Part shown: positions 1 through 64,000 of the stretch, piece after piece | Position numbering within the stretch: position 1 is the stretch's first letter | How the letters are laid out: the number at the start of each line of letters is the position of its first letter | DNA from: Pseudonocardia sp. HH130629-09 | GTDB taxonomy: Bacteria > Actinomycetota > Actinomycetes > Mycobacteriales > Pseudonocardiaceae | Length of the DNA stretch: 64,000 bases | NCBI RefSeq assembly: GCF_001294645.1 | Contig: NZ_CP011868.1 | Location: 2,666,001 to 2,730,000, forward strand | Direction of reading: 5' to 3' | The notes under the pieces: model-generated | Told to the model about the DNA's origin: nothing | What the model saw: only the letters and a program-made list of their open reading frames with translations | The model's database searches: none | Program-made: the position numbers and the translations under genes

Positions 1-957
1 CCGGCCGGCGACCCGCTCGTGGTAGTGCGTGCGGTACAGGCCCTCGATCAGCTCGGGGTCGACCACGGAGTAGTTGGTGTTGGCGTGGTAGCCGAGGATG
101 CGGTCCTTGACCTCGTCCGGGGCGGTGTAGAAGTCGTCGACGGCGGCCGGGTCGAAGATCCGGTTGGCGAAGGACGTGTCGTCGGCGGGGCTGTAGCCGT
201 AGCGGGCGAACACCGCGTGCACCTCGGCGGTCGGGAAGGTGCGGTGCAGATGCTCCACGGTCTCCGCCGCGCTCTGCCCGGCCCCGACGACGGCGAACCG
301 CGCGGGCGAGGCGCCGGCGAGCTCGCGGGTGCGGAAGAGCAGGTCGCGATTGTGCCAGATGCGTCCGCCGGTGGTGATCCCGCGCGGGAGGACCGGGGTG
401 AGCCCGCAGGCGAGCACGACGTTGCGGGTCCGCAGCCGCTCCACCCGTTCGCCGGTGCGCACCACGACGTCGAGGAGGTCGACCACCCCGTCGCCGGGCA
501 CGGGCTCGATCTCGACGACCTCGCTGCCGTAGTCGACGGTCACCGGGGAGCCCGCGACGTCGCTGACCTCGCCGACCCGTGCGGCGGCCCACTCCAGGTA
601 GTCGTGGAACTCGCGGCGGGTGGGGAACGACGAGCCGTAGTTGATGAAGTCGGCGAGCCGGTCGCGGTCATGCAGGTAGGACAGGAAGGAGAAGCCGCTG
701 TTCGGGTTCCGCAACGTCACGAGGTCCTTGAGGTAGGACACCTGCATGGTCGCGTCCTCGAGCAGCATCCCGCGGTGCCAGCCGAACCGCTCCTGGCGCT
801 CGACGAACCGGGCGGTCACCCGCGCGTCGGCCGGGGCCGCCCCGTTGTGCTCCAGCAGGGCGATCGCGATGCCGAGATTCGACGGCCCGAACCCGACCCC
901 CACTACGTCGAGTACCTCCGGGGCGGAGTGGGGGTTCGCGTTCGCGGGGTTCGCCAT
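1..957 (-). CDS. L-ornithine N5-monooxygenase (SidA/PvdA/IucD family), 3' end cut by window edge
   Basis: FAD- and NADPH-dependent enzyme that hydroxylates the side-chain amine of ornithine or lysine, the first step toward hydroxamate siderophores. The 319 visible residues start at an ATG and show the FAD motif GVGFGPSNLGIA near residue 20, the family block KDLVTLRNPNSGFSFLSYL near residue 85, and the NADPH motif VVGAGQSAAE near residue 235. Family members are about 430-450 residues, so roughly a quarter lies off the left edge. An iron box sits 34 bases upstream of the start, consistent with expression under iron limitation. Choice between ornithine and lysine as substrate rests on general resemblance only. 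No other siderophore synthesis gene is visible here; the importer at the right end of the window is a plausible functional partner. Confidence 0.9.
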   Translation of the reverse strand, partial: MANPANANPHSAPEVLDVVGVGFGPSNLGIAIALLEHNGAAPADARVTARFVERQERFGWHRGMLLEDATMQVSYLKDLVTLRNPNSGFSFLSYLHDRDRLADFINYGSSFPTRREFHDYLEWAAARVGEVSDVAGSPVTVDYGSEVVEIEPVPGDGVVDLLDVVVRTGERVERLRTRNVVLACGLTPVLPRGITTGGRIWHNRDLLFRTRELAGASPARFAVVGAGQSAAETVEHLHRTFPTAEVHAVFARYGYSPADDTSFANRIFDPAAVDDFYTAPDEVKDRILGYHANTNYSVVDPELIEGLYRTHYHERVAGR

Positions 958-990
958 CACGGTCCTTCCGTTGCTTCGGCACGCCTCAGA

Positions 991-1009
991 TAAGGCGAGG
1001 CTAACTGCA
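991..1009 (-). promoter_or_regulatory. putative IdeR/DmdR iron box upstream of the ornithine monooxygenase gene
   Basis: On the plus strand this reads TAAGGCGAGGCTAACTGCA. It matches the actinobacterial iron-box consensus TWAGGTWAGSCTWACCTWA at 14 of 19 positions and shares the core AGGC-N2-GSCTWACT with two further boxes in this window, at 39752 and 60505. It lies 34-52 bases before the ATG at 957, in the position of a promoter or operator. The repressor gene is not in the window. Confidence 0.7.
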
Positions 1010-1264
1010 ACACGAAGGTGGACGTCCCGCCTAGGGGGGGATCGTCGGAACCCGGCCGCAACGGCTCGTCTGCGCTGGTCGGAGCAGTGGAGTGACGAAC
1101 GTGTCACCCGTTCAGAGTATGGAGTGCCGGCACGCACACATCGCCGGACGAGGGTGTCACATGCCCCGTCCGAGCGTCACCGGTTCTGACGACAGGGACA
1201 CGGGCAGGGACAGGTACGTGCGCGGGACCCGGCCCGACACGGCCGGCGACCACGAACGGCGGCG

Positions 1265-1294
1265 CCGCGCGGGACGACCGAGCGTCCCGCGCGG
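1265..1294 (-). other. perfect 12-bp hairpin, possible attenuator stem
   Basis: The arms ccgcgcgggacg and cgtcccgcgcgg flank a 6-base loop. No T-run follows on either strand, so a simple intrinsic terminator of the E. coli type is not shown. It lies 14 bases beyond the stop of a six-codon frame that reads toward the monooxygenase gene, which is the spacing seen in attenuators, but the functional link is inference. Confidence 0.4.
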
Positions 1295-1307
1295 TGCCGA
1301 TGACGGT

Positions 1308-1328
1308 TCACCAGTCCCAGTTGCGCAC
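1308..1328 (-). CDS. possible six-residue leader peptide with two Trp codons
   Basis: GTG CGC AAC TGG GAC TGG TGA would encode M-R-N-W-D-W. A purine-rich stretch, GGGGAGA, lies 7 bases upstream of the GTG, a good Shine-Dalgarno candidate; an alternative GTG two codons earlier is too close to it. The frame is followed by a strong hairpin. It points toward the ornithine monooxygenase gene about 350 bases away. So small a frame can arise by chance, and no homology can be claimed. Confidence 0.25.
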   Translation of the reverse strand: MRNWDW

Positions 1329-1616
1329 GAGCACTCTCCCCTCGACCGGAGTACTTCTCACCGTCCCGGAACGGACGCCGTTGCGGTCCGCACGTCAGGA
1401 CGCACGGCACGCTCCACGATCGAGTGATGACAGGTTCAGCGTAAGCGATGGACAACGCTCCGTCACGGTTTAACGCAATCCTGAGGCGTTCGTCGTTGGT
1501 TCCGGGCCGCTCGGCGCGGACTCGGGCCGCTGCGACACGAACGGCAACCGCTTGCCTTACTCCCGCGTAGCCTCGATCCGATACCCCTGAACGCACCCGA
1601 CGAACAGGCAGGCGAC

Positions 1617-2966
1617 GTGACCTCTGGCCCGGTGGCACCGCGCCCGGCACGGCGTCGCCGTCGTGTGCCGGACGCCCGGTCGCTGCTCGGCCTGCCGGTG
1701 CGCCCACTGCTGCTGGTCCTGGCCGTGGAGTCCGCGGCGGTGGCCGCCGTCGTCGCGGGCGCGCTGACCGGGGCCGCGCCGACGCGGACCGACGCGCTGC
1801 TCTGCGGGCTGCTGATGCTGGTGGCTGCGGTGCACACCGAGCTGTCGGTCAACGCCGAGCGCCTGCGCCGCCGGATCGCCGAGACCCGCTACATCAATAT
1901 GACCTCGGTCTGGACCTTCGCGGCGGCGCTGCTGCTGCCGCCGGTGCTCGCGACGGCCGTCGTCGCCGTCATCTACGTCCACCTGTACCTGCGGGTGGTG
2001 CGCCCGAGCGGCACGCCGCCGCACCGCCAGGTCTACAGCGCCGCCACCGTCCTGCTCGCCGTGCACACCGTCGTGGGACTGCTCGCGCTGGTAGGCGGCT
2101 GGGGCGGGGCGCCGGCGACCCCGCAGAACGCGGCGCTGGTGCTGGGCGCGCTGATCGCCTACACCACGGTGAACACGCTGCTGGTCGTGTCGGTGCTGCG
2201 GCTGACCGCACCGGGGTCGCGGTTCCTCGCGATCCTGTGGGGCGGTGACATCGGGCTGGAGCTGGCGACGCTGTCGATCGGCGGGCTGGTCGCCGTCGTG
2301 CTCGCCAACACCTCCCCCTGGTTCGCGCTGCTCGCGATGCTGCCGCTGCTCGTCGTCGAGCAGACGACCCTGGTGCGTCAGCTCGAGGCACAGGTCGACA
2401 CCGACGCCAAGACCGGGCTCCTCAACCCGGCGGCGTGGCGCTGGCGCAGCCGCCAGATGCTGGAGCGCGACACGCGAACCGACCGCGCCGGCGCGGTGCT
2501 GATCCTCGACCTCGACCACTTCAAGGCGGTCAACGACCGGCACGGCCACCTGGCGGGCGACGATGTGCTCCAGGCCGTCGCCGACGTCCTCACCACCGAG
2601 GTGCGCGACGAGGACCTGGCCGGCCGGTTCGGCGGCGAGGAGTTCGTGGTCACGCTCGGCGGGATGCGCGCCGACGACACCCTGGACGACCGGGCCCGTG
2701 AGGTCGCCGAGCGGATCCGCCGGGGCGTGCGCGCGCTGGAGGTCGACACGGCCACCGCGGGCCGGGTCACCGGGCTGTCGGTGTCGGTCGGCGTCGCGAC
2801 GACACCGGACCACGGCACGGACCTCGACGGGCTGCTGGCCGCCGCGGACGCCGCGCTCTACGAGGCCAAGCACGCGGGCCGCGACCGGGTCGCGGTGCGG
2901 CCGCCGGCGCCGCCCGTCGTTCCCGAGGGTGCGACGCCGCCGTTCGGGCTGAGCTACGGCACCTGA
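1617..2966 (+). CDS. membrane-anchored diguanylate cyclase (GGDEF domain)
   Basis: Makes the second messenger cyclic di-GMP from two GTP. The 449-residue protein begins at a GTG preceded by AGGCAGGCGAC. Its first 240 or so residues contain about six hydrophobic segments after an Arg-rich start, so the catalytic domain is cytoplasmic and tethered to the membrane. The catalytic signature is GGEEF at residues 339-343, a functional variant. An allosteric I-site RxxD (R330-D333) sits exactly five residues before it, so product inhibition by cyclic di-GMP is expected. No EAL or HD-GYP domain follows. It stands alone and converges on the TetR gene at 2992. Confidence 0.93.
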   Translation: MTSGPVAPRPARRRRRVPDARSLLGLPVRPLLLVLAVESAAVAAVVAGALTGAAPTRTDALLCGLLMLVAAVHTELSVNAERLRRRIAETRYINMTSVWTFAAALLLPPVLATAVVAVIYVHLYLRVVRPSGTPPHRQVYSAATVLLAVHTVVGLLALVGGWGGAPATPQNAALVLGALIAYTTVNTLLVVSVLRLTAPGSRFLAILWGGDIGLELATLSIGGLVAVVLANTSPWFALLAMLPLLVVEQTTLVRQLEAQVDTDAKTGLLNPAAWRWRSRQMLERDTRTDRAGAVLILDLDHFKAVNDRHGHLAGDDVLQAVADVLTTEVRDEDLAGRFGGEEFVVTLGGMRADDTLDDRAREVAERIRRGVRALEVDTATAGRVTGLSVSVGVATTPDHGTDLDGLLAAADAALYEAKHAGRDRVAVRPPAPPVVPEGATPPFGLSYGT

Positions 2967-2972
2967 GGACTA

Positions 2973-2989
2973 CGGCGCCCGAGGCGCCG
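2973..2989. terminator. short hairpin between convergent genes
   Basis: Seven-bp arms (cggcgcc and ggcgccg) around a 3-base loop, in the 25-base gap between the stop of the diguanylate cyclase and the stop of the TetR gene. It could terminate both transcripts; there is no T-run. Confidence 0.35.
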
Positions 2990-2991
2990 GG

Positions 2992-3621
2992 TCACGGCCC
3001 GAGCAGCACCCGCGCCAGGTCCTTCCACTGGGGCAGCATCGGGTCGCTGCCCGGGTCGCGCGGGTCGAAGGTGTAGGTCAACGAGGTGCCGCGCATCGAG
3101 GTGAGCAGCAGGTCGCGCAGCTGCTTGAACCGCGGGCGGCCGGCGAGCTCGTCGCCGAACATGCGGGCCATCGACGCCCGGATCGCCGCGCCGAGGCGCT
3201 TCTCCTCGGGTCGTAGCGCCTCGGCGATCTCGGCGTTGGACCGGGCCGCGGTCCAGAGCTCCACCGCCGCCCAGAAGTGGGGCTCGGAGAAGCTCTCCCA
3301 CAACAGCTCGATGACCCGGTCGGCCCGCTCGAACGAGCCGACCGGGTCGGTCTCGACCACCCGTCGCACGCGTTCCTCGGTGTCGGCGACGCGCTTCACC
3401 GCCAGATGCTGCGCAGCCGCGACCAGCAACCGGTCCCGGCTGGGGAAGTGGTGCAGCAGCCGGCCGCGCGACACGTCGGCGGCCGACTGGATGGTCAGGG
3501 TCGTGGAGCCCGAGTAGCCGCCGTCGATGAGGCAGGCCACGGCGGCGTCCAGGATCCGGGCGCGGCTGTCCTCCGACCGCTGCGCCCGGCTCCTGACCGC
3601 CGGAGGATGTTCGGTGTTCAT
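2992..3621 (-). CDS. TetR/AcrR family transcriptional regulator
   Basis: A 209-residue regulator. The N-terminal helix-turn-helix (about residues 20-65) contains the typical pattern ending in GRLLHHFPSRDRLL, and the rest is a helical ligand-binding domain. It is the last gene of a four-gene minus-strand run (thiolase, SDR, acyl-CoA dehydrogenase, this gene) with gaps of 32-35 bases, so it probably represses its own fatty-acid or acyl-CoA operon with an acyl-CoA as inducer. That role is inferred from position. The ligand and operator are not visible. Confidence 0.85.
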   Translation of the reverse strand: MNTEHPPAVRSRAQRSEDSRARILDAAVACLIDGGYSGSTTLTIQSAADVSRGRLLHHFPSRDRLLVAAAQHLAVKRVADTEERVRRVVETDPVGSFERADRVIELLWESFSEPHFWAAVELWTAARSNAEIAEALRPEEKRLGAAIRASMARMFGDELAGRPRFKQLRDLLLTSMRGTSLTYTFDPRDPGSDPMLPQWKDLARVLLGP

Positions 3622-3653
3622 GATGTGCTCATGATCGCCTGTCGGTCATCGGC

Positions 3654-4805
3654 TCAGAGTCCCAGACCCCGGCCGATCACCTCCTTCATGATCTCGGTGG
3701 TGCCGCCGTAGATCCGGGTGATGCGGGCGTCGGCGTAGGCCTTGGAGACCGGGTACTCGCTCATGTAGCCGTAGCCGCCGTGCAGCTGCAGACAGCGATC
3801 GGCGACCCGGCCCTGCAGCTCGGTGCACCAGTACTTCGCCTTCGACGCGTCGACGGCGGTCAGCTCGCCCGCGTTCAGCGCCCGCACGCAGTCGTCGACG
3901 TAGTGCTCGGCGAGGTCGATCTCGGTGTCCATCTCGGCCAGCGCGAACTTCGAGTTCTGGAACGAGCCGACCGGGGACCCGAACGCCTTGCGCTCCTTGA
4001 CGTACTCCAGGGTGTTCGTCAGCACCGTCCGGGCCGCGGCCACCCCGGCGACGGCGATCGACAGGCGCTCCTGGGGCAGCTTCTCGACCAGCTGGACGAA
4101 GCCCTTGCCCTCCTCGGGCCCGAGCAGGTTCTCCACCGGCACCTTCACGTCGGTGAAGGACAGCTCGGCGGTGTCCTGAGCGTGCATGCCCAGCTTGTCG
4201 AGGTTGCGGCCGCGCTCGAAGCCCTCCATCCCGCGCTCGAGCACCAGCAGGCTCATGCCCTTGTGCTTCTGCGACGGGTCGGTCTTCACCGCGACGACGA
4301 CGAGGTCGGCGTTGATCCCGTTGGTGATGAAGGTCTTCGCGCCGTTGACCACGTAGTGGTCGCCGTCGCGGATGGCGGTCGTCGACATCGACGCCAGGTC
4401 CGAGCCGATGCCCGGCTCGGTCATCGCGATGGCGAGGATCTTCTCCCCCGCCACGACGCCCGGCAGCCACCGCTGCTTCTGCTCGTCGGTGGTGTAGGCG
4501 AGCAGGTAGGGCAGCACGATGTCGTTGTGCAGGGTCAGGCCCAGCCCCGAACCGGCCGCACCGACGCGCAGCACCTCCTCGGAGACGATGGCGTTGAACC
4601 GGAAGTCGCGCACACCGCCGCCGCTGAACTCCTCGGGCGCGTCCATGCCCAGGAACCCGTTGGCGCCGGCGGTGGTGAACAGCTCCCTGGAGACGACGCC
4701 GTCGCGCTCCCACTGCGCCTCGTGCGGGGCGATCTCCTTCTCGACGAAGGCCCGGAAGGCCTCGCGGAAGTCCTCGTGGTCGGACTCGTAGAGCGTGCGC
4801 TTCAC
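3654..4805 (-). CDS. acyl-CoA dehydrogenase, LCAD-like
   Basis: FAD enzyme for the first step of beta-oxidation. It has 383 residues, the normal length, starting at an ATG. Visible family motifs are AIAMTEPGIGSDLA for FAD and substrate contacts, LPQERLSIA, and a C-terminal RIYGGTTEIMKE. The usual catalytic Glu in the EGT motif is Gly here. This is the pattern of long-chain and isovaleryl-CoA dehydrogenases, which carry the base in the helix containing LPQER, so the enzyme is not expected to be inactive. It sits 35 bases after the SDR and before TetR. Confidence 0.92.
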   Translation of the reverse strand: MKRTLYESDHEDFREAFRAFVEKEIAPHEAQWERDGVVSRELFTTAGANGFLGMDAPEEFSGGGVRDFRFNAIVSEEVLRVGAAGSGLGLTLHNDIVLPYLLAYTTDEQKQRWLPGVVAGEKILAIAMTEPGIGSDLASMSTTAIRDGDHYVVNGAKTFITNGINADLVVVAVKTDPSQKHKGMSLLVLERGMEGFERGRNLDKLGMHAQDTAELSFTDVKVPVENLLGPEEGKGFVQLVEKLPQERLSIAVAGVAAARTVLTNTLEYVKERKAFGSPVGSFQNSKFALAEMDTEIDLAEHYVDDCVRALNAGELTAVDASKAKYWCTELQGRVADRCLQLHGGYGYMSEYPVSKAYADARITRIYGGTTEIMKEVIGRGLGL

Positions 4806-4840
4806 GGCGCCGCCTCCTCTCTGGGGGTACCGGCAGGGGA

Positions 4841-5602
4841 CTAGCGGGGCTGCATGCGGATCGCGCCGTCGAGACGGATCGTCTCGCCGTTGAGCATCGG
4901 GTTCTCCACGATGTGGGCGGCGAGCTTGCCGTACTCCGCGGGCTGCCCCAGCCGCGACGGGTGCGGCACCTGCTTGCCCAGCGAGGTCTTGACGTCCTCG
5001 GGCAGGCCGGCGAGCAGCGGCGTCTCGAACAGGCCGGGGGCGATGGTGTTGACCCGGATGCCGATGTTCGCCAGGTCACGGGCGATCGGCAGGGTCATGC
5101 CGACGATGCCGCCCTTGGACGCCGAGTAGGCGGCCTGACCGATCTGGCCCTCGAAGGCCGCCACCGAGGCGGTGTTGATGATGACGCCACGGTCGCCGTC
5201 GACGTGGTCGGACTTGGCGATGCGCTCGGCCGCCAGCCGGATCACGTTGAACGTGCCGATCAGGTTGACGTTGATGACCTTGGTGAAGTCGGCCAGCGGG
5301 AACGGGCCGGTCTTGCCGAAGGTCTTGATGCCGTTGCCGATGCCGGCGCAGTTGACCGCGACGCGGACGGTGCCGAGCTCCTCGGCGGCGTCGAGGGCGG
5401 CCGAGACCTGCTCCTCGTTCGTGACGTCGGCGGCGACGAAGCGGACGTCGTCCCCCAGCTTGTCGGCGACGGCCTCGCCCTGCGACGACGGCAGGTCGAT
5501 GATCAGGACCTTGGCGCCGAGCTCCACGAACTTCTCCGTGGTGGCCAGGCCCAGGCCGGACGCACCGCCGGTGACGACGGCGACGGAACCGTTGATGTCC
5601 AT
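4841..5602 (-). CDS. SDR family 3-hydroxyacyl-CoA dehydrogenase (type II / HSD10-like)
   Basis: A 253-residue NAD-dependent short-chain dehydrogenase. It has the cofactor motif TGGASGLG at residues 11-18, the structural VNCAG motif, and the catalytic YSASK. The segment from [14 protein letters not shown] and the overall length match the type II 3-hydroxyacyl-CoA dehydrogenases that oxidise 3-hydroxyacyl-CoA in fatty-acid and branched-chain acyl-CoA breakdown. It lies between thiolase and acyl-CoA dehydrogenase with 35-base gaps, which supports the third step of beta-oxidation. No enoyl-CoA hydratase is in the operon, so step two must be supplied elsewhere. Confidence 0.88.
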
Positions 5603-5637
5603 GTTCTGTCTGTTTCCTTCCGGGTGGGGAGCGGGTG

Positions 5638-6795
5638 TCAGAGGAGTTCGAGGATGGTGGCGTTGGCCTGGCCGCCGCCCTCGCACATGGTCTGCAGGCC
5701 GTAGCGGATGCCGTTGTCGCGCATGTGGTGGACCAGGGTGGTCATGATCCGCGCGCCGGAGCCGCCGAGGGGGTGGCCCAGCGCGATGGCGCCGCCGTTG
5801 GGGTTGAGCCGCTCGCCGACACCGGACGCGGTGTCGGTGGTGCCCGCGATGTCGGCCAGCCAGGCCAGCGGCACCGGCGCGAACGCCTCGTTGACCTCGA
5901 ACGCGCCGATCTCGTCCAGCGACAGACCGGAACGCTTCAGCGCCTTCTCCGTCGCGGGGATCGGGGCGGTCAGCATGATGACCGGGTCGGCGCCGGCGAG
6001 GACCGCGGTGTGCACGCGGGCGATCGGGGTCAGGCCGAGCTCGCGGGCCTTCTCGCTGGTGGTCATGAGCAGCGCGGCGGAGCCGTCGGAGATCTGCGAG
6101 GAGTTGCCCGCGTGGATGACGCCGCCCTGGTCGGCGTCCTTGAACACCGTCTTGAGCTGGGCGAGACCCTCCAGGGTCCCGCCGCGGCGGACGCCCTCGT
6201 CGGCGGTGACGCCGGCGAGCGGGGCGATCTGGCCGGCGAACCGGCCGTCGTCCTGGGCGGCGGCGGCGCGCTCGTGGGACAGCAGCGCGAACTCGTCGAG
6301 CTGGGTGCGGGAGAAGCCCCACTTCTCGGCGATCATCTCCGCGCCGACGCCCTGGTTCGGCGACACGCCGTAGCGGGCGCGGAAGTCCTCGCCGAGCGGG
6401 TCGGCATCGCCCTTCGACGAGCCCATCGGGACCCGGGTCATGGACTCGACGCCGCCGGCGACGGCCACGTCGTACTGCCCGGCGATCAGGCCGGCGGCCG
6501 CGAAGTGCACCGACTGCTGGCTGGACCCGCACTGGCGGTCGACGGTCACACCGGTGACGGTCTCGGGGAACCCGGCGGCCAGCGCGGCGTTGCGTCCGAT
6601 GTCGAAGGTCTGCTCACCGCTCTGGGACACGCAGCCCCAGACGACGTCCTCGATCTCGGCGGGGTCGACTCCGGACCGCTCGACCAGGCTCCGCAGGACG
6701 TGCGCGGACAGGTCGGTCGGGTGGATGGCCGCAAGGCCACCCTTGCGCTTCCCGACGGGGCTGCGTACGGCCTCCACGATGACTGCGTCTCGCAC
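5638..6795 (-). CDS. acetyl-CoA acyltransferase (thiolase)
   Basis: Cleaves 3-ketoacyl-CoA with CoA at the end of beta-oxidation. The start is a GTG at 6795 preceded by GGAGCGAAGGAC, giving 385 residues, normal for the family. The three catalytic elements are visible: the nucleophile C89 in [10 protein letters not shown], the NEAF block, and the [11 protein letters not shown] plus CEGGGQAN blocks near the C-terminus. It is the first gene of the four-gene operon that ends with TetR. Confidence 0.92.
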
Positions 6796-6904
6796 GTCCT
6801 TCGCTCCTTCGCGACGGGGCGGCGCCCGGGCCGGCGCCGTCTGCTCGGAGCGACCGTAACAGAAAACAGTCAGCGTTGACTGCCGCGGTCCGGTGCGACG
6901 CGGC

Positions 6905-7516
6905 TCACGGACCGGCCGGGCGGCCACCGGACCGACCGACCAGCAGGACGGCGTAGCCGAGCACCAGGAACCCGCCCGCCAGGCGGGCGACGTTCCAGGC
7001 CAGCCCGCCGGCACCGACGGCGTCCAGGTCGAGGAAGTAGTAGGGCGCCCGTCGCCCGGCCCCGTTCAGCACGGCCAGGGCGAGCGCCAGGTACACCGCG
7101 GGGAACACCAGCCACAGCGGCGGGTGCCACCAGCGCAGCGGTCCGCGGCCGGGACGGTGCACGACCCAGTCGGCCAGCGCCAGCACCGGGACCACGACGT
7201 GCAGCAGCAGGTTGGGCACGGTGAACCCGGCCGAGCGGTCGGTGAGGAAGGCCAGCCACACCGCCCCGGCCACGAGCAGGTACACCACGACCGCACCGCG
7301 CAGGGCCGGGCGGGCACCGGGCCGGCGGGCGGTGAGCGCGTAGAACAGCGCAGCGAGCACGTTGACCTGGTAGGTGAAGGTGGTCAGCCGCCACAGGACC
7401 CCCGAGCGCGAGGTCAGCTCGACGACCAGCAGCGCGACGAGCACGCAGGCCACGATCGCGACGCGCAGGACGGCGGAGGCGGGAACGACGCGCGAGGGCG
7501 CGGGCGGTGCGTGCAC
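6905..7516 (-). CDS. Pr6Pr family six-helix membrane protein
   Basis: A 203-residue protein with six hydrophobic segments and conserved-looking polar stretches (FTYQVNVLAALFYAL and a WWHPPLWLVFPAVYL segment) typical of the Pr6Pr membrane family. Its function is unknown. The GTG start at 7516 has no clear Shine-Dalgarno sequence and lies at the end of an 11-bp inverted repeat, so expression may be controlled there or the start could differ. It is the gene upstream of the thiolase operon on the same strand, separated by 109 bases. Confidence 0.75.
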   Translation of the reverse strand: MHAPPAPSRVVPASAVLRVAIVACVLVALLVVELTSRSGVLWRLTTFTYQVNVLAALFYALTARRPGARPALRGAVVVYLLVAGAVWLAFLTDRSAGFTVPNLLLHVVVPVLALADWVVHRPGRGPLRWWHPPLWLVFPAVYLALALAVLNGAGRRAPYYFLDLDAVGAGGLAWNVARLAGGFLVLGYAVLLVGRSGGRPAGP

Positions 7517-7538
7517 CCGTGATCAACGTGCACGCACC
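7506..7538 (-). promoter_or_regulatory. perfect 11-bp inverted repeat over the Pr6Pr start codon
   Basis: The arms ggtgcgtgcac (7506-7516) and gtgcacgcacc (7528-7538) are separated by 11 bases. One arm contains the predicted GTG start codon. It could be a repressor operator or an mRNA hairpin hiding the start. Confidence 0.45.
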
Positions 7539-7557
7539 GCCGCGGGGTTCCCCCGTG

Positions 7558-7578
7558 CCCGCCCGCGGTCCGGGCGGG
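7558..7578 (-). terminator. hairpin just after the symporter gene
   Basis: Eight-bp arms cccgcccg and cgggcggg around a 5-base loop, beginning 2 bases after the stop of the symporter gene on the minus strand. A likely terminator for that gene; no T-run, as is common in this G+C range. Confidence 0.5.
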
Positions 7579-7580
7579 AC

Positions 7581-8963
7581 TCAGGTCGACGAGGCCGGTG
7601 CGCGCCCGGCCGGCGCGTCCTCCGCGGTGGCACCGGGCCGCGGGCCGGGACCGGTGCCCCCGGCGCCGGGACCCTCGGCGGTCTCGGGGTCCTCGCGTCC
7701 GAGGATCCCCTCCTGCGCGGCGACGAGCGTCGGCACGGTGATCTGGCCGGCCACGTTGGTCGCGGTGCGCATCATGTCGAGGATCGGATCGATGCCGATC
7801 ACCACGGCGATCCCGGCCGCGATGACCGCGGGCGGCATCCCGACCGCCGCCAGGGTCAACGTCAGCATGGTGAACCAGCCGGTGGTCCCGGCGGTGGCGA
7901 GCGCGCCGAACACGGCGACCACGACGATCACCAGGTACTGCCAGGCCGCCAGCGGCACCCCGGAGACGTGGGCGATGAAGATCGTCGCCAGTGCCGGGTA
8001 GACGGCGGCGCAGCCGTCCATCTTGGTGGTGGTGGCCAGCGGGACGGCGAAGCCGGCGTAGTTGCGGTCCACGCCGAGGTCGATCGCGGCCTGCCGGGAC
8101 AGCGGCAGCGTCGCGCCCGACGAGCGGGACACGAACGCGAACTGCAGCGCCGGCCAGGTGGCGCCGAAGAAGCGACGCGGGCCGATGCCGGCCACGACCT
8201 TCAGCAGCAGCGGGTACACGCCGAACAGTACGACCGCGCAGCCGAGGTAGACGGTCACGATCAGCCCGGCCAGCGACGCGACGACGCCGGTGCCGTAGGT
8301 GGCGAACGCGTTGCCGATGAGACCGAGCACGCCGATCGGGGCGAGCACGACGATCCAGCGGATGACGGTCAGGACGACCTCGAACGCCGAGCGGGAGAAC
8401 GCGACGAACGGCTCGGCCCTCTCCCCCAGCGCGTAGGCGGCGGCACCGATCAGCAGGGCGGCGACGACGACCTGCAGGACGTCGCCCTCGGCGAAGGCGG
8501 CGACCGGGTTGTCCGGGACCAGGTTCGACAGCAGCGCCTGCCAGGAGCCCGCGCTGCGCTCGCCGACTGCCTCGACGTCGGCCGGGTCGGCGGCGATCGT
8601 GACGCCCTCACCGGGCCGTCCGACCAGACCGATCGCGATGGCGATCAGCACCGCGACCAGGGACGTCCCGGCGAACCAGGCGATGGTGCGCCCGCCGAGC
8701 CGGGCGGCGGTGCGCCCGCCGCCGAGGTCCCGCAGGCTGACGATGCCGACGACGATCGCCAGGAACACCAGCGGTGTGACGGTGAACTGCAGCAGACCGG
8801 TGAACAGGCCGCCGACGGTGTCCAGCGTGGTCGCGAGACCGTCGGAACCGGTGATCCGGACGGCCAGCCCGAGCAGTGCGCCGAGGACGAGCCCGGCGAC
8901 GGTGAGCAGTGCGAACACGCGCGGGCGCTGCCAGGCGCGCGCGGCACGGACGACGAGTGACAC
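7581..8963 (-). CDS. dicarboxylate/amino acid:cation symporter (DAACS, GltP/DctA family)
   Basis: Imports a dicarboxylate or acidic amino acid with H+ or Na+. The chosen GTG at 8963 has a GGGGGA stretch upstream and gives 460 residues, near the family norm; a longer frame reaches 9041 but adds an unlikely N-terminus. Eight or so membrane segments are visible. The family signatures are RSSGATLPLS near residue 290 (the serine-rich hairpin) and the TKMDGCAAVYPALATIF segment that replaces the NMDGT motif. The C-terminal 50 residues are Gly, Pro and Ala rich. The exact substrate cannot be read from sequence. Confidence 0.9.
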   Translation of the reverse strand: MSLVVRAARAWQRPRVFALLTVAGLVLGALLGLAVRITGSDGLATTLDTVGGLFTGLLQFTVTPLVFLAIVVGIVSLRDLGGGRTAARLGGRTIAWFAGTSLVAVLIAIAIGLVGRPGEGVTIAADPADVEAVGERSAGSWQALLSNLVPDNPVAAFAEGDVLQVVVAALLIGAAAYALGERAEPFVAFSRSAFEVVLTVIRWIVVLAPIGVLGLIGNAFATYGTGVVASLAGLIVTVYLGCAVVLFGVYPLLLKVVAGIGPRRFFGATWPALQFAFVSRSSGATLPLSRQAAIDLGVDRNYAGFAVPLATTTKMDGCAAVYPALATIFIAHVSGVPLAAWQYLVIVVVAVFGALATAGTTGWFTMLTLTLAAVGMPPAVIAAGIAVVIGIDPILDMMRTATNVAGQITVPTLVAAQEGILGREDPETAEGPGAGGTGPGPRPGATAEDAPAGRAPASST

Positions 8964-9143
8964 GGGGATCCCCCAGGAGGTGACGCGGTACGGGTGCGGA
9001 CGGCGGTCACCCCCGGACAGTCCGTGGCCGGACGCCGGCACAGGTCGATCACCAGCCGGCGCACCAGCCGCACCCCTCGCCCCCGCACAGGTGGTTCCAA
9101 CGCCGCCGTCCGCTCCCGTCTTCCCGGACGGGGGTGACCCGGT

Positions 9144-10934
9144 TCAGAGCCAGGCGTCGCGGACATCGAGCGTGGTCCGGTCCAGCGACGCCAGCAGGTC
9201 CAGCTGCGGTCCGGTGCGGGGCAGCTCGTGGCGCACGAAGTAGCGGGCGGCGGCGCGCTTGCCGTCGTACAGGTCGCCGGCGCGGCCCTCGGCAGCGAGC
9301 GCCTGCTCCAGCCAGATCCAGGCGAGCACGACGTGCCCGACCGCCTCCAGGTACACCGAGGAGTGGGCGACGGCGAGCGCCGCGTCGTCCTGGCCGTGCA
9401 CGACGCCGGTCACCTCGACGACCCGGTCGGCGGCCGCGGCGACGGCGTCGGCGTGCTCGGCGAGGTCCCCTCCGGCCGTGCGCCCGCGGGCCACGGTCGC
9501 CCCGATCGTGGCCCGCAACAGGGTCAGCCCGGCGCCGCCCTGCATCACGACCTTGCGGCCCAGCAGGTCCAGGCCCTGGATGCCGTGGGTGCCCTCGTGG
9601 ATCGGGTTGAGCCGGTTGTCGCGGTAGAGCTGCTCGACGTCGTGGTCGCGGGTGTAGCCGTAGCCGCCGTGGATCTGGATGGCGAGGTCGTTGGCCCGCA
9701 GGCACCACTGTGACGGCCAGCTCTTCGCGACCGGGGTGAGCACCTCCAGCAGCAGGTGCGCCCGGCGCCGCGCCTCCTCGCTCCCTGCGGTGCGCTCCTC
9801 GTCGAGCAGGCGTCCGCAGTAGAGGTTCAGCGCCAGCGCACCCTCCACGTAGGACTTGCTCGCGAGCAGCATCCGGCGCACGTCGGTGTGCTCGACGAGC
9901 GGGACCTGCGGGCTCGCCGGGTCCTTCGCCCCGGCCGGGCGGCCCTGGGTCCGGATGCGGGCGTGCTGCAGGGCCAGCAGGTAGCCGGCGTAGCCGAGTG
10001 CCGTGGCGCCCGCACCGACGCCGACCCGGGCCTCGTTCATCATGTGGAACATCTGGGCCAGACCGGTGTGCGGGTCGCCGACCAGGTAGCCGACGGCACC
10101 CGCCTCGCCGCCCGGGGTGGACCGGCCCTCGCCGAAGTTCAGCACGGTGTTGACGGTGCCGCGGTAGCCCATCTTGTGCTTCAGACCGGCGAGTGCGATG
10201 TCGTTGCGCTCCCCGTTCTCCAGCACCCTGGGCACGACGAACAGCGAGATGCCCCTCACACCCGCCGGGCCGCCGGGGATCTTCGCGAGCACGAGGTGGA
10301 CGATGTTCTCCCCCAGCTCGTGCTCGCCACCGGAGATCCACATCTTGGTCCCGGTGAGGCGGTGGGTGCCGTCGTCGCGGGGCTCGGCGCGGGTGGTCAC
10401 GTCGGCCAGCGACGACCCGGCCTGCGGCTCCGACAGGCACATCGTGCCGAAGTAGCGGCCCTCCACCATGGGACGCACCCAGGTCTGCACCTGCTCGGGG
10501 CTGCCGTGGGCGAGCAGCAGGTTCGCCGCGGCGACGGTGAGCATCGGGTAGGCGGCGGTGGCGACGTTGCCGGCGTGCAGCCAGACGAAGCACGCCTGGA
10601 CGACGACGGCGGGCAGCTGCATCCCGCCGACCCGGGCGTCGAGACCGGCGCCGACGATCCCGGTGCCGCCCAGCACCGTCAGCGCCGCCCGGACCTCGTC
10701 GGGGAGGGTGACCCGCTCCCCGTCGAACACGGGCTCGCGGGTGTCGGAGATCGTGCGGTGCGGCGCGAAGTGCTCGGCCGCGACCCGGGCGGCGAGGTCG
10801 ACGACGGCGTCGATGGTGTCGCGGTCGTGCTCGGCGTAGCGCTCGCGGTCGCACAGCTCGACCACCCGCAGCCACTCGTGGAGCAGGAAGTCGAGGTCGG
10901 CACAGGAGATCAGCTGCGAGCGCACGACGGCCAC
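9144..10934 (-). CDS. acyl-CoA dehydrogenase, about 600-residue DmdC-like type
   Basis: FAD-dependent dehydrogenase of the longer class (596 residues from the GTG at 10934; a GTG at 10925 is an alternative). The catalytic Glu is in NPIHEGTHGIQGLDLLGRK, as in 3-methylmercaptopropionyl-CoA dehydrogenase DmdC and its many uncharacterised relatives. CLSEPQAGSSLAD is the FAD-binding block. The extra C-terminal 150 residues are typical of this class. It lies 37 bases after the FAD oxidase gene on the same strand and could be co-transcribed with the Dap cluster, but it may equally be an independent catabolic gene. The acyl substrate is unknown. Confidence 0.88.
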   Translation of the reverse strand: MAVVRSQLISCADLDFLLHEWLRVVELCDRERYAEHDRDTIDAVVDLAARVAAEHFAPHRTISDTREPVFDGERVTLPDEVRAALTVLGGTGIVGAGLDARVGGMQLPAVVVQACFVWLHAGNVATAAYPMLTVAAANLLLAHGSPEQVQTWVRPMVEGRYFGTMCLSEPQAGSSLADVTTRAEPRDDGTHRLTGTKMWISGGEHELGENIVHLVLAKIPGGPAGVRGISLFVVPRVLENGERNDIALAGLKHKMGYRGTVNTVLNFGEGRSTPGGEAGAVGYLVGDPHTGLAQMFHMMNEARVGVGAGATALGYAGYLLALQHARIRTQGRPAGAKDPASPQVPLVEHTDVRRMLLASKSYVEGALALNLYCGRLLDEERTAGSEEARRRAHLLLEVLTPVAKSWPSQWCLRANDLAIQIHGGYGYTRDHDVEQLYRDNRLNPIHEGTHGIQGLDLLGRKVVMQGGAGLTLLRATIGATVARGRTAGGDLAEHADAVAAAADRVVEVTGVVHGQDDAALAVAHSSVYLEAVGHVVLAWIWLEQALAAEGRAGDLYDGKRAAARYFVRHELPRTGPQLDLLASLDRTTLDVRDAWL

Positions 10935-10971
10935 GATCGCACCCCGGACCCGGTCCGGGGAAGCGGACCGC

Positions 10972-12072
10972 TCAGCCCCCGACGGCGACGGCCGGGGCGA
11001 ACGCGGGCGAGCGGGTGCGGCCGGTCCGGACCAGGTCGGCGACGAGCTCGCCGACCGCCGGTGCGTACTTGAACCCCTGCCCGGAGAACCCTCCGACGGT
11101 GACGGCCCGCGGAGGCCAGTGGGCGACCGCGACGACACCGCGGCGCTGCGGCGTGTAGCCCTCCACGTAGGACTCGAGCCGGGCCGGCAGCTCGGACATC
11201 CCGGCGAGCCGGGCCGCCACCGCGCCGGCCCAGGCCCGGGTGTAGCCGGCCTCGACCGACGGGTGGTGGTCGGCGGGTGAGGTCACGCGGGGCTGCGGCT
11301 GCTGGTGGTTGATCTTCACGGTGGCGCCGTCGACGGCCGGGAAGAACGAGTGCAGTGGCGCCCCGGTGCACACCCCGGGCGGGAACGCGGCGGACGCGAA
11401 CAGGGCGGGGTCGGCCACCGGGAACCAGCTCAGCACGACCCGGCGCTGCTCGATCCCGGGGACGCCCGGGACCAGCCCGGCGCCGTGGCCGGTGGCGAGC
11501 ACGACGGTGTCGGCGACGGTCTCGCCGTCGACGGTGTGCAGCACGACGCGGCTCCGCCGCATGCCGATCCCCAGCACGGTGACACCCTCGCGGACCGCTG
11601 CGCCCGCCCGGCGGGCCTCCGCGACGAGCCCGCGGGTCGCGGCGGCGGCGTCGAGCAGGCCGCCGCCGGGGTCGAGGACGGCCACCTCGTCCGGCCCCAG
11701 CAGGTGGGCGGGCCAGCGTGCGCGCGCCACGGCGGGAGCGAGGACCGTGGTCCGGCCCGGCAGCGCGACCGCGCGCACCCGCTGGTCGTCCGCGGGGCCG
11801 ACGGTGAGTGCGCCGCAGGCGGTGAACGGCCCGCCGGGCAGGCCGGTCCACAGCTCCCGGCTGCGGTCGAGCAGCCGGACGTGGTCGGGCCCGGTCCCGA
11901 CGGCGGTGCGGAAGATCCGCGTCTCGCCGCCGGACCCGCCGTCGGGGTGCCCGACCCGCCCGGACTCCAGCCCGACGCACGACACCCCGGCCCGGGCCAG
12001 TGCGAGCAGCGACGCGGCGCCGAGCACACCCAGCCCGACGACGGCGCACTCGACCGACCCCGCCCGCCTCAC
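10972..12072 (-). CDS. FAD-dependent amine oxidase (DAO superfamily, SolA/sarcosine-oxidase-like)
   Basis: A 366-residue flavoprotein. It has an N-terminal dinucleotide motif (VVGLGVLGAASLLALA) and a C-terminal GGFSGQGFKYAPAVGELVADL block typical of monomeric sarcosine and N-methyltryptophan oxidases, which oxidise secondary amines or amino acids and make H2O2. Its GTG start overlaps the stop of the Wzz-like gene by 4 bases (GTGA), so it is translationally coupled to the Dap cluster. It may oxidise a cluster intermediate or product. That is inference from position, and the substrate is unknown. Confidence 0.8.
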   Translation of the reverse strand: MRRAGSVECAVVGLGVLGAASLLALARAGVSCVGLESGRVGHPDGGSGGETRIFRTAVGTGPDHVRLLDRSRELWTGLPGGPFTACGALTVGPADDQRVRAVALPGRTTVLAPAVARARWPAHLLGPDEVAVLDPGGGLLDAAAATRGLVAEARRAGAAVREGVTVLGIGMRRSRVVLHTVDGETVADTVVLATGHGAGLVPGVPGIEQRRVVLSWFPVADPALFASAAFPPGVCTGAPLHSFFPAVDGATVKINHQQPQPRVTSPADHHPSVEAGYTRAWAGAVAARLAGMSELPARLESYVEGYTPQRRGVVAVAHWPPRAVTVGGFSGQGFKYAPAVGELVADLVRTGRTRSPAFAPAVAVGG

Positions 12073-14081
12073 GGGTGCTGCTGCGACCGGATCCGGGCGT
12101 CCGCGGGCAGCGGCACGCGGGCCAGGTCGTGGGGCAGGCGTCCGGACCAGACCAGGCAGAGCAGCGGCGGGGCGCCGACCGCCCGCAGAGCGGCGACGGC
12201 CGTCACGACGTCCTCGACGGTCGTCGCGGCGGTCTCGACCGCGAGCACGGTCGGCCCGCCGTCGCGCACGGTGCCCAGGTCCTCGTGGGCCAGCCGCGGG
12301 ACGCGCAGCGCCCGCACGACCGGCGTACCGGCGGCGGCGGTCGTCGCCCTGGCGCCCGGGGTGAGGTCGCGGTACTCGCGCCGGTCCCCCACCAGCGCGG
12401 CCGCCTTGACCAGCTCGGACGCGACGTCGCAGGCCGGTTCGGGGGTCAGCTGCACGACGGTGAGGCACCCGGTGCCGCGCAGCAGGTCCCGGTAGGCGCC
12501 CGCCAGGCGCGGGACCGCGTCCGGCGCGGTGCCCGGCGCGAACACCGGCACGTCGAGCCGGGCGCGGAGCCGGTCCTCGGGGTGGGCCTCGGGCAGCAGC
12601 CCGCGGCCGCGACGCACCGCGGGCACCCCGAGCCCGGCCAGCAGCAGCGCGGCGCCGGCGGCGATCCCCGCGGCGCCGCCGGCCCACCGCGCGGTGGGGA
12701 ACTCGGGCGCCGCGACCGGATCCGGCCCGTCGACGACGACGGTGACCTGCCCCGTGCGGTCGGCCAGGGTCCGTCCGAGCTGCTCGGCGACCGGATCGGT
12801 GCCTCCGGTGCCGCCGGCCTGGGCCTCCGCTGCGCGCCGGTCGATCTCGGCGCGCAGCGGCTGGGTGCCGCCGCTCGTGACGGCCGCGTCGAGGGCCCCG
12901 AGGCGTTCCCGCAGGGCGGTGACCGCGTCGGCCGCCAGGGCGGTGGCGGTGGCCTCGTCGGTGCCGGTGGCGCGCACGGCGACCACGCCCGGTCCGGGCG
13001 CGGTGAGCACCAGCCGCCCGGCGACGTCGGCGACGGTGCCGCCGGTCAGCTCAGCGACCCGGTCGGCGAAGGCCGCGCTGCCGGCCGCGGCCAGGGCGCG
13101 ACCGGTCGCCGGCCCGGGGTCGGCCGTGCCGACCGAGCCGACCTGCACCGACGTCGTCGCGATGGTCGGGGGCGGGAACAGCACGGCGAGGCCGGCAGCC
13201 CCCGCGGCGGCGAGCAGCACGACGCCCGCGACGGGCGCGCGGCGCCGGCGCAGGGACGCACCGATCTCCCGCAGGGGACCGTTGCGGTCCACCCCGGGCA
13301 GGACGGACCGCGGGGCCGGCGCGGGAGCCGCGGCCGGGGGCCACAGCGGCGCCCGCGCGGGCGCCGCGGGAGCCGCCGCCCGTACCCCGGCCGGGGCGGT
13401 CGGGGCAGGTCCGGTGGTCGACGGCAGCGGTGAGGGGACGACCGGCCCGACGGCCGTCGTGGGCGACGCCGTCCCGGCCGCTGCCGGCGCCGGGACCGCG
13501 CCGGCACCGTCGACCCGGGGCGGGAGCCATGTCGGGGTCACGGTCCGATGGGCACCGGCCCGCGGCTCGGTGCCGCCACGGGTGTCGGTACCGGTCGATT
13601 CGGTACCGGTCGATTCGGTACCGGTCGATTCGGTACCGGTCGATTCGGTACCGGTCGATTCGGTACCGGTCGATTCGGTACCGGTCGGCGGCTCCGCGCC
13701 GTCCGCGGCGCGGGCGGGGCCCGGCGCACCCGACGCCGCCGGTGTCACCGCCCCGGGGGGCGGGAGCAGACCGCGCCGCCGCGACCGGGGCCGCTCCGGC
13801 GCGCCGGGGCGGGCCGGCTCGGCGTCGGCGGTGCCGGTGGCGGCGGGGGACGCGGCTCCGCCCGGTGACCCGGTCCGGTCCTCGGACCGCTCCGGGTCCG
13901 GGGCTCCGGTGCGCGGCAGCGCCGCCGTGGTCGAGGCGTCGTCCGCGACGCCCGGGATCCCGCCCGTGCGCTCCTGCGGCTCCCCGCGGCGGTAGGGCGT
14001 CAGCCGCGGTGGGGTCCCGGCCTCCGGTGCCTCGCGCCGCGGCACGACCAGCGGTGCCCGCGGGGTCCTGGTGCGGGCCAT
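12069..14081 (-). CDS. Wzz/BY-kinase-like membrane protein with degenerate kinase domain and repeat-rich N-terminus
   Basis: A 670-residue protein in four parts. Residues 1-280 are disordered, rich in Pro, Ala, Gly and Arg, and include six copies of TGTES (about 133-165). TM1 is at about 284-303. An extracytoplasmic segment of about 160 residues resembles the polysaccharide chain-length-determinant fold. TM2 at about 466-488 is followed by a cytoplasmic domain that follows the bacterial tyrosine-kinase layout (YRDLLRGTG at 530, a VLAVETAATTVEDV stretch near 612) but has no GKT/S Walker A and no Tyr tail. Such proteins normally control the chain length of exported polymers. The ATG overlaps the sbnA stop by one base (TGATG). 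The family call is by layout and could be wrong; a diverged membrane scaffold is the alternative. Confidence 0.6.
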   Translation of the reverse strand: MARTRTPRAPLVVPRREAPEAGTPPRLTPYRRGEPQERTGGIPGVADDASTTAALPRTGAPDPERSEDRTGSPGGAASPAATGTADAEPARPGAPERPRSRRRGLLPPPGAVTPAASGAPGPARAADGAEPPTGTESTGTESTGTESTGTESTGTESTGTESTGTDTRGGTEPRAGAHRTVTPTWLPPRVDGAGAVPAPAAAGTASPTTAVGPVVPSPLPSTTGPAPTAPAGVRAAAPAAPARAPLWPPAAAPAPAPRSVLPGVDRNGPLREIGASLRRRRAPVAGVVLLAAAGAAGLAVLFPPPTIATTSVQVGSVGTADPGPATGRALAAAGSAAFADRVAELTGGTVADVAGRLVLTAPGPGVVAVRATGTDEATATALAADAVTALRERLGALDAAVTSGGTQPLRAEIDRRAAEAQAGGTGGTDPVAEQLGRTLADRTGQVTVVVDGPDPVAAPEFPTARWAGGAAGIAAGAALLLAGLGVPAVRRGRGLLPEAHPEDRLRARLDVPVFAPGTAPDAVPRLAGAYRDLLRGTGCLTVVQLTPEPACDVASELVKAAALVGDRREYRDLTPGARATTAAAGTPVVRALRVPRLAHEDLGTVRDGGPTVLAVETAATTVEDVVTAVAALRAVGAPPLLCLVWSGRLPHDLARVPLPADARIRSQQHP
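13591..13680 (-). repeat. 15-bp tandem repeat, six exact copies (coding VNTR)
   Basis: Unit ccggtcgattcggta, six perfect head-to-tail copies plus partial units on both sides. The unit length is a multiple of three, so copy changes alter the Thr-Gly-Thr-Glu-Ser repeat of the Wzz-like protein without shifting frame. Perfect identity of copies suggests recent expansion or homogenisation. Confidence 0.95.
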
Positions 14082-15121
14082 CAGCGGGACCCCGCGACCA
14101 GGGCGGGCCCGCCGGGCACGATCTCGGTCACGACCCCGGTGCCGCCGCCCTCCCGCGGGGACGGCAGCCCCGCCGCCGTCACCGGCCCGAAGTGCTCGGC
14201 CAGCCACGACGGCCGGTAGACCGTGTCGAGGTAGCGCTCCCCCAGGTCCGGCGACAGCGCGACGGCCGTGGTCGTCGCGTCGCCGTGCCGACGCAGCCAG
14301 GCCGCCGCACCGGCGACGACGGTGCCCGTCGACCCGCCGAACAGGAACCCGCGGCTGGCCAGCGCGTGGCACGCCTCGAGCGTGTCGGGCTCGGCGACGT
14401 GCACGACGTCGTCGATGTAGGACTTGTCGAGCAGCTCGGGCCGGACGCTGGTGCCCAGCCCCGGGATCATCCGGGGGGTGGGCCGGTCGCCGAAGGTGAC
14501 CGAGCCGGCCGCGTCGACCGCGACCACCCGGACCGGCCGCGGCCGGGACCGGAAGTACCGCGCGCAGCCCATCAGCGTGCCGGTGGTCCCCGCCCCGACG
14601 AAGACCACGTCGAGCTGCGGGAACGCCGCCTCGATCTCCGGCCCGGTGGTGACCAGGTGCGAGCCCTGGTTCTCGGGGTTGGCGTACTGGTTCAGCCAGA
14701 CGTAGCGGTCGTCGCCGGCGACCAGCGAGCGGACCAGCGCGATCCGGGTGGCGAGGAACCCGCCGGCGGCGTCCGGGGTGTCGACGACGCGGACGTCGGC
14801 GCCGAGCGCCTCCATCAGCCGGTACGTCGCCGGGTTGCAGCGCGGGTCGGTGATGCAGACGAACCGGTAGCCCCGGCTCGCCGCGATCATGGCGAGTGCG
14901 ACGCCGAGGTTGCCCGAGGAGGACTCGACGAGCACCGAACCGGGACGCAGCAGACCACGCCGCTCCGCGTCGGTGACCATGCCGAGCGCGGCCTTGAGCT
15001 TCACCGAGCCGGCGAAGTTGAAGCCCTCGCACTTGAGGTAGAGCGACAGTCCGAGGACCCGGGTCAGGTCGACGTACAGGTCGTCGGTGTTGAAGTCTTC
15101 GGGTGCGGAGATGACGGTCAT
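14081..15121 (-). CDS. sbnA: SbnA-type N-(2-amino-2-carboxyethyl)-L-glutamate synthase (Dap biosynthesis)
   Basis: PLP enzyme of the cysteine-synthase fold. SbnA of staphyloferrin B synthesis condenses O-phospho-L-serine with L-glutamate to the conjugate that SbnB then cleaves. The 346 residues show the PLP lysine in FAGSVKLKAA (K41), the substrate loop VESSSGNLGVALAM, and a GAGTTGTLMG phosphate cradle. It lies 31 bases after sbnB in the same operon, and that pairing is what distinguishes it from an ordinary cysteine synthase. It supplies L-2,3-diaminopropionate, presumably for the adenylation protein encoded upstream. Confidence 0.9.
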   Translation of the reverse strand: MTVISAPEDFNTDDLYVDLTRVLGLSLYLKCEGFNFAGSVKLKAALGMVTDAERRGLLRPGSVLVESSSGNLGVALAMIAASRGYRFVCITDPRCNPATYRLMEALGADVRVVDTPDAAGGFLATRIALVRSLVAGDDRYVWLNQYANPENQGSHLVTTGPEIEAAFPQLDVVFVGAGTTGTLMGCARYFRSRPRPVRVVAVDAAGSVTFGDRPTPRMIPGLGTSVRPELLDKSYIDDVVHVAEPDTLEACHALASRGFLFGGSTGTVVAGAAAWLRRHGDATTTAVALSPDLGERYLDTVYRPSWLAEHFGPVTAAGLPSPREGGGTGVVTEIVPGGPALVAGSR

Positions 15122-15152
15122 CGTCGACCCCTCGTGTACCAGTGGTGGCGGC

Positions 15153-16193
15153 TCAGCCGTGCCGGCTCAGCTCGTGGAAGAAGTCGTCGACGGTGTGCAG
15201 CTCGCCGGCGCGGGCGACCTCGGCGTGGACGAACCGGCCGACGGCGAGGTCGAGGACCCCGAGGCCGAACGGGGAGAACACGACCGTGCGGTCGGTGGGG
15301 ACGGCCAGCGTGCCGTCGAGCACCTGGTCCAGGGTCCCGTCGACGAAGTCGCGGTTCCCGGTGGCCTGCTCGGCCAGGTGCGGGGACGTGTCGGCCTTGA
15401 GGCAGTGCTCGACGTCGTCGAGGACGTTGAACGAGCTGAGCACGATCTCGGCCGAGAGGTCGCGCAGCGACACGTTCAGCACCAGCGGGTGGTGGTCGAA
15501 CCAGGCGGGGTCGTGGACGTGCGGCGTCCCCGCAACGGTCGCGAAGACCACCAGGTCGCTGCCGCGCACCAGCGACTCGACCGAGTCGTGGACCCGGACC
15601 TCGCCCGGTGCGGTGCGCTGCACGTGTCCGCGGAAGCCCTCGGCGGAGTCGGCGGACAGGTCGAACACACCGACCTCGTCGAACGTCCAGCCGGTGCCGA
15701 CCAGGAACTGGTGGATGTAGCGGGCGATCAGCCCGGTGCCGACGAACCCGACGCGGCGCGGCCGGTCCCGGTCGCGGGACAGCCGCTCGGCCGCCGACGC
15801 CGCCGACGCCGCGGTGCGGGTCGCGGAGATGATCGAGCTCTCCAGGCAGGCGTACGGGTAGCCGGTGACCGGGTCGTTGAGGATCAGCACCGCCGAGGCC
15901 CGCGGGACGCCGCGGGCGACGTTCTCCGGGAAGCTGGAGATCCACTTGATGCCGTCGACGCCGGTCCCGTCGCCGGATCCCAGCGAGGCTGGCAGCGCGA
16001 TGATCCGCGACGACGGCCGGTCCGGGAACCGGAGGAAGTACGACGGCGGGTTCACCGTCGCGCCGGCACCGTGCGCCCGGTAGGTGTCCTCGACGAGCTC
16101 GACGAGCTGTTTCTCCCGCCCGCCGAGCGCCCGCGCCACCTGGGCGCCCGGGATCACGGAGAAGGCGGGAACGGACGCGGGCGGGGGGGGCAT
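15153..16193 (-). CDS. sbnB: SbnB-type 2,3-diaminopropionate synthase (ornithine cyclodeaminase fold)
   Basis: NAD-dependent enzyme. SbnB oxidatively hydrolyses the SbnA product to L-2,3-diaminopropionate and 2-oxoglutarate. The 346-residue protein belongs to the ornithine cyclodeaminase/mu-crystallin fold with a Rossmann motif VGFVGTGLIARYI near residue 147 and the KWISSFPEN block near residue 82. The ATG at 16193 has an excellent ribosome site (GAGGGAG) 5 bases upstream, placed inside the end of the dioxygenase gene, so the two genes overlap by 40 bases. 2-Oxoglutarate made here is also the co-substrate of the neighbouring dioxygenase. Confidence 0.9.
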   Translation of the reverse strand: MPPPPASVPAFSVIPGAQVARALGGREKQLVELVEDTYRAHGAGATVNPPSYFLRFPDRPSSRIIALPASLGSGDGTGVDGIKWISSFPENVARGVPRASAVLILNDPVTGYPYACLESSIISATRTAASAASAAERLSRDRDRPRRVGFVGTGLIARYIHQFLVGTGWTFDEVGVFDLSADSAEGFRGHVQRTAPGEVRVHDSVESLVRGSDLVVFATVAGTPHVHDPAWFDHHPLVLNVSLRDLSAEIVLSSFNVLDDVEHCLKADTSPHLAEQATGNRDFVDGTLDQVLDGTLAVPTDRTVVFSPFGLGVLDLAVGRFVHAEVARAGELHTVDDFFHELSRHG

Positions 16194-17167
16194 CGGGCTC
16201 CCTCGAAGGCGGGGACGGCGACGCCGTCGGTCATGGCGACGACGACGTGGCGGTCGCCGGTGTAGGGGTCGCGGCCGTGGGCGAACCGCAGGTTGTCGAC
16301 GACGAGCAGGTCGCCGTCCTGCCAGGGCTCACGCACGGCGTGCCGGTCGTGCACGGCGTTGATCTCGTCGACGACCGACTCGGGCACCGGCGAGCCGTCG
16401 CCGAAGCGGGTGGTGAACGGCAGCCCGTCCGGCCCGTGCACCTCCAGCAGGAACTCCCGGACCTCGGGATCCATCGCGAACTCCGACAGGAAGGCGATCT
16501 GGTTGAACCAGACCCGGCGCCCGGTGACCGGGTGCATCAGGACGCCGTGGCGGCGCTGACGGGTGCGCAGACCGCCGTCGGGCGTCCAGTCGGCGTCGAT
16601 CCCGTTGTCCCGGCAGTAGTGCTCGACGGCGGCGCGGTCGGCGGTGCCGAACGCCTGCTCCCACGAGGCGCCGACGTCGTCGCCGTAGGAGCGGGTGAGG
16701 ATCCAACCGTCGCGCTCGACCCGATCGACCAGGGCGGGCGGCAGGTCCGCGGTGACCCGGGTGGTGTCGACCACCGGCGTCGCGCCGCCGGTCTCGGGTG
16801 CACGCAGGCAGGCGAACAGCAGCGTCGCCGGCGTGTCGAGGACGTAGGACAGCTCGTGGTGGGCGCACATCGGCTGGCGTACCGGCCACGGGGTGGCCGA
16901 GTGGACGCCGTCGGCCAGCAGCGTCCGGGCGGCGAAGGCCTCCCGCTCGACGTAGCCACCGGTCCCCAGCCGGGCGGCCACACCGGACACGTCGGCGACG
17001 GTGCGCAGGCCCAGCCCACGCACCAGGACGACGCCGTGGTCGTCGAGCAGGTCGCGCAGCGCGTCGCCGTGCTGCTCGGTCCAGCCCGTGGCGTCGCCGC
17101 CCGGGCCCGCGTCGAGGACGGGCGGCCGTCCGGGGTGCGGGCGCACCCCCAGCAGTGATCCGGTCAT
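16154..17167 (-). CDS. TauD/TfdA (SyrP/clavaminate-synthase-like) Fe(II)/2-oxoglutarate dioxygenase
   Basis: Non-heme iron oxygenase of 337 residues, probably hydroxylating an amino acid. The metal triad is visible: H103-x-E105 in CAHHELSY and H297 in RFAHGRDPYTGDRH, with R306 or R299 for 2-oxoglutarate. HxE rather than HxD is the form seen in clavaminate synthase, AsnO and VioC, which hydroxylate free or carrier-bound amino acids. The ATG follows AGGGGGAGAAC. The Pro/Arg-rich C-terminal tail is encoded in the overlap with sbnB. It lies between the adenylation gene and the Dap genes, so beta-hydroxylation of a carrier-bound residue is the best guess. Free Dap or the finished product are alternatives. 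Confidence 0.85.
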   Translation of the reverse strand: MTGSLLGVRPHPGRPPVLDAGPGGDATGWTEQHGDALRDLLDDHGVVLVRGLGLRTVADVSGVAARLGTGGYVEREAFAARTLLADGVHSATPWPVRQPMCAHHELSYVLDTPATLLFACLRAPETGGATPVVDTTRVTADLPPALVDRVERDGWILTRSYGDDVGASWEQAFGTADRAAVEHYCRDNGIDADWTPDGGLRTRQRRHGVLMHPVTGRRVWFNQIAFLSEFAMDPEVREFLLEVHGPDGLPFTTRFGDGSPVPESVVDEINAVHDRHAVREPWQDGDLLVVDNLRFAHGRDPYTGDRHVVVAMTDGVAVPAFEGARCPPRPRPFPPSP

Positions 17168-17187
17168 GTTCTCCCCCTGTGCGGTGG

Positions 17188-19740
17188 TCAGTGCTGCTCG
17201 GCCGGGAGCAGCCCGGCGAGGTCGGTCAGGGCGGGGTGGTCGATCACCTGCCGGACCGTGACGGCCCGGTCGAGGGCGATCACGAGCTTCACCGCGGACA
17301 GCGAGCTGCCCCCCAGGTCGGCGAAGTCGTCGTCGGGGCCCACCGAGCCGGCGGGCAGGTCGAGCACGCGGGTCACGGCGTCGACGACGCGGCGCTGGGC
17401 CGCGGTGGGCTCGCCGGCGGCCCGGGCGGCGGTCTCCGCCGGTGCCCCGGCGGCCCGGGCGGCGGTCTCGGTGGCGCGGGCGGCGAGGGTCTTGCGGTCG
17501 ATCTTGCCGTTGGCGGTGACCGGCAGCGGGTCGAGCCGGAACACCGTCGACGGGACCATGTAGGCGGGCAGGCTGCCGCTCAGCGCGGCCCGCACCTGCG
17601 CGGCGTCCGGGCCGTCACCGGCGTGGTAGGCCACCAGCTGCGGACCTCCTGCCGTCGTCGCGACGACGACGCAGGCGTCGCGGACGCCGGGGACCTCCAG
17701 CAGCGCGTTCTCGATCTCGCCGATCTCGATCCGGAAGCCCCGGATCTTGACCTGGTTGTCGCGGCGGCCGAGGAACTCGAGCTGCCCGTCGGGGCGCCAC
17801 CGGCCGTGGTCGCCGCTGCGGTAGAGCCGCTCGCCGGGTCGGTACGGGTCCCGCCCGAACGCGGCCGCGGTGCGGTCGGGGTCGTTGACGTAGCCGCGGC
17901 CGACGCACACCCCGGAGAACACGATCTCGCCCGGCGCGCCGAGCGGTACGGGCTGCAGGTCGGCGTCGACGACGTAGACCTTGACCCCGGGCACCGGCGC
18001 GCCGAGCGGGACCCGGCCGTCGGCGGGCGCGGAGCGCAGCACGGCGTGGTTGGTGTCGTCGGAGGTCTCGGTCAGCCCGTAGGCGTTGACCAGCGGGACG
18101 CCGGGCAGGACCCGGAACCAGCGCTGCACCAGCTCGGGCTTGAGCGCCTCCCCGGTCGCCGAGACCGCCCGCAGGTCCGGCAGCTCGGTGGGATGCTCCT
18201 CCAGGTAGGTCAGCACGACCTCGAGGTAGCTGGGCACGAGCTGGGCGACGGAGACCCGGGACCGCACCAGGGTCTCGACGAAGCGGCGGACGTCGAGGAC
18301 GACGTCCTGCTCGACGAGCAGCGTGCGTCCGCCGGCCAGTGGGCCCGCGACGAGCTGCCACAGCGAGATGTCGAAGCACTGCGGTGCGGTCTGGGCGACG
18401 ACGCAGCCGGGCTCCAGCTCCAGATCCTCGATCTTGGCGAGCAGGTGGTTGAGCATCCCGGCGTGCTCGCACATCGCACCCTTCGGCTCGCCGGTGGAGC
18501 CCGAGGTGAAGTACAGGTAGGCGAGCCCGTCGGCCGGGACGTCGGCGGTCGGCGCGGGGCCGGCCGCGGCGGCGACCGCGTCCGGGACGGTCAGCACCGT
18601 CCCCGCGACGCCGGCCTCGTCGAGGTGGGCGCGGGTGGCGTCGGTGGTCAGCGCGATCCGGCAGCCGGCGCGCGACAGCGTGCGGGCGATCCGACCGGCC
18701 GGGAAGTGCGGCTCGACCGGCAGGTAGGCACCGCCGGCGCGCAGCACGGCGAGCACCGCGACCATCCAGGCGAGGTCGCGGTCGCACACCACGGCGACGA
18801 CGTCCTCGCGCTGCAGACCCGCCTCGAGCAGGGTCGCCGCGGCGCGGGCGGCGCGGCCCTCCAGCTCGGCGCGGGTGAGGGTGACTCCCGCGTGCTCGGC
18901 GACGACCTCGTCGGGGGCTGCGACGGCGCGGTCGGCGAGCAGCTCGTGCGGCCGCCGGTCGGGCAGGTCCCGGGCCCGGCCGGCGAGGCCGCCGAGCTGG
19001 GCCTCGCGCTCGGCCCGACCGACCAGCGCCGACGGGCGCACGTGCGCCAGGGGGTCGGCGGCGGCGAGCTCCAGGGCCGCGGTGTGGTAGCCCGCGATCC
19101 GGGCAGCGGCGGTCACGTCGAGCAGGTCGAGGCGGTAGGCCAGGGTCAGCGTCGCCCCGGTCGCCGACACGTGCATCCCGGCGCCGGACGGCAGGGCGCC
19201 GGACCACACCGCGCGGGCCGCGGCGCCGTCGCCGCGGCCCCCGGTCCGGCCGAGTGCCCCGGGGGCGATCTCGATGCCGCGCAGGTCGGCGCCCGGGTCG
19301 AGCACGGTGCCGAACGACGGCACCGCCGTCCCGAGGCCGGCCGCGAGCGCCTCGAGGTCGGGGGCGGGGTGGGCCCGCAACCCGGCCAGGGCCTCGGCGG
19401 CGGCGGTGACCAACGCGGACCAGCTGCGGGCGGTGTCGAGGGACACCGGCAGCGGGGCCGCCCCGGAGTCGCCCCGGACCCCGGCGGTGACCTCGGCGTC
19501 CCCGGACAGGGCGGCGAGGACGGCGGCGTGTGCGGCGAGCAGCACCGCGCCGGGCTCGGCGCCGGTCACCTCGGCGACCGCGGTGACGGCCTCGCGTGGG
19601 AGGGGCTCGGTGTGCACGGCGGTACCGGGCCGGGGCGAACCGGTCCAGGCCGGCGCCGGGGTGGCACCGCCGGTGAGCAGCACCCGGGTCCAGTGCTCGC
19701 GGGCGGTCGTGGTGGTGAGGTCGGCGAGCGTGCCGGTCAT
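17188..19740 (-). CDS. NRPS adenylation-carrier protein with truncated condensation-like N-terminus; diamino-acid code
   Basis: An 850-residue enzyme that activates an amino acid as AMP ester and loads it on its own carrier. Residues 1-255 resemble only the second half of a condensation domain; no HHxxxDG is present. The A domain (about 262-750) has A3 YFTSGSTGEPKG, A5 NAYGLTETSDD, A7 YRSGD and A10 NGKIDRK. Specificity residues read from alignment to PheA are D457 I458 W461 Q500 S527 T529 A553 D561 D562 K746. The carrier domain is C-terminal, with the phosphopantetheine Ser at 813 (GGSSL). There is no thioesterase. The code matches the diaminobutyrate code DIWELTADDK at 8 of 10, fitting Dap from SbnA/SbnB. 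The ATG overlaps the upstream gene's stop (ATGA). Confidence 0.88.
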   Translation of the reverse strand: MTGTLADLTTTTAREHWTRVLLTGGATPAPAWTGSPRPGTAVHTEPLPREAVTAVAEVTGAEPGAVLLAAHAAVLAALSGDAEVTAGVRGDSGAAPLPVSLDTARSWSALVTAAAEALAGLRAHPAPDLEALAAGLGTAVPSFGTVLDPGADLRGIEIAPGALGRTGGRGDGAAARAVWSGALPSGAGMHVSATGATLTLAYRLDLLDVTAAARIAGYHTAALELAAADPLAHVRPSALVGRAEREAQLGGLAGRARDLPDRRPHELLADRAVAAPDEVVAEHAGVTLTRAELEGRAARAAATLLEAGLQREDVVAVVCDRDLAWMVAVLAVLRAGGAYLPVEPHFPAGRIARTLSRAGCRIALTTDATRAHLDEAGVAGTVLTVPDAVAAAAGPAPTADVPADGLAYLYFTSGSTGEPKGAMCEHAGMLNHLLAKIEDLELEPGCVVAQTAPQCFDISLWQLVAGPLAGGRTLLVEQDVVLDVRRFVETLVRSRVSVAQLVPSYLEVVLTYLEEHPTELPDLRAVSATGEALKPELVQRWFRVLPGVPLVNAYGLTETSDDTNHAVLRSAPADGRVPLGAPVPGVKVYVVDADLQPVPLGAPGEIVFSGVCVGRGYVNDPDRTAAAFGRDPYRPGERLYRSGDHGRWRPDGQLEFLGRRDNQVKIRGFRIEIGEIENALLEVPGVRDACVVVATTAGGPQLVAYHAGDGPDAAQVRAALSGSLPAYMVPSTVFRLDPLPVTANGKIDRKTLAARATETAARAAGAPAETAARAAGEPTAAQRRVVDAVTRVLDLPAGSVGPDDDFADLGGSSLSAVKLVIALDRAVTVRQVIDHPALTDLAGLLPAEQH

Positions 19741-22538
19741 CGTGCGGACTCTCCGTTCAGCAGCGGGGTCGGGGTCGGGGTGGGGGCGGGACGGGGGCGC
19801 GGCGCGGCGGCCGGGTTGCCCTCCCAGACGGCGCCGGCGGGGACGTCCTCGCCCTTCATGAGGAAGGCGTCGCAGCCGATGCGGGCCGCGTCGCCGACGA
19901 CGGCGCCGTAGTGGACGAAGGCCCCGACGTCGAGACAGGCGCCGGCGCCGACGGTGATGAAGTCGGACTTGAAGGTGCCGTCCTCCTGCGAGTGGCACTG
20001 CAGCACCGACCCGGCGTTGAGGACGGCGTCGTCGCCGATGCGCACGAGCGTGCGGTCGGTCATGCCACAGCCGTCGTCGAACACGCGGCGTCCGATCCGC
20101 ACGCCGAGGACGCGGGTGACGAGGTTCTTGAACGGGGTCCCGGCGAGCATCCGGTCCCAGCCCTGCACCACGAGCTTCCAGTAGCGCTCGTGCCACCAGA
20201 AGTACGGGTCGTAGACCGAGCAGAAGCGGGGCCGCAGCCGGCGGCGCCCGACGGTGGCGAGCCGTTCGACCGCGATCGTGTACGCCATCGTGAACAGCAG
20301 CGACAGCAGCAGCTGCACCCCGACCGCGATCGGGCCCAGCGGCGCCAGCAGCGCCGCGACGACCAGGGCGAGCAGGGTGACCCCGAACAGGGCACCCCAG
20401 CGGAACGCCACGGCGAGCGCGATCGTGCGGCGGTTGTAGCGGTTCTTGGCGCGCAGCCGGTCGTGCAGGTCGAGCCCGGTGTGCAGGTGGCCGAACGTCG
20501 AGTCCCGGGCGACGGTGCGGGGGATCTCGAACGGCGGCGAGCCGAGGAGCCCGACCCCGGTCCGCACCCGGCCGTCGGTGGGAACGAGCGTCTTGGTCGC
20601 GATCAGGCAGTCGTCACCGACCCGGGCGCCGGCCGTCCACACGATCCTGTTACCCAGGAACGAGTTCGACGCGATCCGTGTCCGATTCACGACGAATGCC
20701 GTGTCCGAATAGTCGACATTGACGATGGACAAACCGTCGGCGACCATCGTGCCGGTTCCGATCGAGCTCGCGTACGGCGTCTCCTGCTTCACCGCCGTCC
20801 CGAAGTTCGTCCCCGTCTGCGGGGTCCGCCGCAGATCGTGTCCGATGATCCGGAGGTAACCGACGACGTAGGAGCTGTCGCCGAGCAGATAGGTGAAGAA
20901 CCTGATGTTCGTGATCCGCAACACGGTGCGCTGCAACGTGTATCGCAGCCCGTAGAGGGGATACGGACGACCTTCGGTGAGCCCGAGCGACAGCACCCGT
21001 GCGACCACCGCTGCCCCGAACAGCCCGACGACCATGCCCGTGAGGAGCAGGCCGGTCGAGCTGACGAGGGCATCGAGCCAGAGCTGCGAGGAGAACACCC
21101 CGGCGGCCCCGCTGCCGATCACCGTCGCCAGCGTCGGCACGGACATCAGCACGGCGTCGGCCACACCGGTGCCGAGCGGCAGCCAGACCAGCAGCAGCCA
21201 GCCGAGCTGGCCGGTCGCGTAGCCGGCGCGGCGCGCCCGGCCGACCGTCGCCGAGACCCCGGACCCCGGATCACCGCCGCCCGGGCGGGCCGGCGTGCCC
21301 CACCAGGTCGCTCCGGCCGGGACGGTCTGCCCGGTGTGCAGCGAGGAGGCGTGCGCGAGCCGTCCGCCGTCGCCGATCTCGGAACCGATGTCGACGACCG
21401 ACGCCTCGCCGACGACGACGCGGGCGCCGATCGTGACCCGGCCGGTCCGGATGATGCCCGGCTCGGCGCGGTAGCAGGACAGGATCGCGTCCTTGCGCAG
21501 CACGGTGTTCGCACCGACGGTGAGCAGGTCGGGGCAGGCCGGGATCGTGCGCGCGAGCATGACCACGCCGGGCCCGATCCGGGCACCGAGCAGCCGCAGG
21601 TAGAGCGGGAGCAACGGGGAACCGGAGGCGACCAGCAGCAGCGGATTGGTCCGGACCAGGGTCCTGGCCAGCCAGAACCGGTAGTAGGCGGCGCTCCACA
21701 GCGGGATCTCGCGCTCGGTCCACCGGCCGACGAGCAGCCACTTCGCCGCGATCGGCAGCACCGCGAAGACGGCGAAGGCCACTGCGACCGCGGCCAGCGA
21801 CCGCAGGTAGAAGCTCAGCAGCCCCGAACCCAGCGCGATCCACTGGTAGACGGCCCCGAGCAGGGTGCCGTAGGCGAGGGTGAACACGACGAACGTCGCG
21901 AGCTGGGCCGCTCCGCACAGCACGTAGGCGCGGGTGGAGCCGGTCGGGACCGGCAGCGCGGGCGCGGCCCCGGTGACCTCGGGGCCGGCGCTCCCGGCGA
22001 GCGCGTCGGCCAGGCCCGCGGCGGTGGGGTGGGCGTAGACGTCGGTCATCGCGACGTCGGGCAGGTCGTCGCGGCGGCGCACCCGGGCGCAGAACCGGGT
22101 CATCGTCATGGAGTCGGCGCCCAGGTCGGCGAACACGTCGGCGTCGGCCCCGACGTCGGTCCCGACGTCGGTCCCGACCAGATCGGCCAGGATCGCCCGG
22201 TAGCCCTCGCGCACCTCGTCGACGGTGTGGCCCGGCCGCGCGCCCGTCGGGGCGAGCGCCCGGGCCAACCCGGCGACGGTGGGGTGGGCGTAGACGTCGG
22301 TCATCGCGACGTGCGGCAGGTCGACCCGCTGCCGGACCCGCGCGCAGAACCGGGCCAGGACCATGGAGTCGGCGCCGGCGTCGACGAAGAAGTGGTCGTC
22401 CGGCCGGACGGGCGCATCGAGCAGCTCCGTGAGGATCGCGGTGAACGTGACCGCGACAGTGCGTTCCGACTCGGACACCGTCCGCGATTCGTGGTCGCGC
22501 ACAATCCGGGTTGCCACCACACCGTCTTTCGACAACAT
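19737..22538 (-). CDS. Pls/PosA-like membrane protein with two tandem carrier domains and hexapeptide (LbH) domains
   Basis: A 933-residue protein from the ATG at 22538, which has GGGGGA about 5 bases upstream (ATG 22544 is an alternative). Order: carrier 1 (Ser58 in DAGADSM), carrier 2 (Ser143 in DLGADSM), membrane segments about 205-265, a left-handed beta-helix-like acyltransferase domain about 310-415, further membrane pairs about 445-530 and 720-770, and further hexapeptide-like domains to the end. This is the C-terminal plan of epsilon-poly-lysine synthetase (Pls/PosA), in which membrane-spanned tandem domains join residues without ordinary condensation domains. The A domain that Pls carries is here a separate protein encoded next door. 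First gene of the operon; its partners suggest Dap as building block. Product and mechanism are not established. Confidence 0.82.
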   Translation of the reverse strand: MLSKDGVVATRIVRDHESRTVSESERTVAVTFTAILTELLDAPVRPDDHFFVDAGADSMVLARFCARVRQRVDLPHVAMTDVYAHPTVAGLARALAPTGARPGHTVDEVREGYRAILADLVGTDVGTDVGADADVFADLGADSMTMTRFCARVRRRDDLPDVAMTDVYAHPTAAGLADALAGSAGPEVTGAAPALPVPTGSTRAYVLCGAAQLATFVVFTLAYGTLLGAVYQWIALGSGLLSFYLRSLAAVAVAFAVFAVLPIAAKWLLVGRWTEREIPLWSAAYYRFWLARTLVRTNPLLLVASGSPLLPLYLRLLGARIGPGVVMLARTIPACPDLLTVGANTVLRKDAILSCYRAEPGIIRTGRVTIGARVVVGEASVVDIGSEIGDGGRLAHASSLHTGQTVPAGATWWGTPARPGGGDPGSGVSATVGRARRAGYATGQLGWLLLVWLPLGTGVADAVLMSVPTLATVIGSGAAGVFSSQLWLDALVSSTGLLLTGMVVGLFGAAVVARVLSLGLTEGRPYPLYGLRYTLQRTVLRITNIRFFTYLLGDSSYVVGYLRIIGHDLRRTPQTGTNFGTAVKQETPYASSIGTGTMVADGLSIVNVDYSDTAFVVNRTRIASNSFLGNRIVWTAGARVGDDCLIATKTLVPTDGRVRTGVGLLGSPPFEIPRTVARDSTFGHLHTGLDLHDRLRAKNRYNRRTIALAVAFRWGALFGVTLLALVVAALLAPLGPIAVGVQLLLSLLFTMAYTIAVERLATVGRRRLRPRFCSVYDPYFWWHERYWKLVVQGWDRMLAGTPFKNLVTRVLGVRIGRRVFDDGCGMTDRTLVRIGDDAVLNAGSVLQCHSQEDGTFKSDFITVGAGACLDVGAFVHYGAVVGDAARIGCDAFLMKGEDVPAGAVWEGNPAAAPRPRPAPTPTPTPLLNGESAR
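22024..22311 (-). repeat. internal duplication encoding the two carrier domains
   Basis: A 35-base block at 22024-22058 recurs exactly at 22277-22311. The surrounding 80 codons are also similar (both copies contain VAMTDVYAHPT and RFCARVR), so the tandem carriers arose by a recent in-frame duplication or are kept alike by gene conversion. Confidence 0.85.
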
Positions 22539-22984
22539 CGTCATCCCCCGGCAGCACCAACGTGTACGGGCAGAGTCGTCGGGCATTTCCGACCCGTTAC
22601 GTACTCATTTTCTGTGGTCGTAGCGAGCACCGCGATCCGACTGTTCGTCGGATTATCGGGCCACGATTCCGGCCGCGACGTCGAGGGCGTCGCGGTCGCG
22701 GGGGCGGCGTGGCGCAGACCCCGATGCTCTGTTTTCGTCTCCCACCACCGGAAGGTTCGACACGAGTCGAGATGTGATTCATATCACCATCCGTCACCCG
22801 TCGGGGCGGGCGCGTCGCCGGGCCCGCGGACGCACCCGGCCGGTTCCGGACGAACACCCGTGGCCGGACACGCGCGGTGATTCACTCGTCCGGCGACACC
22901 GGCCCCAGCGCGTGCACACCGCCGTCCGGGAGGCCGGCCCGGAACATGGACGGTTCCGCCGGACCACCACGCACAGGAGGACGA
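22539..22984. other. 446-base divergent intergenic region between the Dap cluster and phoD
   Basis: This must hold the promoter of the minus-strand Pls-like operon and that of plus-strand phoD. The stretches at about 22597-22625 and 22767-22790 are richer in A+T than their surroundings. No iron box, palindromic operator, convincing -35/-10 pair or small gene was recognised. Confidence 0.5.
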
Positions 22985-24428
22985 GTGACCGCACTCCCAC
23001 GCCGCAGCGTGCTGCTCGGCACCCTCGGGGCCGCGGCCGCCGGTCTGGTGCCGGCCACACCCGGTGGCGAGCCCGCCGCCGTGCCCCGCTGGTTCGCCGG
23101 CGCGCTGCGACAGGCGACGACGCCGGACCCGTTCACCCTCGGCGTGGCCTCGGGCGACCCGTCGCCCGACGGCATGGTGCTGTGGACCCGCCTGGCCCCC
23201 GAGCCCGACGCCGAGGACGGCCGCGGCGGCATGCCCGACCGGGCGGTCGAGGTCGGGTGGGAGGTCGCCGAGGACGAGGGCTTCACCCGCGTCGTGGCCC
23301 GCGGCACCGAGACCGCCACCCGCGACCTCGCGCACAGCGTGCACGCCGAGCCCGCCGGACTCGCCCCCGGACGCGAGTACTTCTACCGCTTCCGCACCGG
23401 CGGACACCTCTCCCCCGCCGCCCGCACACGGACCGCCCCCGCGGCCGGGACCGCCGCGGCCTCGCTGACCATCGCGACGGCGTCCTGCGCGAGGTTCGGC
23501 GCGGGCCACTTCACCGCCTACCGCGGGCTGGCCGCCGACGCTCCCGACCTGGTCCTGCACCTGGGCGACTACTTCTACGAGTCCGACCGCGGTGAGGTGC
23601 GCGACCCGGGCCCGCCGGAGCCCACGACCCTCGCCGGCTACCGGCGCACGCACGCCCACCAGCGCTCCGACGACGACCTGCGCGCCGCCCACGCCGTCGC
23701 ACCCTGGGTCGTCGTGTGGGACGACCACGAGGTCGTCAACGACTGGGAGGGCGCCACCCCCGATCGGCGCCGGGCCGCCGCGCAGGCGTACTACGAGCAC
23801 ATGCCGCTGCGCCGGGCCTCGGTGCCCGACGGCCCGGACATCCAGCTCTACCGGCGGCTGTCCTGGGGCTCGCTCGCCACCTTCCACGTCCTGGACACCC
23901 GCCAGTACCGGATGCGCGGCTCGATGCTCGGCGCCGACCAGGAACGCTGGCTGCTGCGCGGCCTGCGGGACTCCGCGGCCGGCTGGGACGTGCTGGCCCA
24001 GCAGGTGTTCTTCGCCCCGCGCCGGGGCGGCAAGTCCGGCACCTGGGGGGGAGTTCACCGGCTCCCGGGAACGGGTGGTCCGCGGCTGGACCGAGGCGGG
24101 CGTGCGCAACGCCGTCGTCCTCACCGGGGACGAGCACGTGCACCACGCCAATGAGATCCCCGGCGACGACGACAGGGTCGCCGGCACCGAGCTGGTCACC
24201 ACCTCGGTGACCTCCGGCGGCGACGGCGACGGCGACGCGAGGTCCGGTGGCAGCGGCAGCTCGGTGTGGTCGCTCGACCGGCGCGGCTATGTGCTGGCGA
24301 CCTTCACCCCCGCGCAGATGCGTGCGGACTTCCGCACCGTGTCCCGGGTCAGCGAGCCGAGCGCCACGGTGCGCACGGCGGCGTCGTTCGTGGTGCAGGA
24401 CCGGGAGCCGGGTCTGAACAAGGTCTGA
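22985..24428 (+). pseudogene. phoD: PhoD-like alkaline phosphatase, frameshifted at a G run
   Basis: Secreted Ca/Fe phosphodiesterase or phosphomonoesterase that scavenges phosphate. The GTG start follows CAGGAGGACGA. The N-terminus is a Tat signal (PRRSVLLG then a hydrophobic stretch). Metal-site motifs are LHLGDYFYES, VWDDHEVVNDW and LTGDEHVHH. The first two lie in one frame and the last in the next frame. The switch occurs at a run of seven G at 24045-24051; six G would restore GTWGEFTGSRERV and one continuous protein of about 480 residues. Either a one-base insertion has broken the gene or the run was miscalled in sequencing. Nothing else looks degraded, so I favour an otherwise functional gene. 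Confidence 0.85.
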
Positions 24429-24442
24429 CCCGGCCCCGGCGT

Positions 24443-25611
24443 TCAGCCGGTCGCCACCCGGGGCTCGCGGACGTCGTCGCCGAGGGTGTCGAGCACCAGC
24501 GCGGCGATGCGCTCGCGGTGGGCTTCGGCGGACCCGAGCAGGGCCGCGTCGGCGACGGCGCGCTTGTAGTACAGGTGCGCGACGTGCTCCCAGGTGAACC
24601 CGATCCCGCCGTGGAGCTGCACCGCGTCCGCAGCCACCCGGTAGGCCGTCTCCGAGCAGGTCGCCTGCGCGATCGACACCGCGAGGTCGGCGGCGTCGAT
24701 GCGCGGGTCGTCGACCGCCCAGGCCGCGTGCAGCGCCGCGGTCCGGGCTTGCTCGACGGCGACGAGCATGTCCGCGCATCGGTGCTTGACCGCCTGGAAC
24801 GACCCGATGGGCCTGCCGAACTGCAGCCGTTCCTTCGCGTAGGCGACGGTCAGGTCGAGCAGCCGGCGGGCGATGCCCGCCTGTTCGGCGGCGAGCAGCG
24901 CCCCCCCCCGGTGCGGAAGGCGTGACGCAGGGCGCCGTCGGCGTCCGCACCGGTGGCGAGCACGGTGCCGGTCGCGCCGTCGAGGACGACCCCGGCGACC
25001 GGGCGGGTCACGTCGAACGAGCCGCGACGCTGCACCCGCACCCCGGCCGCGCTCGCGTCGACGACGGCCAGCACCGGGCCGTCGACCCCCGCTGCCGCGA
25101 CGACCAGCACGTCCGCGGCGCCCGCGTCCGGGACGTGGGAGACCGTGCCGGTGAGCCGGTCGCCGTCGGCGGTGACGCCGGCCGCGGACGCGCCGTCGTA
25201 GGGCGCGGTGAGCACGGCGACCAGGGCCGCGGTGCGTGAGCCGTCGGCCAGTGCGGCGAGCAGCGCGTCGCGCTCGGTGCCGGCCGGGGCCGTGACCAGC
25301 GCCGGGACCGCGAGTGCGACGGTGCCGAGCAGCGGTCCGGTCACCAGTGCCGCACCGAGCTCCTCGGCCGCGACGGCCTGGTCCACACAGGTCCCGCCGG
25401 CGCCACCGAGGGCCTCGGGGACCGCCAGCGACAGCGCGCCGAGCTCGGTGCCCAGGCGGCTCCAGAGTGCCCGGTCGAACCCGTCGGCGGTGTCGACGAG
25501 CCGGCGCAGGGTGGCCTCGTCGTGCTGGCGCTCGGCGAAGCGGCGCAGCGCCGCGCGCAGCGCGCGCTGCTCGTCGGTGACGTCGAACTCGCGGAGTTCC
25601 TGCTCAGCCAC
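24443..25611 (-). pseudogene. acyl-CoA dehydrogenase subunit, frameshifted at a C/G run
   Basis: Partner of the gene at 25604. The first 240 residues (from the GTG at 25611) are in one frame and end at ALRHAFRTGG. The rest (AEQAGIARRLLDLTVAYAKER onward in pieces, through VQLHGGIGFTWEHVAHLYYKRA) is in another. The break is at nine C in a row, 24901-24909, on the plus strand; seven or ten would restore frame. This subunit lacks the catalytic EGT Glu, as expected for the non-catalytic half of the heteromeric acyl-CoA dehydrogenases known from mycobacterial sterol catabolism. A true frameshift and a homopolymer sequencing error cannot be told apart here. Confidence 0.82.
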
Positions 25612-26815
25612 GGGGGACCTCCTTCCAGGGGCGGTCGGAGTCCGACCGGGGCTCGCCGGGCAGGCCGAGGACGCGCTCGCCGAGGATGTTGCGCATGACC
25701 TCCGAGGTGCCGCCCTCGATGGTGTTCGCGCGCGAGCGCAGGAAGCGCTGCTGCACCGTGGAGTTCGGGTCGGTGTGCACCCGGTGGCGGTCCATCGACC
25801 AGTCGTCGTAGAGCAGCGCGTCCGGACCGAGCAGGTCCATGCAGAACTCGTAGACGTCCTGGTTCAGCTCGGCGCCGACCAGCTTGGACACCGAGCCCTC
25901 CGGGCCGGGCTGTCCGGCGCTCGCGGTGCGCCGCGCGCGGGCGAGGGTGAGGCGGTGGGTCTCGGCGCGGGTCCACAGGGCCGCGAGCCGGTCGCGCAGC
26001 ACCGGGGTGTGCCGGTCGGGGTGGGCCCGCCACAGGCCGAGCGCCTCGCCGATGACTCCGCTGCCGCGCCGCCCGGTGACCCCGCCGATGGCGGTGCGCT
26101 CGTTCATCAGGGTGGTGATCGCGACCTTCCAGCCGGCGCCGACCTCACCGAGCCGGTGCGCGTCGAGGACCCGCGCGTCGTGCAGGTGGACCTCGTTGAA
26201 CTCGGCCTGCCCGGTCATTTGGCGCAGCGGGCGCACGTCGACACCCGGCTGGGCCATGTCGATCACGAAGTAGGTCAGTCCGCGGTGCTTGGGCTGCTCG
26301 GGATCGGTGCGGGCGACGAGCATCCCCCACCGTGCGACGTGGGCCAGGGTCGTCCAGACCTTCTGCCCGTTGACGACCCACTCGTCGCCGTCGCGGACCG
26401 CGGAGGTGGCCAGACCCGCGACGTCGGAGCCGGCGCCGGGCTCGCTGAACAGCTGGCACCAGATCTCCTCGCCGGTGGCCATCGGCCGGAGCCAGGCCGC
26501 GACCTGCTCGCGGTCCGCGCCGTACTCGACGACGGTCGGCGCGCCCATGCCGTAGCCGATCGGGTTGACCGCGAACATCTGCTCGCCGCCGGCGTCGGTG
26601 ACGATCTGGTCGACCACCGGCTGCAGCCCGCGGGACAGACCGAGCCCGCCGAGCCCCTCGGGGTGGTGCACCCAGGCGAGGCCGGCGTCGTAGAGGGCGC
26701 CGAACAGCTCCTCGCGCGGCACCGACCGCGGGTCGTGGGCCTCGACCACCTCCCGGGCGGCCTGTGCCACGCGGGCCGCGTCGGATGCCGGTCGGGTCGT
26801 GGTGGGCGAGCTCAT
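25604..26815 (-). CDS. acyl-CoA dehydrogenase, catalytic-type subunit of a two-gene pair
   Basis: A 403-residue FAD enzyme. The ATG at 26815 has a strong ribosome site, GGAGGTGCG, which decides against the longer frame. Motifs are QLFSEPGAGSDVAG for FAD and substrate, and NTIEGGTSEVMRNI with the catalytic Glu. The stop overlaps the next gene's GTG by 8 bases. Adjacent, unequal acyl-CoA dehydrogenase genes in actinomycetes usually encode alpha2beta2 enzymes acting on CoA esters of bulky or branched side chains; this pair fits that pattern. The substrate is unknown. Confidence 0.9.
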   Translation of the reverse strand: MSSPTTTRPASDAARVAQAAREVVEAHDPRSVPREELFGALYDAGLAWVHHPEGLGGLGLSRGLQPVVDQIVTDAGGEQMFAVNPIGYGMGAPTVVEYGADREQVAAWLRPMATGEEIWCQLFSEPGAGSDVAGLATSAVRDGDEWVVNGQKVWTTLAHVARWGMLVARTDPEQPKHRGLTYFVIDMAQPGVDVRPLRQMTGQAEFNEVHLHDARVLDAHRLGEVGAGWKVAITTLMNERTAIGGVTGRRGSGVIGEALGLWRAHPDRHTPVLRDRLAALWTRAETHRLTLARARRTASAGQPGPEGSVSKLVGAELNQDVYEFCMDLLGPDALLYDDWSMDRHRVHTDPNSTVQQRFLRSRANTIEGGTSEVMRNILGERVLGLPGEPRSDSDRPWKEVPRG

Positions 26816-26964
26816 CGCACCTCCGGGAGCTGGGCCTGACATCGTCGTCGATGTCGATCCCGACGGTAGCCGTCATCAGTTTCGGGGACCACGGTTAACG
26901 ATTCGTGGTCCGGGTGCGACATCAGGTTCGTCCGTATGACGCAGCCCGAGCCCCAGGAGCAACG

Positions 26965-27102
26965 ATGCCCGCCACCCACCGTCCCGCGGCCCCGGTGCTC
27001 GACCGGACCGTGCTGCCGGGCTGGGCGCTGCTGCTGATCACCACCGGGCTCGCCGCCGCGGTCGTCGTGATCATGGTGCTGTCCTACAGCGGGCTGGCCT
27101 GA
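26965..27102 (+). CDS. 45-residue single-pass membrane protein
   Basis: A tiny gene with a good ribosome site (CCAGGAGCAACG) before the ATG. The product starts with a polar segment, MPATHRPAAPVLDRT, followed by one hydrophobic helix of about 22 residues near the C-terminus. It ends 2 bases before the -10 box of hrpB. No homology is recognised; small membrane peptides of this kind are common in actinomycetes. Confidence 0.55.
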   Translation: MPATHRPAAPVLDRTVLPGWALLLITTGLAAAVVVIMVLSYSGLA

Positions 27103-27104
27103 CC

Positions 27105-27110
27105 CATACT
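27105..27110 (+). promoter_or_regulatory. -10 box for leaderless hrpB
   Basis: CATACT lies 7 bases before the ATG at 27118 and no Shine-Dalgarno sequence fits between, so the transcript probably starts at the start codon. Confidence 0.5.
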
Positions 27111-27117
27111 CGGGGTG

Positions 27118-29763
27118 ATGTCCCCACTCCCCGACCTGCCGGTCCGCGCCGTCCTCGACGAACTGCGCGCGGCGCTGGACGACCGCGGCGGCGCCGTGCT
27201 CGTCGCCCCGCCCGGCACCGGCAAGACCACCCTCGTGCCGCTCGCGCTGGCCGGGCTCGACGGGTCCGCCCCGGCGCCGGAGGGCACGGTGCTGGTGGCC
27301 GAGCCGCGCCGGGTCGCCGCCCGTGCCGCCGCGGCCCGGATGTCGTCGCTGCTGGGGACCGAGGTCGGCGGCCCGGTCGGCTACCGCGTCCGCGGCGACG
27401 CCCGCACCGGACCCGGCACCCGGGTCGAGGTCGTCACCTCCGGGCTGCTGCTGCGCCGGCTGGCCGGGGACCCGGAGCTGGCCGGGGTGTCCACCGTCGT
27501 CCTCGACGAGGTGCACGAACGCCACCTCGACGCCGACCTGCTGCTCACCCTGCTGCTCGACGCCCGCGACGGGCTCCGGCCCGACCTGCGGCTGCTGGCC
27601 ACCTCCGCGACCCTCGACGCGACCCGTCCGGCCGTACTCCTGGGCGGCGACGACCGGCCCGCGCCGGTGCTGGAGGTCGCCGCACGCAGCCACGACGTCG
27701 CCGTCACCCACGTCCCGCCCGCCCGGGCCGGCCGCGGCGGGACCGAGCGGATCGAGAACACCGTGGCCCGGACGTGCGTGCGGGCGCTCGAGCACGGCAG
27801 TGTGCTGGCGTTCCTGCCGGGCGTCGCGGAGATCGGCCGGACCGCGTCCGCGCTGCGCGAGCTCGGACCCGACGCCGACGTCCTCGCGCTGCACGGCAGG
27901 CTGCCCGCCGCCGAGCAGGACGCGGCGCTGCGCGACGGGCCACGGCGGCGGATCGTGCTCGCCACCGCCGTCGCCGAGTCCAGCCTGACCGTGCCCGGGG
28001 TGCGGGCCGTCGTCGACTCCGGGCTGGTCCGGGTCCCGCACACCGACCACCGGCGCGGGTTGTCCGGCCTCGTGACCCGCCGGGTCTCGCGCGCGGTCGC
28101 GACCCAGCGCGCGGGCCGCGCCGGGCGGGAGGCACCCGGCTTCGCCTACCGCTGCTGGCCCGAGGGCGAAGTGCTCGCCGACGCCCCGGACCCCGAGATC
28201 CGCACCGCCGACCTCACCGCGCTCGCGCTGGACCTCGCCGTCTGGGGCACCCCCGACGGCAGCGGTCTGCGCTGGTGGGACGCCCCGCCGCCCGGTCCGC
28301 TGGCCGCCGGACGCGGGGTGCTGACCGCGCTCGGCGCGATCGGCCCCGACGGCGCGGTCACCGACCGGGGACGGCGGATCTCCGCACTGGGCCTGCACCC
28401 GCGCCTCGCCAGGGCGCTGCTCGACGGCGTCGCCGCCGGAGGGGACCCACGGGAGGTCGCCGGGATCGTCGCGGTCCTCGACGACGACACCCTCGCCGGC
28501 CCCGCCGACGACCTGACCGCCGCGCTGGCCCGGCTGCGCTCCGGCGACGCCCCCGGCGCCGGGCGGTGGCGCGGGGACCGGGACCGCCTGACCGGCGCAC
28601 TGCGCCGCGCCCGCGCTGCCACACCCGCGGCCACCTCGTCCCCCGCGGCTGCCGCGTCGCCGCCGGGCACAGGGTCGCCGGACACGGGGTCGCCGGGCGC
28701 CGGGTCCCGCTCCGGCGCTGCCGCCGGGACACCGGCGCGGGCCCGGGGACGGACCGATCGCGCCGAGGGGGCTGCGGGCGCCGAGCTCGTCGCGCTGGTC
28801 ACCGGGCTCGCCCACCCGGAACGGCTCGCCCGGCGCCGCGACACCGCGGCCGGAGTGTTCCTGATGGCCGGTGGCACCGCCGTCGAGGTCCCGCCCGGTC
28901 CCCTGCGTGACGCCGAGTGGCTCGTCGTCGCCGTCGCCGACCGGCGCCCCGGGCGGACTCACGGCCGGGTCCGCCTCGCCGCGGCCACCGATGCCGCGAC
29001 CGCGCTGCGGGCAGCCGCACCGCTGCGGGTCACCGGATCGGAGGTCGTCTGGAGCGACGGCGACGTCCGTGCCCGCACCGTCGACCGGCTCGGCGCGATC
29101 GTGCTGTCGGAGAAGCCCGACCGCTCCCCCGACCCGGGTGCCGTCCGCGACGCGCTCGTCGCCGGGCTGCGCGCCGAGGGCACCGGGCTGCTGCGCTGGA
29201 CGGCGGGCGCGGTGTCGCTGCGCGAGCGGCTGGGCTTCCTGCACCGGGTGCTGGGCGCACCGTGGCCGGACGTGTCCGAGGAGGCGCTCCTCGACTCCGC
29301 CGCCGATCCCGCCGGGTGGCTGGCGGGTCCGCTCGCCACCGCCCGGCGACGCTCCGACCTGGCACGGGTCGACGCCGGGCCCGCGCTGCGCCGGTACGTC
29401 GCCGCGGCCGTGGGCGGGCTCGCCGGGCAGATCGACGAGCTGGCCCCGGAGCGACTCACCGTCCCCACCGGGTCCCGGATCGCGCTGGACTACTCCAGCG
29501 CCGCCCCGGCGCTGCCGGTGAAGGTGCAGGAGGTGTTCGGGTGGACCGGCTCCCCCGCCGTCGCCGACGGGCGGGTGCCGGTGGTGCTGCATTTGCTCTC
29601 CCCCGCCGGGCGCCCGACCGCGGTCACCGCGGACCTGGACTCGTTCTGGGACAACGCCTACCCGCAGGTCCGGGCCGAGCTCCGCGGGCGCTACCCGAAG
29701 CACGCCTGGCCGGAGGACCCGCGCACCGCGACACCGGGACGGGGCACCGGACGCCGCAGGTGA
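27118..29763 (+). CDS. hrpB: ATP-dependent helicase HrpB (DEAH-type)
   Basis: A DExH/D RNA helicase-like ATPase of 881 residues, normal for HrpB; its cellular role is poorly defined. Motifs in order: Walker A APPGTGKTT near residue 35, DEVHER (motif II) at about 130, SATLD (motif III) soon after, and QRAGRAGR (motif VI) near residue 325. An HrpB C-terminal domain follows. A low-complexity Ala/Gly/Pro/Ser linker near residues 505-550 is an addition of this lineage. Start ATG 27118 is preferred because of the -10 box 7 bases upstream; a GTG directly before it is possible. Confidence 0.93.
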   Translation: MSPLPDLPVRAVLDELRAALDDRGGAVLVAPPGTGKTTLVPLALAGLDGSAPAPEGTVLVAEPRRVAARAAAARMSSLLGTEVGGPVGYRVRGDARTGPGTRVEVVTSGLLLRRLAGDPELAGVSTVVLDEVHERHLDADLLLTLLLDARDGLRPDLRLLATSATLDATRPAVLLGGDDRPAPVLEVAARSHDVAVTHVPPARAGRGGTERIENTVARTCVRALEHGSVLAFLPGVAEIGRTASALRELGPDADVLALHGRLPAAEQDAALRDGPRRRIVLATAVAESSLTVPGVRAVVDSGLVRVPHTDHRRGLSGLVTRRVSRAVATQRAGRAGREAPGFAYRCWPEGEVLADAPDPEIRTADLTALALDLAVWGTPDGSGLRWWDAPPPGPLAAGRGVLTALGAIGPDGAVTDRGRRISALGLHPRLARALLDGVAAGGDPREVAGIVAVLDDDTLAGPADDLTAALARLRSGDAPGAGRWRGDRDRLTGALRRARAATPAATSSPAAAASPPGTGSPDTGSPGAGSRSGAAAGTPARARGRTDRAEGAAGAELVALVTGLAHPERLARRRDTAAGVFLMAGGTAVEVPPGPLRDAEWLVVAVADRRPGRTHGRVRLAAATDAATALRAAAPLRVTGSEVVWSDGDVRARTVDRLGAIVLSEKPDRSPDPGAVRDALVAGLRAEGTGLLRWTAGAVSLRERLGFLHRVLGAPWPDVSEEALLDSAADPAGWLAGPLATARRRSDLARVDAGPALRRYVAAAVGGLAGQIDELAPERLTVPTGSRIALDYSSAAPALPVKVQEVFGWTGSPAVADGRVPVVLHLLSPAGRPTAVTADLDSFWDNAYPQVRAELRGRYPKHAWPEDPRTATPGRGTGRRR

Positions 29764-29811
29764 ACGCGGCGCACCGGTTCCGGCCGGCCCTGCCCCGGCC
29801 GGCCCTGTCGC

Positions 29812-29867
29812 CGAGATGCAGCTCAGCGGGAGTCGTCGATCTCCACAGCCCGCTGAGCTGCATCTCG
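29812..29867. repeat. perfect 19-bp inverted repeat between convergent genes
   Basis: The arms CGAGATGCAGCTCAGCGGG (29812-29830) and its exact complement (29849-29867) flank an 18-base spacer. It lies between the stop of hrpB and the stop of the sortase gene, the usual place for a two-way terminator. But the arms are less G+C rich than a typical terminator here, so a protein-binding or mobile-repeat origin is possible. Confidence 0.8.
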
Positions 29868-29949
29868 ACGAGCGAGGGGCGACGGACCGCGACGGCGCGG
29901 CGAGTCCGGAGCGCACTCGGGGGGCGCAGAGCGCGGACGGTCGGGCCGC

Positions 29950-30831
29950 TCAGCGGACCTGGTCGGCGAACACCACGACGTTGTCGAGGTAGCTGCGGGC
30001 CGACCGGTCGAACACCCCACCGCAGGTGATCAGCCGCAGGCCAGCGTGGTCCAGGTCGCCGTAGACCTCGGCGGTCGGGAACTCCGACTTGGGGGAACGT
30101 CCGACCCGGCGCACCGCGAACACCACCGACGTCCCGTCGGCGCGGTCGACGCGGATCTCGTCGCCGGGCTCCAGGGTGTCCAGGTCGGCGAAGGCCCCGG
30201 CGAGCCCCTTCCAGTCGACGTGCGCGGTGAGCACGGCGGGTCCGACCTCGCCGGGGGTCGGCGCTCCGGTGTACCAGCCGACGGTGCCCGCGTCCGCGGG
30301 GACCTCCATCGACCGGTCCTCGGTCAGCCCCATCGGCCGGGGCACGGTGTCGAGCCCGAGCCGGTCGACCCGGAGCCGGACCGGCTCCGAGCGCACCAGC
30401 GGCGCGGGCCCCGGCGGCAGCAACGCGCCCGGTGCTGGCCCCGGAGCGGTCACCGGGGCCGACGCGACGGCCGTCGCCCCGGGCTCGGGTGCGCCCGCGG
30501 GGTCGGCGAGCAGCAGCGTGGCGGTGAGGACACCGAGCGGCGCCAGCACCCGTGTCACCCGGCGCACCGCACCGCACCGGCGCCGCGCCCGGCGCCGCCG
30601 GTCCGGGCTCCCGCGCCGCACCGTCCCGGCCCGCGCACCGGCCACCGGCCCACGTCCGGACCGGTCTGCGGCCGCCGTTCCGCCTCCGGGCCGGTCCCCG
30701 GCCACCGTTCCGCCTCCGGACCGGTCCGCGGCCGTTCCGCGTCCGGACCGGTCCCCGGCCACGGCGCCGTGCCCGGCCCGCGCACCGGACGGTGCGGCGG
30801 GGCCGGGCACCGGGAGGGCGGGGCCGGGCAC
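29950..30831 (-). CDS. class F sortase
   Basis: Transpeptidase that cuts a sorting signal and attaches the protein to the cell envelope. From the GTG at 30831 it has 293 residues. Residues 1-90 are a repetitive Gly/Ala/Arg/Asp-rich segment, then one membrane anchor (94-112), then the sortase barrel with H204 (TAHVDW), catalytic C270 (RLITCGG) and an Arg a few residues later. The GTG at 30558 would give a more usual 202-residue protein, so the long N-terminus may not be translated. It follows the Excalibur-domain gene by 9 bases; that protein is the likely substrate. Confidence 0.85.
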   Translation of the reverse strand: MPGPALPVPGPAAPSGARAGHGAVAGDRSGRGTAADRSGGGTVAGDRPGGGTAAADRSGRGPVAGARAGTVRRGSPDRRRRARRRCGAVRRVTRVLAPLGVLTATLLLADPAGAPEPGATAVASAPVTAPGPAPGALLPPGPAPLVRSEPVRLRVDRLGLDTVPRPMGLTEDRSMEVPADAGTVGWYTGAPTPGEVGPAVLTAHVDWKGLAGAFADLDTLEPGDEIRVDRADGTSVVFAVRRVGRSPKSEFPTAEVYGDLDHAGLRLITCGGVFDRSARSYLDNVVVFADQVR

Positions 30832-30840
30832 GTGCCGGGA

Positions 30841-31221
30841 TCAGCCGCGGCGACCGACGGCGACGCGGCGCACCGCGACCGCGCCGATACCACCGGCGGC
30901 GACCGCGCCGAGCGCCAGCGGCAGCACGTCGGCCGAGCCGCCACCGGCCTCGACGCCACCGACCGGCGTCGCGGTGACCTGGGTGGAGTCGTCGGACGCG
31001 GCCGTGGCCGGGGACGCGGCGCCGTAGTCGTAGTCCTCGCAGGCCACGCCGTTGTCGTTCGCGTCGAGGTTCTCGGGGTCGCCCGGGGTCAGGGCCGCCT
31101 GGGCCTCGGCCTGGCTCGCGAAGTCCTTGCAGTCGCGGTCCTGGGCGAAGGCCGTGCCGGCGAGCGGGAGGGCGGCCACGGTCGCGAGGAGCGCGGCAGC
31201 GGACAGGGAACGGAGGCGCAT
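30841..31221 (-). CDS. secreted Excalibur-domain protein, probable sortase substrate
   Basis: A 126-residue protein. It has a signal peptide to about residue 26 (cleavage after AFA), an Excalibur calcium-binding domain at about 28-62 with the DxDxNGxxCE-type loop (DANDNGVACE) and its paired Cys in DRDCKDF, a Thr/Ser/Ala linker with PVGGVEAGGG, and then a hydrophobic segment and the basic tail RRVAVGRRG. The C-terminal plan (Gly-rich motif, helix, Arg tail) is that of a wall-sorting signal, though no LPxTG is present. The downstream sortase gene supports this reading. Confidence 0.83.
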   Translation of the reverse strand: MRLRSLSAAALLATVAALPLAGTAFAQDRDCKDFASQAEAQAALTPGDPENLDANDNGVACEDYDYGAASPATAASDDSTQVTATPVGGVEAGGGSADVLPLALGAVAAGGIGAVAVRRVAVGRRG

Positions 31222-31356
31222 CGGGGGTGTCCTTCCGGGGGACGTGGGGGGAGCCACGCAGGTAGCAGCGATCCGGACGTGTCGGTCGTTACACCCGAAC
31301 GGGAATGAACCCGAACGGGCTTGAACCTGCTCCGCCGGGCGGCGGAAGGTGGTCCG

Positions 31357-32331
31357 GTGATTGCTCTCCCCACCCCCGACGACGTCGGTGCCGCCGCGGC
31401 GATCCTGCGCGGGCACGCCCACCACACCCCCGTCCTGACCTCCCGGCTCACCGACGCCGAGCTCGGCGCGCAGCTGTTCGTGAAGGCGGAGAACCTGCAG
31501 CGCACCGGGAGCTTCAAGTTCCGCGGGGCGTTCCACACGCTGTCCCGGCTGACGGCGGCCGAGCGGCGAGCCGGGGTGGTCGCGTTCTCCTCGGGCAACC
31601 ATGCCCAGGCCGTCGCGCTGGCCGCGCAGCTGCTGGAGGTGCCCGCGACCATCGTGATGCCGCACGACGCCCCCGCCACGAAGCTCGCCGCCACCCGCGG
31701 CTACGGCGCCGAGGTGATCGGCTACGACCGCTGGACCGAGGACCGCGACGCCATCGCGACCGCGCTGTCCGAGGAGCGCGGGCTCACCCTCGTCCCGCCC
31801 TACGACCACCCGCACGTCATCGCCGGTCAGGGCACCGCGGTGCTCGAGCTGCTGACCGACCACGGTCCGCTCGACGCGCTGTTCGTCTGCCTCGGCGGGG
31901 GCGGGCTGCTGTCCGGGTCGCTGCTCGCGGCCCAGGCCCTGTCCCCCGACGCCAGGGTGTACGGCGTCGAGCCCGAGGCCGGCGACGACGGCCTGCAGTC
32001 CCTGCGCGCCGGGCACGTCGTGCGCATCCCCCAGCCCCGCACCCTCGCCGACGGCGCCGCCACCACCAACCTCGGCGACCACACGTTCCCGGTGATATCG
32101 CGGCTCGTCACCGACATCGTGACGGTGCCCGACGCCGCACTGGTCGAGTCGATGGCGCTGTTCGCGTCGCGCTACAAGGTGCTCGTCGAGCCGACCGGGG
32201 CGCTGGCGTTCGCGGGGGTCCGGGCGGCCGTCGCCGCGGACCCGCAGCGGTGGGCGGGGGCGCGGATCGGCGTCACGATCTCCGGCGGCAACGTCGATCT
32301 GGACCGCTTCGCCGCCCTCGTCGCCGGCTGA
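31357..32331 (+). CDS. threonine dehydratase / serine racemase family PLP enzyme
   Basis: A fold-type II PLP enzyme that deaminates threonine or serine (or racemises serine). The start is a GTG at 31357 with GGAAGGTGG upstream, giving 324 residues and no C-terminal ACT regulatory domain, so it is the short catabolic type. The PLP lysine is K54 in TGSFKFRGAF; also visible are SSGNHAQAVA, the phosphate loop GGGGLLSG and SGGNVD near the end. It is divergent from the Excalibur gene and converges on the MFS gene. Substrate choice cannot be settled from sequence. Confidence 0.87.
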   Translation: MIALPTPDDVGAAAAILRGHAHHTPVLTSRLTDAELGAQLFVKAENLQRTGSFKFRGAFHTLSRLTAAERRAGVVAFSSGNHAQAVALAAQLLEVPATIVMPHDAPATKLAATRGYGAEVIGYDRWTEDRDAIATALSEERGLTLVPPYDHPHVIAGQGTAVLELLTDHGPLDALFVCLGGGGLLSGSLLAAQALSPDARVYGVEPEAGDDGLQSLRAGHVVRIPQPRTLADGAATTNLGDHTFPVISRLVTDIVTVPDAALVESMALFASRYKVLVEPTGALAFAGVRAAVAADPQRWAGARIGVTISGGNVDLDRFAALVAG

Positions 32332-32374
32332 GCCACCGGCCGGGCGCAGCCACCGAGGCGCACCCATCGCGGCG

Positions 32375-32403
32375 GCCCCCGTCCGGACGGTCCGGGCGGG
32401 GGC
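32375..32403. terminator. strong bidirectional terminator hairpin
   Basis: A 13-bp stem (gcccccgtccgga paired with tccgggcgggggc, one G-U pair) with a 3-base loop, between the convergent threonine dehydratase and MFS genes. Confidence 0.65.
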
Positions 32404-32422
32404 AGCGCGGGGCGGAGCCCGC

Positions 32423-33730
32423 TCAGCGCCGGTCGTGCTGCAGTGCGTCCTCGGCGATCACGGCCTCGGTCGGCAGGCCGGGCACCTCCCGGACGGCGGC
32501 CTCGGCGTCGGCCCGCTCGTGCGACGGGCCGGGCTGCTCGGCCTCGGCGTCGGCGGCGTCGAGATCGCGGCGGATCGTCGCCAGCAGCACCACGCCCACC
32601 AGCACGACGACCGCGGCGATCAGGAACGGCACCGAGGCACCGACGGCCGCGGCCATCAGACCCGCGGCGAACGGGGCGAGGCCGCCACCGATGAACCGGA
32701 CGAACCCGTAGGTGGCCGACGCGGTCGGGCGGGGCACCGGGGAGATCGACATGACCGCCGTCGTGACCAGGGTGTTGTTGACACCGACCACGATGCCGGA
32801 CAGGACCACCGCGACGATCACCACGGCGGGCACGGTGTCGAACAGCCCGATCGCCGCGAGCAGGACCGCGATGCCGACGAGCGCGCCGTAGAGGGTGCGC
32901 GCGGTGCCGAAGCGGTCCTTCAGCCAGGGCGCGCCGAAGACCGCGAAGACCGCGACGAGCAGGCCCCAGCCGAAGAACACCGCGCCGAGCGAGATCGGGT
33001 CGAGCCCGCCCATCAGGAACGGTGCGTAGCCGAGCAGGGTGAAGAAGCCCCAGTTGTAGAGCAGCCCGACCCCGCTGGTCGTGGCGAGCGCGCGGTGGCG
33101 CAGCGCGGTCAGCGGCTCGGAGAGCGTCGCCTTGCGGGTCGGGACCGGCGTCGGCTCCAGCAGCACGACGGTCGCGACGAGCGCGATCAGCATCAGCACC
33201 GAGACACCGAAGAACGGGCCCCGCCAGGACACGGTGCCGAGCAGCCCGCCGAGCAACGGACCCGTGGCGATGCCGACGCCGAGCGCGGTCTCGTAGAGCA
33301 CGATCGCGCCGGCGAAGCCGCCCGAGGCCGAGCCGACGATCACCGCGAGCGAGGTCGCGATGAACAGCGCGTTGCCCAGGCCCCAGCCGGCGCGGAAGCC
33401 GACGATGCCCCAGATCCCCGACGACGCCCCGGCCAGCGCGGCGAACACCACGATCAGCGCCAGGCCGGTGATCAGGGTCTTCTTCGCGCCGATCCGGGAC
33501 GACACCCAGCCGGTCACCAGCATCGCGATCGCCGTCACGACGAGGTAGCTGGTGAACAGCAGCTCGACCTCGGCGTGCGAGGCGTTCAGCTGCCCGGACA
33601 GCGACGGCAGGATCGGGGCGACCAGCCCGATCCCCATGAACGAGATGACACAGGCGAAGGCCACCGCCCAGACGGCCTTGGGCTGGCGGAACGGGCTGGA
33701 GGCGTGCTCCGCACCGGATGTTCGGGACAT
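32423..33730 (-). CDS. MFS transporter, 12-TM drug/metabolite exporter type
   Basis: A 435-residue major facilitator with 12 hydrophobic segments. It has a loop 2-3 motif of the family (GWVSSRIGAKKTLITG) and a motif C-like stretch in TM5 (YETALGVGIATGPLLGG), which marks H+-driven antiporters. The C-terminal 45 residues are acidic and cytoplasmic. The substrate is unknown. The 150-base gap to the right separates it from a small membrane protein gene on the other strand; no regulator adjoins it. Confidence 0.88.
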   Translation of the reverse strand: MSRTSGAEHASSPFRQPKAVWAVAFACVISFMGIGLVAPILPSLSGQLNASHAEVELLFTSYLVVTAIAMLVTGWVSSRIGAKKTLITGLALIVVFAALAGASSGIWGIVGFRAGWGLGNALFIATSLAVIVGSASGGFAGAIVLYETALGVGIATGPLLGGLLGTVSWRGPFFGVSVLMLIALVATVVLLEPTPVPTRKATLSEPLTALRHRALATTSGVGLLYNWGFFTLLGYAPFLMGGLDPISLGAVFFGWGLLVAVFAVFGAPWLKDRFGTARTLYGALVGIAVLLAAIGLFDTVPAVVIVAVVLSGIVVGVNNTLVTTAVMSISPVPRPTASATYGFVRFIGGGLAPFAAGLMAAAVGASVPFLIAAVVVLVGVVLLATIRRDLDAADAEAEQPGPSHERADAEAAVREVPGLPTEAVIAEDALQHDRR

Positions 33731-33886
33731 GTCATCGCCTTTCCCCGGGAACGGACCCCGGAGAGATCATGGACGTTTCGGACCTGTTGAACATTGCATC
33801 ACGCAATCCACCTCATGAGCAATGCGAACGACCGTGACCGTGCCCATGTCCCGCTACGGTCGGGGTCCCGACGTCGAGGAGGCCCC

Positions 33887-34135
33887 GTGCCGCACATCGC
33901 CGCCGAGGCCGACCGCCTCGCCCGGCAGGCCGCGTTCCTGGGCGTGCTCGCCGCGATCGGCGCCCTGCTGCTGGCCGTGCTCGGCTGGGCCGGTGGGGCG
34001 GTCGCGATGTGGATGGGCGTCGCGGCCCGCCGGCGCGGGGCGGGGCGCACCGCCGTCGTCGCGATCACCCTCGGCGCGCTCGGCCTGGTCGCCGGCCTCG
34101 GGAACGCCCTGCTGGGCGCCTACCTGTCCCGCTGA
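33887..34135 (+). CDS. 82-residue membrane protein with two helices
   Basis: The GTG start is chosen for the ribosome site GAGGAGG five bases upstream. The product has a short polar N-terminus (VPHIAAEADRLARQ) followed by two hydrophobic segments separated by an Arg-rich loop (AARRRGAGRT). Its end overlaps the stop of the convergent oxidoreductase gene by 16 bases. It resembles DUF4190-like small membrane proteins in layout only; the function is unknown. Confidence 0.6.
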   Translation: MPHIAAEADRLARQAAFLGVLAAIGALLLAVLGWAGGAVAMWMGVAARRRGAGRTAVVAITLGALGLVAGLGNALLGAYLSR

Positions 34136-35136
34136 CCGGTCCGCAGGACCGGCTTGCCGGGGGCACGGTCCGGTGACTCCAGGTGCTCGTGCGCGGCGGC
34201 GACGGCCGCGACGCCGTCGTCGAGGTCGAAGACCCGCTCGACCAGCGGGACGAGCGTGCCCGCGGCCAGCCCGGCGCGGGCGAACGCCTCGGCGCGGGCC
34301 AGCGTCTCCGCGTCACCGGTGACCTCGCGGACGTGGAAGCGGCGCAGCCAGACCGGCGCGTACCCGGCCGCGGGCAGCGGTGTCGGCTCCCCGGACAACC
34401 CGCCGTGCACGATCACCGCACCGCCCGGCGCGCAGGCCCGCACCAGCCGCGCGACGCCGGGGCCGCCCTCGGCGTCGAGGACCAGGTCGGCGCCTCCGCC
34501 CAGCGCCGCCCGCAGGTCGTCGGGGCCGGGCGTGCCGGTCAGCACCTCCGCGGCACCGGCGGTGCGCAGGACGTCGGCGTGCCGGTCGTCGGGCACGACG
34601 GCGACGGCGTGCACCCCGAGGTGCCGCGCGACCTGCAGCGCCGCGGCCCCGACGCTGTTCGCCGCGGCCGTGACGACGAGCCGGTCGCCCTCCCGCAGCC
34701 GGGTGACGTGGCGGGTCATGCCCCACACGGTCAGCAGCGGCATCCACAGGGCGGCGGCGCCGTCGTCGTCGAGACCGGGTGGGCGGGCCAGCAGCGACCG
34801 GACCGGCACGACGGCCTCGTCGGCGTAGACCGGGTGCTCGTTCTGCGACGACGCCGGGATCACGCACACCTCGTCGCCGGGTGCCCAGCCCGTCACCCCC
34901 GGGCCGGTGTCGAGCACGGTGCCCGAGCACTCGCTCCCCAGTCCCGCGGGGAGCACCGGGGCGTCGAGGTAGGTGCCGCGGCGGAAGTTCACCTCGGAGC
35001 GGTTGAGCCCGACCGCGTGCACCCGGATCCGCACCTCCCCCGGTCCCGGGTCGCGCAGCGGCAGGTGCTCGATCCGCAGCACCTCCGGGCCGCCCGTGGC
35101 GTGGAAGCGGACGGTGCGCACGAGCCGGGACGTCAC
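34120..35136 (-). CDS. zinc-independent MDR oxidoreductase (quinone reductase-like)
   Basis: A 338-residue member of the medium-chain dehydrogenase superfamily. The N-terminal GroES-like domain contains GLGSECSGTVLDTGPGV in place of the GHE zinc motif, and the Rossmann part has VVTAAANSVGAAALQVARHLG. This is the pattern of NADPH-dependent quinone or enone reductases. It stands alone between convergent and same-strand neighbours, and its substrate is unknown. Confidence 0.85.
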   Translation of the reverse strand: MTSRLVRTVRFHATGGPEVLRIEHLPLRDPGPGEVRIRVHAVGLNRSEVNFRRGTYLDAPVLPAGLGSECSGTVLDTGPGVTGWAPGDEVCVIPASSQNEHPVYADEAVVPVRSLLARPPGLDDDGAAALWMPLLTVWGMTRHVTRLREGDRLVVTAAANSVGAAALQVARHLGVHAVAVVPDDRHADVLRTAGAAEVLTGTPGPDDLRAALGGGADLVLDAEGGPGVARLVRACAPGGAVIVHGGLSGEPTPLPAAGYAPVWLRRFHVREVTGDAETLARAEAFARAGLAAGTLVPLVERVFDLDDGVAAVAAAHEHLESPDRAPGKPVLRTGQRDR

Positions 35137-35175
35137 AGCGGTCCAGGTTAGGGCCGGGCGGAGGCGTGCGGCAGC

Positions 35176-35556
35176 TCAGAGCTCGTTGCTGATCTCGACC
35201 AGGTTCCCGTCGGGGTCCCGCAGGTAGACGCCGAGCAGCGGGCCCCGTGCCCCGGTCCGCTCGACCGGCCCCTCCTCGACGGCGACGCCGGCCTCGGCCA
35301 GCTCACGCCCGACCTGCTCGATCGGGTCGAGGGTGATCAGGCACAGGTCGGCGCTGCCCGGGGTGGGCCGGTCGGCCCTCGGCTCGAACTCGTGCCCCGC
35401 CCGGTGCAGGTTGATCTTGCTGGGGCCGAAGGCGAGTGCGCGGCGCCCACCGCCGAACTCGACGGCCCCCATGCCGAGCACGCGGGTGTAGAAGGCGACG
35501 GTGGCGTCGACGTCGGCGACGGTCAGCACGAGGTGGTCGAGATGGTCGATGCGCAT
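35176..35556 (-). CDS. VOC family protein (glyoxalase/dioxygenase fold)
   Basis: A 126-residue metal-binding fold protein. MRIDHLDHLVLTV at the start and a C-terminal GVYLRDPDGNLVEISN are the typical VOC ends, carrying a His and a Glu of the metal site. The ATG at 35556 matches the family start; a GTG two codons earlier is possible. Members include fosfomycin-resistance enzymes, ring-cleaving dioxygenases and glyoxalases, and this one cannot be assigned further. It ends 39 bases before the start of the quinone reductase gene on the same strand. Confidence 0.85.
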   Translation of the reverse strand: MRIDHLDHLVLTVADVDATVAFYTRVLGMGAVEFGGGRRALAFGPSKINLHRAGHEFEPRADRPTPGSADLCLITLDPIEQVGRELAEAGVAVEEGPVERTGARGPLLGVYLRDPDGNLVEISNEL

Positions 35557-35681
35557 GCTCACGATGCTGGCAGCCGGACCGCACGCACGCGGAACCTCCT
35601 GTGGGGACCTCCGCCGCACCGGACCGTCACCGAACGCCGGACGTCGACACCCACACGGAACAATCCGGCGGGACGCTACCG

Positions 35682-35697
35682 GCGAACGGGCGTTCGT
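35682..35697 (+). promoter_or_regulatory. LexA (SOS) box-like palindrome
   Basis: GCGAACGGGCGTTCGT contains CGAAC-N4-GTTCG, matching the ten core positions of the actinobacterial SOS box TCGAAC-N4-GTTCGA; the outer bases differ. It lies 32 bases before the GTG at 35729 of the AT-hook gene and 126 bases from the divergent VOC start. Confidence 0.5.
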
Positions 35698-35728
35698 GAA
35701 TCACCCTTGTAGCTGGCCGTGCAGCCGA

Positions 35729-36165
35729 GTGGAGAGGGACGAGGACGCACGTGGACGACGAGCTGACGACCGGCGGGGAGACCAGTCCGCGGACACCACG
35801 GACACCACGGACACCACGGGGGCCGCGGGGGCCGCGACGCCCGAGCCGCCGAAACGGAGGCGGGGGCGGCCACCTGGCTCGACGGCCCGCACCACCCGGG
35901 TCGTGACCATGACCCTGACCGTCAGCGGTTCCGCCGACGGCGACTGGCAGGCGGAGCTGAAGCAGGGCAGCACCTGGGTGGCGCGGGGGCTGCCGGTGAC
36001 CGCGTCGGCGGTGTCCGCGGCCGCCGCGGCGCTGCACGCCGACCTGTCCGGTCCGGTCGACGAGCTCATCGAGGGGGCCCGGTCGGCGAAGGCCGCGCGG
36101 GTCGCGGAGCTGGAGGCCGAGCTGGAGCGGGCCCGCAAGGACCTGGCCGCGCTGGAGCGGGCCGG
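35729..36165 (+). pseudogene. AT-hook protein with C-terminal coiled coil, 3' end lost
   Basis: Reads a Thr/Asp-rich N-terminus (three 9-base repeats give TDTTDTTDTT), an AT-hook KRRRGRPPGS at 35852-35881 that would bind A+T-rich minor groove, a compact domain starting VVTMTLTVSGSADGDWQAEL, and a heptad-like helix [21 protein letters not shown]. The frame then runs without stop into unrelated ketosynthase debris, so the natural end is missing. Its start is uncertain: GTG 35729 is in frame, but a GTG at 35751 with a better ribosome site lies in another frame, hinting at a further frameshift. A nucleoid-associated role is inferred only from the AT-hook. Confidence 0.6.
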
Positions 36166-37203
36166 CGCCCTCGGACCAGCCGGTGCCGTCGGCCCGCTCC
36201 AGTGCCTCCCAGGAGGTCTCCAGGACCAGCCGCTGCTGCGGGCATGGGCTCCGGTCTGGCCCGGCGCCCGGCCAGCGCGCCCGGTCCACCCGAGGGAGAA
36301 CCCATGTCCACCGGTCGCCGGCGGCGGCGCCGCGGTCCGGCGGCCGGTGACCGCGAGGGCGAGCGCGAGCCGCGACGCCGCCGGGCTGCTGACCGGTGCG
36401 GCCGGGCAGGACGGTGCTCACCTCCGTCACGCCAGCCTCGGTCGGCGACCCCGGTCACGACGTCCGCGGCCGCAGGGTCCGCCAGGGCCGCGGCCATCGC
36501 GGCGGTGTCGCGACCGACCCACCACGGCGCGGTGCTCGAAGGCCGTTCGTGTGGTGGCCAGCGAGAACGCGACGTCCGCTGCGGGCGCGGGGACGGCCTC
36601 GAGGTGGGCACGCAGCCGCGCCATCTGGTCGGCGAGCGCCTCCGCGGTCCGCGCCGAGGGGGCCGGGCGACGACGGGGCCGTCGGTGGCCGGCGGCTCGG
36701 TCGCGGTGGGCTCGGTCGCGGTGGGCTCGGTGGCCGGCTCCTCGGGAGCCTCCTCCAGGACCAGGTGAGCGTTGGTGCCGCCGATGCCGAACGCCGAGAC
36801 CGCGCAGCGGCGGGGGCGCTCGCCGCGCGGCCAGGGACGCGCCGTGGCGAGCAGCTCCACGGCACCGGCGTCCCAGTCGATGTGCGACGAGGGCGTGCCG
36901 GCGTGCAGGGTGCGCGGCAGCAGGCCGGCCCGCAGCGCGAGCACCATCTTCAACACGCTCGCGACGCCCGCCGCGGACTGGGTGTGCCCGATGTTGGACT
37001 TCACCGAGCCCAGCCAGAGCGGCCGCTCCGCGTCCCGGTCGCGACCGTAGGTGGCGAGCAGCGCCTGGGCCTCCACCGGGTCGCCGAGCGCGGTGCCGGT
37101 GCCGTGCGCGTCGACCGCGTCGATCTCGTCGGCGGCGAGCCCGGCCGCGGCCAGCGCGGCCCAGATGACCCGCTGCTGCGACGGCCCGTTCGGGGCGGTG
37201 AGC
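36155..37203 (-). pseudogene. polyketide synthase ketosynthase remnant
   Basis: On the minus strand, from 37203, a modular-type ketosynthase C-terminus is readable: [54 protein letters not shown] with the catalytic His residues, and [19 protein letters not shown] linker follows ([18 protein letters not shown]). Further on, in another frame, is a second ketosynthase piece where [17 protein letters not shown] is fused directly to [11 protein letters not shown]; the active-site Cys region between them is deleted. There is no start, no AT and no carrier domain. These are fragments of at least one lost type I PKS and cannot be functional. Confidence 0.85.
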
Positions 37204-38425
37204 CGATCGAGATCACCCAGCCCGAGGGCCGCACGTTCACCGTGCAGGACGGTCGCGTCCGCTGGGCAAGTGGGACCTGCGCGTCGGGTTCAACGAGCGC
37301 GAGGGCCTGACCCTGCACCAGATCGCCTTCGACGACCGCCCGATCTGCTACCGCGCCTCGGTCGCGGAGATGGTCGTGCCCTACGCCGACCCGGCGCCGG
37401 TGCGGTTCTGGCAGAACTACTTCGACTGCGGCGAGTACGTGTTCGCCCGCTACGCCGTCTCCCTGCTGCTGGGCTGCGACTGCCTCGGCGACATCCACTA
37501 CCTCGACGCGGTGGTCGCCGACGACCTCGGCAACCCGCGCACGATCACCAACGCCATCTGCCTGCACGAGGAGGACCACGGCGTCCTCTGGTAGCACACC
37601 GACATCTTCACCGGGGCCCGCGAGGTGCGCCGCCAGCGCCGCCTGGTGATCTCGTTCTTCACCCCGATCGGCGACTACGACTACGGCTTCTACTGGTACC
37701 TCTACCTCGACGGCACGACCGAGCTGGAGTGCAAGGCGACCGGCATCGTGTTCACCTCGGGCACGCCGGGCGAGTACGCCACCGAGGTCGCCCCGGGCCT
37801 GGGTGCGCCGTTCCACCAGCATCTGTTCTCGGCGCGGCTGGACATGACCGTCGACGGCACCGCGAACGCCGTCGAGGAGGTCGAGGCGGTCCGTGTGCCG
37901 ATGGGCGAGGGCAACCCCCACGGCAACGCCTTCGCCCGGTCGGCGACCCGGCTGACCTCGGAGTCCCACGCCCAGCGGGACGCCGACCCGGGGTCGGGGC
38001 GGGTCTGGCACGTCCTCAACACCGAGAAGACCAACGCGCTGGGACGCCCGGTCGGCTACGTCCTGCACCCGCACGGACAGCCCACCCTGCTGGCGGACCC
38101 GGCGTCGTCGATCCACGCGCGGGCGACGTTCGCCTCGAAGGCGCTGTGGGTGACCCGCTACGACCCGGCGCAGCGCTACCCGGCCGGTGACTTCGTCAAC
38201 CAGAACCCGGGTGGGGACGGGCTGCCGTCCTGGGGCGCCGCGGACCGCGACCTCGACGGCCAGGACGTCGTGCTGTGGCACGCCTTCGGGCTGACCCACT
38301 TCCCGCGCCCGGAGGACTGGCCGGTCATGCCGGTCGACCACACCGGCTTCGTGCTCGAGCCGGCCGGGTTCTTCGACCGCAACCCCACCCTCGACGTCCC
38401 GCCGGCACCGACGAGATGCCACTGA
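37200..38425 (+). pseudogene. copper-containing amine oxidase (tyramine oxidase type), broken
   Basis: Encodes about the last 400 of roughly 640 residues of a quinone-cofactor primary amine oxidase: [40 protein letters not shown], then [16 protein letters not shown] and onward to the C-terminus. Damage is threefold. The 5' third is missing at the junction with the PKS debris. One G is missing at 37264-37266, where TGGGC should be TGGGGC. A TAG stop is at 37592-37594, where relatives have Lys or a similar residue. The cofactor tyrosine (codon 37676-37678) sits in GDYDYG instead of the conserved NY[DE]. Clearly a pseudogene. Confidence 0.9.
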
Positions 38426-38628
38426 CCGCCCCTCCGTCCGGCGCCGCCCAGGTCGTCCCGCCGCCGCACGGGTTCCGTCCCGTGCGGCGGCCACGGCACC
38501 CGTGCGGCGCCCGCGGGCGCCCGACGACAGCGCGAGGTGTGACGACGGCGCCGGGCCGGGCGGGGCGCGGCGGTGGCGGACTAGGGTCGGTCCCGACCAC
38601 TCCACCCCGTCGCACCAGGAGGAACCCC

Positions 38629-39114
38629 GTGGCTCTCGCCGCCGGTGACCAGATCCCCGACGTCACCCTGATGACCCCGTCCGCCGAGGGCCCGAAGCCC
38701 GTGCAGAGTGCCTCGGTGCTCGGCACCGGCACCGTCGTGCTGTTCGGTGTGCCCGGCGCGTTCACCCCGGCCTGCTCCGACACCCACCTGCCCGGCTTCG
38801 TCCTGCGCCGCGACGAGCTCAAGGCCAAGGGCGTCGACACCGTGGCCTGCACCTCGGTCAACGACGCGTTCGTCCTGGAGGCCTGGGCCGAGTCCCGCGG
38901 CGCCGGCGACGCGGTGCTCATGCTCGCCGACGGCAACGGCGACTTCGCGAAGACCGCCGGCCTGGACATGGACGGCTCGTCGTTCGGGCTCGGCACCCGC
39001 TCGAAGCGCTACGCCGCGATCGTCACCGACGGCGTCGTGCGCTGGATCGGTGTCGAGGACGTCCCGTCCTCGGTGGACGTCTCCGGCGTCGAGTCGGTGC
39101 TCGCGCAGCTCTGA
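38629..39114 (+). CDS. peroxiredoxin (Prx5 family)
   Basis: Thiol peroxidase that reduces H2O2 and organic peroxides. It has 161 residues from a GTG with AGGAGG upstream. The active site is T46-x-x-C49 in VPGAFTPACSDTHLPGF, the pattern of atypical 2-Cys or 1-Cys Prx5/AhpE-like enzymes. A -10-like TAGGGT at 38582-38587 and a short inverted repeat (ggtcgg/ccgacc) beside it lie about 40 bases upstream of the start. Its reductant partner is not encoded nearby. Confidence 0.92.
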   Translation: MALAAGDQIPDVTLMTPSAEGPKPVQSASVLGTGTVVLFGVPGAFTPACSDTHLPGFVLRRDELKAKGVDTVACTSVNDAFVLEAWAESRGAGDAVLMLADGNGDFAKTAGLDMDGSSFGLGTRSKRYAAIVTDGVVRWIGVEDVPSSVDVSGVESVLAQL

Positions 39115-39141
39115 GGTTCCGGGCCGACCGGCACGCGGGCC

Positions 39142-39147
39142 TACACT
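39142..39147 (+). promoter_or_regulatory. -10 box for leaderless TetR gene
   Basis: TACACT ends 7 bases before the GTG at 39155; there is no ribosome site between, so the mRNA probably begins with the start codon. Confidence 0.55.
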
Positions 39148-39154
39148 GGCCCGC

Positions 39155-39754
39155 GTGCCGAAGGTCCTGGGCTCGCTCGCCACGCACCGCGAGCAGGTCC
39201 GTGAGCGCGTGTTCGACGCGCTGCGTGTGCAGCTCTACGAGCGCGGCTTCGACACGGTGACCCTGTCCGGGGTCGCCTCGGCCGCCGGTGTGGGGCGTTC
39301 GGCGCTCTACAACCACTTCCCCGACCGCCAGGCCCTGCTCGTCGCCTTCGTCGAGCACGAGGCGCAGCGCTACGTCGCCGATCTCGACGCCGCGCTGGCC
39401 GATGCGCCGGGCCCGCGTGAACGACTCGCCACCTTCGCCCGGCTCCAGCTGCGCCGCCTCGCCGAGTTCCACCTCCCGCCCGGCCAGGCACTGGCCGGCG
39501 CGCTCGACCCGGCCGCCTACCGCCGGATCGCCGCGCACGCCGACCCCATCGGGGACCGGCTGATGGCGGTGTTGCGCGAGGGCGCGGCCGCGGGCTGCAT
39601 GGTCGACGACGACCCCCGGGTGCTCGCCGCCGTCGTCGCCGGGGGGCTGTCGAGCAGGCGGATCGTCGACGTCGACCCGGCCGAACTCGACGCCACGGTG
39701 GAGACCGCCGTCGCGGCCGTGCTGCGAGCGGTCTCGACGGTTGCGCGCGACTGA
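39155..39754 (+). CDS. TetR family regulator next to heme oxygenase
   Basis: A 199-residue regulator with an N-terminal helix-turn-helix (about residues 15-60; TLSGVASAAGVGRSALYNHFP). The rest is helical and variable. It ends 100 bases before the heme oxygenase start, and a perfect palindrome lies in that gap, so it may control heme oxygenase in response to heme, biliverdin or another ligand. That is inference. Its stop codon TGA is part of the iron box of the next gene. Confidence 0.85.
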   Translation: MPKVLGSLATHREQVRERVFDALRVQLYERGFDTVTLSGVASAAGVGRSALYNHFPDRQALLVAFVEHEAQRYVADLDAALADAPGPRERLATFARLQLRRLAEFHLPPGQALAGALDPAAYRRIAAHADPIGDRLMAVLREGAAAGCMVDDDPRVLAAVVAGGLSSRRIVDVDPAELDATVETAVAAVLRAVSTVARD

Positions 39755-39770
39755 GGCTAGCCTTACTCGT
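39752..39770 (+). promoter_or_regulatory. putative iron box upstream of heme oxygenase
   Basis: TGAGGCTAGCCTTACTCGT matches the iron-box consensus at 13 of 19 positions and shares the core AGGC-N2-GSCTWACT with the boxes at 991 and 60505. It covers the expected -35 region of a promoter with TAGCAT at 39781-39786 as -10. Confidence 0.65.
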
Positions 39771-39789
39771 GTTCGCGCCCTAGCATCGT

Positions 39790-39810
39790 GATCTGACACG
39801 GTGTCAGATC
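39790..39810 (+). promoter_or_regulatory. perfect palindromic operator before heme oxygenase
   Basis: Ten-bp arms gatctgacac and gtgtcagatc around a single central G. The inner TGACA-N3-TGTCA is typical of TetR-family operators. It overlaps the likely transcription start just downstream of the -10 at 39781. The adjacent TetR protein is the obvious candidate ligand. Confidence 0.7.
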
Positions 39811-39854
39811 CGGCGCCGTGCCGTCGCACCAGACGTCACGTCACGGGAGGGCCG

Positions 39855-40514
39855 ATGGCCGCCACGAGCCCCATCACGGGCACGCTGTCCGCTGATCTCC
39901 GCCAGGTCACTCAGCCGGTGCACGACCAGCTCAACCGGTCGTCCTACGTAGCGGCGCTGCTCGACGGGGTGCTGCCGCTGGACGGCTACACCCTGCTCGC
40001 CGAGCAGTATGTCGCGATCTACACCGCACTGGAGGCAGCCGGGGACGCGCTGGCCGGCGACCCACTGGCAGGTCCCTTCGTCATCGACGGGCTGCGCAGG
40101 GTGCCGGCCCTGCATGCCGACCTCGACGCGCTCGGCGGCGGGGTCCCGCGGGTCCTCCCCGCGACCACCGCCTACGTGCAGCGCCTGCGCGAGGTCGCCG
40201 CGGACCCGGCGCTGTTCGTCGCTCATCACTACACCCGCTACCTGGGCGATCTCGCCGGTGGCCAGGTCATCGGGAAGGTCCTGGGGCGCACCTACGGCAT
40301 CGAGGGGCCGGGACGGTTGTTCTACGACTTCTCCGAGCTCGGCAGCCCCCCGCGCTTCCGGACGCACTACCGCGCGCTGCTCGACGACACCCCGTGGACC
40401 CTGGTCGAGCGTGAGCGACTGCTGGCCGAGGCCGTTCGCGCCTTCGAGCTCAACCACGCCATGTTCGAGCAGATGGCCGAGGAGGTCGGGCTGGCGCAGC
40501 CGCTGGCGTCCTGA
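39855..40514 (+). CDS. biliverdin-producing heme oxygenase
   Basis: Opens heme to biliverdin, Fe2+ and CO, releasing iron. It has 219 residues from an ATG preceded by GGGAGGGCCG, the normal size for the HmuO/HO-1-like family. The proximal heme ligand is His23 (TQPVHDQLNRSS), and the flexible distal-helix glycines are in YLGDLAGGQVIGKVLG. The iron box and the palindrome upstream suggest dual control by iron status and a TetR protein. No heme importer gene adjoins it. Confidence 0.93.
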   Translation: MAATSPITGTLSADLRQVTQPVHDQLNRSSYVAALLDGVLPLDGYTLLAEQYVAIYTALEAAGDALAGDPLAGPFVIDGLRRVPALHADLDALGGGVPRVLPATTAYVQRLREVAADPALFVAHHYTRYLGDLAGGQVIGKVLGRTYGIEGPGRLFYDFSELGSPPRFRTHYRALLDDTPWTLVERERLLAEAVRAFELNHAMFEQMAEEVGLAQPLAS

Positions 40515-40577
40515 GCGGAAGACCGGGGAACTAGGATCGAGGGTCGTCCCCCGACCACCGATCCCAGGAGTGTCCCG

Positions 40578-41999
40578 GTGTCCAGCCCCGGCATCGACCC
40601 GGACGAGCTCGCGACCGCGCTGAAGGTTCTGGCGCAGGTCGACGAGCTGCCACCCGAACACCCCGACGCCGTGGTCGTCCGGCGGGCGACCGCGGGGATC
40701 TGGAAGTCGGTGCGGCTGCGGCGCCGCACCGAGAAGCGGCAGGCCGAGAAGTCCTCCGACGAGGCCGTCACCGCCGCCACGGCGACCGGTGCGGCCGGGC
40801 GCATCGACGACGAGACCGCCGGCATCCCGCTGGTGTCCAACACTCCCGGCGCGACCGCGGGGACGCTGCACCGCGCCCGCGGCTGCTACGTGTGCAAGAC
40901 GCGCTACACCGTCGTCGACGCCTTCTACCACCAGCTGTGCCAGGACTGCGCCGCCGCGCACCGCGCCCACCGCGAGGCCCGCACCGACCTGACCGGGCGC
41001 CGCGCACTGCTCACCGGCGGCCGCGCCAAGATCGGGATGTACATCGCGCTGCGGCTGCTGCGCGACGGTGCGCACCTCACGATCACCACCCGCTTCCCGC
41101 GTGACGCCGCCCGGCGCTTCGCCGCGCTGCCCGACTCCGGGCAGTGGCTGCACCGGCTGCGGGTGATCGGGGTGGACCTGCGCGACCCGGCCCAGGTCGT
41201 CGCGGTCGCCGACGAGGTCGCCGCCGCCGGCCCGCTCGACATCCTGGTCAACAACGCCGCGCAGACGGTGCGCCGCTCCCCCGGCTCGTACTCCGCGCTG
41301 GAGGCGGCCGAGCAGGAGGAGCTGCCCGCGGGCGAGCTGCCGGAGATCGTGTCGTTCACCAGCGCCTCGCGCGAGCACCCGGTCCTGCTCGCCGGGGCGG
41401 TCCCGGGCGGGCGCGACCTGGCCGCGCTGGCGACGACGGCCCGTTCGGCCTCGCCGGAGCGGATCGCCGACGGCACCGCGGTCGACGCGGGCGGGCTGCT
41501 CCCCGACACCGCGGCGGTCAACAGCTGGGTCGACCACGTCCAGCACGTGGACCCGCTCGAGCTGCTCGAGGTGCAGCTGTGCAACCAGACGGCACCGTTC
41601 GTGCTGGTCTCGCGGCTGCGCCCGGCGATGGCGGCGTCGAGCGCACGCAACAAGTACGTCGTGAACGTCTCGGCGATGGAGGGGGTGTTCGGCCGCGGCT
41701 ACAAGGGGCCCGGGCACCCGCACACCAACATGGCCAAGGCCGCGCTGAACATGCTGACCCGCACCAGTGCCGGGGAGATGTTCGCGACCGACCGGATCCT
41801 GATGACCGCGGTGGACACCGGCTGGATCACCGACGAGCGCCCGCACCCGATGAAGCTGCGCCTGGCCGAGGAGGGGTTCCACGCCCCGCTCGACCTCGCC
41901 GACGGCGCCGCCCGGGTCTACCACCCGATCGTCGCCGGGGAGGCCGGCGAGGACCTGCACGGAGTGTTCCTGAAAAACTACCGCGTGTCGTCCTGGTAG
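40578..41999 (+). CDS. noncanonical SDR with N-terminal zinc ribbon
   Basis: A 473-residue protein from a GTG with AGGAG upstream. Residues 1-130 include a charged helix and a zinc-ribbon-like CxxC-x14-CxxC (C103, C106, C121, C124). From about 140 there is a Rossmann SDR domain with LTGGRAKIGMYIAL as the cofactor loop and VNNAAQT in place of NNAG. At the catalytic site the usual Tyr-x3-Lys is Thr383-x3-Lys387 (HTNMAKAALN), so ordinary SDR chemistry is doubtful. An insertion of about 80 residues follows NNAAQ. The substrate and role are unknown. Confidence 0.78.
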   Translation: MSSPGIDPDELATALKVLAQVDELPPEHPDAVVVRRATAGIWKSVRLRRRTEKRQAEKSSDEAVTAATATGAAGRIDDETAGIPLVSNTPGATAGTLHRARGCYVCKTRYTVVDAFYHQLCQDCAAAHRAHREARTDLTGRRALLTGGRAKIGMYIALRLLRDGAHLTITTRFPRDAARRFAALPDSGQWLHRLRVIGVDLRDPAQVVAVADEVAAAGPLDILVNNAAQTVRRSPGSYSALEAAEQEELPAGELPEIVSFTSASREHPVLLAGAVPGGRDLAALATTARSASPERIADGTAVDAGGLLPDTAAVNSWVDHVQHVDPLELLEVQLCNQTAPFVLVSRLRPAMAASSARNKYVVNVSAMEGVFGRGYKGPGHPHTNMAKAALNMLTRTSAGEMFATDRILMTAVDTGWITDERPHPMKLRLAEEGFHAPLDLADGAARVYHPIVAGEAGEDLHGVFLKNYRVSSW

Positions 42000-42032
42000 A
42001 GGGGTCCGGCCGTCCCTGTCGGGGGTCGCCGC

Positions 42033-42038
42033 TACCGT
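42033..42038 (+). promoter_or_regulatory. -10 box for leaderless recC operon
   Basis: TACCGT ends 7 bases before the GTG at 42046, with no ribosome site between. Confidence 0.5.
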
Positions 42039-42045
42039 GCGGTCC

Positions 42046-45000
42046 GTGCTGGAGATCCATCGGGCCGAACGCGCCGACACCCTCGTGGAGGCGCTCGCCG
42101 GCGTGCTGGCGGTCGGCTCGGGTGACCCGTTCGCGGCCGAGACCGTCGCGGTCCCCGAGCGCGGGGTGGAGCGCTGGCTCGCCCAGCGGCTGGCACACCG
42201 GCTCGGCGCGGGGCCGGGCAGCGGCGGGGTCTGCGCGAACGTCCGGTTCCCGGCCCCGGCCGCGCTGCTCGGCGGGGCCGTCGCGCACGTCACCGGCACC
42301 GACCAGGCGACCGACCCGTGGTCGCCCGGCCGGTCGGTGTGGCCGCTGCTGGAGCTGATCGACGAGGCCGTCGCCACCTCCGGGGACGACCGGTTCACCG
42401 CCCTGGCCGCGCACCTGGAGCGTGGTGGGCACGGCCGCCGCTACGCGCTCGCCCGCACGCTGGCCGGGCTGTTCGGTTCCTACGCCACCCACCGCCCCGA
42501 GCTGCTGCGCCGCTGGCGCGCCGGGGAGGAGGCGGTGCCCGCCGACCTGCGGTGGCAGCCCGAGCTGTGGCGGCGCCTGCGCGCGGCACTCGGGGTCCCC
42601 GGTCCCGCCGAGCGGCTCGACGAGGCGGTGGCCCTGCTGCGCGGGGGCGCCGACCCGGGGCCCGAGGTGGGGCCGCGGCTGTCGTTGTTCGGCCCGACCC
42701 GGCTGGCCGCCGAGCACCTGGCCGTCCTGGAGTCCCTCGCGGCGCACCGGGAGGTCCACCTGTGGCTGCCGCACCCGTCGCCGGTGATGTGGGACGCGGT
42801 GCGCGCCGGGCGTACGCCGGGGGTGCCGTCGCGCGCCACCGACACCAGCGCCGAGGCGGTCCGGCACCCGCTGCTGCGCTCGCTCGGCCGCGACACCCGG
42901 GAGCTGGCGCTGCGGCTGCCCCCGGCCGGGCCCACGGTGGCCGACACCCACCACCCGGCCCCCGCCGACACCGGCCCGCCGACGCTGCTGCGCCGCCTGC
43001 AGGCCATGCTGCGCGACGACGCCGTGCCGCCCGCCCCCGCCGACCGTCCGCTGCTCGACCCGGACGACCGCAGCGTCGCGCTGCACTCCTGCCACGGCCC
43101 GGACCGGCAGGTGGAGGTGCTGCGCGAGGTGCTGCTCGGGCTGCTCGCCGCGGACCCGGACCTGGAGCCGCGCGACATCATCGTCATGTGCCCGGACATC
43201 GAGGTGTTCGCGCCGCTGATCACCGCCTCCTTCGGTCTCGCCCCGGACGCGGACACCCCGGACGGCGCGGGCCCGTCCCGCGAGGAGCTGCACCCCGGGC
43301 ACCGGCTGCGGGTGCGCCTGGCCGACCGGGCGCTGCGCCAGGCGAACCCCCTGCTGGGCACCGTGTCGTCGCTGCTGGAGCTCGCCGGGTCCCGGGTCAG
43401 TGCCTCCCAGGTGCTCGACCTGGTCGCCTCCGCCCCGGTGCGGCGCCGCTTCCGCTTCGACGACGACGCGCTGGAGCGGCTGTCCGAGCTGGTCACCGCG
43501 GCCGGGGTGCGGTGGGGGCTCGACGCAGCGCACCGCTGGCCCTACCGGCTCGAGGGGATCGGGCAGAACACCTGGCGGGCCGGTCTGGACCGGATGCTCG
43601 TCGGCGTCGCGATGGCCGAGACACCGGGCGCCCCGGCCTGGCTGGGCACCGCGCTGCCGCTGGACGAGGTCGACTCCTCCGACGTGGACCTCGTCGGGCG
43701 GCTCGCCGAGTTCGTCGACCGGCTCGCGACCGTGCTCGGTGCGCTGCGCGGGCCGCAGCCGCTGTCGGCGTGGGTGGACGCGCTGGTCGAGGGGCTGTCG
43801 GCGCTGACCGACACCACCCCGACCGACGCCTGGCAGGCCGGGCAGGCGCGCGCGGAGCTGGCCGACGTCGTCGCCTCCGCGGGGCCGCAGGCCGCCACCG
43901 TCGATCTCGACCTGCCCGACGTGCGCGGTCTGCTCGCCGAGCGGCTGCGCGGTCGGCCCAGCCGGGCGAACTTCCGGACCGGCACGCTGACCGTCGCGAC
44001 GCTGGTCCCGATGCGGGCCGTCCCGCACAAGGTGGTGTGCCTGCTGGGCTGCGACGACGGGGTGTTCCCCCGCGCCGGCGCCCCCGACGGGGACGACGTG
44101 CTGGCCCGGGATCCCGTCGTCGGCGAGCGCGACCCGCGCGGGGAGGACCGCCAGCTGCTGCTCGACGCGATCTGCTCGGCCACCCGCCACCTGGTCGTGG
44201 TCTCCTCCGGCGCCGACGAGCGCACCGGGGCCGACCGACCGCCGTCGGTACCGGTCGGGGAGCTGTGCGACGCGATCGACGCGTGCGCGCGGACCACCTC
44301 CGGCACCCCCGCCTCACGGGCGCTGCGGGCCCGGCACCCGCTGCAGCCCTTCGACCGGCGCAACTTCACCCCCGGCGCGCTGCTGGCCGACGGGCCGTTC
44401 AGCTTCGACCGGACCGCGCGGCGCGGCGCCGAGGCCGCTGCCGGGCCGCGCACCGTGACCCCGCTGTTCGGTGCGGACCCGCTCCCCCCGCCGGAGGACC
44501 CGCCGGACGGGGTGGTCGAGCTCGACGAGCTGGTCGCGTTCGTCGAGCACCCGGTGCGGGCGTTCCTGCGCCAGCGGGTGCGGGTGCTGCCGCCGGAGGA
44601 GAACGTCGAGCCCGACGACGCGCTGCCGGTCGAGCTCGACGGGCTGGCCACCTGGAAGATCGGTGACCGGCTGCTGACCGACCGGCTCGCCGGGGCCGCG
44701 CCGCGGGCCGTGGCGCGGGCCGAGACACTGCGCGGGGACCTCCCGCCCGGCGGGATCGGCCACCGGGTGCTCATCGAGGTCGGCGGTCAGGTCGAGCCGC
44801 TGGTCGCCGTCGCCGCGACGGTCGCGACCAGCGAGGCGGGCTCGCAGGACCTCGTCGCGCAGCTCACCGGCACACCCGAGGACGGCCGCGCCGTCGCCGG
44901 GACGGTGCCGGGCCTGCACGGCGACGTCGTGGTGCGTGTCGAGTACTCACGGCTCAAGGCCAAGCACCGGCTGCGGGCCTGGGTGCAGCTGCTCGCGCTC

Positions 45001-45423
45001 ACCGCCGCACACCCCGGCCGGACCTGGACGGCGGTGACCGTCGGCCGCGGCCCCGGCGGCGCGGCCCGATCGGTGCTCGGCCCGGTCGACCCCGGCCTGG
45101 CCCGTCGCACCCTGGCCGACCTGGTCGCGCTGCGCCGCGAGGGACTGCGGGCGGCGCTGCCGCTGCCGACCGACGCCGCCGCCGTCTACGCCCGCAACCG
45201 CGCCCGCGGAGTGGTCCCCGCCAACGCCTTCGCCGCGGCGGAGAGCGAGTGGTCGCGCTTCGAGCACGCCGAAGCCCCGCACGTCTTCGTCCGGGGCGGC
45301 GCGGGCGGCCCGCTGGTCGTCCGTCCCGAGCCCGGCTCCGGCGACGAGCCCACCCGGTTCGGGGAGCTCGCCGTCCGGTTGTGGGCACCGCTGCTCGACC
45401 ACGAGAGGCAGGACGCGCCGTGA
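42046..45423 (+). CDS. recC: exodeoxyribonuclease V subunit gamma (RecC)
   Basis: The 1125-residue RecC subunit of the RecBCD helicase-nuclease, which processes double-strand DNA ends for recombination. RecC splits the strands and recognises Chi. The start VLEIHRAERADTLVEALAGVL is the family N-terminus and decides for GTG 42046 over 42037. Family blocks include CHGPDRQVEVLREVLLGLL near residue 350 and CLLGCDDGVFPR near residue 665. Its stop overlaps the recB start (GTGA). RecC has a degenerate helicase fold, so no Walker motif is expected or seen. Confidence 0.95.
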   Translation: MLEIHRAERADTLVEALAGVLAVGSGDPFAAETVAVPERGVERWLAQRLAHRLGAGPGSGGVCANVRFPAPAALLGGAVAHVTGTDQATDPWSPGRSVWPLLELIDEAVATSGDDRFTALAAHLERGGHGRRYALARTLAGLFGSYATHRPELLRRWRAGEEAVPADLRWQPELWRRLRAALGVPGPAERLDEAVALLRGGADPGPEVGPRLSLFGPTRLAAEHLAVLESLAAHREVHLWLPHPSPVMWDAVRAGRTPGVPSRATDTSAEAVRHPLLRSLGRDTRELALRLPPAGPTVADTHHPAPADTGPPTLLRRLQAMLRDDAVPPAPADRPLLDPDDRSVALHSCHGPDRQVEVLREVLLGLLAADPDLEPRDIIVMCPDIEVFAPLITASFGLAPDADTPDGAGPSREELHPGHRLRVRLADRALRQANPLLGTVSSLLELAGSRVSASQVLDLVASAPVRRRFRFDDDALERLSELVTAAGVRWGLDAAHRWPYRLEGIGQNTWRAGLDRMLVGVAMAETPGAPAWLGTALPLDEVDSSDVDLVGRLAEFVDRLATVLGALRGPQPLSAWVDALVEGLSALTDTTPTDAWQAGQARAELADVVASAGPQAATVDLDLPDVRGLLAERLRGRPSRANFRTGTLTVATLVPMRAVPHKVVCLLGCDDGVFPRAGAPDGDDVLARDPVVGERDPRGEDRQLLLDAICSATRHLVVVSSGADERTGADRPPSVPVGELCDAIDACARTTSGTPASRALRARHPLQPFDRRNFTPGALLADGPFSFDRTARRGAEAAAGPRTVTPLFGADPLPPPEDPPDGVVELDELVAFVEHPVRAFLRQRVRVLPPEENVEPDDALPVELDGLATWKIGDRLLTDRLAGAAPRAVARAETLRGDLPPGGIGHRVLIEVGGQVEPLVAVAATVATSEAGSQDLVAQLTGTPEDGRAVAGTVPGLHGDVVVRVEYSRLKAKHRLRAWVQLLALTAAHPGRTWTAVTVGRGPGGAARSVLGPVDPGLARRTLADLVALRREGLRAALPLPTDAAAVYARNRARGVVPANAFAAAESEWSRFEHAEAPHVFVRGGAGGPLVVRPEPGSGDEPTRFGELAVRLWAPLLDHERQDAP

Positions 45424-48400
45424 GCACCACGAGCCTGCTGTCGGCACCGACCTTCGACGTCAACGGCCCGCTGCCGACCGGCACCATCGTGCTGGAGGCG
45501 AGCGCGGGGACGGGCAAGACCTACACGATCGCCGCGCTCGCGACCCGCTACGTCGCCGAAGGCGTCGCCGACCTGGACCGGCTGATGCTGGTCACCTTCG
45601 GCCGCGACGCCACCCAGGAGCTGCGCGAACGGGTCCGGGAACGCCTGGTCGGCACCGAACGGGCGCTGGCCGCCGTGCTCGCCGGCTCCACCCCGCCCGC
45701 CCGCGACGCCGACCCGGTCGTCGCGCACCTGGCCGCGACCGACCCGGCCGAGCTGGAGCGGCGCCGGGACCGGCTGGCGGCGGCGTCGGCGTCGTTCGAC
45801 GCGGCGGCCATCGCCACCACCCACCAGTTCTGCATGCAGATGCTCGCCGGGCTGGGCGTGGCCGGGGACAACGACCCGGACGCGGAGTTCGTCGACCACG
45901 TCGACGACGTCGTCACCGAGGTCGTCGACGACTTCTACGTGCGCAAGTACGCCGCGCCGAACGCGGGACGCCCGGCGTTCGACCGGGCCGCGGCGCTGGC
46001 GCTGGCCCGCCGCGCCGTCGGCGACCCGCAGGCCGAGCTGGAGCCCCGCGACGCCGACCCGACCACCCCGGCCGCCACCCGCTACGGCTTCGCCTCCGCG
46101 GTGCGCCGCGAGGTCGACGCCCGCAAGCGGCGCGCCCGCATCTACAGCTACGACGACATGCTCACCCGCCTCGCGACGGCGCTGCGCGACCCGGTCCGCG
46201 GCCCCGCCGCCCGGGAACGGCTCCGGTCGCGGTTCTCGGTGGTGCTCGTCGACGAGTTCCAGGACACCGACCCGCTGCAGTGGGAGATCCTCTCCCTCGC
46301 CTTCCACTCCGCCCCGGGGACCACCCTGGTGCTGATCGGCGACCCGAAGCAGGCGATCTACGCCTTCCGCGGCGCCGACGTGCACAGCTACCTGCGGGCC
46401 GCCGACGCGGCGGCGACGAAGCGCACCTTGTCGACGAACCGCCGCAGCGACGCGGCGCTGCTCACCGCGCTGGACGGGGTGTTCGGCGAGGCCACCCTCG
46501 GCGACCCCGGGATCATCGTCCACCCGGTCCGGGCCCACCACACCGGGCGGCGGCTGACCGCCCGGCACGACGCCCCGCTGCGGCTGCGGCTGGTCAACCG
46601 GGACCGGCTCGACCTGACCGGGCGCGGCCTGGCCCGGGCCAAGGGCGCCCGCGCGGTCGTGGCCCGCGACGTCGCCGTCGACCTGTCGCAGCTGCTCGAC
46701 GGCACCGCCCGCTTCGCGGGGGACCGGCTGCGCCCCGGCCAGGTCGCGGTGCTGGTGCGGACCAACGCCCAGGGCCTGCTGGTGCGGGACGCCTGCGCCG
46801 AGGCCGGGGTGCCCGCCGTGCTCACCGGCACCAGCAGCGTGTTCACCACGCCGGTCGCCGCGGAGTGGCTGACGCTGTTGGAGGCCGTCGAGCAGCCGCA
46901 ACGCTCGATGCGACTGCGTGCCGCCGCGCTGACCCGGTTCGTCGGGCACACCGTCGCCGACCTGTGCGGGCCCGACGCCGAGGGACTGGTCGACCAGCTC
47001 AGCGCGGACCTGCGGGCCTGGCACCAGGTCCTCGCCGAGCGCGGGGTCGCGGCGTTGCAGGAGGCGGTGTTCGCCCGCTACGCCCCCGCCGAACGTCTGC
47101 TGCGCAGCCCCGACGGCGAGCGCGACCTCACCGACGTGCGCCACGTCGGCCAGGTGCTGCACTCCGCGGCGCTGGAACGACACCTGGGCCCGACGGCCCT
47201 CACCGAGTGGCTGCGGCACCGGATCGGCGAGGCCGCCCGCGACACCTCGGCCGAGCGGAGCCGGCGGCTGGAGTCCGACGCCGACGCCGTCCAGATCGTG
47301 ACGGTGCACCGGTCCAAGGGGCTCGAGTTCCCGGTGGTGTACCTGCCGTTCGCGTGGGACCGCTGGGTCAACGACCGGCCCGAGACGCTGCTCTACCACG
47401 ACACCCCGCCCGGCTCCGACGGTCCGCGACGACTGCTCGACGTCGGCGGGTCCACCGGCCCGGACCGCACCCGACGCACCGCGCTGCACCAGGCCGAGGA
47501 GGCCGGCGAGGACCTCCGCCTGCTGTACGTGGCGCTCACCCGCGCCTGCAGCCAGGTCGTCGCCTGGTGGGTCCCCGGGACCACGACGGCGGCGTCGTCG
47601 CTGCACCGGGTGATGTTCGGGCACGCCGGCCCCGGCGTGGAGCCCGCGGCGACCGCGAAGGTCCCGGGCGACGCGAACGCACTGGCGTTCCTGCGCGACC
47701 GGCTCACCCCGGCCGGCGCGTCGGTGGAGACCCTGCACGACCGCGACCCCGCCGAGCGCGTCCCGGAGCCGCCCCGCGACGGGCTGGCCGTTGCGACGTT
47801 CGCCCGCGCCCTCGACACCGCGTGGCGACGCACGTCCTACACCGCGCTGACCGCGGCCGCCCACGCCGCGCACCATCCGCACCCGGCCCCCGACACCGAG
47901 CCGGAGCCGGCCGCGACCGCGCCGGGGGTGCTGACCGAGCCCGAGGACGAGGGCATCGTCGACGAGCCCTCCGCCCCGCCACCCGGTGCGGGGCCGGCCG
48001 CGTCCGCGGCGCCGGACGGGGCCGACCCGGCGGCGTTCCCCTCCCCCATGGCCGATCTCCCCTCGGGCACCGGGTTCGGCACCCTGGTGCACGCCGTGCT
48101 GGAGCACCTCGACACCACCACGGCCGCCGACGGCGACCCCGCGCTGCGCGCGGAGGTGGTCGCGCACGTCACCGAGGAGCTGCGCCACCAGCCCGCCGAC
48201 CTCGACCCCGACGAGCTCGCCGACGCACTCGTCCCGGTGCTGCGGACCCCGCTCGGGCCGATCGCGTCCGGGCTGGCGCTGGCCGACGTCGCACCGCAGG
48301 ACCGGCTGTCCGAACTCGACTTCGAGCTGCCGCTGTGCGGCGGGGACACGCCCTCGGGGCGGCTCACCCTGTCCGGGCTCGCCGCCGCCGTGCGCAGGCA

Positions 48401-48902
48401 CCTGGGCCCCGGCGACCCGCTGCACGGCTACGCCGACCTCCTCGACTCCCCCGACCTCGCCGGACAGCCGCTGCGCGGCTACCTCACCGGCAGCATCGAC
48501 TCGGTGCTGCGGATCCGCGACGGGGCCGGGGAGCGGTTCCTCGTCGTGGACTACAAGACGAACTGGCTGGGCCCGACCGGCCCGTCCGGGCGCGACCCGC
48601 TGACCGCGGCGCACTACACCGCCGACCGGCTGGCCACGGCGATGGCCGACGCGCACTACCCGCTGCAGGCACTGCTCTACGCCGTCGCACTGCACCGCTA
48701 CCTCCGGTGGCGGCTGCCCGGCTACGACCCGGACACTCACCTCGGCGGGGTCGGCTACCTGTTCCTGCGTGGCATGTGCGGGCCGGACACCCCGGTCACC
48801 GGGTCCGGGCCGCTGGCCGCGCCCTGCGGGGTCTTCGCCTGGCGGCCACCCGCCGCCCTGGTCGAGGAGCTGTCGGACCTGCTGGACGGAGGCACCCCGT
48901 GA
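45420..48902 (+). CDS. recB: exodeoxyribonuclease V subunit beta (RecB)
   Basis: A 1160-residue 3'-5' helicase plus nuclease. Walker A is LEASAGTGKTYTIAAL near residue 25; VVLVDEFQDTDPLQW is motif II near residue 275; VTVHRSKGLEFPVVYLPFAWD is motif V/VI near 625. The C-terminal nuclease domain carries FLVVDYKTNW near residue 1042, with the catalytic Asp and Lys. It overlaps recC and recD by 4 bases on each side, so the three subunits are translated together. Confidence 0.96.
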   Translation: MSTTSLLSAPTFDVNGPLPTGTIVLEASAGTGKTYTIAALATRYVAEGVADLDRLMLVTFGRDATQELRERVRERLVGTERALAAVLAGSTPPARDADPVVAHLAATDPAELERRRDRLAAASASFDAAAIATTHQFCMQMLAGLGVAGDNDPDAEFVDHVDDVVTEVVDDFYVRKYAAPNAGRPAFDRAAALALARRAVGDPQAELEPRDADPTTPAATRYGFASAVRREVDARKRRARIYSYDDMLTRLATALRDPVRGPAARERLRSRFSVVLVDEFQDTDPLQWEILSLAFHSAPGTTLVLIGDPKQAIYAFRGADVHSYLRAADAAATKRTLSTNRRSDAALLTALDGVFGEATLGDPGIIVHPVRAHHTGRRLTARHDAPLRLRLVNRDRLDLTGRGLARAKGARAVVARDVAVDLSQLLDGTARFAGDRLRPGQVAVLVRTNAQGLLVRDACAEAGVPAVLTGTSSVFTTPVAAEWLTLLEAVEQPQRSMRLRAAALTRFVGHTVADLCGPDAEGLVDQLSADLRAWHQVLAERGVAALQEAVFARYAPAERLLRSPDGERDLTDVRHVGQVLHSAALERHLGPTALTEWLRHRIGEAARDTSAERSRRLESDADAVQIVTVHRSKGLEFPVVYLPFAWDRWVNDRPETLLYHDTPPGSDGPRRLLDVGGSTGPDRTRRTALHQAEEAGEDLRLLYVALTRACSQVVAWWVPGTTTAASSLHRVMFGHAGPGVEPAATAKVPGDANALAFLRDRLTPAGASVETLHDRDPAERVPEPPRDGLAVATFARALDTAWRRTSYTALTAAAHAAHHPHPAPDTEPEPAATAPGVLTEPEDEGIVDEPSAPPPGAGPAASAAPDGADPAAFPSPMADLPSGTGFGTLVHAVLEHLDTTTAADGDPALRAEVVAHVTEELRHQPADLDPDELADALVPVLRTPLGPIASGLALADVAPQDRLSELDFELPLCGGDTPSGRLTLSGLAAAVRRHLGPGDPLHGYADLLDSPDLAGQPLRGYLTGSIDSVLRIRDGAGERFLVVDYKTNWLGPTGPSGRDPLTAAHYTADRLATAMADAHYPLQALLYAVALHRYLRWRLPGYDPDTHLGGVGYLFLRGMCGPDTPVTGSGPLAAPCGVFAWRPPAALVEELSDLLDGGTP

Positions 48903-50932
48903 GGACGACGACCGCACCCTCCACCCCGGCAGCGACGGCAGCGACGGCAGCACCGACGGTGCCACCGGCCCCCGAACGGGACCCGTTCGGCCCGCGGGCC
49001 GCCCGCACCGCGACGGGGGTGCTCGCCGCGTTCAACGAGGCCGAGATCCTCGCACCGGGAGACATCCACGTCGCCCGGCGGCTCGCCGCCCTCGGCGGGC
49101 GCGGCGACCCGACCGCCGCCGACGATCCGGCCACTGCCGAACCCGACCCCGTGGTGCTGGCCGCCGCGCTCGCCGTCCGCGCGATCCGCAACGGGTCGGT
49201 GTGCGTGGACCTGGCGAGCGCTGCGGACACGACCGCCGGCGAGGGCGAGGTCGCCGTCGACGTGTCCGGGCTGCCGTGGCCGGAGCCCGCCGCCTGGCGC
49301 GCGGAGTGCGCGGCCAGTCCCCTGGTCGCGCTCGGCGAGGACGGTCCCGCCGGGCGACCGCTGCGCCTGCTCGGGGACCTGCTCTACCTGGAGCGCTACT
49401 GGCAGGAGGAGGAGCTGGTCCGCCGCGGGTTCACCACGCGTGCCGGACCGGTCGCGGCCGTCGACCCCGGCCGGTTGTGCGCGGCGCTGGACCGGCTGCT
49501 CGGTGACCCGGGTGCCGAACGGCAGCGCCTCGCGGCCGCGGTGGCGGCGCTGCGGCCGGTCACCGTCATCGCCGGCGGCCCCGGCACGGGCAAGACGACG
49601 ACGGTCACGGCGCTGCTCGCCGTCCTGCACGACCTGCACCGCGCCACCTCCCCGCCCGGGGCACCGGACCTGCGGGTGGCGCTCGCCGCGCCGACCGGGA
49701 AGGCCGCGGCCCGGCTGACCCAGTCCGTCGCCGAGGCCCACCGGAGGCTGCCCGACGCCGACCGGGCCGCCGTCGCGGGGGCCACGGCGTCGACGCTGCA
49801 CCGGTTGCTGGGCTCGCGCGGCACCTCGGGCCGGTTCCGCCACCACCGCGGCAACCGGCTGCCGCACGACGTCGTGGTCGTCGACGAGACGTCGATGGTG
49901 TCGCTGACGATGATGGCGCGGCTGCTGGAGGCCGTCCGCCCCGACGCCCGGCTGGTGCTGGTCGGCGACCCGGACCAGCTCGCCTCGGTGGAGGCCGGCG
50001 CGGTGCTCGGCGACCTCGCCGCCGCCCGTGGCCCGGCCGAGCCCGCCCTGCAGGAGGCGCTGACCGCCTGCGGCGCGTTCCGCGTGGACCGGTCCGTGCC
50101 GGCCTCCGGTGCCGGGGCCGCCCCGGCACCCGCCGAGCCCGGACCGCCCGTCGTCGTGCGCAACGGGGTGGTGCGGCTGCACCGCAACTGGCGGTTCGGC
50201 GGCGCGATCGCGGAGTTCGCCGCCGCCGTCCAGGGCGCCGACGCCGACGCCGCCGTCGCGCTGCTCCGCGGTGGCGCGGCCGATCTCTCCTTCGTCGACG
50301 GTGACGCCGCCGAGATCGAACCGCGCCGGCTGGACACCTTCCGCCAGGACGTGGTCCGCGCCGCGGTGGACGTGATCGGTGCGGCCGATGCCGGGGACTC
50401 CGCACGGGCGCTGCGGGTGCTCGACGACCACCGCGTCCTCTGCGCGCACCGCCGCGGCCCGCACGGGGTGGCCCGCTGGACCGCGGAGATCGAGCGGTGG
50501 ATCGAGACCGAGCGTCCCGGATTCGCCGCCGAGGCCCCCTGGTACCCGGGTCGTCCGTTGCTGGTCACCACGAACGACTACGACCTCGGGCTGTTCAACG
50601 GCGACACCGGGGTCGTGGTCCGGACCGTGTCCGGGCGGCGCGCGGTGTTCGCCCGGGACGACTCCTCGGTCGCGTTCGAGCCGGCCCGGCTCGGTGGTGT
50701 CGGCACCGTCCACGCGATGACGGTGCACCGCAGCCAGGGCAGCCAGTTCAAGCGGATCACCGTGGTGCTGCCGCCCGCGGACTCGCCGCTGATGACCCGC
50801 GAGCTGCTCTACACCGCCGTCACCCGGGCGAAGGAGTCCGTGCGGATCATCGGCACCGAGGAGGCGGTACGTGCCGCGCTCGCACGCCCGGCCGGGCGTG
50901 CGAGCGGCCTGCGGCAGCGGCTCGGGACCTGA
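48899..50932 (+). CDS. recD: exodeoxyribonuclease V subunit alpha (RecD)
   Basis: The 677-residue 5'-3' helicase of RecBCD. Walker A is AGGPGTGKTTTVTALLA near residue 225, motif II is VVDETSMVS near 325, and the C-terminal helicase block is TVHAMTVHRSQGSQFKR. The first 25 residues are Ala/Thr/Pro rich, an extension of little meaning. It is the last gene of the operon; the next gene is convergent, 30 bases away. Confidence 0.95.
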   Translation: MRTTTAPSTPAATAATAAPTVPPAPERDPFGPRAARTATGVLAAFNEAEILAPGDIHVARRLAALGGRGDPTAADDPATAEPDPVVLAAALAVRAIRNGSVCVDLASAADTTAGEGEVAVDVSGLPWPEPAAWRAECAASPLVALGEDGPAGRPLRLLGDLLYLERYWQEEELVRRGFTTRAGPVAAVDPGRLCAALDRLLGDPGAERQRLAAAVAALRPVTVIAGGPGTGKTTTVTALLAVLHDLHRATSPPGAPDLRVALAAPTGKAAARLTQSVAEAHRRLPDADRAAVAGATASTLHRLLGSRGTSGRFRHHRGNRLPHDVVVVDETSMVSLTMMARLLEAVRPDARLVLVGDPDQLASVEAGAVLGDLAAARGPAEPALQEALTACGAFRVDRSVPASGAGAAPAPAEPGPPVVVRNGVVRLHRNWRFGGAIAEFAAAVQGADADAAVALLRGGAADLSFVDGDAAEIEPRRLDTFRQDVVRAAVDVIGAADAGDSARALRVLDDHRVLCAHRRGPHGVARWTAEIERWIETERPGFAAEAPWYPGRPLLVTTNDYDLGLFNGDTGVVVRTVSGRRAVFARDDSSVAFEPARLGGVGTVHAMTVHRSQGSQFKRITVVLPPADSPLMTRELLYTAVTRAKESVRIIGTEEAVRAALARPAGRASGLRQRLGT

Positions 50933-50962
50933 GGTCCCGGGTCACGCCGGCGCGGGCACGGC

Positions 50963-51961
50963 TCACGCGGCCGGCGGGGCCTGCTGCTTCTGCTTGCGGC
51001 CCGCCTGCACCGAGACGAGCACCACCAGTGCCAGGCTGATCCACAGTGCGTACTTGTCGATGGCGAGCACCACGTCGACGGCGTGCTGCCCGAGCCCGAA
51101 CCCGAGCCCGGCGACGAGTCCCGTGATCAGCGCGGCACCGATCGCGTCGAACAGCAGAAAGGTCCAGAGCCGCATCTTCCCCAGGCCGGCGACGGCGAAC
51201 ACCGCCGCGGCCGGGATGCCGGGCAGCGCGGACGCGACGACGGCGATCGGCATCGCCCAGCGCGGCCAGCTGCGGATCCGGCCGACGAACCGCTTCGCGA
51301 GGTCACCGGGCGCCCACAGCGCGACGATCTTCTCGCCCCACCGGCGCCCGGCCAGCCAGAACAACCAGTCGAACTTGATCATCCCGAACACGCCGGCGGC
51401 GATCACGACCCACAGGTCCGCCTCGCCGATCCTGGCGAACGCCGCGCCCGCACCGACGGCCGACAGGCTGCCGGTCACAGCGGCCAGCAGCACCGGGTGC
51501 GACGCCAGCAGGAACGGCCGCAGCGGCATCGTCAGGAGCATGAACGCGAGCAGGCCGAGCGTGGAGAAGACGAGCACCTTGTCGCCCCGCGACATTTGGT
51601 GGTCCCACGGCATCGCGTCGCGCCACGCCTGCTTGCCGCCCGCCTCGATCTCCTCCGGGCTGTGGTCGCGCCGCCACCACCGCGTCCGCGCGGGGGCCGT
51701 GCCGGTGTCGTCCGGGACGGCTCCGTCGCCGGCCGCGGTGGACACGCTCCCCGCCGGAGCCGAACCGGTCCCGGCCGGCGCCGCCCCACCCGCGGCGGCT
51801 GCGGGCCGCTCCGGGGCGGGTGCGTCCGGCGCCACGGTCGCGACGGCGTCCGTGCCGTCCCCGCGGACCGTGCCGTCCCCGCGGACCGTGCCGTCCCCGC
51901 GGACAGCGTCGAACCCGCCGCCTCCCGCCCGTGCGGCCGGCCGGGTGTGGTCGCTCGTCAT
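50963..51961 (-). CDS. DedA/VTT-like membrane protein with low-complexity N-terminus
   Basis: A 332-residue protein from an ATG with GAGGGGACGACG upstream. The first 110 residues are disordered, rich in Ala, Gly, Thr and Pro, and include three copies of an 18-base repeat (VRGDGT). After a charged stretch with WDHQMSRGDK come four to six membrane segments with a re-entrant-like loop (ALPGIPAAAVFAVAGLGKM) as in DedA/VTT proteins, which are linked to lipid flipping and envelope homeostasis. The family call is moderate. The C-terminus is basic and cytoplasmic. Confidence 0.65.
   Translation of the reverse strand: MTSDHTRPAARAGGGGFDAVRGDGTVRGDGTVRGDGTDAVATVAPDAPAPERPAAAAGGAAPAGTGSAPAGSVSTAAGDGAVPDDTGTAPARTRWWRRDHSPEEIEAGGKQAWRDAMPWDHQMSRGDKVLVFSTLGLLAFMLLTMPLRPFLLASHPVLLAAVTGSLSAVGAGAAFARIGEADLWVVIAAGVFGMIKFDWLFWLAGRRWGEKIVALWAPGDLAKRFVGRIRSWPRWAMPIAVVASALPGIPAAAVFAVAGLGKMRLWTFLLFDAIGAALITGLVAGLGFGLGQHAVDVVLAIDKYALWISLALVVLVSVQAGRKQKQQAPPAA
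51851..51904 (-). repeat. 18-bp tandem repeat, three exact copies
   Basis: Unit cgtgccgtccccgcggac, three perfect copies inside the disordered N-terminus of the DedA-like gene, coding for a six-residue VRGDGT repeat in frame. Confidence 0.95.
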
Positions 51962-52112
51962 CGTCGTCCCCTCGTCCGATGGCGTTCCATCCGAACACGA
52001 CCGTAGGCGGGCCGGGGTCGGGCCCGGATCCACAGTGAGGACGAGATGCCCGCCGTCCCGCTCCTCGTCCGGGCGGAGGAGGAATCCGCTCGGCGTCGGC
52101 CCGCGGCGCGGC

Positions 52113-52118
52113 TAGGCT
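52113..52118 (+). promoter_or_regulatory. -10 box for leaderless GNAT gene
   Basis: TAGGCT ends 8 bases before the ATG at 52127; no ribosome site between. Confidence 0.5.
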
Positions 52119-52126
52119 CCCGCGCC

Positions 52127-52717
52127 ATGCCGCCGTCCGTCACACCGTCCGACGGGCCGTCGCTCGACGCCCCCGTCACCCTGCGCCCGCTGGTACGGGC
52201 CGACCTACCCCTGCTGCGGCGCTGGCTGGCTGCGCCGCACGTGCACCGGTGGTGGTTCCACGAGACCACCGACGAGGCGCTCGAACGCGACTTCGGGGCG
52301 GGGCTGCGCGGGGAGGAACCGGGCGAGGACCTCGTCGCCGAGCTCGGCGGTGTCCCGGTCGGGCTGGTCCAGCGCGCCCGCTGGCACGACTACCCCGACG
52401 AGGTCGCCGCGATCACGCCGATCCTGACGCTCCCGGACGGTGCGCTGACCGTCGACTACCTCATCGGGCCGGTGGAGCTGACCGGGCGCGGGCTGGGCCC
52501 GCGGATCATCGCCGCCGCCGTCGCCGAGGGCTGGGAGCGCTACCCGGAGGCGACGGCGGTGGTCGTCCCGGTCGCGGCGGGCAACCGGGCGTCGTGCCGG
52601 GCGCTGGAGAAGGCCGGGTTCCGGCGGGTCGCGACCGGGGAGCTGCCCCCGGACAACCCGGCCGACCCCCCGCTGTCCCACGTGCACCGGCTCGACCGGC
52701 CCGCCCGTCTGGGATGA
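52127..52717 (+). CDS. GNAT acetyltransferase, AAC(6')-like
   Basis: A 196-residue acetyl-CoA-dependent N-acyltransferase. The sequence from VTLRPLVRADLPLLRRWL through HVHRWWF, the acetyl-CoA loop near LTGRGLGPRIIAAAV, and GNRASCRALEKAGFRRV are the family landmarks. The early RWW block resembles aminoglycoside 6'-acetyltransferases and siderophore acyl enzymes of the Acetyltransf_8 group, so resistance or small-molecule modification is possible but unproven. It lies 7 bases before the NUDIX gene. Confidence 0.8.
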   Translation: MPPSVTPSDGPSLDAPVTLRPLVRADLPLLRRWLAAPHVHRWWFHETTDEALERDFGAGLRGEEPGEDLVAELGGVPVGLVQRARWHDYPDEVAAITPILTLPDGALTVDYLIGPVELTGRGLGPRIIAAAVAEGWERYPEATAVVVPVAAGNRASCRALEKAGFRRVATGELPPDNPADPPLSHVHRLDRPARLG

Positions 52718-52724
52718 TCCCCGC

Positions 52725-53210
52725 GTGCCTCCCGTGACCAGCGCCGGGCTCCTGCTGCACCGGGCCGGGCCGGGCGGCCCGGAGGTGCTGCTCGGCCACA
52801 TGGGCGGACCCTTCTGGGCCCGCAAGGACGACCACGCCTGGTCGCTGCCCAAGGGCGAGCACGGCCCCGACGAGACCCCCCTCGACGCCGCCCGCCGCGA
52901 GTTCACCGAGGAGGTCGGCGCCCCGCCCCCCGGCGGCGAGCCCGTTCCGCTCGGCACGGTCCGCCAGTCCCGCAAGACCGTCACCGCCTTCGCGCTGGAC
53001 GGCTCCGCCTTCACCGGCGCCGACGCCGTCGCCGATCGTCCCGACGACGGCACCTGGGTCCAGATGGAGTGGCCACCCCGTTCCGGGCGCACCGTGCGTT
53101 TCCCCGAGCTGGACCGGGCCGCGTGGTTCGACCTCGCGACCGCGCGGCAGAAGATCGTGAAGGGGCAGGTGCCGCTGCTGGACAGGTTGGCGGAGCTGCT
53201 CGGCGGGTAG
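52725..53210 (+). CDS. NUDIX hydrolase
   Basis: A 161-residue hydrolase of nucleoside-diphosphate derivatives. The NUDIX box is complete: G-x5-E-x7-REFTEEVGA, in a segment starting KGEHGPDETP near residue 39. The N-terminal PVTSAGLLLHRAG and SLPKGEH resemble the NUDIX proteins found near DNA repair genes. The GTG start lies 6 bases after a weak GATGAT -10, so it may be leaderless. The substrate is unknown. Confidence 0.88.
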   Translation: MPPVTSAGLLLHRAGPGGPEVLLGHMGGPFWARKDDHAWSLPKGEHGPDETPLDAARREFTEEVGAPPPGGEPVPLGTVRQSRKTVTAFALDGSAFTGADAVADRPDDGTWVQMEWPPRSGRTVRFPELDRAAWFDLATARQKIVKGQVPLLDRLAELLGG

Positions 53211-53219
53211 TCGGCCACC

Positions 53220-53474
53220 ATGGCGAGCAGCATCAAGGACGACGAGATGTACGAGCGCCTCCGCGAGGAGGGCAACTCCAAGGAGAAGTCCGCGCGGATC
53301 GCGAACGCCGCGGCCGCCGAAGGGCGCGACACCGTCGGCAGGCGCGGCGGCGAGCACGGCGACTACGAGGACCAGACCAAGGACGAGCTCTACGCCCAGG
53401 CGCAGAAGGTCGGCATCCCCGGTCGCTCGGACATGACCAAGGACGAGCTGATCCGGGCCCTGCGCGAGCACTGA
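53220..53474 (+). CDS. 84-residue DUF7218-like protein with Rho-N-like domain
   Basis: A small charged protein. The N-terminal half (SSIKDDEMYERLREEGNSKE, then SARIANAAA) is the conserved part of a widespread small actinobacterial and proteobacterial family. The C-terminal half (TKDELYAQAQKVGIPGRSDM, then TKDELIRALR) looks like the SAP/Rho-N helical motif that can bind nucleic acid. It starts 9 bases after the NUDIX stop, without a strong ribosome site, so coupling is likely. The function is unknown. Confidence 0.8.
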   Translation: MASSIKDDEMYERLREEGNSKEKSARIANAAAAEGRDTVGRRGGEHGDYEDQTKDELYAQAQKVGIPGRSDMTKDELIRALREH

Positions 53475-53486
53475 CATCATCGGGGC

Positions 53487-54260
53487 ATGAGCCGCCGTCA
53501 CGACCACGACGCCGGGGGCGACCCCGGGACCCTCGCCCGCAAGGCCGAGCTGCGTGACGAGGTCTGGAGCGCACTCACCGAGCAGAAGGCCTCCCGTTTC
53601 CCCGGCGCGCGGAACCGGATCTCGAACTTCGTCGGTGCCGAGGCCGCGGCCCGCCGGCTGCGCGAGCTGGAGGTCTGGCGGGCCGCGGGCACCGTCAAGT
53701 CGAACCCGGACTCGGCGCAGCTCCCGGTGCGGCAGTACGCGCTCGAGGACGGCAAGACGGTCTACATGGCCGTCCCGAGGCTGGCCGAGGCCGACCCGTT
53801 CTTCCTGCTCGACCCCGACCACCTCGCCGATCCGCCGCGCCGGGCGGTCTCGATCGCGAACGCCACCCGCTCGGCCCGCCGGGTCGCCGTCGCGGACCTG
53901 GAGCCGGTCGACCTCGTCGTCACCGGCTGCGTCGCGGTCGGCGTCGACGGCGCGCGGCTGGGCAAGGGCGGCGGGTTCGCCGACCTGGAGTTCGCGCTGG
54001 CCCGCGCGGCCGGTCTGATCTCCGACGACACGCTGGTCGTCACGACCGTGCACGAATTGCAGGTGCGCGACGCCGGTGTCGTCCCGTGGGCCGGTCACGA
54101 CGCACCGGTCGACCTGATCGTCACCCCGGACCGGGTCGTCGACTGCCGGGAGCACCGGCGCAGGCGCCCCGAGGGCGGCATCGTGTGGGACTCGCTCACC
54201 GAGGAGAAGATCGCGGCCATCCCGCTGCTGGGGCGGCTGCGGGAGGAGGCACGCGCATGA
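53487..54260 (+). CDS. 5-formyltetrahydrofolate cyclo-ligase family protein
   Basis: A 257-residue protein of the MTHFS-like fold, which uses ATP to turn 5-formyl-THF into 5,10-methenyl-THF. RKAELRDEVWSAL at the start, VKSNPDSAQLPVRQYALEDGKTVYM in the middle (in two conserved stretches) and the Gly-rich ARLGKGGGFADLEFA loop, which binds the ATP phosphates in MTHFS, are visible. It is longer and more diverged than ordinary cyclo-ligases and belongs to the MTHFSD-like branch, so the exact substrate is uncertain. Its stop overlaps the macrodomain start (ATGA). Confidence 0.8.
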   Translation: MSRRHDHDAGGDPGTLARKAELRDEVWSALTEQKASRFPGARNRISNFVGAEAAARRLRELEVWRAAGTVKSNPDSAQLPVRQYALEDGKTVYMAVPRLAEADPFFLLDPDHLADPPRRAVSIANATRSARRVAVADLEPVDLVVTGCVAVGVDGARLGKGGGFADLEFALARAAGLISDDTLVVTTVHELQVRDAGVVPWAGHDAPVDLIVTPDRVVDCREHRRRRPEGGIVWDSLTEEKIAAIPLLGRLREEARA

Positions 54261-54772
54261 GGATCTTCTGCGAGCGCGGCGACATCACCGAGGCCCGGGT
54301 CGACGCCGTCGTCAACGCCGCCAACTCCGGCCTGCGTGGCGGGGGCGGTGTGGACGGTGCCATCCACCGGTGCGGCGGCCCCGCGATCCTCGCCGAGTGC
54401 GAGCGGCTGCGCGCCACGGACCTGCCCGACGGGCTGCCCACCGGCCACGCCGTCGCGACGACCGCCGGGAACCTGCCCGCCCGCTGGGTGATCCACACCG
54501 TCGGGCCGGTGCACGCGAAGGGCGAGGACCGCTCCGCCCTGCTGGCGAGCGCCTACCGGGAGCCGATGCGCGTCGCGGACTCCCTCGGCGCCCGCACCGT
54601 CGCCTTCCCCGCCGTCTCGGCCGGGATCTACGGATGGCCGATCGACGACGCCGCCCGGATCGCCGTCGGCACCGTCCGGGAGGTCGCCGGCGCGGGCACC
54701 GGTGTCGAGGAGGTGCGGTTCGTGCTCTTCAGTGACGACGTCCTCGCCGCGTTCGAGACCGCCCTAGGCTGA
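54257..54772 (+). CDS. macrodomain protein, ADP-ribose/O-acetyl-ADP-ribose deacetylase type
   Basis: A 171-residue macrodomain, MacroD/YmdB-like, that removes ADP-ribose from proteins or deacetylates O-acetyl-ADP-ribose. The ADP-ribose site is visible: GDIT near residue 9, VDAVVNAANSGLRGGGGVDGAIH at about 15-38 (in two parts) and AFPAVSAGIYGWP near residue 115. It is translationally coupled to the preceding cyclo-ligase gene. Confidence 0.92.
   Translation: MRIFCERGDITEARVDAVVNAANSGLRGGGGVDGAIHRCGGPAILAECERLRATDLPDGLPTGHAVATTAGNLPARWVIHTVGPVHAKGEDRSALLASAYREPMRVADSLGARTVAFPAVSAGIYGWPIDDAARIAVGTVREVAGAGTGVEEVRFVLFSDDVLAAFETALG
54765..54770 (+). promoter_or_regulatory. -10 box for leaderless carbonic anhydrase gene
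   Basis: TAGGCT lies inside the end of the macrodomain gene, 6 bases before the ATG at 54777, with no ribosome site between. Confidence 0.5.
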
Positions 54773-54776
54773 CCCC

Positions 54777-55286
54777 ATGATCACCGTGAACGGCCACACC
54801 CCGCAGGTCCACGACCAGGCCTGGGTGGCGCCCGGCGCCGTCCTCGCCGGCGAGGTGAGCGTCGGCGCGGAGACCGGGATCTGGTACACCTGCGTCCTGC
54901 GGGCCGATCTGGCCCCGATCACCGTGGGCGCGCGCACCAACGTGCAGGACGGCTCGGTGCTGCACGCCGACCCCGGCTTCCCCATGGTCATCGGCGACGG
55001 CGTGACCATCGGCCACCGCGCGGTCGTACACGGCTGCACGGTCTCCGACGACGTGCTGATCGGCATGGGCGCGGTGCTGATGAACGGGGTGCACGTCGGA
55101 GCCGGGTCGCTGATCGCCGCAGGGGCGGTCCTCACCCAGGGCACGGTCGTGCCCCCCGGGTCGCTGGTCGCCGGGGTGCCGGGGAAGGTGCGCCGGGAGC
55201 TGAGCCAGGCCGAGCGCGACTCGATCCCGCTCTCCGCCGCCGCCTACGTGCACCTGCTGGGCCTGCACCGCGACGCGACCGCCTGA
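54777..55286 (+). CDS. gamma carbonic anhydrase family protein
   Basis: A 169-residue left-handed beta-helix protein. Hexapeptide repeats run from about residue 10 to 135, with three metal-site-type His (VLHAD, IGHRAVVHGC). Gamma carbonic anhydrases hydrate CO2; many close relatives (YrdA, PaaY, CaiE types) have weak or other activity such as thioester hydrolysis. The position gives no further clue. Confidence 0.88.
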   Translation: MITVNGHTPQVHDQAWVAPGAVLAGEVSVGAETGIWYTCVLRADLAPITVGARTNVQDGSVLHADPGFPMVIGDGVTIGHRAVVHGCTVSDDVLIGMGAVLMNGVHVGAGSLIAAGAVLTQGTVVPPGSLVAGVPGKVRRELSQAERDSIPLSAAAYVHLLGLHRDATA

Positions 55287-55352
55287 CCCACCGCCGCCGG
55301 CACCGGAACGGCGTACGAACCGAGCGACGGAGCGGAGCCGGAGGGCCGGGGG

Positions 55353-56009
55353 TCAGCAGCCGGTCAGGCGCCCGGCGAACGTCGCGACGCCGTCACCGGC
55401 CAGCCGCTCCAGGACCGCGGGCCGCCCGCAGGCCGCGAGCAGCACGTCGATCCCGTCGCCCTGCACCGTCGCGCCGTCGCCCCCGGCGAACCCGACGTCG
55501 TCGGCGACGAACCGCAGCCCCGCCAGCCGGTCTCGGCTCGTGAACGCGCTCGGGTGCTGTCCGACCACGAACTCCAGCGCGATCCGCAGGCCCTCGGGGT
55601 CGGACTCGCGGGGCAGCCCGAGCGGGACGGTGACGTCGGCGGTGTGCACCAGGATGTCGGTCATCGGGCCCCGCAGACCGACCCCGGGGATGGCGAACCG
55701 GCTGTCCGCGTGCTCGCGGAGGGTCGCGACGATCTCCGGCACCGGCCGCGCCGCGAGGCGAGCCGCCCCCCGGTCGATGGCACGGTCGATGTCGCCGCGG
55801 GCCGCGACCATGTCGGCGAGCACCGTGCCGAGGTTCATGGTGACCACCGACGCGGTGTGCCCGGCGACGGTGCGCACGTCCCACTCCGAGCACAGGCTGG
55901 GGCTCGCGAGCTGCCCGGCGTCGAGCGACTCGACCAGGTCGGCGAAGCCGCGGCGGTGGCGTGCGGAGACCGCGAGCACGACCTCTGTGGGAACGGCGGA
56001 CGCGGACAC
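55353..56009 (-). CDS. mycothiol-dependent maleylpyruvate isomerase family protein
   Basis: A 218-residue DinB-like four-helix metalloenzyme of the actinobacterial TIGR03083 family, which uses mycothiol or carries a related metal site. GTG 56009 has GGAGGGGGTCCC upstream. SLCSEWDVRTVAGHTASVV near residue 40 and the DILVHTADVTVPLG block near 125 give two His of the metal triad. The reaction is not known for most members. A damaged paralog lies directly upstream. Confidence 0.85.
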   Translation of the reverse strand: MSASAVPTEVVLAVSARHRRGFADLVESLDAGQLASPSLCSEWDVRTVAGHTASVVTMNLGTVLADMVAARGDIDRAIDRGAARLAARPVPEIVATLREHADSRFAIPGVGLRGPMTDILVHTADVTVPLGLPRESDPEGLRIALEFVVGQHPSAFTSRDRLAGLRFVADDVGFAGGDGATVQGDGIDVLLAACGRPAVLERLAGDGVATFAGRLTGC

Positions 56010-56053
56010 GGGACCCCCTCCGGCGGGCCGCCCGGCCCGCGACGGCGCCAAGC

Positions 56054-56703
56054 CTAGAGTGTGAGCCGACCGGCGAGCGTCGCGACGCCGCCCCGTGAGC
56101 CGGTCCAGCACGGCCGGTCGTCCGCAGGCGGCCAGCAGCACGTCGACGCCGTGTCCCCGGACCTCCGCGCCCTCGCCTTGCGCGAACCCGGCGTCGTCGG
56201 CGACGAACCGCAGGCCGGCCACCCGGTGCTTCGTGGTGAACCCGGCGGGACCCTACCGACGACGAAGTCGAGCGCGACGCGCACGTCGGCGGGGTCGGGG
56301 TCGAACGGCAGCCCGAGCGGGACCGTGACGTCGACGGTGTGCACGAGCGCGGCGGTCATCGGGCCGCGCCCCGATGCCGGGCGGGGCGACGGAGCTTTCG
56401 GCCCGCTCGCGCAGGACCGCGACCAGCTCCCCGATCGGTCGGGTCGCCTCCCGCCGCGCGGCCCGGTCGACCGCCCGGTCCACGTTCCCGCGCGCCCGGC
56501 AGCACCTGGACCAGGAACGACGGCACCGTCGTGGTCAGCGCGGACACCAGGTGCCCGGCGTCGGTCCGCACGTCCCACCCGGCGCACAGGCTCGGCGCCG
56601 CGAGCTGCGCCGCGTCGAGTGAGAAGACGAGGTCGGCGAACCCGCGCCGGTACCGGGCGGACACCGCGACGACGGCAGCGTCGGGCAGGTCGGAGGTGGT
56701 CAC
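56054..56703 (-). pseudogene. decayed paralog of the maleylpyruvate-isomerase-family gene
   Basis: The same protein can be followed from the GTG at 56703 (VTTSDLPDAAVVAVSARYRRGF, LCAGWDVRTDAGHLVSAL) to GVATLAGRLTL at 56054, but only by changing frame about four times: between 56520 and 56440, near 56370, near 56250 and near 56090. Over 60 percent of positions agree with the intact neighbour by eye, so it is a tandem duplicate in which one copy is breaking down. Unlike the phoD case the shifts are many and not all in homopolymers, so real decay is likely. Confidence 0.8.
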
Positions 56704-56710
56704 GGCGGTG

Positions 56711-56716
56711 AGCCTA
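56711..56716 (-). promoter_or_regulatory. -10 box of the decayed paralog
   Basis: TAGGCT on the minus strand ends 7 bases before the GTG at 56703; its TAG is also the stop codon of the FadR-type regulator gene. Confidence 0.45.
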
Positions 56717-57409
56717 GGCAGGTCGGACCCGGCCGTGGAAGGCGCGGATGTGCGCCTCGATCCGGTCCGCGGCCAGCGCCGGGTCACCGTCGGCGAGGGC
56801 GGCGTGGATGTCGCGGTGCTCGGCCCGCAGCCGATCGCGCAGTGCGGGCCAGTCCCCCTGGGCCTGCATCGCGTCGAGCAGCACCCCGCGCACCGACTCC
56901 CGGATCGCCCGGGTCAGCTCCCCCACCAGGCGATTGCCCGCCGCCGCGGCGATCGCGACGTGGAAGGCGATGTCGGCGTCACTGAAGGCGGCCGGGTCGA
57001 GGTCGGCGTCCATGGCGTCCAGCGCGGTCGTCCACTCCAGGAGGTCCGACGCCGAGCGCCAGCGCGCGGCGAGCCCGGCGGAGAACCGCTCGAGCATGAC
57101 CCGGGCCTCGGTCACGTCGTCGACCGGGAACGAGTCGACCGCCAGGTGCAGGGCCAGTACCCGCCCGAGCGCCCGCGCCGGGGCCGGTACGACGACCGTC
57201 CCGGAGTCGACGCCGGTGCCCACCTGCGAGCGGATCACGCCCTGGGCCTGCAGCACCCGCAGCGCCTCGCGGACCGCCTGGCGGGACGCACCGAGCCGGG
57301 CGGCGAGCTCGCGCTCCGGCGGCAGCCGGTCCCCCGGGCGCCACTCGCCGCTCGTCAGGCGCTCCTCGACGTGGGCGAGCACCATCTCGTGGGCGGCGGG
57401 AACACGCAC
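56714..57409 (-). CDS. FadR-type (FCD) GntR regulator, LldR/LutR-like
   Basis: A 231-residue regulator. Its winged helix at about residues 8-72 contains LPPERELAARLGASRQAVRE. The C-terminal FCD domain has the metal and ligand residues D-x3-H (DIAFHVAI), H in RAEHRDIH and H in EAHIRAFH. It is divergent from lutABC with an 86-base gap holding a double operator. Control of L-lactate use, with L-lactate as effector, is therefore the natural reading. An alternative ligand such as another hydroxy acid cannot be excluded. Confidence 0.88.
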   Translation of the reverse strand: MRVPAAHEMVLAHVEERLTSGEWRPGDRLPPERELAARLGASRQAVREALRVLQAQGVIRSQVGTGVDSGTVVVPAPARALGRVLALHLAVDSFPVDDVTEARVMLERFSAGLAARWRSASDLLEWTTALDAMDADLDPAAFSDADIAFHVAIAAAAGNRLVGELTRAIRESVRGVLLDAMQAQGDWPALRDRLRAEHRDIHAALADGDPALAADRIEAHIRAFHGRVRPA

Positions 57410-57426
57410 GTCGTCCTCCTGCTTGT

Positions 57427-57465
57427 GTGTGGTCCGACCATACCGCTACCTTGGTCGGACCACAC
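57427..57465. promoter_or_regulatory. double FadR/LldR-type operator between regulator and lutABC
   Basis: Two 11-bp palindromes, tggtccgacca (57430-57440) and tggtcggacca (57452-57462), fit the family consensus TGGTNNNACCA. They are 22 bases apart centre to centre, two helical turns, and together form a larger inverted repeat with 14-bp arms (57427-57440 and 57452-57465). Confidence 0.85.
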
Positions 57466-57495
57466 CCTCCGTCCCACCACGTCACCGGAGGCGCC

Positions 57496-58302
57496 ATGTC
57501 GAACCCACCGCCCCGCGTCGGCCTCATGGTCACGTGCCTGAACGACGCCCTGTTCCCGGACACCGGCGCGGCCGTCGTGTCCCTGCTGCGCCGGCTCCGC
57601 GTCGACGTCGAGTTCCCCGCCGCCCAGACCTGCTGCGGCCAGCCGATGGTCAACACCGGCTACCTCGACGAGGCCGTCCCGCTCGTGCGCAACCACCTCG
57701 ACGCCTTCGCCGGCTACGACGCCGTCCTCGCGCCGTCCGGCTCCTGCGCGGGCTCGGTGCGCCACCAGCACGGGCTGGTCGCGCGCCGCTCCGGCGACCC
57801 CGGCCTGGTCCGCGGCGTGGAGGTGGCACCGCCGGTCTACGAGCTGAGCGAGTACCTGGTCGACGTGCTCGGCGTCGTCGACGTCGGTGCCTACTTCCCG
57901 CACCGCGTCACCTACCACCCGACCTGCCACTCGCTGCGGATGCTGGGGGTCGGCGACCGGCCGACCCGACTGCTGCGCGCGGTGCGCGGGCTGACCCTGC
58001 TCGACCTGCCGGGCGCGGCCGAATGCTGCGGGTTCGGCGGGACGTTCGCGGTGAAGAACGCCGAGACCTCGATCGCAATGGGCAACGACAAGGCCCGCCA
58101 CGTCCGCTCGACGGGCGCGGAGGTCCTCGTCGCCGGGGACAACTCGTGCCTGATGCACGTCGGCGGGCTGCTGTCGCGGCAGCGGTCGGGGATGCGGGTG
58201 ATGCACCTGGCCGAGGTGCTGGCACAGACCGAGCCGGTGGTCGCCGGCGAGGGCCGGGCCGGCGACGGACGTTCCGTCGGCAGTGCGGGGGTGGCCCGGT
58301 GA
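57496..58302 (+). CDS. lutA: LutA-type (Fe-S) protein of L-lactate utilisation
   Basis: A 268-residue subunit of the LutABC complex that oxidises L-lactate to pyruvate at the membrane. The ATG has CCGGAGGCGCC upstream. It carries two CCG cysteine motifs, QTCCGQPMVNTGY near residue 50 and AECCGFGGTFAV near residue 176, each with the outlying Cys of the domain. The stop overlaps lutB (GTGA). Regulation by the divergent FadR-type protein is indicated by the double operator. Confidence 0.92.
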   Translation: MSNPPPRVGLMVTCLNDALFPDTGAAVVSLLRRLRVDVEFPAAQTCCGQPMVNTGYLDEAVPLVRNHLDAFAGYDAVLAPSGSCAGSVRHQHGLVARRSGDPGLVRGVEVAPPVYELSEYLVDVLGVVDVGAYFPHRVTYHPTCHSLRMLGVGDRPTRLLRAVRGLTLLDLPGAAECCGFGGTFAVKNAETSIAMGNDKARHVRSTGAEVLVAGDNSCLMHVGGLLSRQRSGMRVMHLAEVLAQTEPVVAGEGRAGDGRSVGSAGVAR

Positions 58303-59792
58303 GCGGCACCTTCCTCGGCACCCCGTCGTTCCCGACCGCGGCGAGGCACGCGCTGGAGGACTCCCAGCTGCGCCGCAACCTCGCGCACGCGACGGGCGTC
58401 ATCCGCACCAAGCGGGCAGGCGTCGTCGGCGAGGTGGACGAGTGGGAGCAGCTGCGCCTGGCCGGTGAGGCGATCAAGAACCGGGTGCTGCGGCACCTCC
58501 CCGACTACCTGGAGCAGCTCGAACGCTCGCTGACCGCGGCCGGGGCCACCGTGCACTGGGCGCGCGACGCGGCCGAGGCGAACGCGATCGTCGTCGACAT
58601 CGCGCGCCGGCACGGCACCGACGAGGTCGTCAAGGTCAAGTCCATGGCCACCCAGGAGATCGACCTCAACTCGGCGCTGGAGGCCGCGGGCATCCACGCC
58701 TGGGAGACCGACCTCGCCGAGCTGATCGTGCAGCTCGGCGACGACCTGCCCAGCCACATCCTGGTCCCGGCGATCCACCGCAACCGCGCGGAGATCCGGG
58801 AGATCTTCCTGCGCGAGATGGGCAGCGCCGGGCGCGCCGCCCCGGCCGACCTGACCGACGAGCCGAAGCGTCTCGCCGCGGCCGCCCGGGAGCACCTGCG
58901 GGAGAAGTTCCTGCGGGCCAGGGTCGCGGTGTCGGGGGCGAACTTCGCCGTCGCCGAGACCGGGACACTGACCGTCGTGGAGTCCGAGGGCAACGGCCGG
59001 ATGTGCCTGACCCTGCCGGAGGTCCTGGTGTCGGTGGTCGGCATCGAGAAGGTCCTGCCGACCTTCCAGGACCTGGACGTGATGCTGCAGCTGCTCCCCC
59101 GGTCCTCGACCGGGGAGCGGATGAACCCCTACACCTCCACCTGGACCGGGGTCACCCCCGGCGACGGGCCGCAGGAGGTGCACGTGGTGCTGCTGGACAA
59201 CGGGCGCACCGACGTGCTGGCCGACCCGACCGGACGCCAGGCGCTGCGCTGCATCCGTTGCTCGGCCTGCCTGAACGTGTGCCCGGTCTACGAGCGCACC
59301 GGCGGACACGCCTACGGCTCGGTCTACCCGGGTCCGATCGGCGCGATCCTCACGCCGCAGCTGCGCGGGGTGGGCACCGACCCGCAGACCGACTCGCTGC
59401 CATACGCCTCCAGCCTGTGCGGGGCGTGCTTCGAGGTCTGCCCGGTCCGCATCGACATCCCCGAGGTGCTGGTGCACCTGCGCGCCGAGGTCGTCGACGC
59501 GCACCAGCGGGCGAGCCGGGTGCCGTCGGTTCAGGACGTCGCGATGCGGGCGGCGTCGTGGACACTGTCCTCGGCGGCGCGGACCGGTGCCGCGGAGAAG
59601 GCGGCCGGGCTCGGTGGTCGGCTGGTCGCGCGGCTGGGACGCACCGTCCCCGGCGGGCGGACCGTGCTGGGCGCGATCCCCGGTCCGGCGAGCCCGTGGG
59701 CGGACTCGCGCGACGTCCCGGTGCCGGCGGAGGAGTCGTTCCGGGAGTGGTGGAAGCGGACGAACGGCGGCCGGGACGGGAGCTGGGCATGA
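58299..59792 (+). CDS. lutB: LutB-type iron-sulfur protein of L-lactate utilisation
   Basis: A 497-residue subunit with two 4Fe-4S sites: CIRCSACLNVCPVY near residue 325 and SLCGACFEVCPV near residue 372. An N-terminal LUD domain (VKSMATQEIDLNSALEAAGI, TGTLTVVESEGNGR) precedes them. It overlaps lutA and lutC by 4 bases each. The length is usual for LutB/YkgF. Confidence 0.94.
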   Translation: MSGTFLGTPSFPTAARHALEDSQLRRNLAHATGVIRTKRAGVVGEVDEWEQLRLAGEAIKNRVLRHLPDYLEQLERSLTAAGATVHWARDAAEANAIVVDIARRHGTDEVVKVKSMATQEIDLNSALEAAGIHAWETDLAELIVQLGDDLPSHILVPAIHRNRAEIREIFLREMGSAGRAAPADLTDEPKRLAAAAREHLREKFLRARVAVSGANFAVAETGTLTVVESEGNGRMCLTLPEVLVSVVGIEKVLPTFQDLDVMLQLLPRSSTGERMNPYTSTWTGVTPGDGPQEVHVVLLDNGRTDVLADPTGRQALRCIRCSACLNVCPVYERTGGHAYGSVYPGPIGAILTPQLRGVGTDPQTDSLPYASSLCGACFEVCPVRIDIPEVLVHLRAEVVDAHQRASRVPSVQDVAMRAASWTLSSAARTGAAEKAAGLGGRLVARLGRTVPGGRTVLGAIPGPASPWADSRDVPVPAEESFREWWKRTNGGRDGSWA

Positions 59793-60436
59793 GCGCGCGT
59801 GAGGCGATCCTGGCGAAGGCCCGGCGGGCCCTGTCCGACGTGCCCGACGTCGAGCCGGTACTCGACGTGGAGGTGGTCCGCCCGGTTCCCGACCGGTCGC
59901 CGTCACACGCGCAGGTCGTGGATCTGTTCGTCGAGCGGGTCGCGGACTACCGCGCCGTCGTCGAGCGGGCGGCTCCGGACACGGCGACCGCGCGGGTCGC
60001 CGGAGCGCTGGCGGGCCGGACCCCGCTCGCGGGTTCCGGGCCGCTGCGGATCCTGGTGCCACCGGGCTTCCCGGCCGGGCTGGTACCCGCCGATGTCGAG
60101 GTCGTCGCCGACGGGCCCGGCGTCGTGGTGTCCGAGTTGGACCGGTGCGACGGCGTGCTGTCGACGGCCGCCATCGGCATCGCCGAGACCGGCACGATCG
60201 TCCTCGACCACGGGCCGGGCCAGGGCCGTCGTGCCGCGACCCTGGTCCCCGACCTGCACGTCTGCGTGATCCGCGCCGACCAGATCGTGGCCGGGGTACC
60301 GGAGGCGGTGGCGGCGCTGGACCCGGTACGACCGCACACCTGGATCAGCGGGCCGAGTGCGACCAGCGACATCGAGCTGGACCGGGTGGAGGGCGTGCAC
60401 GGGCCGCGGACCCTGCACGTGGTGATCGTCGGCTGA
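59789..60436 (+). CDS. lutC: LutC-type LUD domain protein
   Basis: A 215-residue LUD-domain subunit of the lactate oxidation complex. Landmarks are VSELDRCDGVLSTAAIGIAE and TIVLDHGPGQGRR in the middle, and PHTWISGPSATSDIELDRVEGVHGP at the C-terminus (in two stretches), the family signature. It starts in an ATGA overlap with lutB and ends the operon. Confidence 0.93.
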   Translation: MSAREAILAKARRALSDVPDVEPVLDVEVVRPVPDRSPSHAQVVDLFVERVADYRAVVERAAPDTATARVAGALAGRTPLAGSGPLRILVPPGFPAGLVPADVEVVADGPGVVVSELDRCDGVLSTAAIGIAETGTIVLDHGPGQGRRAATLVPDLHVCVIRADQIVAGVPEAVAALDPVRPHTWISGPSATSDIELDRVEGVHGPRTLHVVIVG

Positions 60437-60504
60437 TCCGGGCCGAGCCGACAAGCCGGGGGTGCTGTGGACGACACCCCCTTGGCCGACGCATGGACGG
60501 CAGC

Positions 60505-60523
60505 ATAGGCTCGCCTAACTTCG
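60505..60523 (+). promoter_or_regulatory. putative iron box upstream of the siderophore importer
   Basis: ATAGGCTCGCCTAACTTCG matches the iron-box consensus at 13 of 19 positions, with the symmetrical core TAGGC-TC-GCCTA. It lies 69 bases before the start of the binding-protein gene and shares its core with the boxes at 991 and 39752. Confidence 0.72.
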
Positions 60524-60591
60524 TCAATTTGTCGGCTCGGTCCGGAACGCCCCTTTCCCGGGCGGCCGCCGCTCCCCAGGGAAGGACGGTC

Positions 60592-61638
60592 ATGGCTCTC
60601 TCCATGGTCCGCAGAGGCCGGCGGAACGCCGTGCCCGCTCTCGCGCTCGCGCTGCTGCTGACGCTGACCGCCTGCGCCGGCTCCGGTGGTGGGGACTCCG
60701 GCGTCGGCCCCGCCGGCGGACCAGCGCTCCCCGCGGCCGAGGGCACCACGCAGTACCCGCTCACGCTGACGACGTGGGCCGGCGAGACCGTGCTGGAGGA
60801 GCGCCCGGAGCGCATCGCCGTGATCGGCTTCTCGCCCAACCTCGACGCGCTCGAGGCGCTCGGCGTCACCCCGGTCTACACGATGGCCGAGGAGAGCGAG
60901 TGGCCGTGGCGCAGCCAGGAGTGGCTGTCCGGGATCGAGATGCGCGACACCGTCACCCGGCGCGACCCGATCAACTTCGAGGGCATCGCCTCGACCGACC
61001 CCGACCTGATCGTCGCCACCAACTTCGTCCAGGACGACGTCACGTTCGAGCGCCTGAGCTCGATCGCCCCGGTGCTGGAGAACCCGGAGAAGGTGGCAGG
61101 CGACCAGATCTCCTGGCAGGAGACCCAGCGCATGGTCGGCCGCGCGCTCGACCTGCCGGCGGCCTCCGAGACCGCGATCGCCGAGGCCGAGCAGGCCATC
61201 GACGCGGTCGCCCGGGAGCACCCGCAGTACGCGGGCCGGACGATCACGATCGCGACGGACTACACCCAGTCGGGCATCGACTACTACACCGTGACCGGCG
61301 GCACCGCGGAGCGCATCGTGACCCGGATGGGCTTCGCACCCAACCCGCTGGGCCGGCAGTTCGTCTCCGACCCGAGCGTCGCCGACGAGCAGGTCGGCCA
61401 GCTCGACGGCGACGTGCTGGTGATGTTCTACAACGACGCCGCGGGCCGGACGGCCCGGGAGGCCGCACCGCTGTTCCGAACCGTGCCGCCGGTCGCCGAG
61501 GGCCGCTACGTCGGCATCACGATCGACGAGCCGGGCAGCGAGCTGACCTGGGTACTGCGCCGCGGCGCCAGCGTGACGAGCCTGCCGTGGGCGGTCGGCG
61601 AGCTGGCGAGGCGGGTCGACGGGCTCGACCTCGGCTGA
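60592..61638 (+). CDS. iron-siderophore ABC transporter substrate-binding lipoprotein
   Basis: A 348-residue FepB/FhuD-like lipoprotein. The signal peptide ends in the lipobox LTAC with Cys28, so the mature protein is anchored outside the membrane. ERPERIAVIGFSPNLDALEALG near residue 65 and the DPDLIVATN block are typical of class III binding proteins. The ATG has AGGGAAGGACGG upstream, and the iron box lies 69 bases before it. It leads an operon with two permeases and an ATPase. Whether it binds the hydroxamate made through the gene at 1 is unknown. Confidence 0.93.
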   Translation: MALSMVRRGRRNAVPALALALLLTLTACAGSGGGDSGVGPAGGPALPAAEGTTQYPLTLTTWAGETVLEERPERIAVIGFSPNLDALEALGVTPVYTMAEESEWPWRSQEWLSGIEMRDTVTRRDPINFEGIASTDPDLIVATNFVQDDVTFERLSSIAPVLENPEKVAGDQISWQETQRMVGRALDLPAASETAIAEAEQAIDAVAREHPQYAGRTITIATDYTQSGIDYYTVTGGTAERIVTRMGFAPNPLGRQFVSDPSVADEQVGQLDGDVLVMFYNDAAGRTAREAAPLFRTVPPVAEGRYVGITIDEPGSELTWVLRRGASVTSLPWAVGELARRVDGLDLG

Positions 61639-61643
61639 CGCCG

Positions 61644-62702
61644 GTGACGACCGGACACCTCTCCCGGCGACGCACCGGGCGGGCGGCCCCGCCCGCCCGG
61701 TCGTCGCTGCACCGTCGTCGCGCACTGGGGCTAGGCGGAGTCGTCGTCGCGCTCGCGGTGGCGATGCTGCTGAGTCTGGCGCACGGGGCCAACCCCATCG
61801 GCTACGACCAGGTGTGGTCCGCGCTGTGGTCCCGGGACGGCTCGCAGGCCTCGATCCTCGTCTGGACCGAGCGGTGGCCGCGCACGGTCGTCGCGCTGCT
61901 GGTCGGTGCCGCCCTCGGCGTCGCCGGTGCGGTGATCCAGGCGCTCACCCGCAACCCGCTGGCCGAGCCCGGCATCCTCGGCGTCAACGCCGGCGCCGGG
62001 TTCGCCGTCACGCTCGGCGCCGGGATGCTCGGGCTCTCGGGCATCAGCCAGTACGTGTGGTTCGCGTTCCTGGGCGCGGCGGTGACCACCGTCGTCGTGT
62101 TCGTCATCGGCGCGGCGGGCGGCGGCACGACGTCGCCGGTCACCCTGGTGCTCGCCGGCGTGGCGCTCGGCGCGGTGCTCAACGGGTTCTCCACCTTCCT
62201 CACTTTGATCGACCCGGAGACCTTCCGGGCGTTCCGGAACTGGGGGCTGGGCTCGATCGCGCGCACCGGGCTGCCCGACACGCTGCTCGTCGCCCCGTTC
62301 CTCGTCGCCGGGCTGATCGGCGCTCTCGCGCTGGCCGGCCCCCTGAACTCGATCGCGCTCGGCGACGACCTGGCCACCTCGCTCGGGACGAAGGTCGCCC
62401 GGGCCCGGATGCTCGGCATCGTCGTGGTCACCCTGCTGGCCGGTGGGGCGACGGCGCTGACCGGCGGGATCGCCTTCGTCGGGCTGATGGTGCCGCACGT
62501 GGTGCGCTGGTTCGTCGGACCCGACCAGCGGTGGATCATCGCCTTCTCGGCCGCGGCCGCGCCGGTGCTCGTGCTCGTCGCCGATGTGCTGGGCCGGGTC
62601 GTCGCCCGCCCCGGGGAGATCGAGGTCGGCATCGTCACCGCGATCATCGGGGCGCCCGTGCTGATCGCCCTGGTCCGGCGGCGGGAGGCGAGCGGCCTGT
62701 GA
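61644..62702 (+). CDS. FecCD-family siderophore permease, first subunit
   Basis: A 352-residue membrane permease with about ten segments. RNPLAEPGILGVNAGAGFAV near residue 110, GGIAFVGLMVPHVVRWFVG near 275 (the ATPase coupling region), and RPGEIEVGIVTAIIGAPVL near the end are the BtuC/FecCD landmarks. It starts 5 bases after the binding-protein stop and overlaps the second permease (GTGA). Confidence 0.93.
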   Translation: MTTGHLSRRRTGRAAPPARSSLHRRRALGLGGVVVALAVAMLLSLAHGANPIGYDQVWSALWSRDGSQASILVWTERWPRTVVALLVGAALGVAGAVIQALTRNPLAEPGILGVNAGAGFAVTLGAGMLGLSGISQYVWFAFLGAAVTTVVVFVIGAAGGGTTSPVTLVLAGVALGAVLNGFSTFLTLIDPETFRAFRNWGLGSIARTGLPDTLLVAPFLVAGLIGALALAGPLNSIALGDDLATSLGTKVARARMLGIVVVTLLAGGATALTGGIAFVGLMVPHVVRWFVGPDQRWIIAFSAAAAPVLVLVADVLGRVVARPGEIEVGIVTAIIGAPVLIALVRRREASGL

Positions 62703-63841
62703 CCCGAACCGACAGTGCTGACCGGGCTGCCGGGCACACCTCAGCCGACGGACGGTCCCCCGGCGCCGGCGACGCGGCCGGGGTGGACTTCGGCTACGCG
62801 CAGCGGACCGTCCGCACCCCGCTGTTCTCCGGCCGGATCGGGCTGCGGCTCGTCGGCGTCTCGGCGGCGGCGCTCGCCGTCGCGCTGGGCGTCTCGGTCC
62901 TCGCGCTCGGGCTGGGCGACTACCGGCTCGGTGTCGACGAGGTCGCCCGCGCACTGGTCGGCGCCGGGCAGCGGTTCCAGCGCACCATCGTTGTCGAGTG
63001 GCGGCTGCCGGTCATCGCAGCGGCCCTGGTGTTCGGGGCGCTGCTCGGGATCGGCGGGGCGATCTTCCAGTCGCTGACCCGCAACCCGCTCGGCTCGCCG
63101 GACGTCATCGGGTTCGACGCGGGCTCCTACACCGGGGTGGTGCTGACCATCCTGGTGTTCGGCGCGGGCGGCTACTGGGACATCGCGGCCGCCGCGCTGA
63201 CCGGTGGCCTGCTCACCGCGGTGGCGGTCTACCTGCTGGCCTACCGCGGGGGGGTCGCCGGGTTCCGGCTCATCATCGTCGGCATCGCGGTCGCGGCGAT
63301 GCTCGGCTCCGTCAACGCCTACCTGATCACCCGGGCCGACATCGACGAGGCGCTGAGCGTCGGTTTCTGGGCCGCCGGTTCGGTCGCCGACGTCACGTGG
63401 TCGTCGATGCTGCCGTCGTTGGCCGTCGCCGCGGTGCTGGTGATCGCGACGGTCGTCGGGTCGCCGTCGTTGCGCCGGTTGGAGCTCGGCGACGACGCCG
63501 CCGTCACCCAGGGCACCCGGGTCGGCACTGCGCGGCTGTCGCTGCTGCTCGTCGGGGTGGCGACGACGGCGCTGGTGACCGCGGCGGCGGGCCCGATCGC
63601 GTTCGTCGCGCTGGTCGCCCCGCAGATCGGGCGCCGCCTGAGCCGTTCGGCGGGGGTGAGTACGCTCTCCGCCGCCTGCACGGGCGCAGCCCTGCTGGCC
63701 TGCGCCCACCTGCTGTCCCTGCTGATCGCCGAGGTGTACCGGGCGGTCCCGGTCGGCCTCATCACGGTCTGTCTGGGCGGCATCTACCTGATCTGGCTGC
63801 TGGTGCACGAGGCCCGCCGGCAGTACGGCACACACCCATGA
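62699..63841 (+). CDS. FecCD-family siderophore permease, second subunit
   Basis: A 380-residue partner permease with about ten membrane segments after a polar N-terminus of about 50 residues. TRNPLGSPDVIGFDAGSYTG near residue 125, and AAGPIAFVALVAPQIGRRLS near 295 as the coupling loop, show it is the FecD/FepG-like subunit. The heteromeric pair is usual for actinobacterial siderophore importers. Confidence 0.93.
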   Translation: MTRTDSADRAAGHTSADGRSPGAGDAAGVDFGYAQRTVRTPLFSGRIGLRLVGVSAAALAVALGVSVLALGLGDYRLGVDEVARALVGAGQRFQRTIVVEWRLPVIAAALVFGALLGIGGAIFQSLTRNPLGSPDVIGFDAGSYTGVVLTILVFGAGGYWDIAAAALTGGLLTAVAVYLLAYRGGVAGFRLIIVGIAVAAMLGSVNAYLITRADIDEALSVGFWAAGSVADVTWSSMLPSLAVAAVLVIATVVGSPSLRRLELGDDAAVTQGTRVGTARLSLLLVGVATTALVTAAAGPIAFVALVAPQIGRRLSRSAGVSTLSAACTGAALLACAHLLSLLIAEVYRAVPVGLITVCLGGIYLIWLLVHEARRQYGTHP

Positions 63842-63860
63842 CCGGGAACGGGAGCCCCCG

Positions 63861-64000
63861 ATGACCAGCACGACCTCCGGGCAGACGCACCTCACCGGTG
63901 ACGACGCGGCGAGCGGGCGCGGTGCACCGCGGATCGTCACCCGGGACGCCACCATCGGCTACCGGCACCGGGTCGTGGCCGAAGGCCTGTCGGTCGAGAT
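63861..64000 (+). CDS. ABC transporter ATP-binding protein of the siderophore importer, 5' part only
   Basis: The first 46 codons of a gene cut by the right edge. After a Thr/Gly/Asp-rich start, the sequence IVTRDATIGYRHRVVAEGLS is the first strand pair of FepC/FecE-type ATPases; Walker A would lie just beyond the window. GGGAGCCCCCG precedes the ATG. Its position after two permease genes makes the call secure. Confidence 0.82.
   Translation, partial: MTSTTSGQTHLTGDDAASGRGAPRIVTRDATIGYRHRVVAEGLSVE

Follow-up and report, generated by a model that had tools for sequence, protein, structure and literature searches.

What does a run of seven minus-strand genes in Pseudonocardia sp. HH130629-09 make, when it joins a Pls/PosA-like membrane protein to genes for diaminopropionate (Dap)? 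The run occupies positions 10,972–22,538 of the window, a 64,000-nucleotide stretch of contig NZ_CP011868.1 (2,666,001–2,730,000). Families or predicted folds matched the original prediction for every gene, in the order T-T-Pls/PosA, free-standing A-T protein, TauD oxygenase, SbnB, SbnA, Wzz-like protein and FAD oxidase along the minus strand. The pls and AT genes overlapped by 4 bp (19,740/19,737), sbnA and wzz by 1 bp, and wzz and fad by 4 bp, while gaps of 20 bp and 31 bp separated AT from tauD and sbnB from sbnA. The tauD/sbnB overlap was 40 bp with the ATG start of sbnB (16,193) and 4 bp with a GTG start at 16,157, so that the predicted limit of 31 bases on overlaps and gaps holds only with the GTG start. 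The seven-gene arrangement is more than chance, because orthologous loci were present in seven further Pseudonocardia genomes and a five-gene block was found in other actinobacteria. The probable role of the cluster is to make diaminopropionate and to assemble it, at the cell membrane, into a chain that carries chemical modifications.

The pls gene (19,737–22,538, minus strand) encodes a 933-aa protein with two carrier (T) domains and a Pls/PosA membrane polymerase domain. The protein matched TIGR02353 with 613.5 bits (curated cut-off, 423.1) over positions 2–695 of the 695-position profile, and two PP-binding stretches and two carrier motifs were detected, in agreement with the predicted tandem carriers. 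Hydrophobic segments, assigned by hydropathy only, fell into three groups (204–232 and 239–274, 447–468 and 486–523, 705–763). A domain profile search of the 933-aa protein found no adenylation domain. One Pls was found in the host genome, and a search of that genome with a Pls-borne A domain gave best identities of 38–39%, in frames of 774 and 5,454 aa that both lay away from the block, so no adenylation protein other than the A-T protein was seen to accompany this Pls. The idea that this Pls lost its A domain was dropped, since A-bearing members are scattered in the Pls tree and the direction of change is not readable from it. Among the 72 named Pls frames, 11 were 1,100 aa or longer and may hold further, unrecognised domains. 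The "1 TGA" in many Pls matches was rejected as a conserved in-frame stop: in the one annotated case compared (G037:C2), the match overruns the stop of the gene by one codon.

The presence of L-Dap genes was borne out by two equivalog families. SbnB (15,153–16,193, minus strand; GTG start at 16,157 as an alternative) scored 411.6 bits against TIGR03944 (curated cut-off, 326.9), and SbnA (14,081–15,121, minus strand) scored 384.9 bits against TIGR03945 (curated cut-off, 349.95). These matches strongly suggest that SbnA and SbnB make L-Dap. The predicted dioxygenase was likewise recovered as a 337-aa TauD/clavaminate-synthase-like, DdaC-like Fe(II)/2-oxoglutarate oxygenase (16,154–17,167, minus strand; PF02668, 152.9 bits) with intact active-site residues. 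Its H103/E105/H297/R306, comprising the HxE...H triad and the distal Arg, were invariant in 17 of 17 sequences, with the spacing of the DdaC residues given in an excerpt of PMC12451424. Compared with the DdaC homologue encoded in the Pantoea dapdiamide locus, the oxygenase showed 33% identity (E 2e-56).

The A-T gene (17,188–19,740, minus strand) encodes 850 aa, with a condensation C-lobe-like N-terminus (approximately residues 1–240), an A domain (AMP-binding, 246 bits) and one carrier (PP-binding match). PF00668 matched 8 of 12 orthologous N-termini and had no match in the N-terminus of the Pseudonocardia sp. HH130629-09 protein; a search of residues 1–400 in 102 A-T sequences, partial ones included, found no HHxxxDG. 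A thioesterase was present on the A-T genes of 43 of the 80 named loci, which are the best 80 of at least 489 TauD relatives, and had no match in the A-T protein studied here. A Cys-type acyltransferase in place of the thioesterase was considered and rejected: 53 of the 102 sequences were pattern-readable, 21 of them long-tailed, with GHS[SA]GA in 8 and no match in 13. Stachelhaus positions, mapped by motif on GrsA numbering rather than on a structure, gave the specificity code DIWSSTADDK; the pattern DIWS[SAC]T[AT]DDK was kept in all 97 readable sequences (92 distinct loci). In A domains of known Pls/PosA enzymes, code positions 1 and 3 are conserved as D and E (PMC10522769), whereas the A-T protein has DIW at positions 1–3.

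In Pseudonocardia relatives, A-T proteins 51–55% identical to this one adjoin Pls enzymes that carry their own, different A domain. Of 16 A-bearing Pls codes, 10 were of the DFE type, which is a Dap/Dab-type pocket (PMC10522769), one was DFQ, and five were misaligned and unread; the A-T protein was also present in all 10 DFE-type cases. Given this coexistence and the differing codes, the view of the A-T protein as an A domain split off from Pls was rejected. The adenylation protein is indeed free-standing, as predicted, but the label "split Pls" is misleading because it is a different module. Because the pocket is not of the D..E type of known cationic homopolymer enzymes, we only infer that the A-T protein activates Dap. 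In genomes G013 and G037, AT and sbnB were absent from the Pls locus, and each genome had one A-T and one SbnB (above the cut-off) in a second cluster, as expected if the A-T protein uses the product of SbnB.

Loci anchored on the oxygenase were compared; presence and absence in the named loci and the Pseudonocardia stretches depend on bit-score or identity thresholds and on stretch length. The block pls-AT-tauD-sbnB-sbnA was complete in 53 of 59 loci with full flanks, in 43 of them in the order seen here, and Pls was present in 58 of the 59. In the named loci (the best 80, containing TauD by selection), Pls was found in 72, SbnA in 69 and SbnB in 73, and no further neighbour family reached 9 of the 80 when genes were called with a codon model fitted to the window, which may miss genes. 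The five-gene core is thus common to many actinobacteria and not special to this strain, and the search for the same gene order recovered five genes of the seven as a recurrent block, with the Wzz-like protein and FAD oxidase rare. TauD, which had been counted among the additions to the cluster, is part of this core. TauD and Pls were also seen apart, TauD without Pls in L172 (40% identical) and L159 and Pls commonly without TauD (14 of 61 Pseudonocardia stretches). TauD stood beside Pls without a visible A-T gene in 11 Pseudonocardia stretches (L033, L037, L053, L161–L166, L173 and, at a contig edge, L167). These tallies are not rates, as TauD was the reason for including the 14 loci L161–L174, and Pls the reason for most of the others.

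The Wzz-like protein and the FAD oxidase look like local additions to the core, being found in 3 and 2 of these best 80 loci, respectively, all in Pseudonocardia. The 670-aa Wzz-like protein (12,069–14,081, minus strand) has a low-complexity, repeat-rich N-terminus, two membrane helices flanking an extracytoplasmic domain, and a BY-kinase-like domain. Its predicted fold, from a model of middling quality (mean pLDDT 75, pTM 0.42), resembles the co-polymerase and BY-kinase folds of Wzc/KpsE/WzzE, consistent with the chain-length-regulator-like protein first proposed. Unlike those polysaccharide co-polymerases, it showed no match to the Walker A motif and no tyrosine in its last 60 residues, and its operon partners are of NRPS type rather than polysaccharide genes. 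Pfam Wzz (PF02706) stayed below its cut-off (13.5 versus 25.5 bits) and was listed for one of eight orthologues. The protein occurred in 8 of 62 Pseudonocardia genomes, namely those having the Pls type of this strain. The FAD-dependent amine oxidase (10,972–12,072, minus strand; PF01266, 112.1 bits) is of the DAO/N-methyltryptophan oxidase type and scored 172 bits against NF008425, under the cut-off of 257. It is an optional member, present at the relatives' loci L031, L035, L037 and L062 and not found at L033, L034 and L036 (3 of 7).

The reading that we favour, at about an even chance, is a self-contained, trans-loaded membrane polyamide system of the Pls/PosA type giving oxidised oligo- or poly-Dap. 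SbnA and SbnB would supply L-Dap. The free-standing C-lobe-A-T protein would activate a single, conserved amino acid (most probably L-Dap) and hand it over in trans to the carrier domains of T-T-Pls, which lacks an A domain. The DdaC-like oxygenase, whose gene partnership suggests that it acts together with Pls, may oxidise the monomer on its carrier or the chain as it grows. On chemical grounds, the oxidised unit would more probably be an N-acyl hemiaminal or dehydro-Dap than plain hydroxy-Dap, because C-beta hydroxylation of free Dap would lead to an unstable hemiaminal. Isopeptide-bond formation at the membrane is a known activity of the Pls family, and the Pls domain would join the units by such bonds. 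The weakest steps are possible roles of the Wzc/KpsE-like protein, which lacks Walker A, in setting chain length or aiding export in its own Pseudonocardia lineage, and of the FAD oxidase in trimming or capping amine ends.

The favoured reading is supported by the TIGR02353, TIGR03944 and TIGR03945 matches above curated cut-offs, block completeness and the conserved A pocket. The oxygenase role draws on its intact residues and on the dapdiamide precedent of an oxygenase working on a carrier-bound Dap derivative (PMC12451424, in part), and the Wzz-like role on the co-polymerase-like predicted fold and exclusive co-occurrence with its own type of Pls in the genus. Counting against this reading are the A-T code and the poly-Dap of Streptomyces albulus, which comes from a fused A-T-Pls with no oxygenase partner mentioned in the available text of PMC4668381. 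The stretches in which TauD and Pls occur apart count against their coupling, and the thioesterases on A-T genes of the named loci fit release of a small product equally well. A broader proposal is tentative: a widespread uncharacterised polyamide class in which trans-loaded Pls and a dedicated Fe/2-oxoglutarate oxygenase would give oxidised poly(diamino acids), one Pseudonocardia lineage having recruited a polysaccharide chain-length protein. We know of no nonribosomal polymer system with polysaccharide-type chain-length control.

The A-T protein may activate something other than Dap, because a second A domain for the same monomer would be superfluous in the 10 DFE-type cases. A copolymer or hetero-amide is a possible but doubtful product: the A-T protein would activate another amino acid, of the size of Ser, Gln or another polar residue, and Dap would come in as a free acceptor or by way of an A domain of its own; the result would be an X-Dap amide or a mixed polymer. 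Pls-borne A domains in clusters that also have the A-T protein show a DFE code, from which that of the A-T protein differs, and this points in that direction. If EXU92123 of S. albulus is the A-T orthologue, which is only a guess from an accession number near that of NjxB, the glutamine call of NRPSpredictor2 for EXU92123 (Table 1 in an excerpt of PMC4668381) adds to this argument. Yet a Pls-type A1 domain was found, at our thresholds, in only 5 of the best 80 named blocks, which mostly keep SbnA and SbnB, and the aspartates at A-T code positions 8–9 would suit a second amine.

A small antibiotic of the dapdiamide type is unlikely. In this case sbnA, sbnB, tauD and AT(-TE) would form a dda-like core, and Pls would make only one or a few amide bonds. 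The Pantoea vagans locus (L175; DdaA–DdaE, PMC12451424 in part) has sbnA-sbnB-TauD-NRPS-hydrolase in the same neighbour sequence and opposite transcription direction, with identities of 33% (TauD/DdaC), 42% (SbnA) and 44% (SbnB). Against this, its A-T protein DdaD is only 30% identical and has a different code (DSESIGVINK), its 14.8-kb dda stretch has no annotated Pls, and Pls is a regular member of the TauD-anchored loci. The ATP-grasp ligase DdaF and fumarate-Dap ligase DdaG of the Pantoea locus had no counterpart among the seven genes and ten other genes of the window. Ordinary poly-Dap, with a backbone that the oxygenase and the extra genes leave unaltered and made by an S. albulus-type synthetase working in trans, is very improbable. 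It would agree with the Pls domain, the Dap genes and the known Streptomyces polymer (PMC4668381, in part), but the near-constant presence of Pls in TauD-anchored loci, the intact active site of the oxygenase and an A pocket that the rules of PMC10522769 do not class as Dap-type speak against it.

The poly-L-Dap synthetase of S. albulus PD-1 shares the Pls-type C-terminal membrane domain and SbnA/SbnB-made L-Dap; there, A, T and Pls form one 4,338-bp gene with the Dap genes elsewhere, and the excerpt of PMC4668381 describes no oxygenase, Wzz-like or oxidase partner, whereas here the A-T protein is separate and the Dap genes are adjacent. Mass ladders of plain poly-Dap have steps of 86 Da (PMC4668381). 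The epsilon-poly-lysine synthetase Pls and delta-poly-ornithine synthetase PosA share the TIGR02353-type terminal domain with membrane-helix pairs and differ in their fused A domain (PMC10522769). Streptothricin ORF18/ORF19 likewise use a separate adenylation protein for diamino-acid oligomerisation, but in that system elongation is the work of the stand-alone A domain itself, with no Pls domain mentioned in the available part of PMC9606270. If the favoured reading is true, the five-gene block, which many actinobacteria share, would specify cationic homopolymers of a modified class, and activation, oxidation and polymerisation could be assayed apart, for which fused Pls enzymes are less suited. 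With the Wzc-like protein, control over the chain length of a nonribosomal polymer could likewise be put to the test. Poly-lysine and other cationic homopolymers serve as preservatives and have antimicrobial activity, but only a few kinds are known.

An acyl-CoA dehydrogenase gene (9,144–10,934, minus strand; PF12806/PF00441) comes next, after a 37-bp gap downstream. It does not adjoin the cluster in five of the seven relatives and does so in L031 and L062; it is possibly co-transcribed with the cluster and probably lies outside the pathway.

On the minus strand of the window, a run of seven genes extends from 22,538 to 10,972 in a host genome (G000) of 6.30 Mb. The first gene, pls, encodes two PP-binding domains and a Pls domain (TIGR02353, 613.5 bits against a cut-off of 423.1). 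It is followed by a separate adenylation-carrier protein (A-T; AMP-binding and PP-binding), a TauD-family oxygenase, the L-Dap genes sbnB (TIGR03944, 411.6 bits against 326.9) and sbnA (TIGR03945, 384.9 bits against 349.95), a Wzz-like gene and, as the last gene, fad, encoding an oxidase of the DAO family. The family search of the seven window proteins assigned no family to the Wzz-like protein. The genes and families agreed with the original prediction, except that tauD and sbnB overlap by 40 bp, more than it had described, if an ATG start is taken. At the N-terminus of wzz (13548-13868), GTEST units are repeated within a low-complexity part whose length differs among relatives.

The original prediction had regarded this run as a split Pls, with the A domain detached from the polymerase. 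Comparison with Pls proteins bearing their own adenylation domain (A1) shows that A-T is not such a detached domain, as A-T coexists with A1 and differs from it in identity and code. The five genes pls, A-T, tauD, sbnB and sbnA co-occurred with a Pls-type A1 in 14 of 61 tallied Pseudonocardia stretches; in L048, A1 was carried by a second, adjacent Pls. In A1-containing clusters, A-T was 51-55% identical to the window A-T, and the Pls-borne A domain 28-32%. The ten-residue pocket code of A-T was DIWSSTADDK in 27 of 28 Pseudonocardia proteins and DIWSCTTDDK in one. Among 74 A-T proteins of named genomes, it was DIWSSTADDK in 56, DIWSSTTDDK in 10, DIWSATADDK in 2, DIWSCTTDDK in 1 and unreadable in five; five of the 69 readable proteins overlap with the 28, giving 92 distinct loci. 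The A1 codes (n=16) were of the DFE type in 10 cases and DFQ in one, and five were misaligned and unread. According to the available part of PMC10522769, known Pls/PosA-family enzymes conserve D at position 1 and E at position 3, and the Dap/Dab enzymes among them have F at position 2. By these rules, A1 resembles a domain activating Dap or Dab, and the predicted pocket of A-T is distinct from that of A1.

We nevertheless favor Dap as the putative substrate of A-T, which is the main weakness of our reading, because A1 was rare among the named loci (5/80 at the thresholds used) while SbnA (69/80) and SbnB (73/80) were kept, and because the best A1 matches in G000 were only 38-39% identical and located away from the block. 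Residues 1-240 of A-T resemble the C-lobe of a condensation domain: in 8 of 12 orthologs, PF00668 matched the N-terminus (best hit 8.9e-10). It did not match the N-terminus of the window A-T, and none of 102 A-T sequences, including partial ones, contained the HHxxxDG motif. A thioesterase domain ended three long A-T relatives scanned; the family search found none in the window A-T.

The five-gene core is widespread. Scanning named genomes with a TauD alignment gave at least 489 relatives, 80 loci of which were analyzed, from Streptomyces, Kutzneria, Kibdelosporangium, Amycolatopsis, Geodermatophilus, Actinomadura and others. All five genes were present in 53 of 59 loci with full flanks, 43 of them in the order pls-AT-tauD-sbnB-sbnA; one or more were missing in L078, L121, L122, L139, L145 and L155. 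The Wzz-like gene occurred in 3/80, each time in Pseudonocardia. Counting TauD matches alone, relatives were present in 42 of 62 Pseudonocardia genomes (E <= 1e-70) and in 95 of 199 genomes (1e-90) of the genus of G102, which holds a Streptomyces atratus locus. A search of the accessible literature found no description of the product of this core.

Seven further Pseudonocardia genomes contained Pls orthologs 72-92% identical to the window Pls. These occupied the corresponding site, with a PhoD-like gene alongside in all except L036. All seven genes were present in L031 and L035, and only fad was missing in L034 and L036. A-T and SbnB were absent from L033 (pls, tauD, sbnA, wzz) and L037 (the same genes and fad). 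In the G046 locus (L032, L062; G046:C44), the A-T gene was broken by a stretch of ~12 kb, and the other genes were present. This stretch holds large unrelated ORFs, and the A-T matches on its two sides share a few residues, perhaps as a target-site duplication. G013 and G037, lacking A-T and SbnB at this locus, each carried a second cluster (L058, L059) with one A-T match and one SbnB above the cut-off; G043 and G053 also had a second cluster, yet retained both genes here. Loss was thus observed only alongside a second copy, in two of four second-cluster genomes, which are small numbers. A-T and SbnB were single-copy in G000, G026 and G041. G046 had two extra SbnB matches, one above the cut-off, and no second A-T at E 1e-120.

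The oxygenase would act on a Pls-bound monomer or chain, since tauD adjoined pls even in loci without A-T (L033, L037, L053, L161-L166, L173 and the contig-edge L167). In L163 and L164, tauD overlapped the 3' end of an A-bearing pls by 4 bp, and no SbnA, SbnB or A-T was found within these stretches at the thresholds used. A-T without tauD was seen in L055 and in L032, whose stretch stops before the tauD position. In a sampling that was not neutral for Pls/TauD co-occurrence, Pls without TauD was common (14/61 Pseudonocardia stretches, of which nine held only pls, three also sbnA and two also A1), and TauD without Pls occurred in L172 (40% identical). The catalytic residues were invariant in 17/17 aligned oxygenases, and their pattern matched in 30/31, the sole miss being truncated by a contig end. 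L161-L166 form a second family of Pls-TauD pairs, with an A-bearing Pls (code D[LR]EALSTV) and neither SbnA nor SbnB at the thresholds used. Plasmid pBCI1-2 of an ant-associated strain (L158) carries Pls, TauD and a separate AMP-binding gene; a Kitasatospora plasmid (L159) has a 51% TauD relative in another NRPS cluster with asparagine synthase, racemase, kinase and PLP enzyme.

Because of its polymerase domain, the window system belongs with the Pls/PosA enzymes, but it lacks two features of the fused members, the A domain within the Pls protein and the D..E code. The available part of PMC4668381 describes poly-Dap synthesis in S. albulus by a single fused protein, with the Dap genes located elsewhere. 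In that paper, the L-Dap enzyme NjxB (EXU92121) and an NRPS listed in its Table 1 (EXU92123) have near-adjacent accessions, which suggests that S. albulus may also have the five-gene block. In genes other than the polymerase, the window system resembles the dapdiamide core. The Pantoea vagans pPag2 locus contains sbnA-sbnB-TauD-NRPS-hydrolase, an ATP-grasp gene and ddaG. The common neighbors stand in the same sequence, but SbnA is the first of them to be transcribed in Pantoea and the last in the window. The window oxygenase is 33% identical to the DdaC homolog of that locus. The accessible text of PMC12451424 gives the substrate of DdaC as a DdaD-tethered Dap derivative and names its residues His104, Glu106, His298 and Arg307, which have the same spacing as residues 103, 105, 297 and 306 of the window oxygenase. 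Another Dap pathway is L177, a Streptomyces sp. NBC_01592 plasmid locus, where genes for anthranilate synthase and a tryptophan halogenase accompany SbnA and SbnB.

Upstream of pls, the PhoD-like phosphatase gene (22877-24428) has an apparent frameshift near the C-terminus, with a 425-aa ORF and the remainder in another frame against a single 472-aa ORF in L031. The neighboring acyl-CoA dehydrogenase-like gene (24443-25611) comprises two ORFs against one of 388 aa in L031. Together, these two broken ORFs suggest local frameshifts, real or sequencing-derived. At the left edge (1-957) lies an L-lysine/L-ornithine N-monooxygenase gene, and the right edge (60631-63841) holds genes for a periplasmic binding protein and two FecCD permeases; large AMP-binding frames lie beyond the window in G000. 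These are probably siderophore genes.
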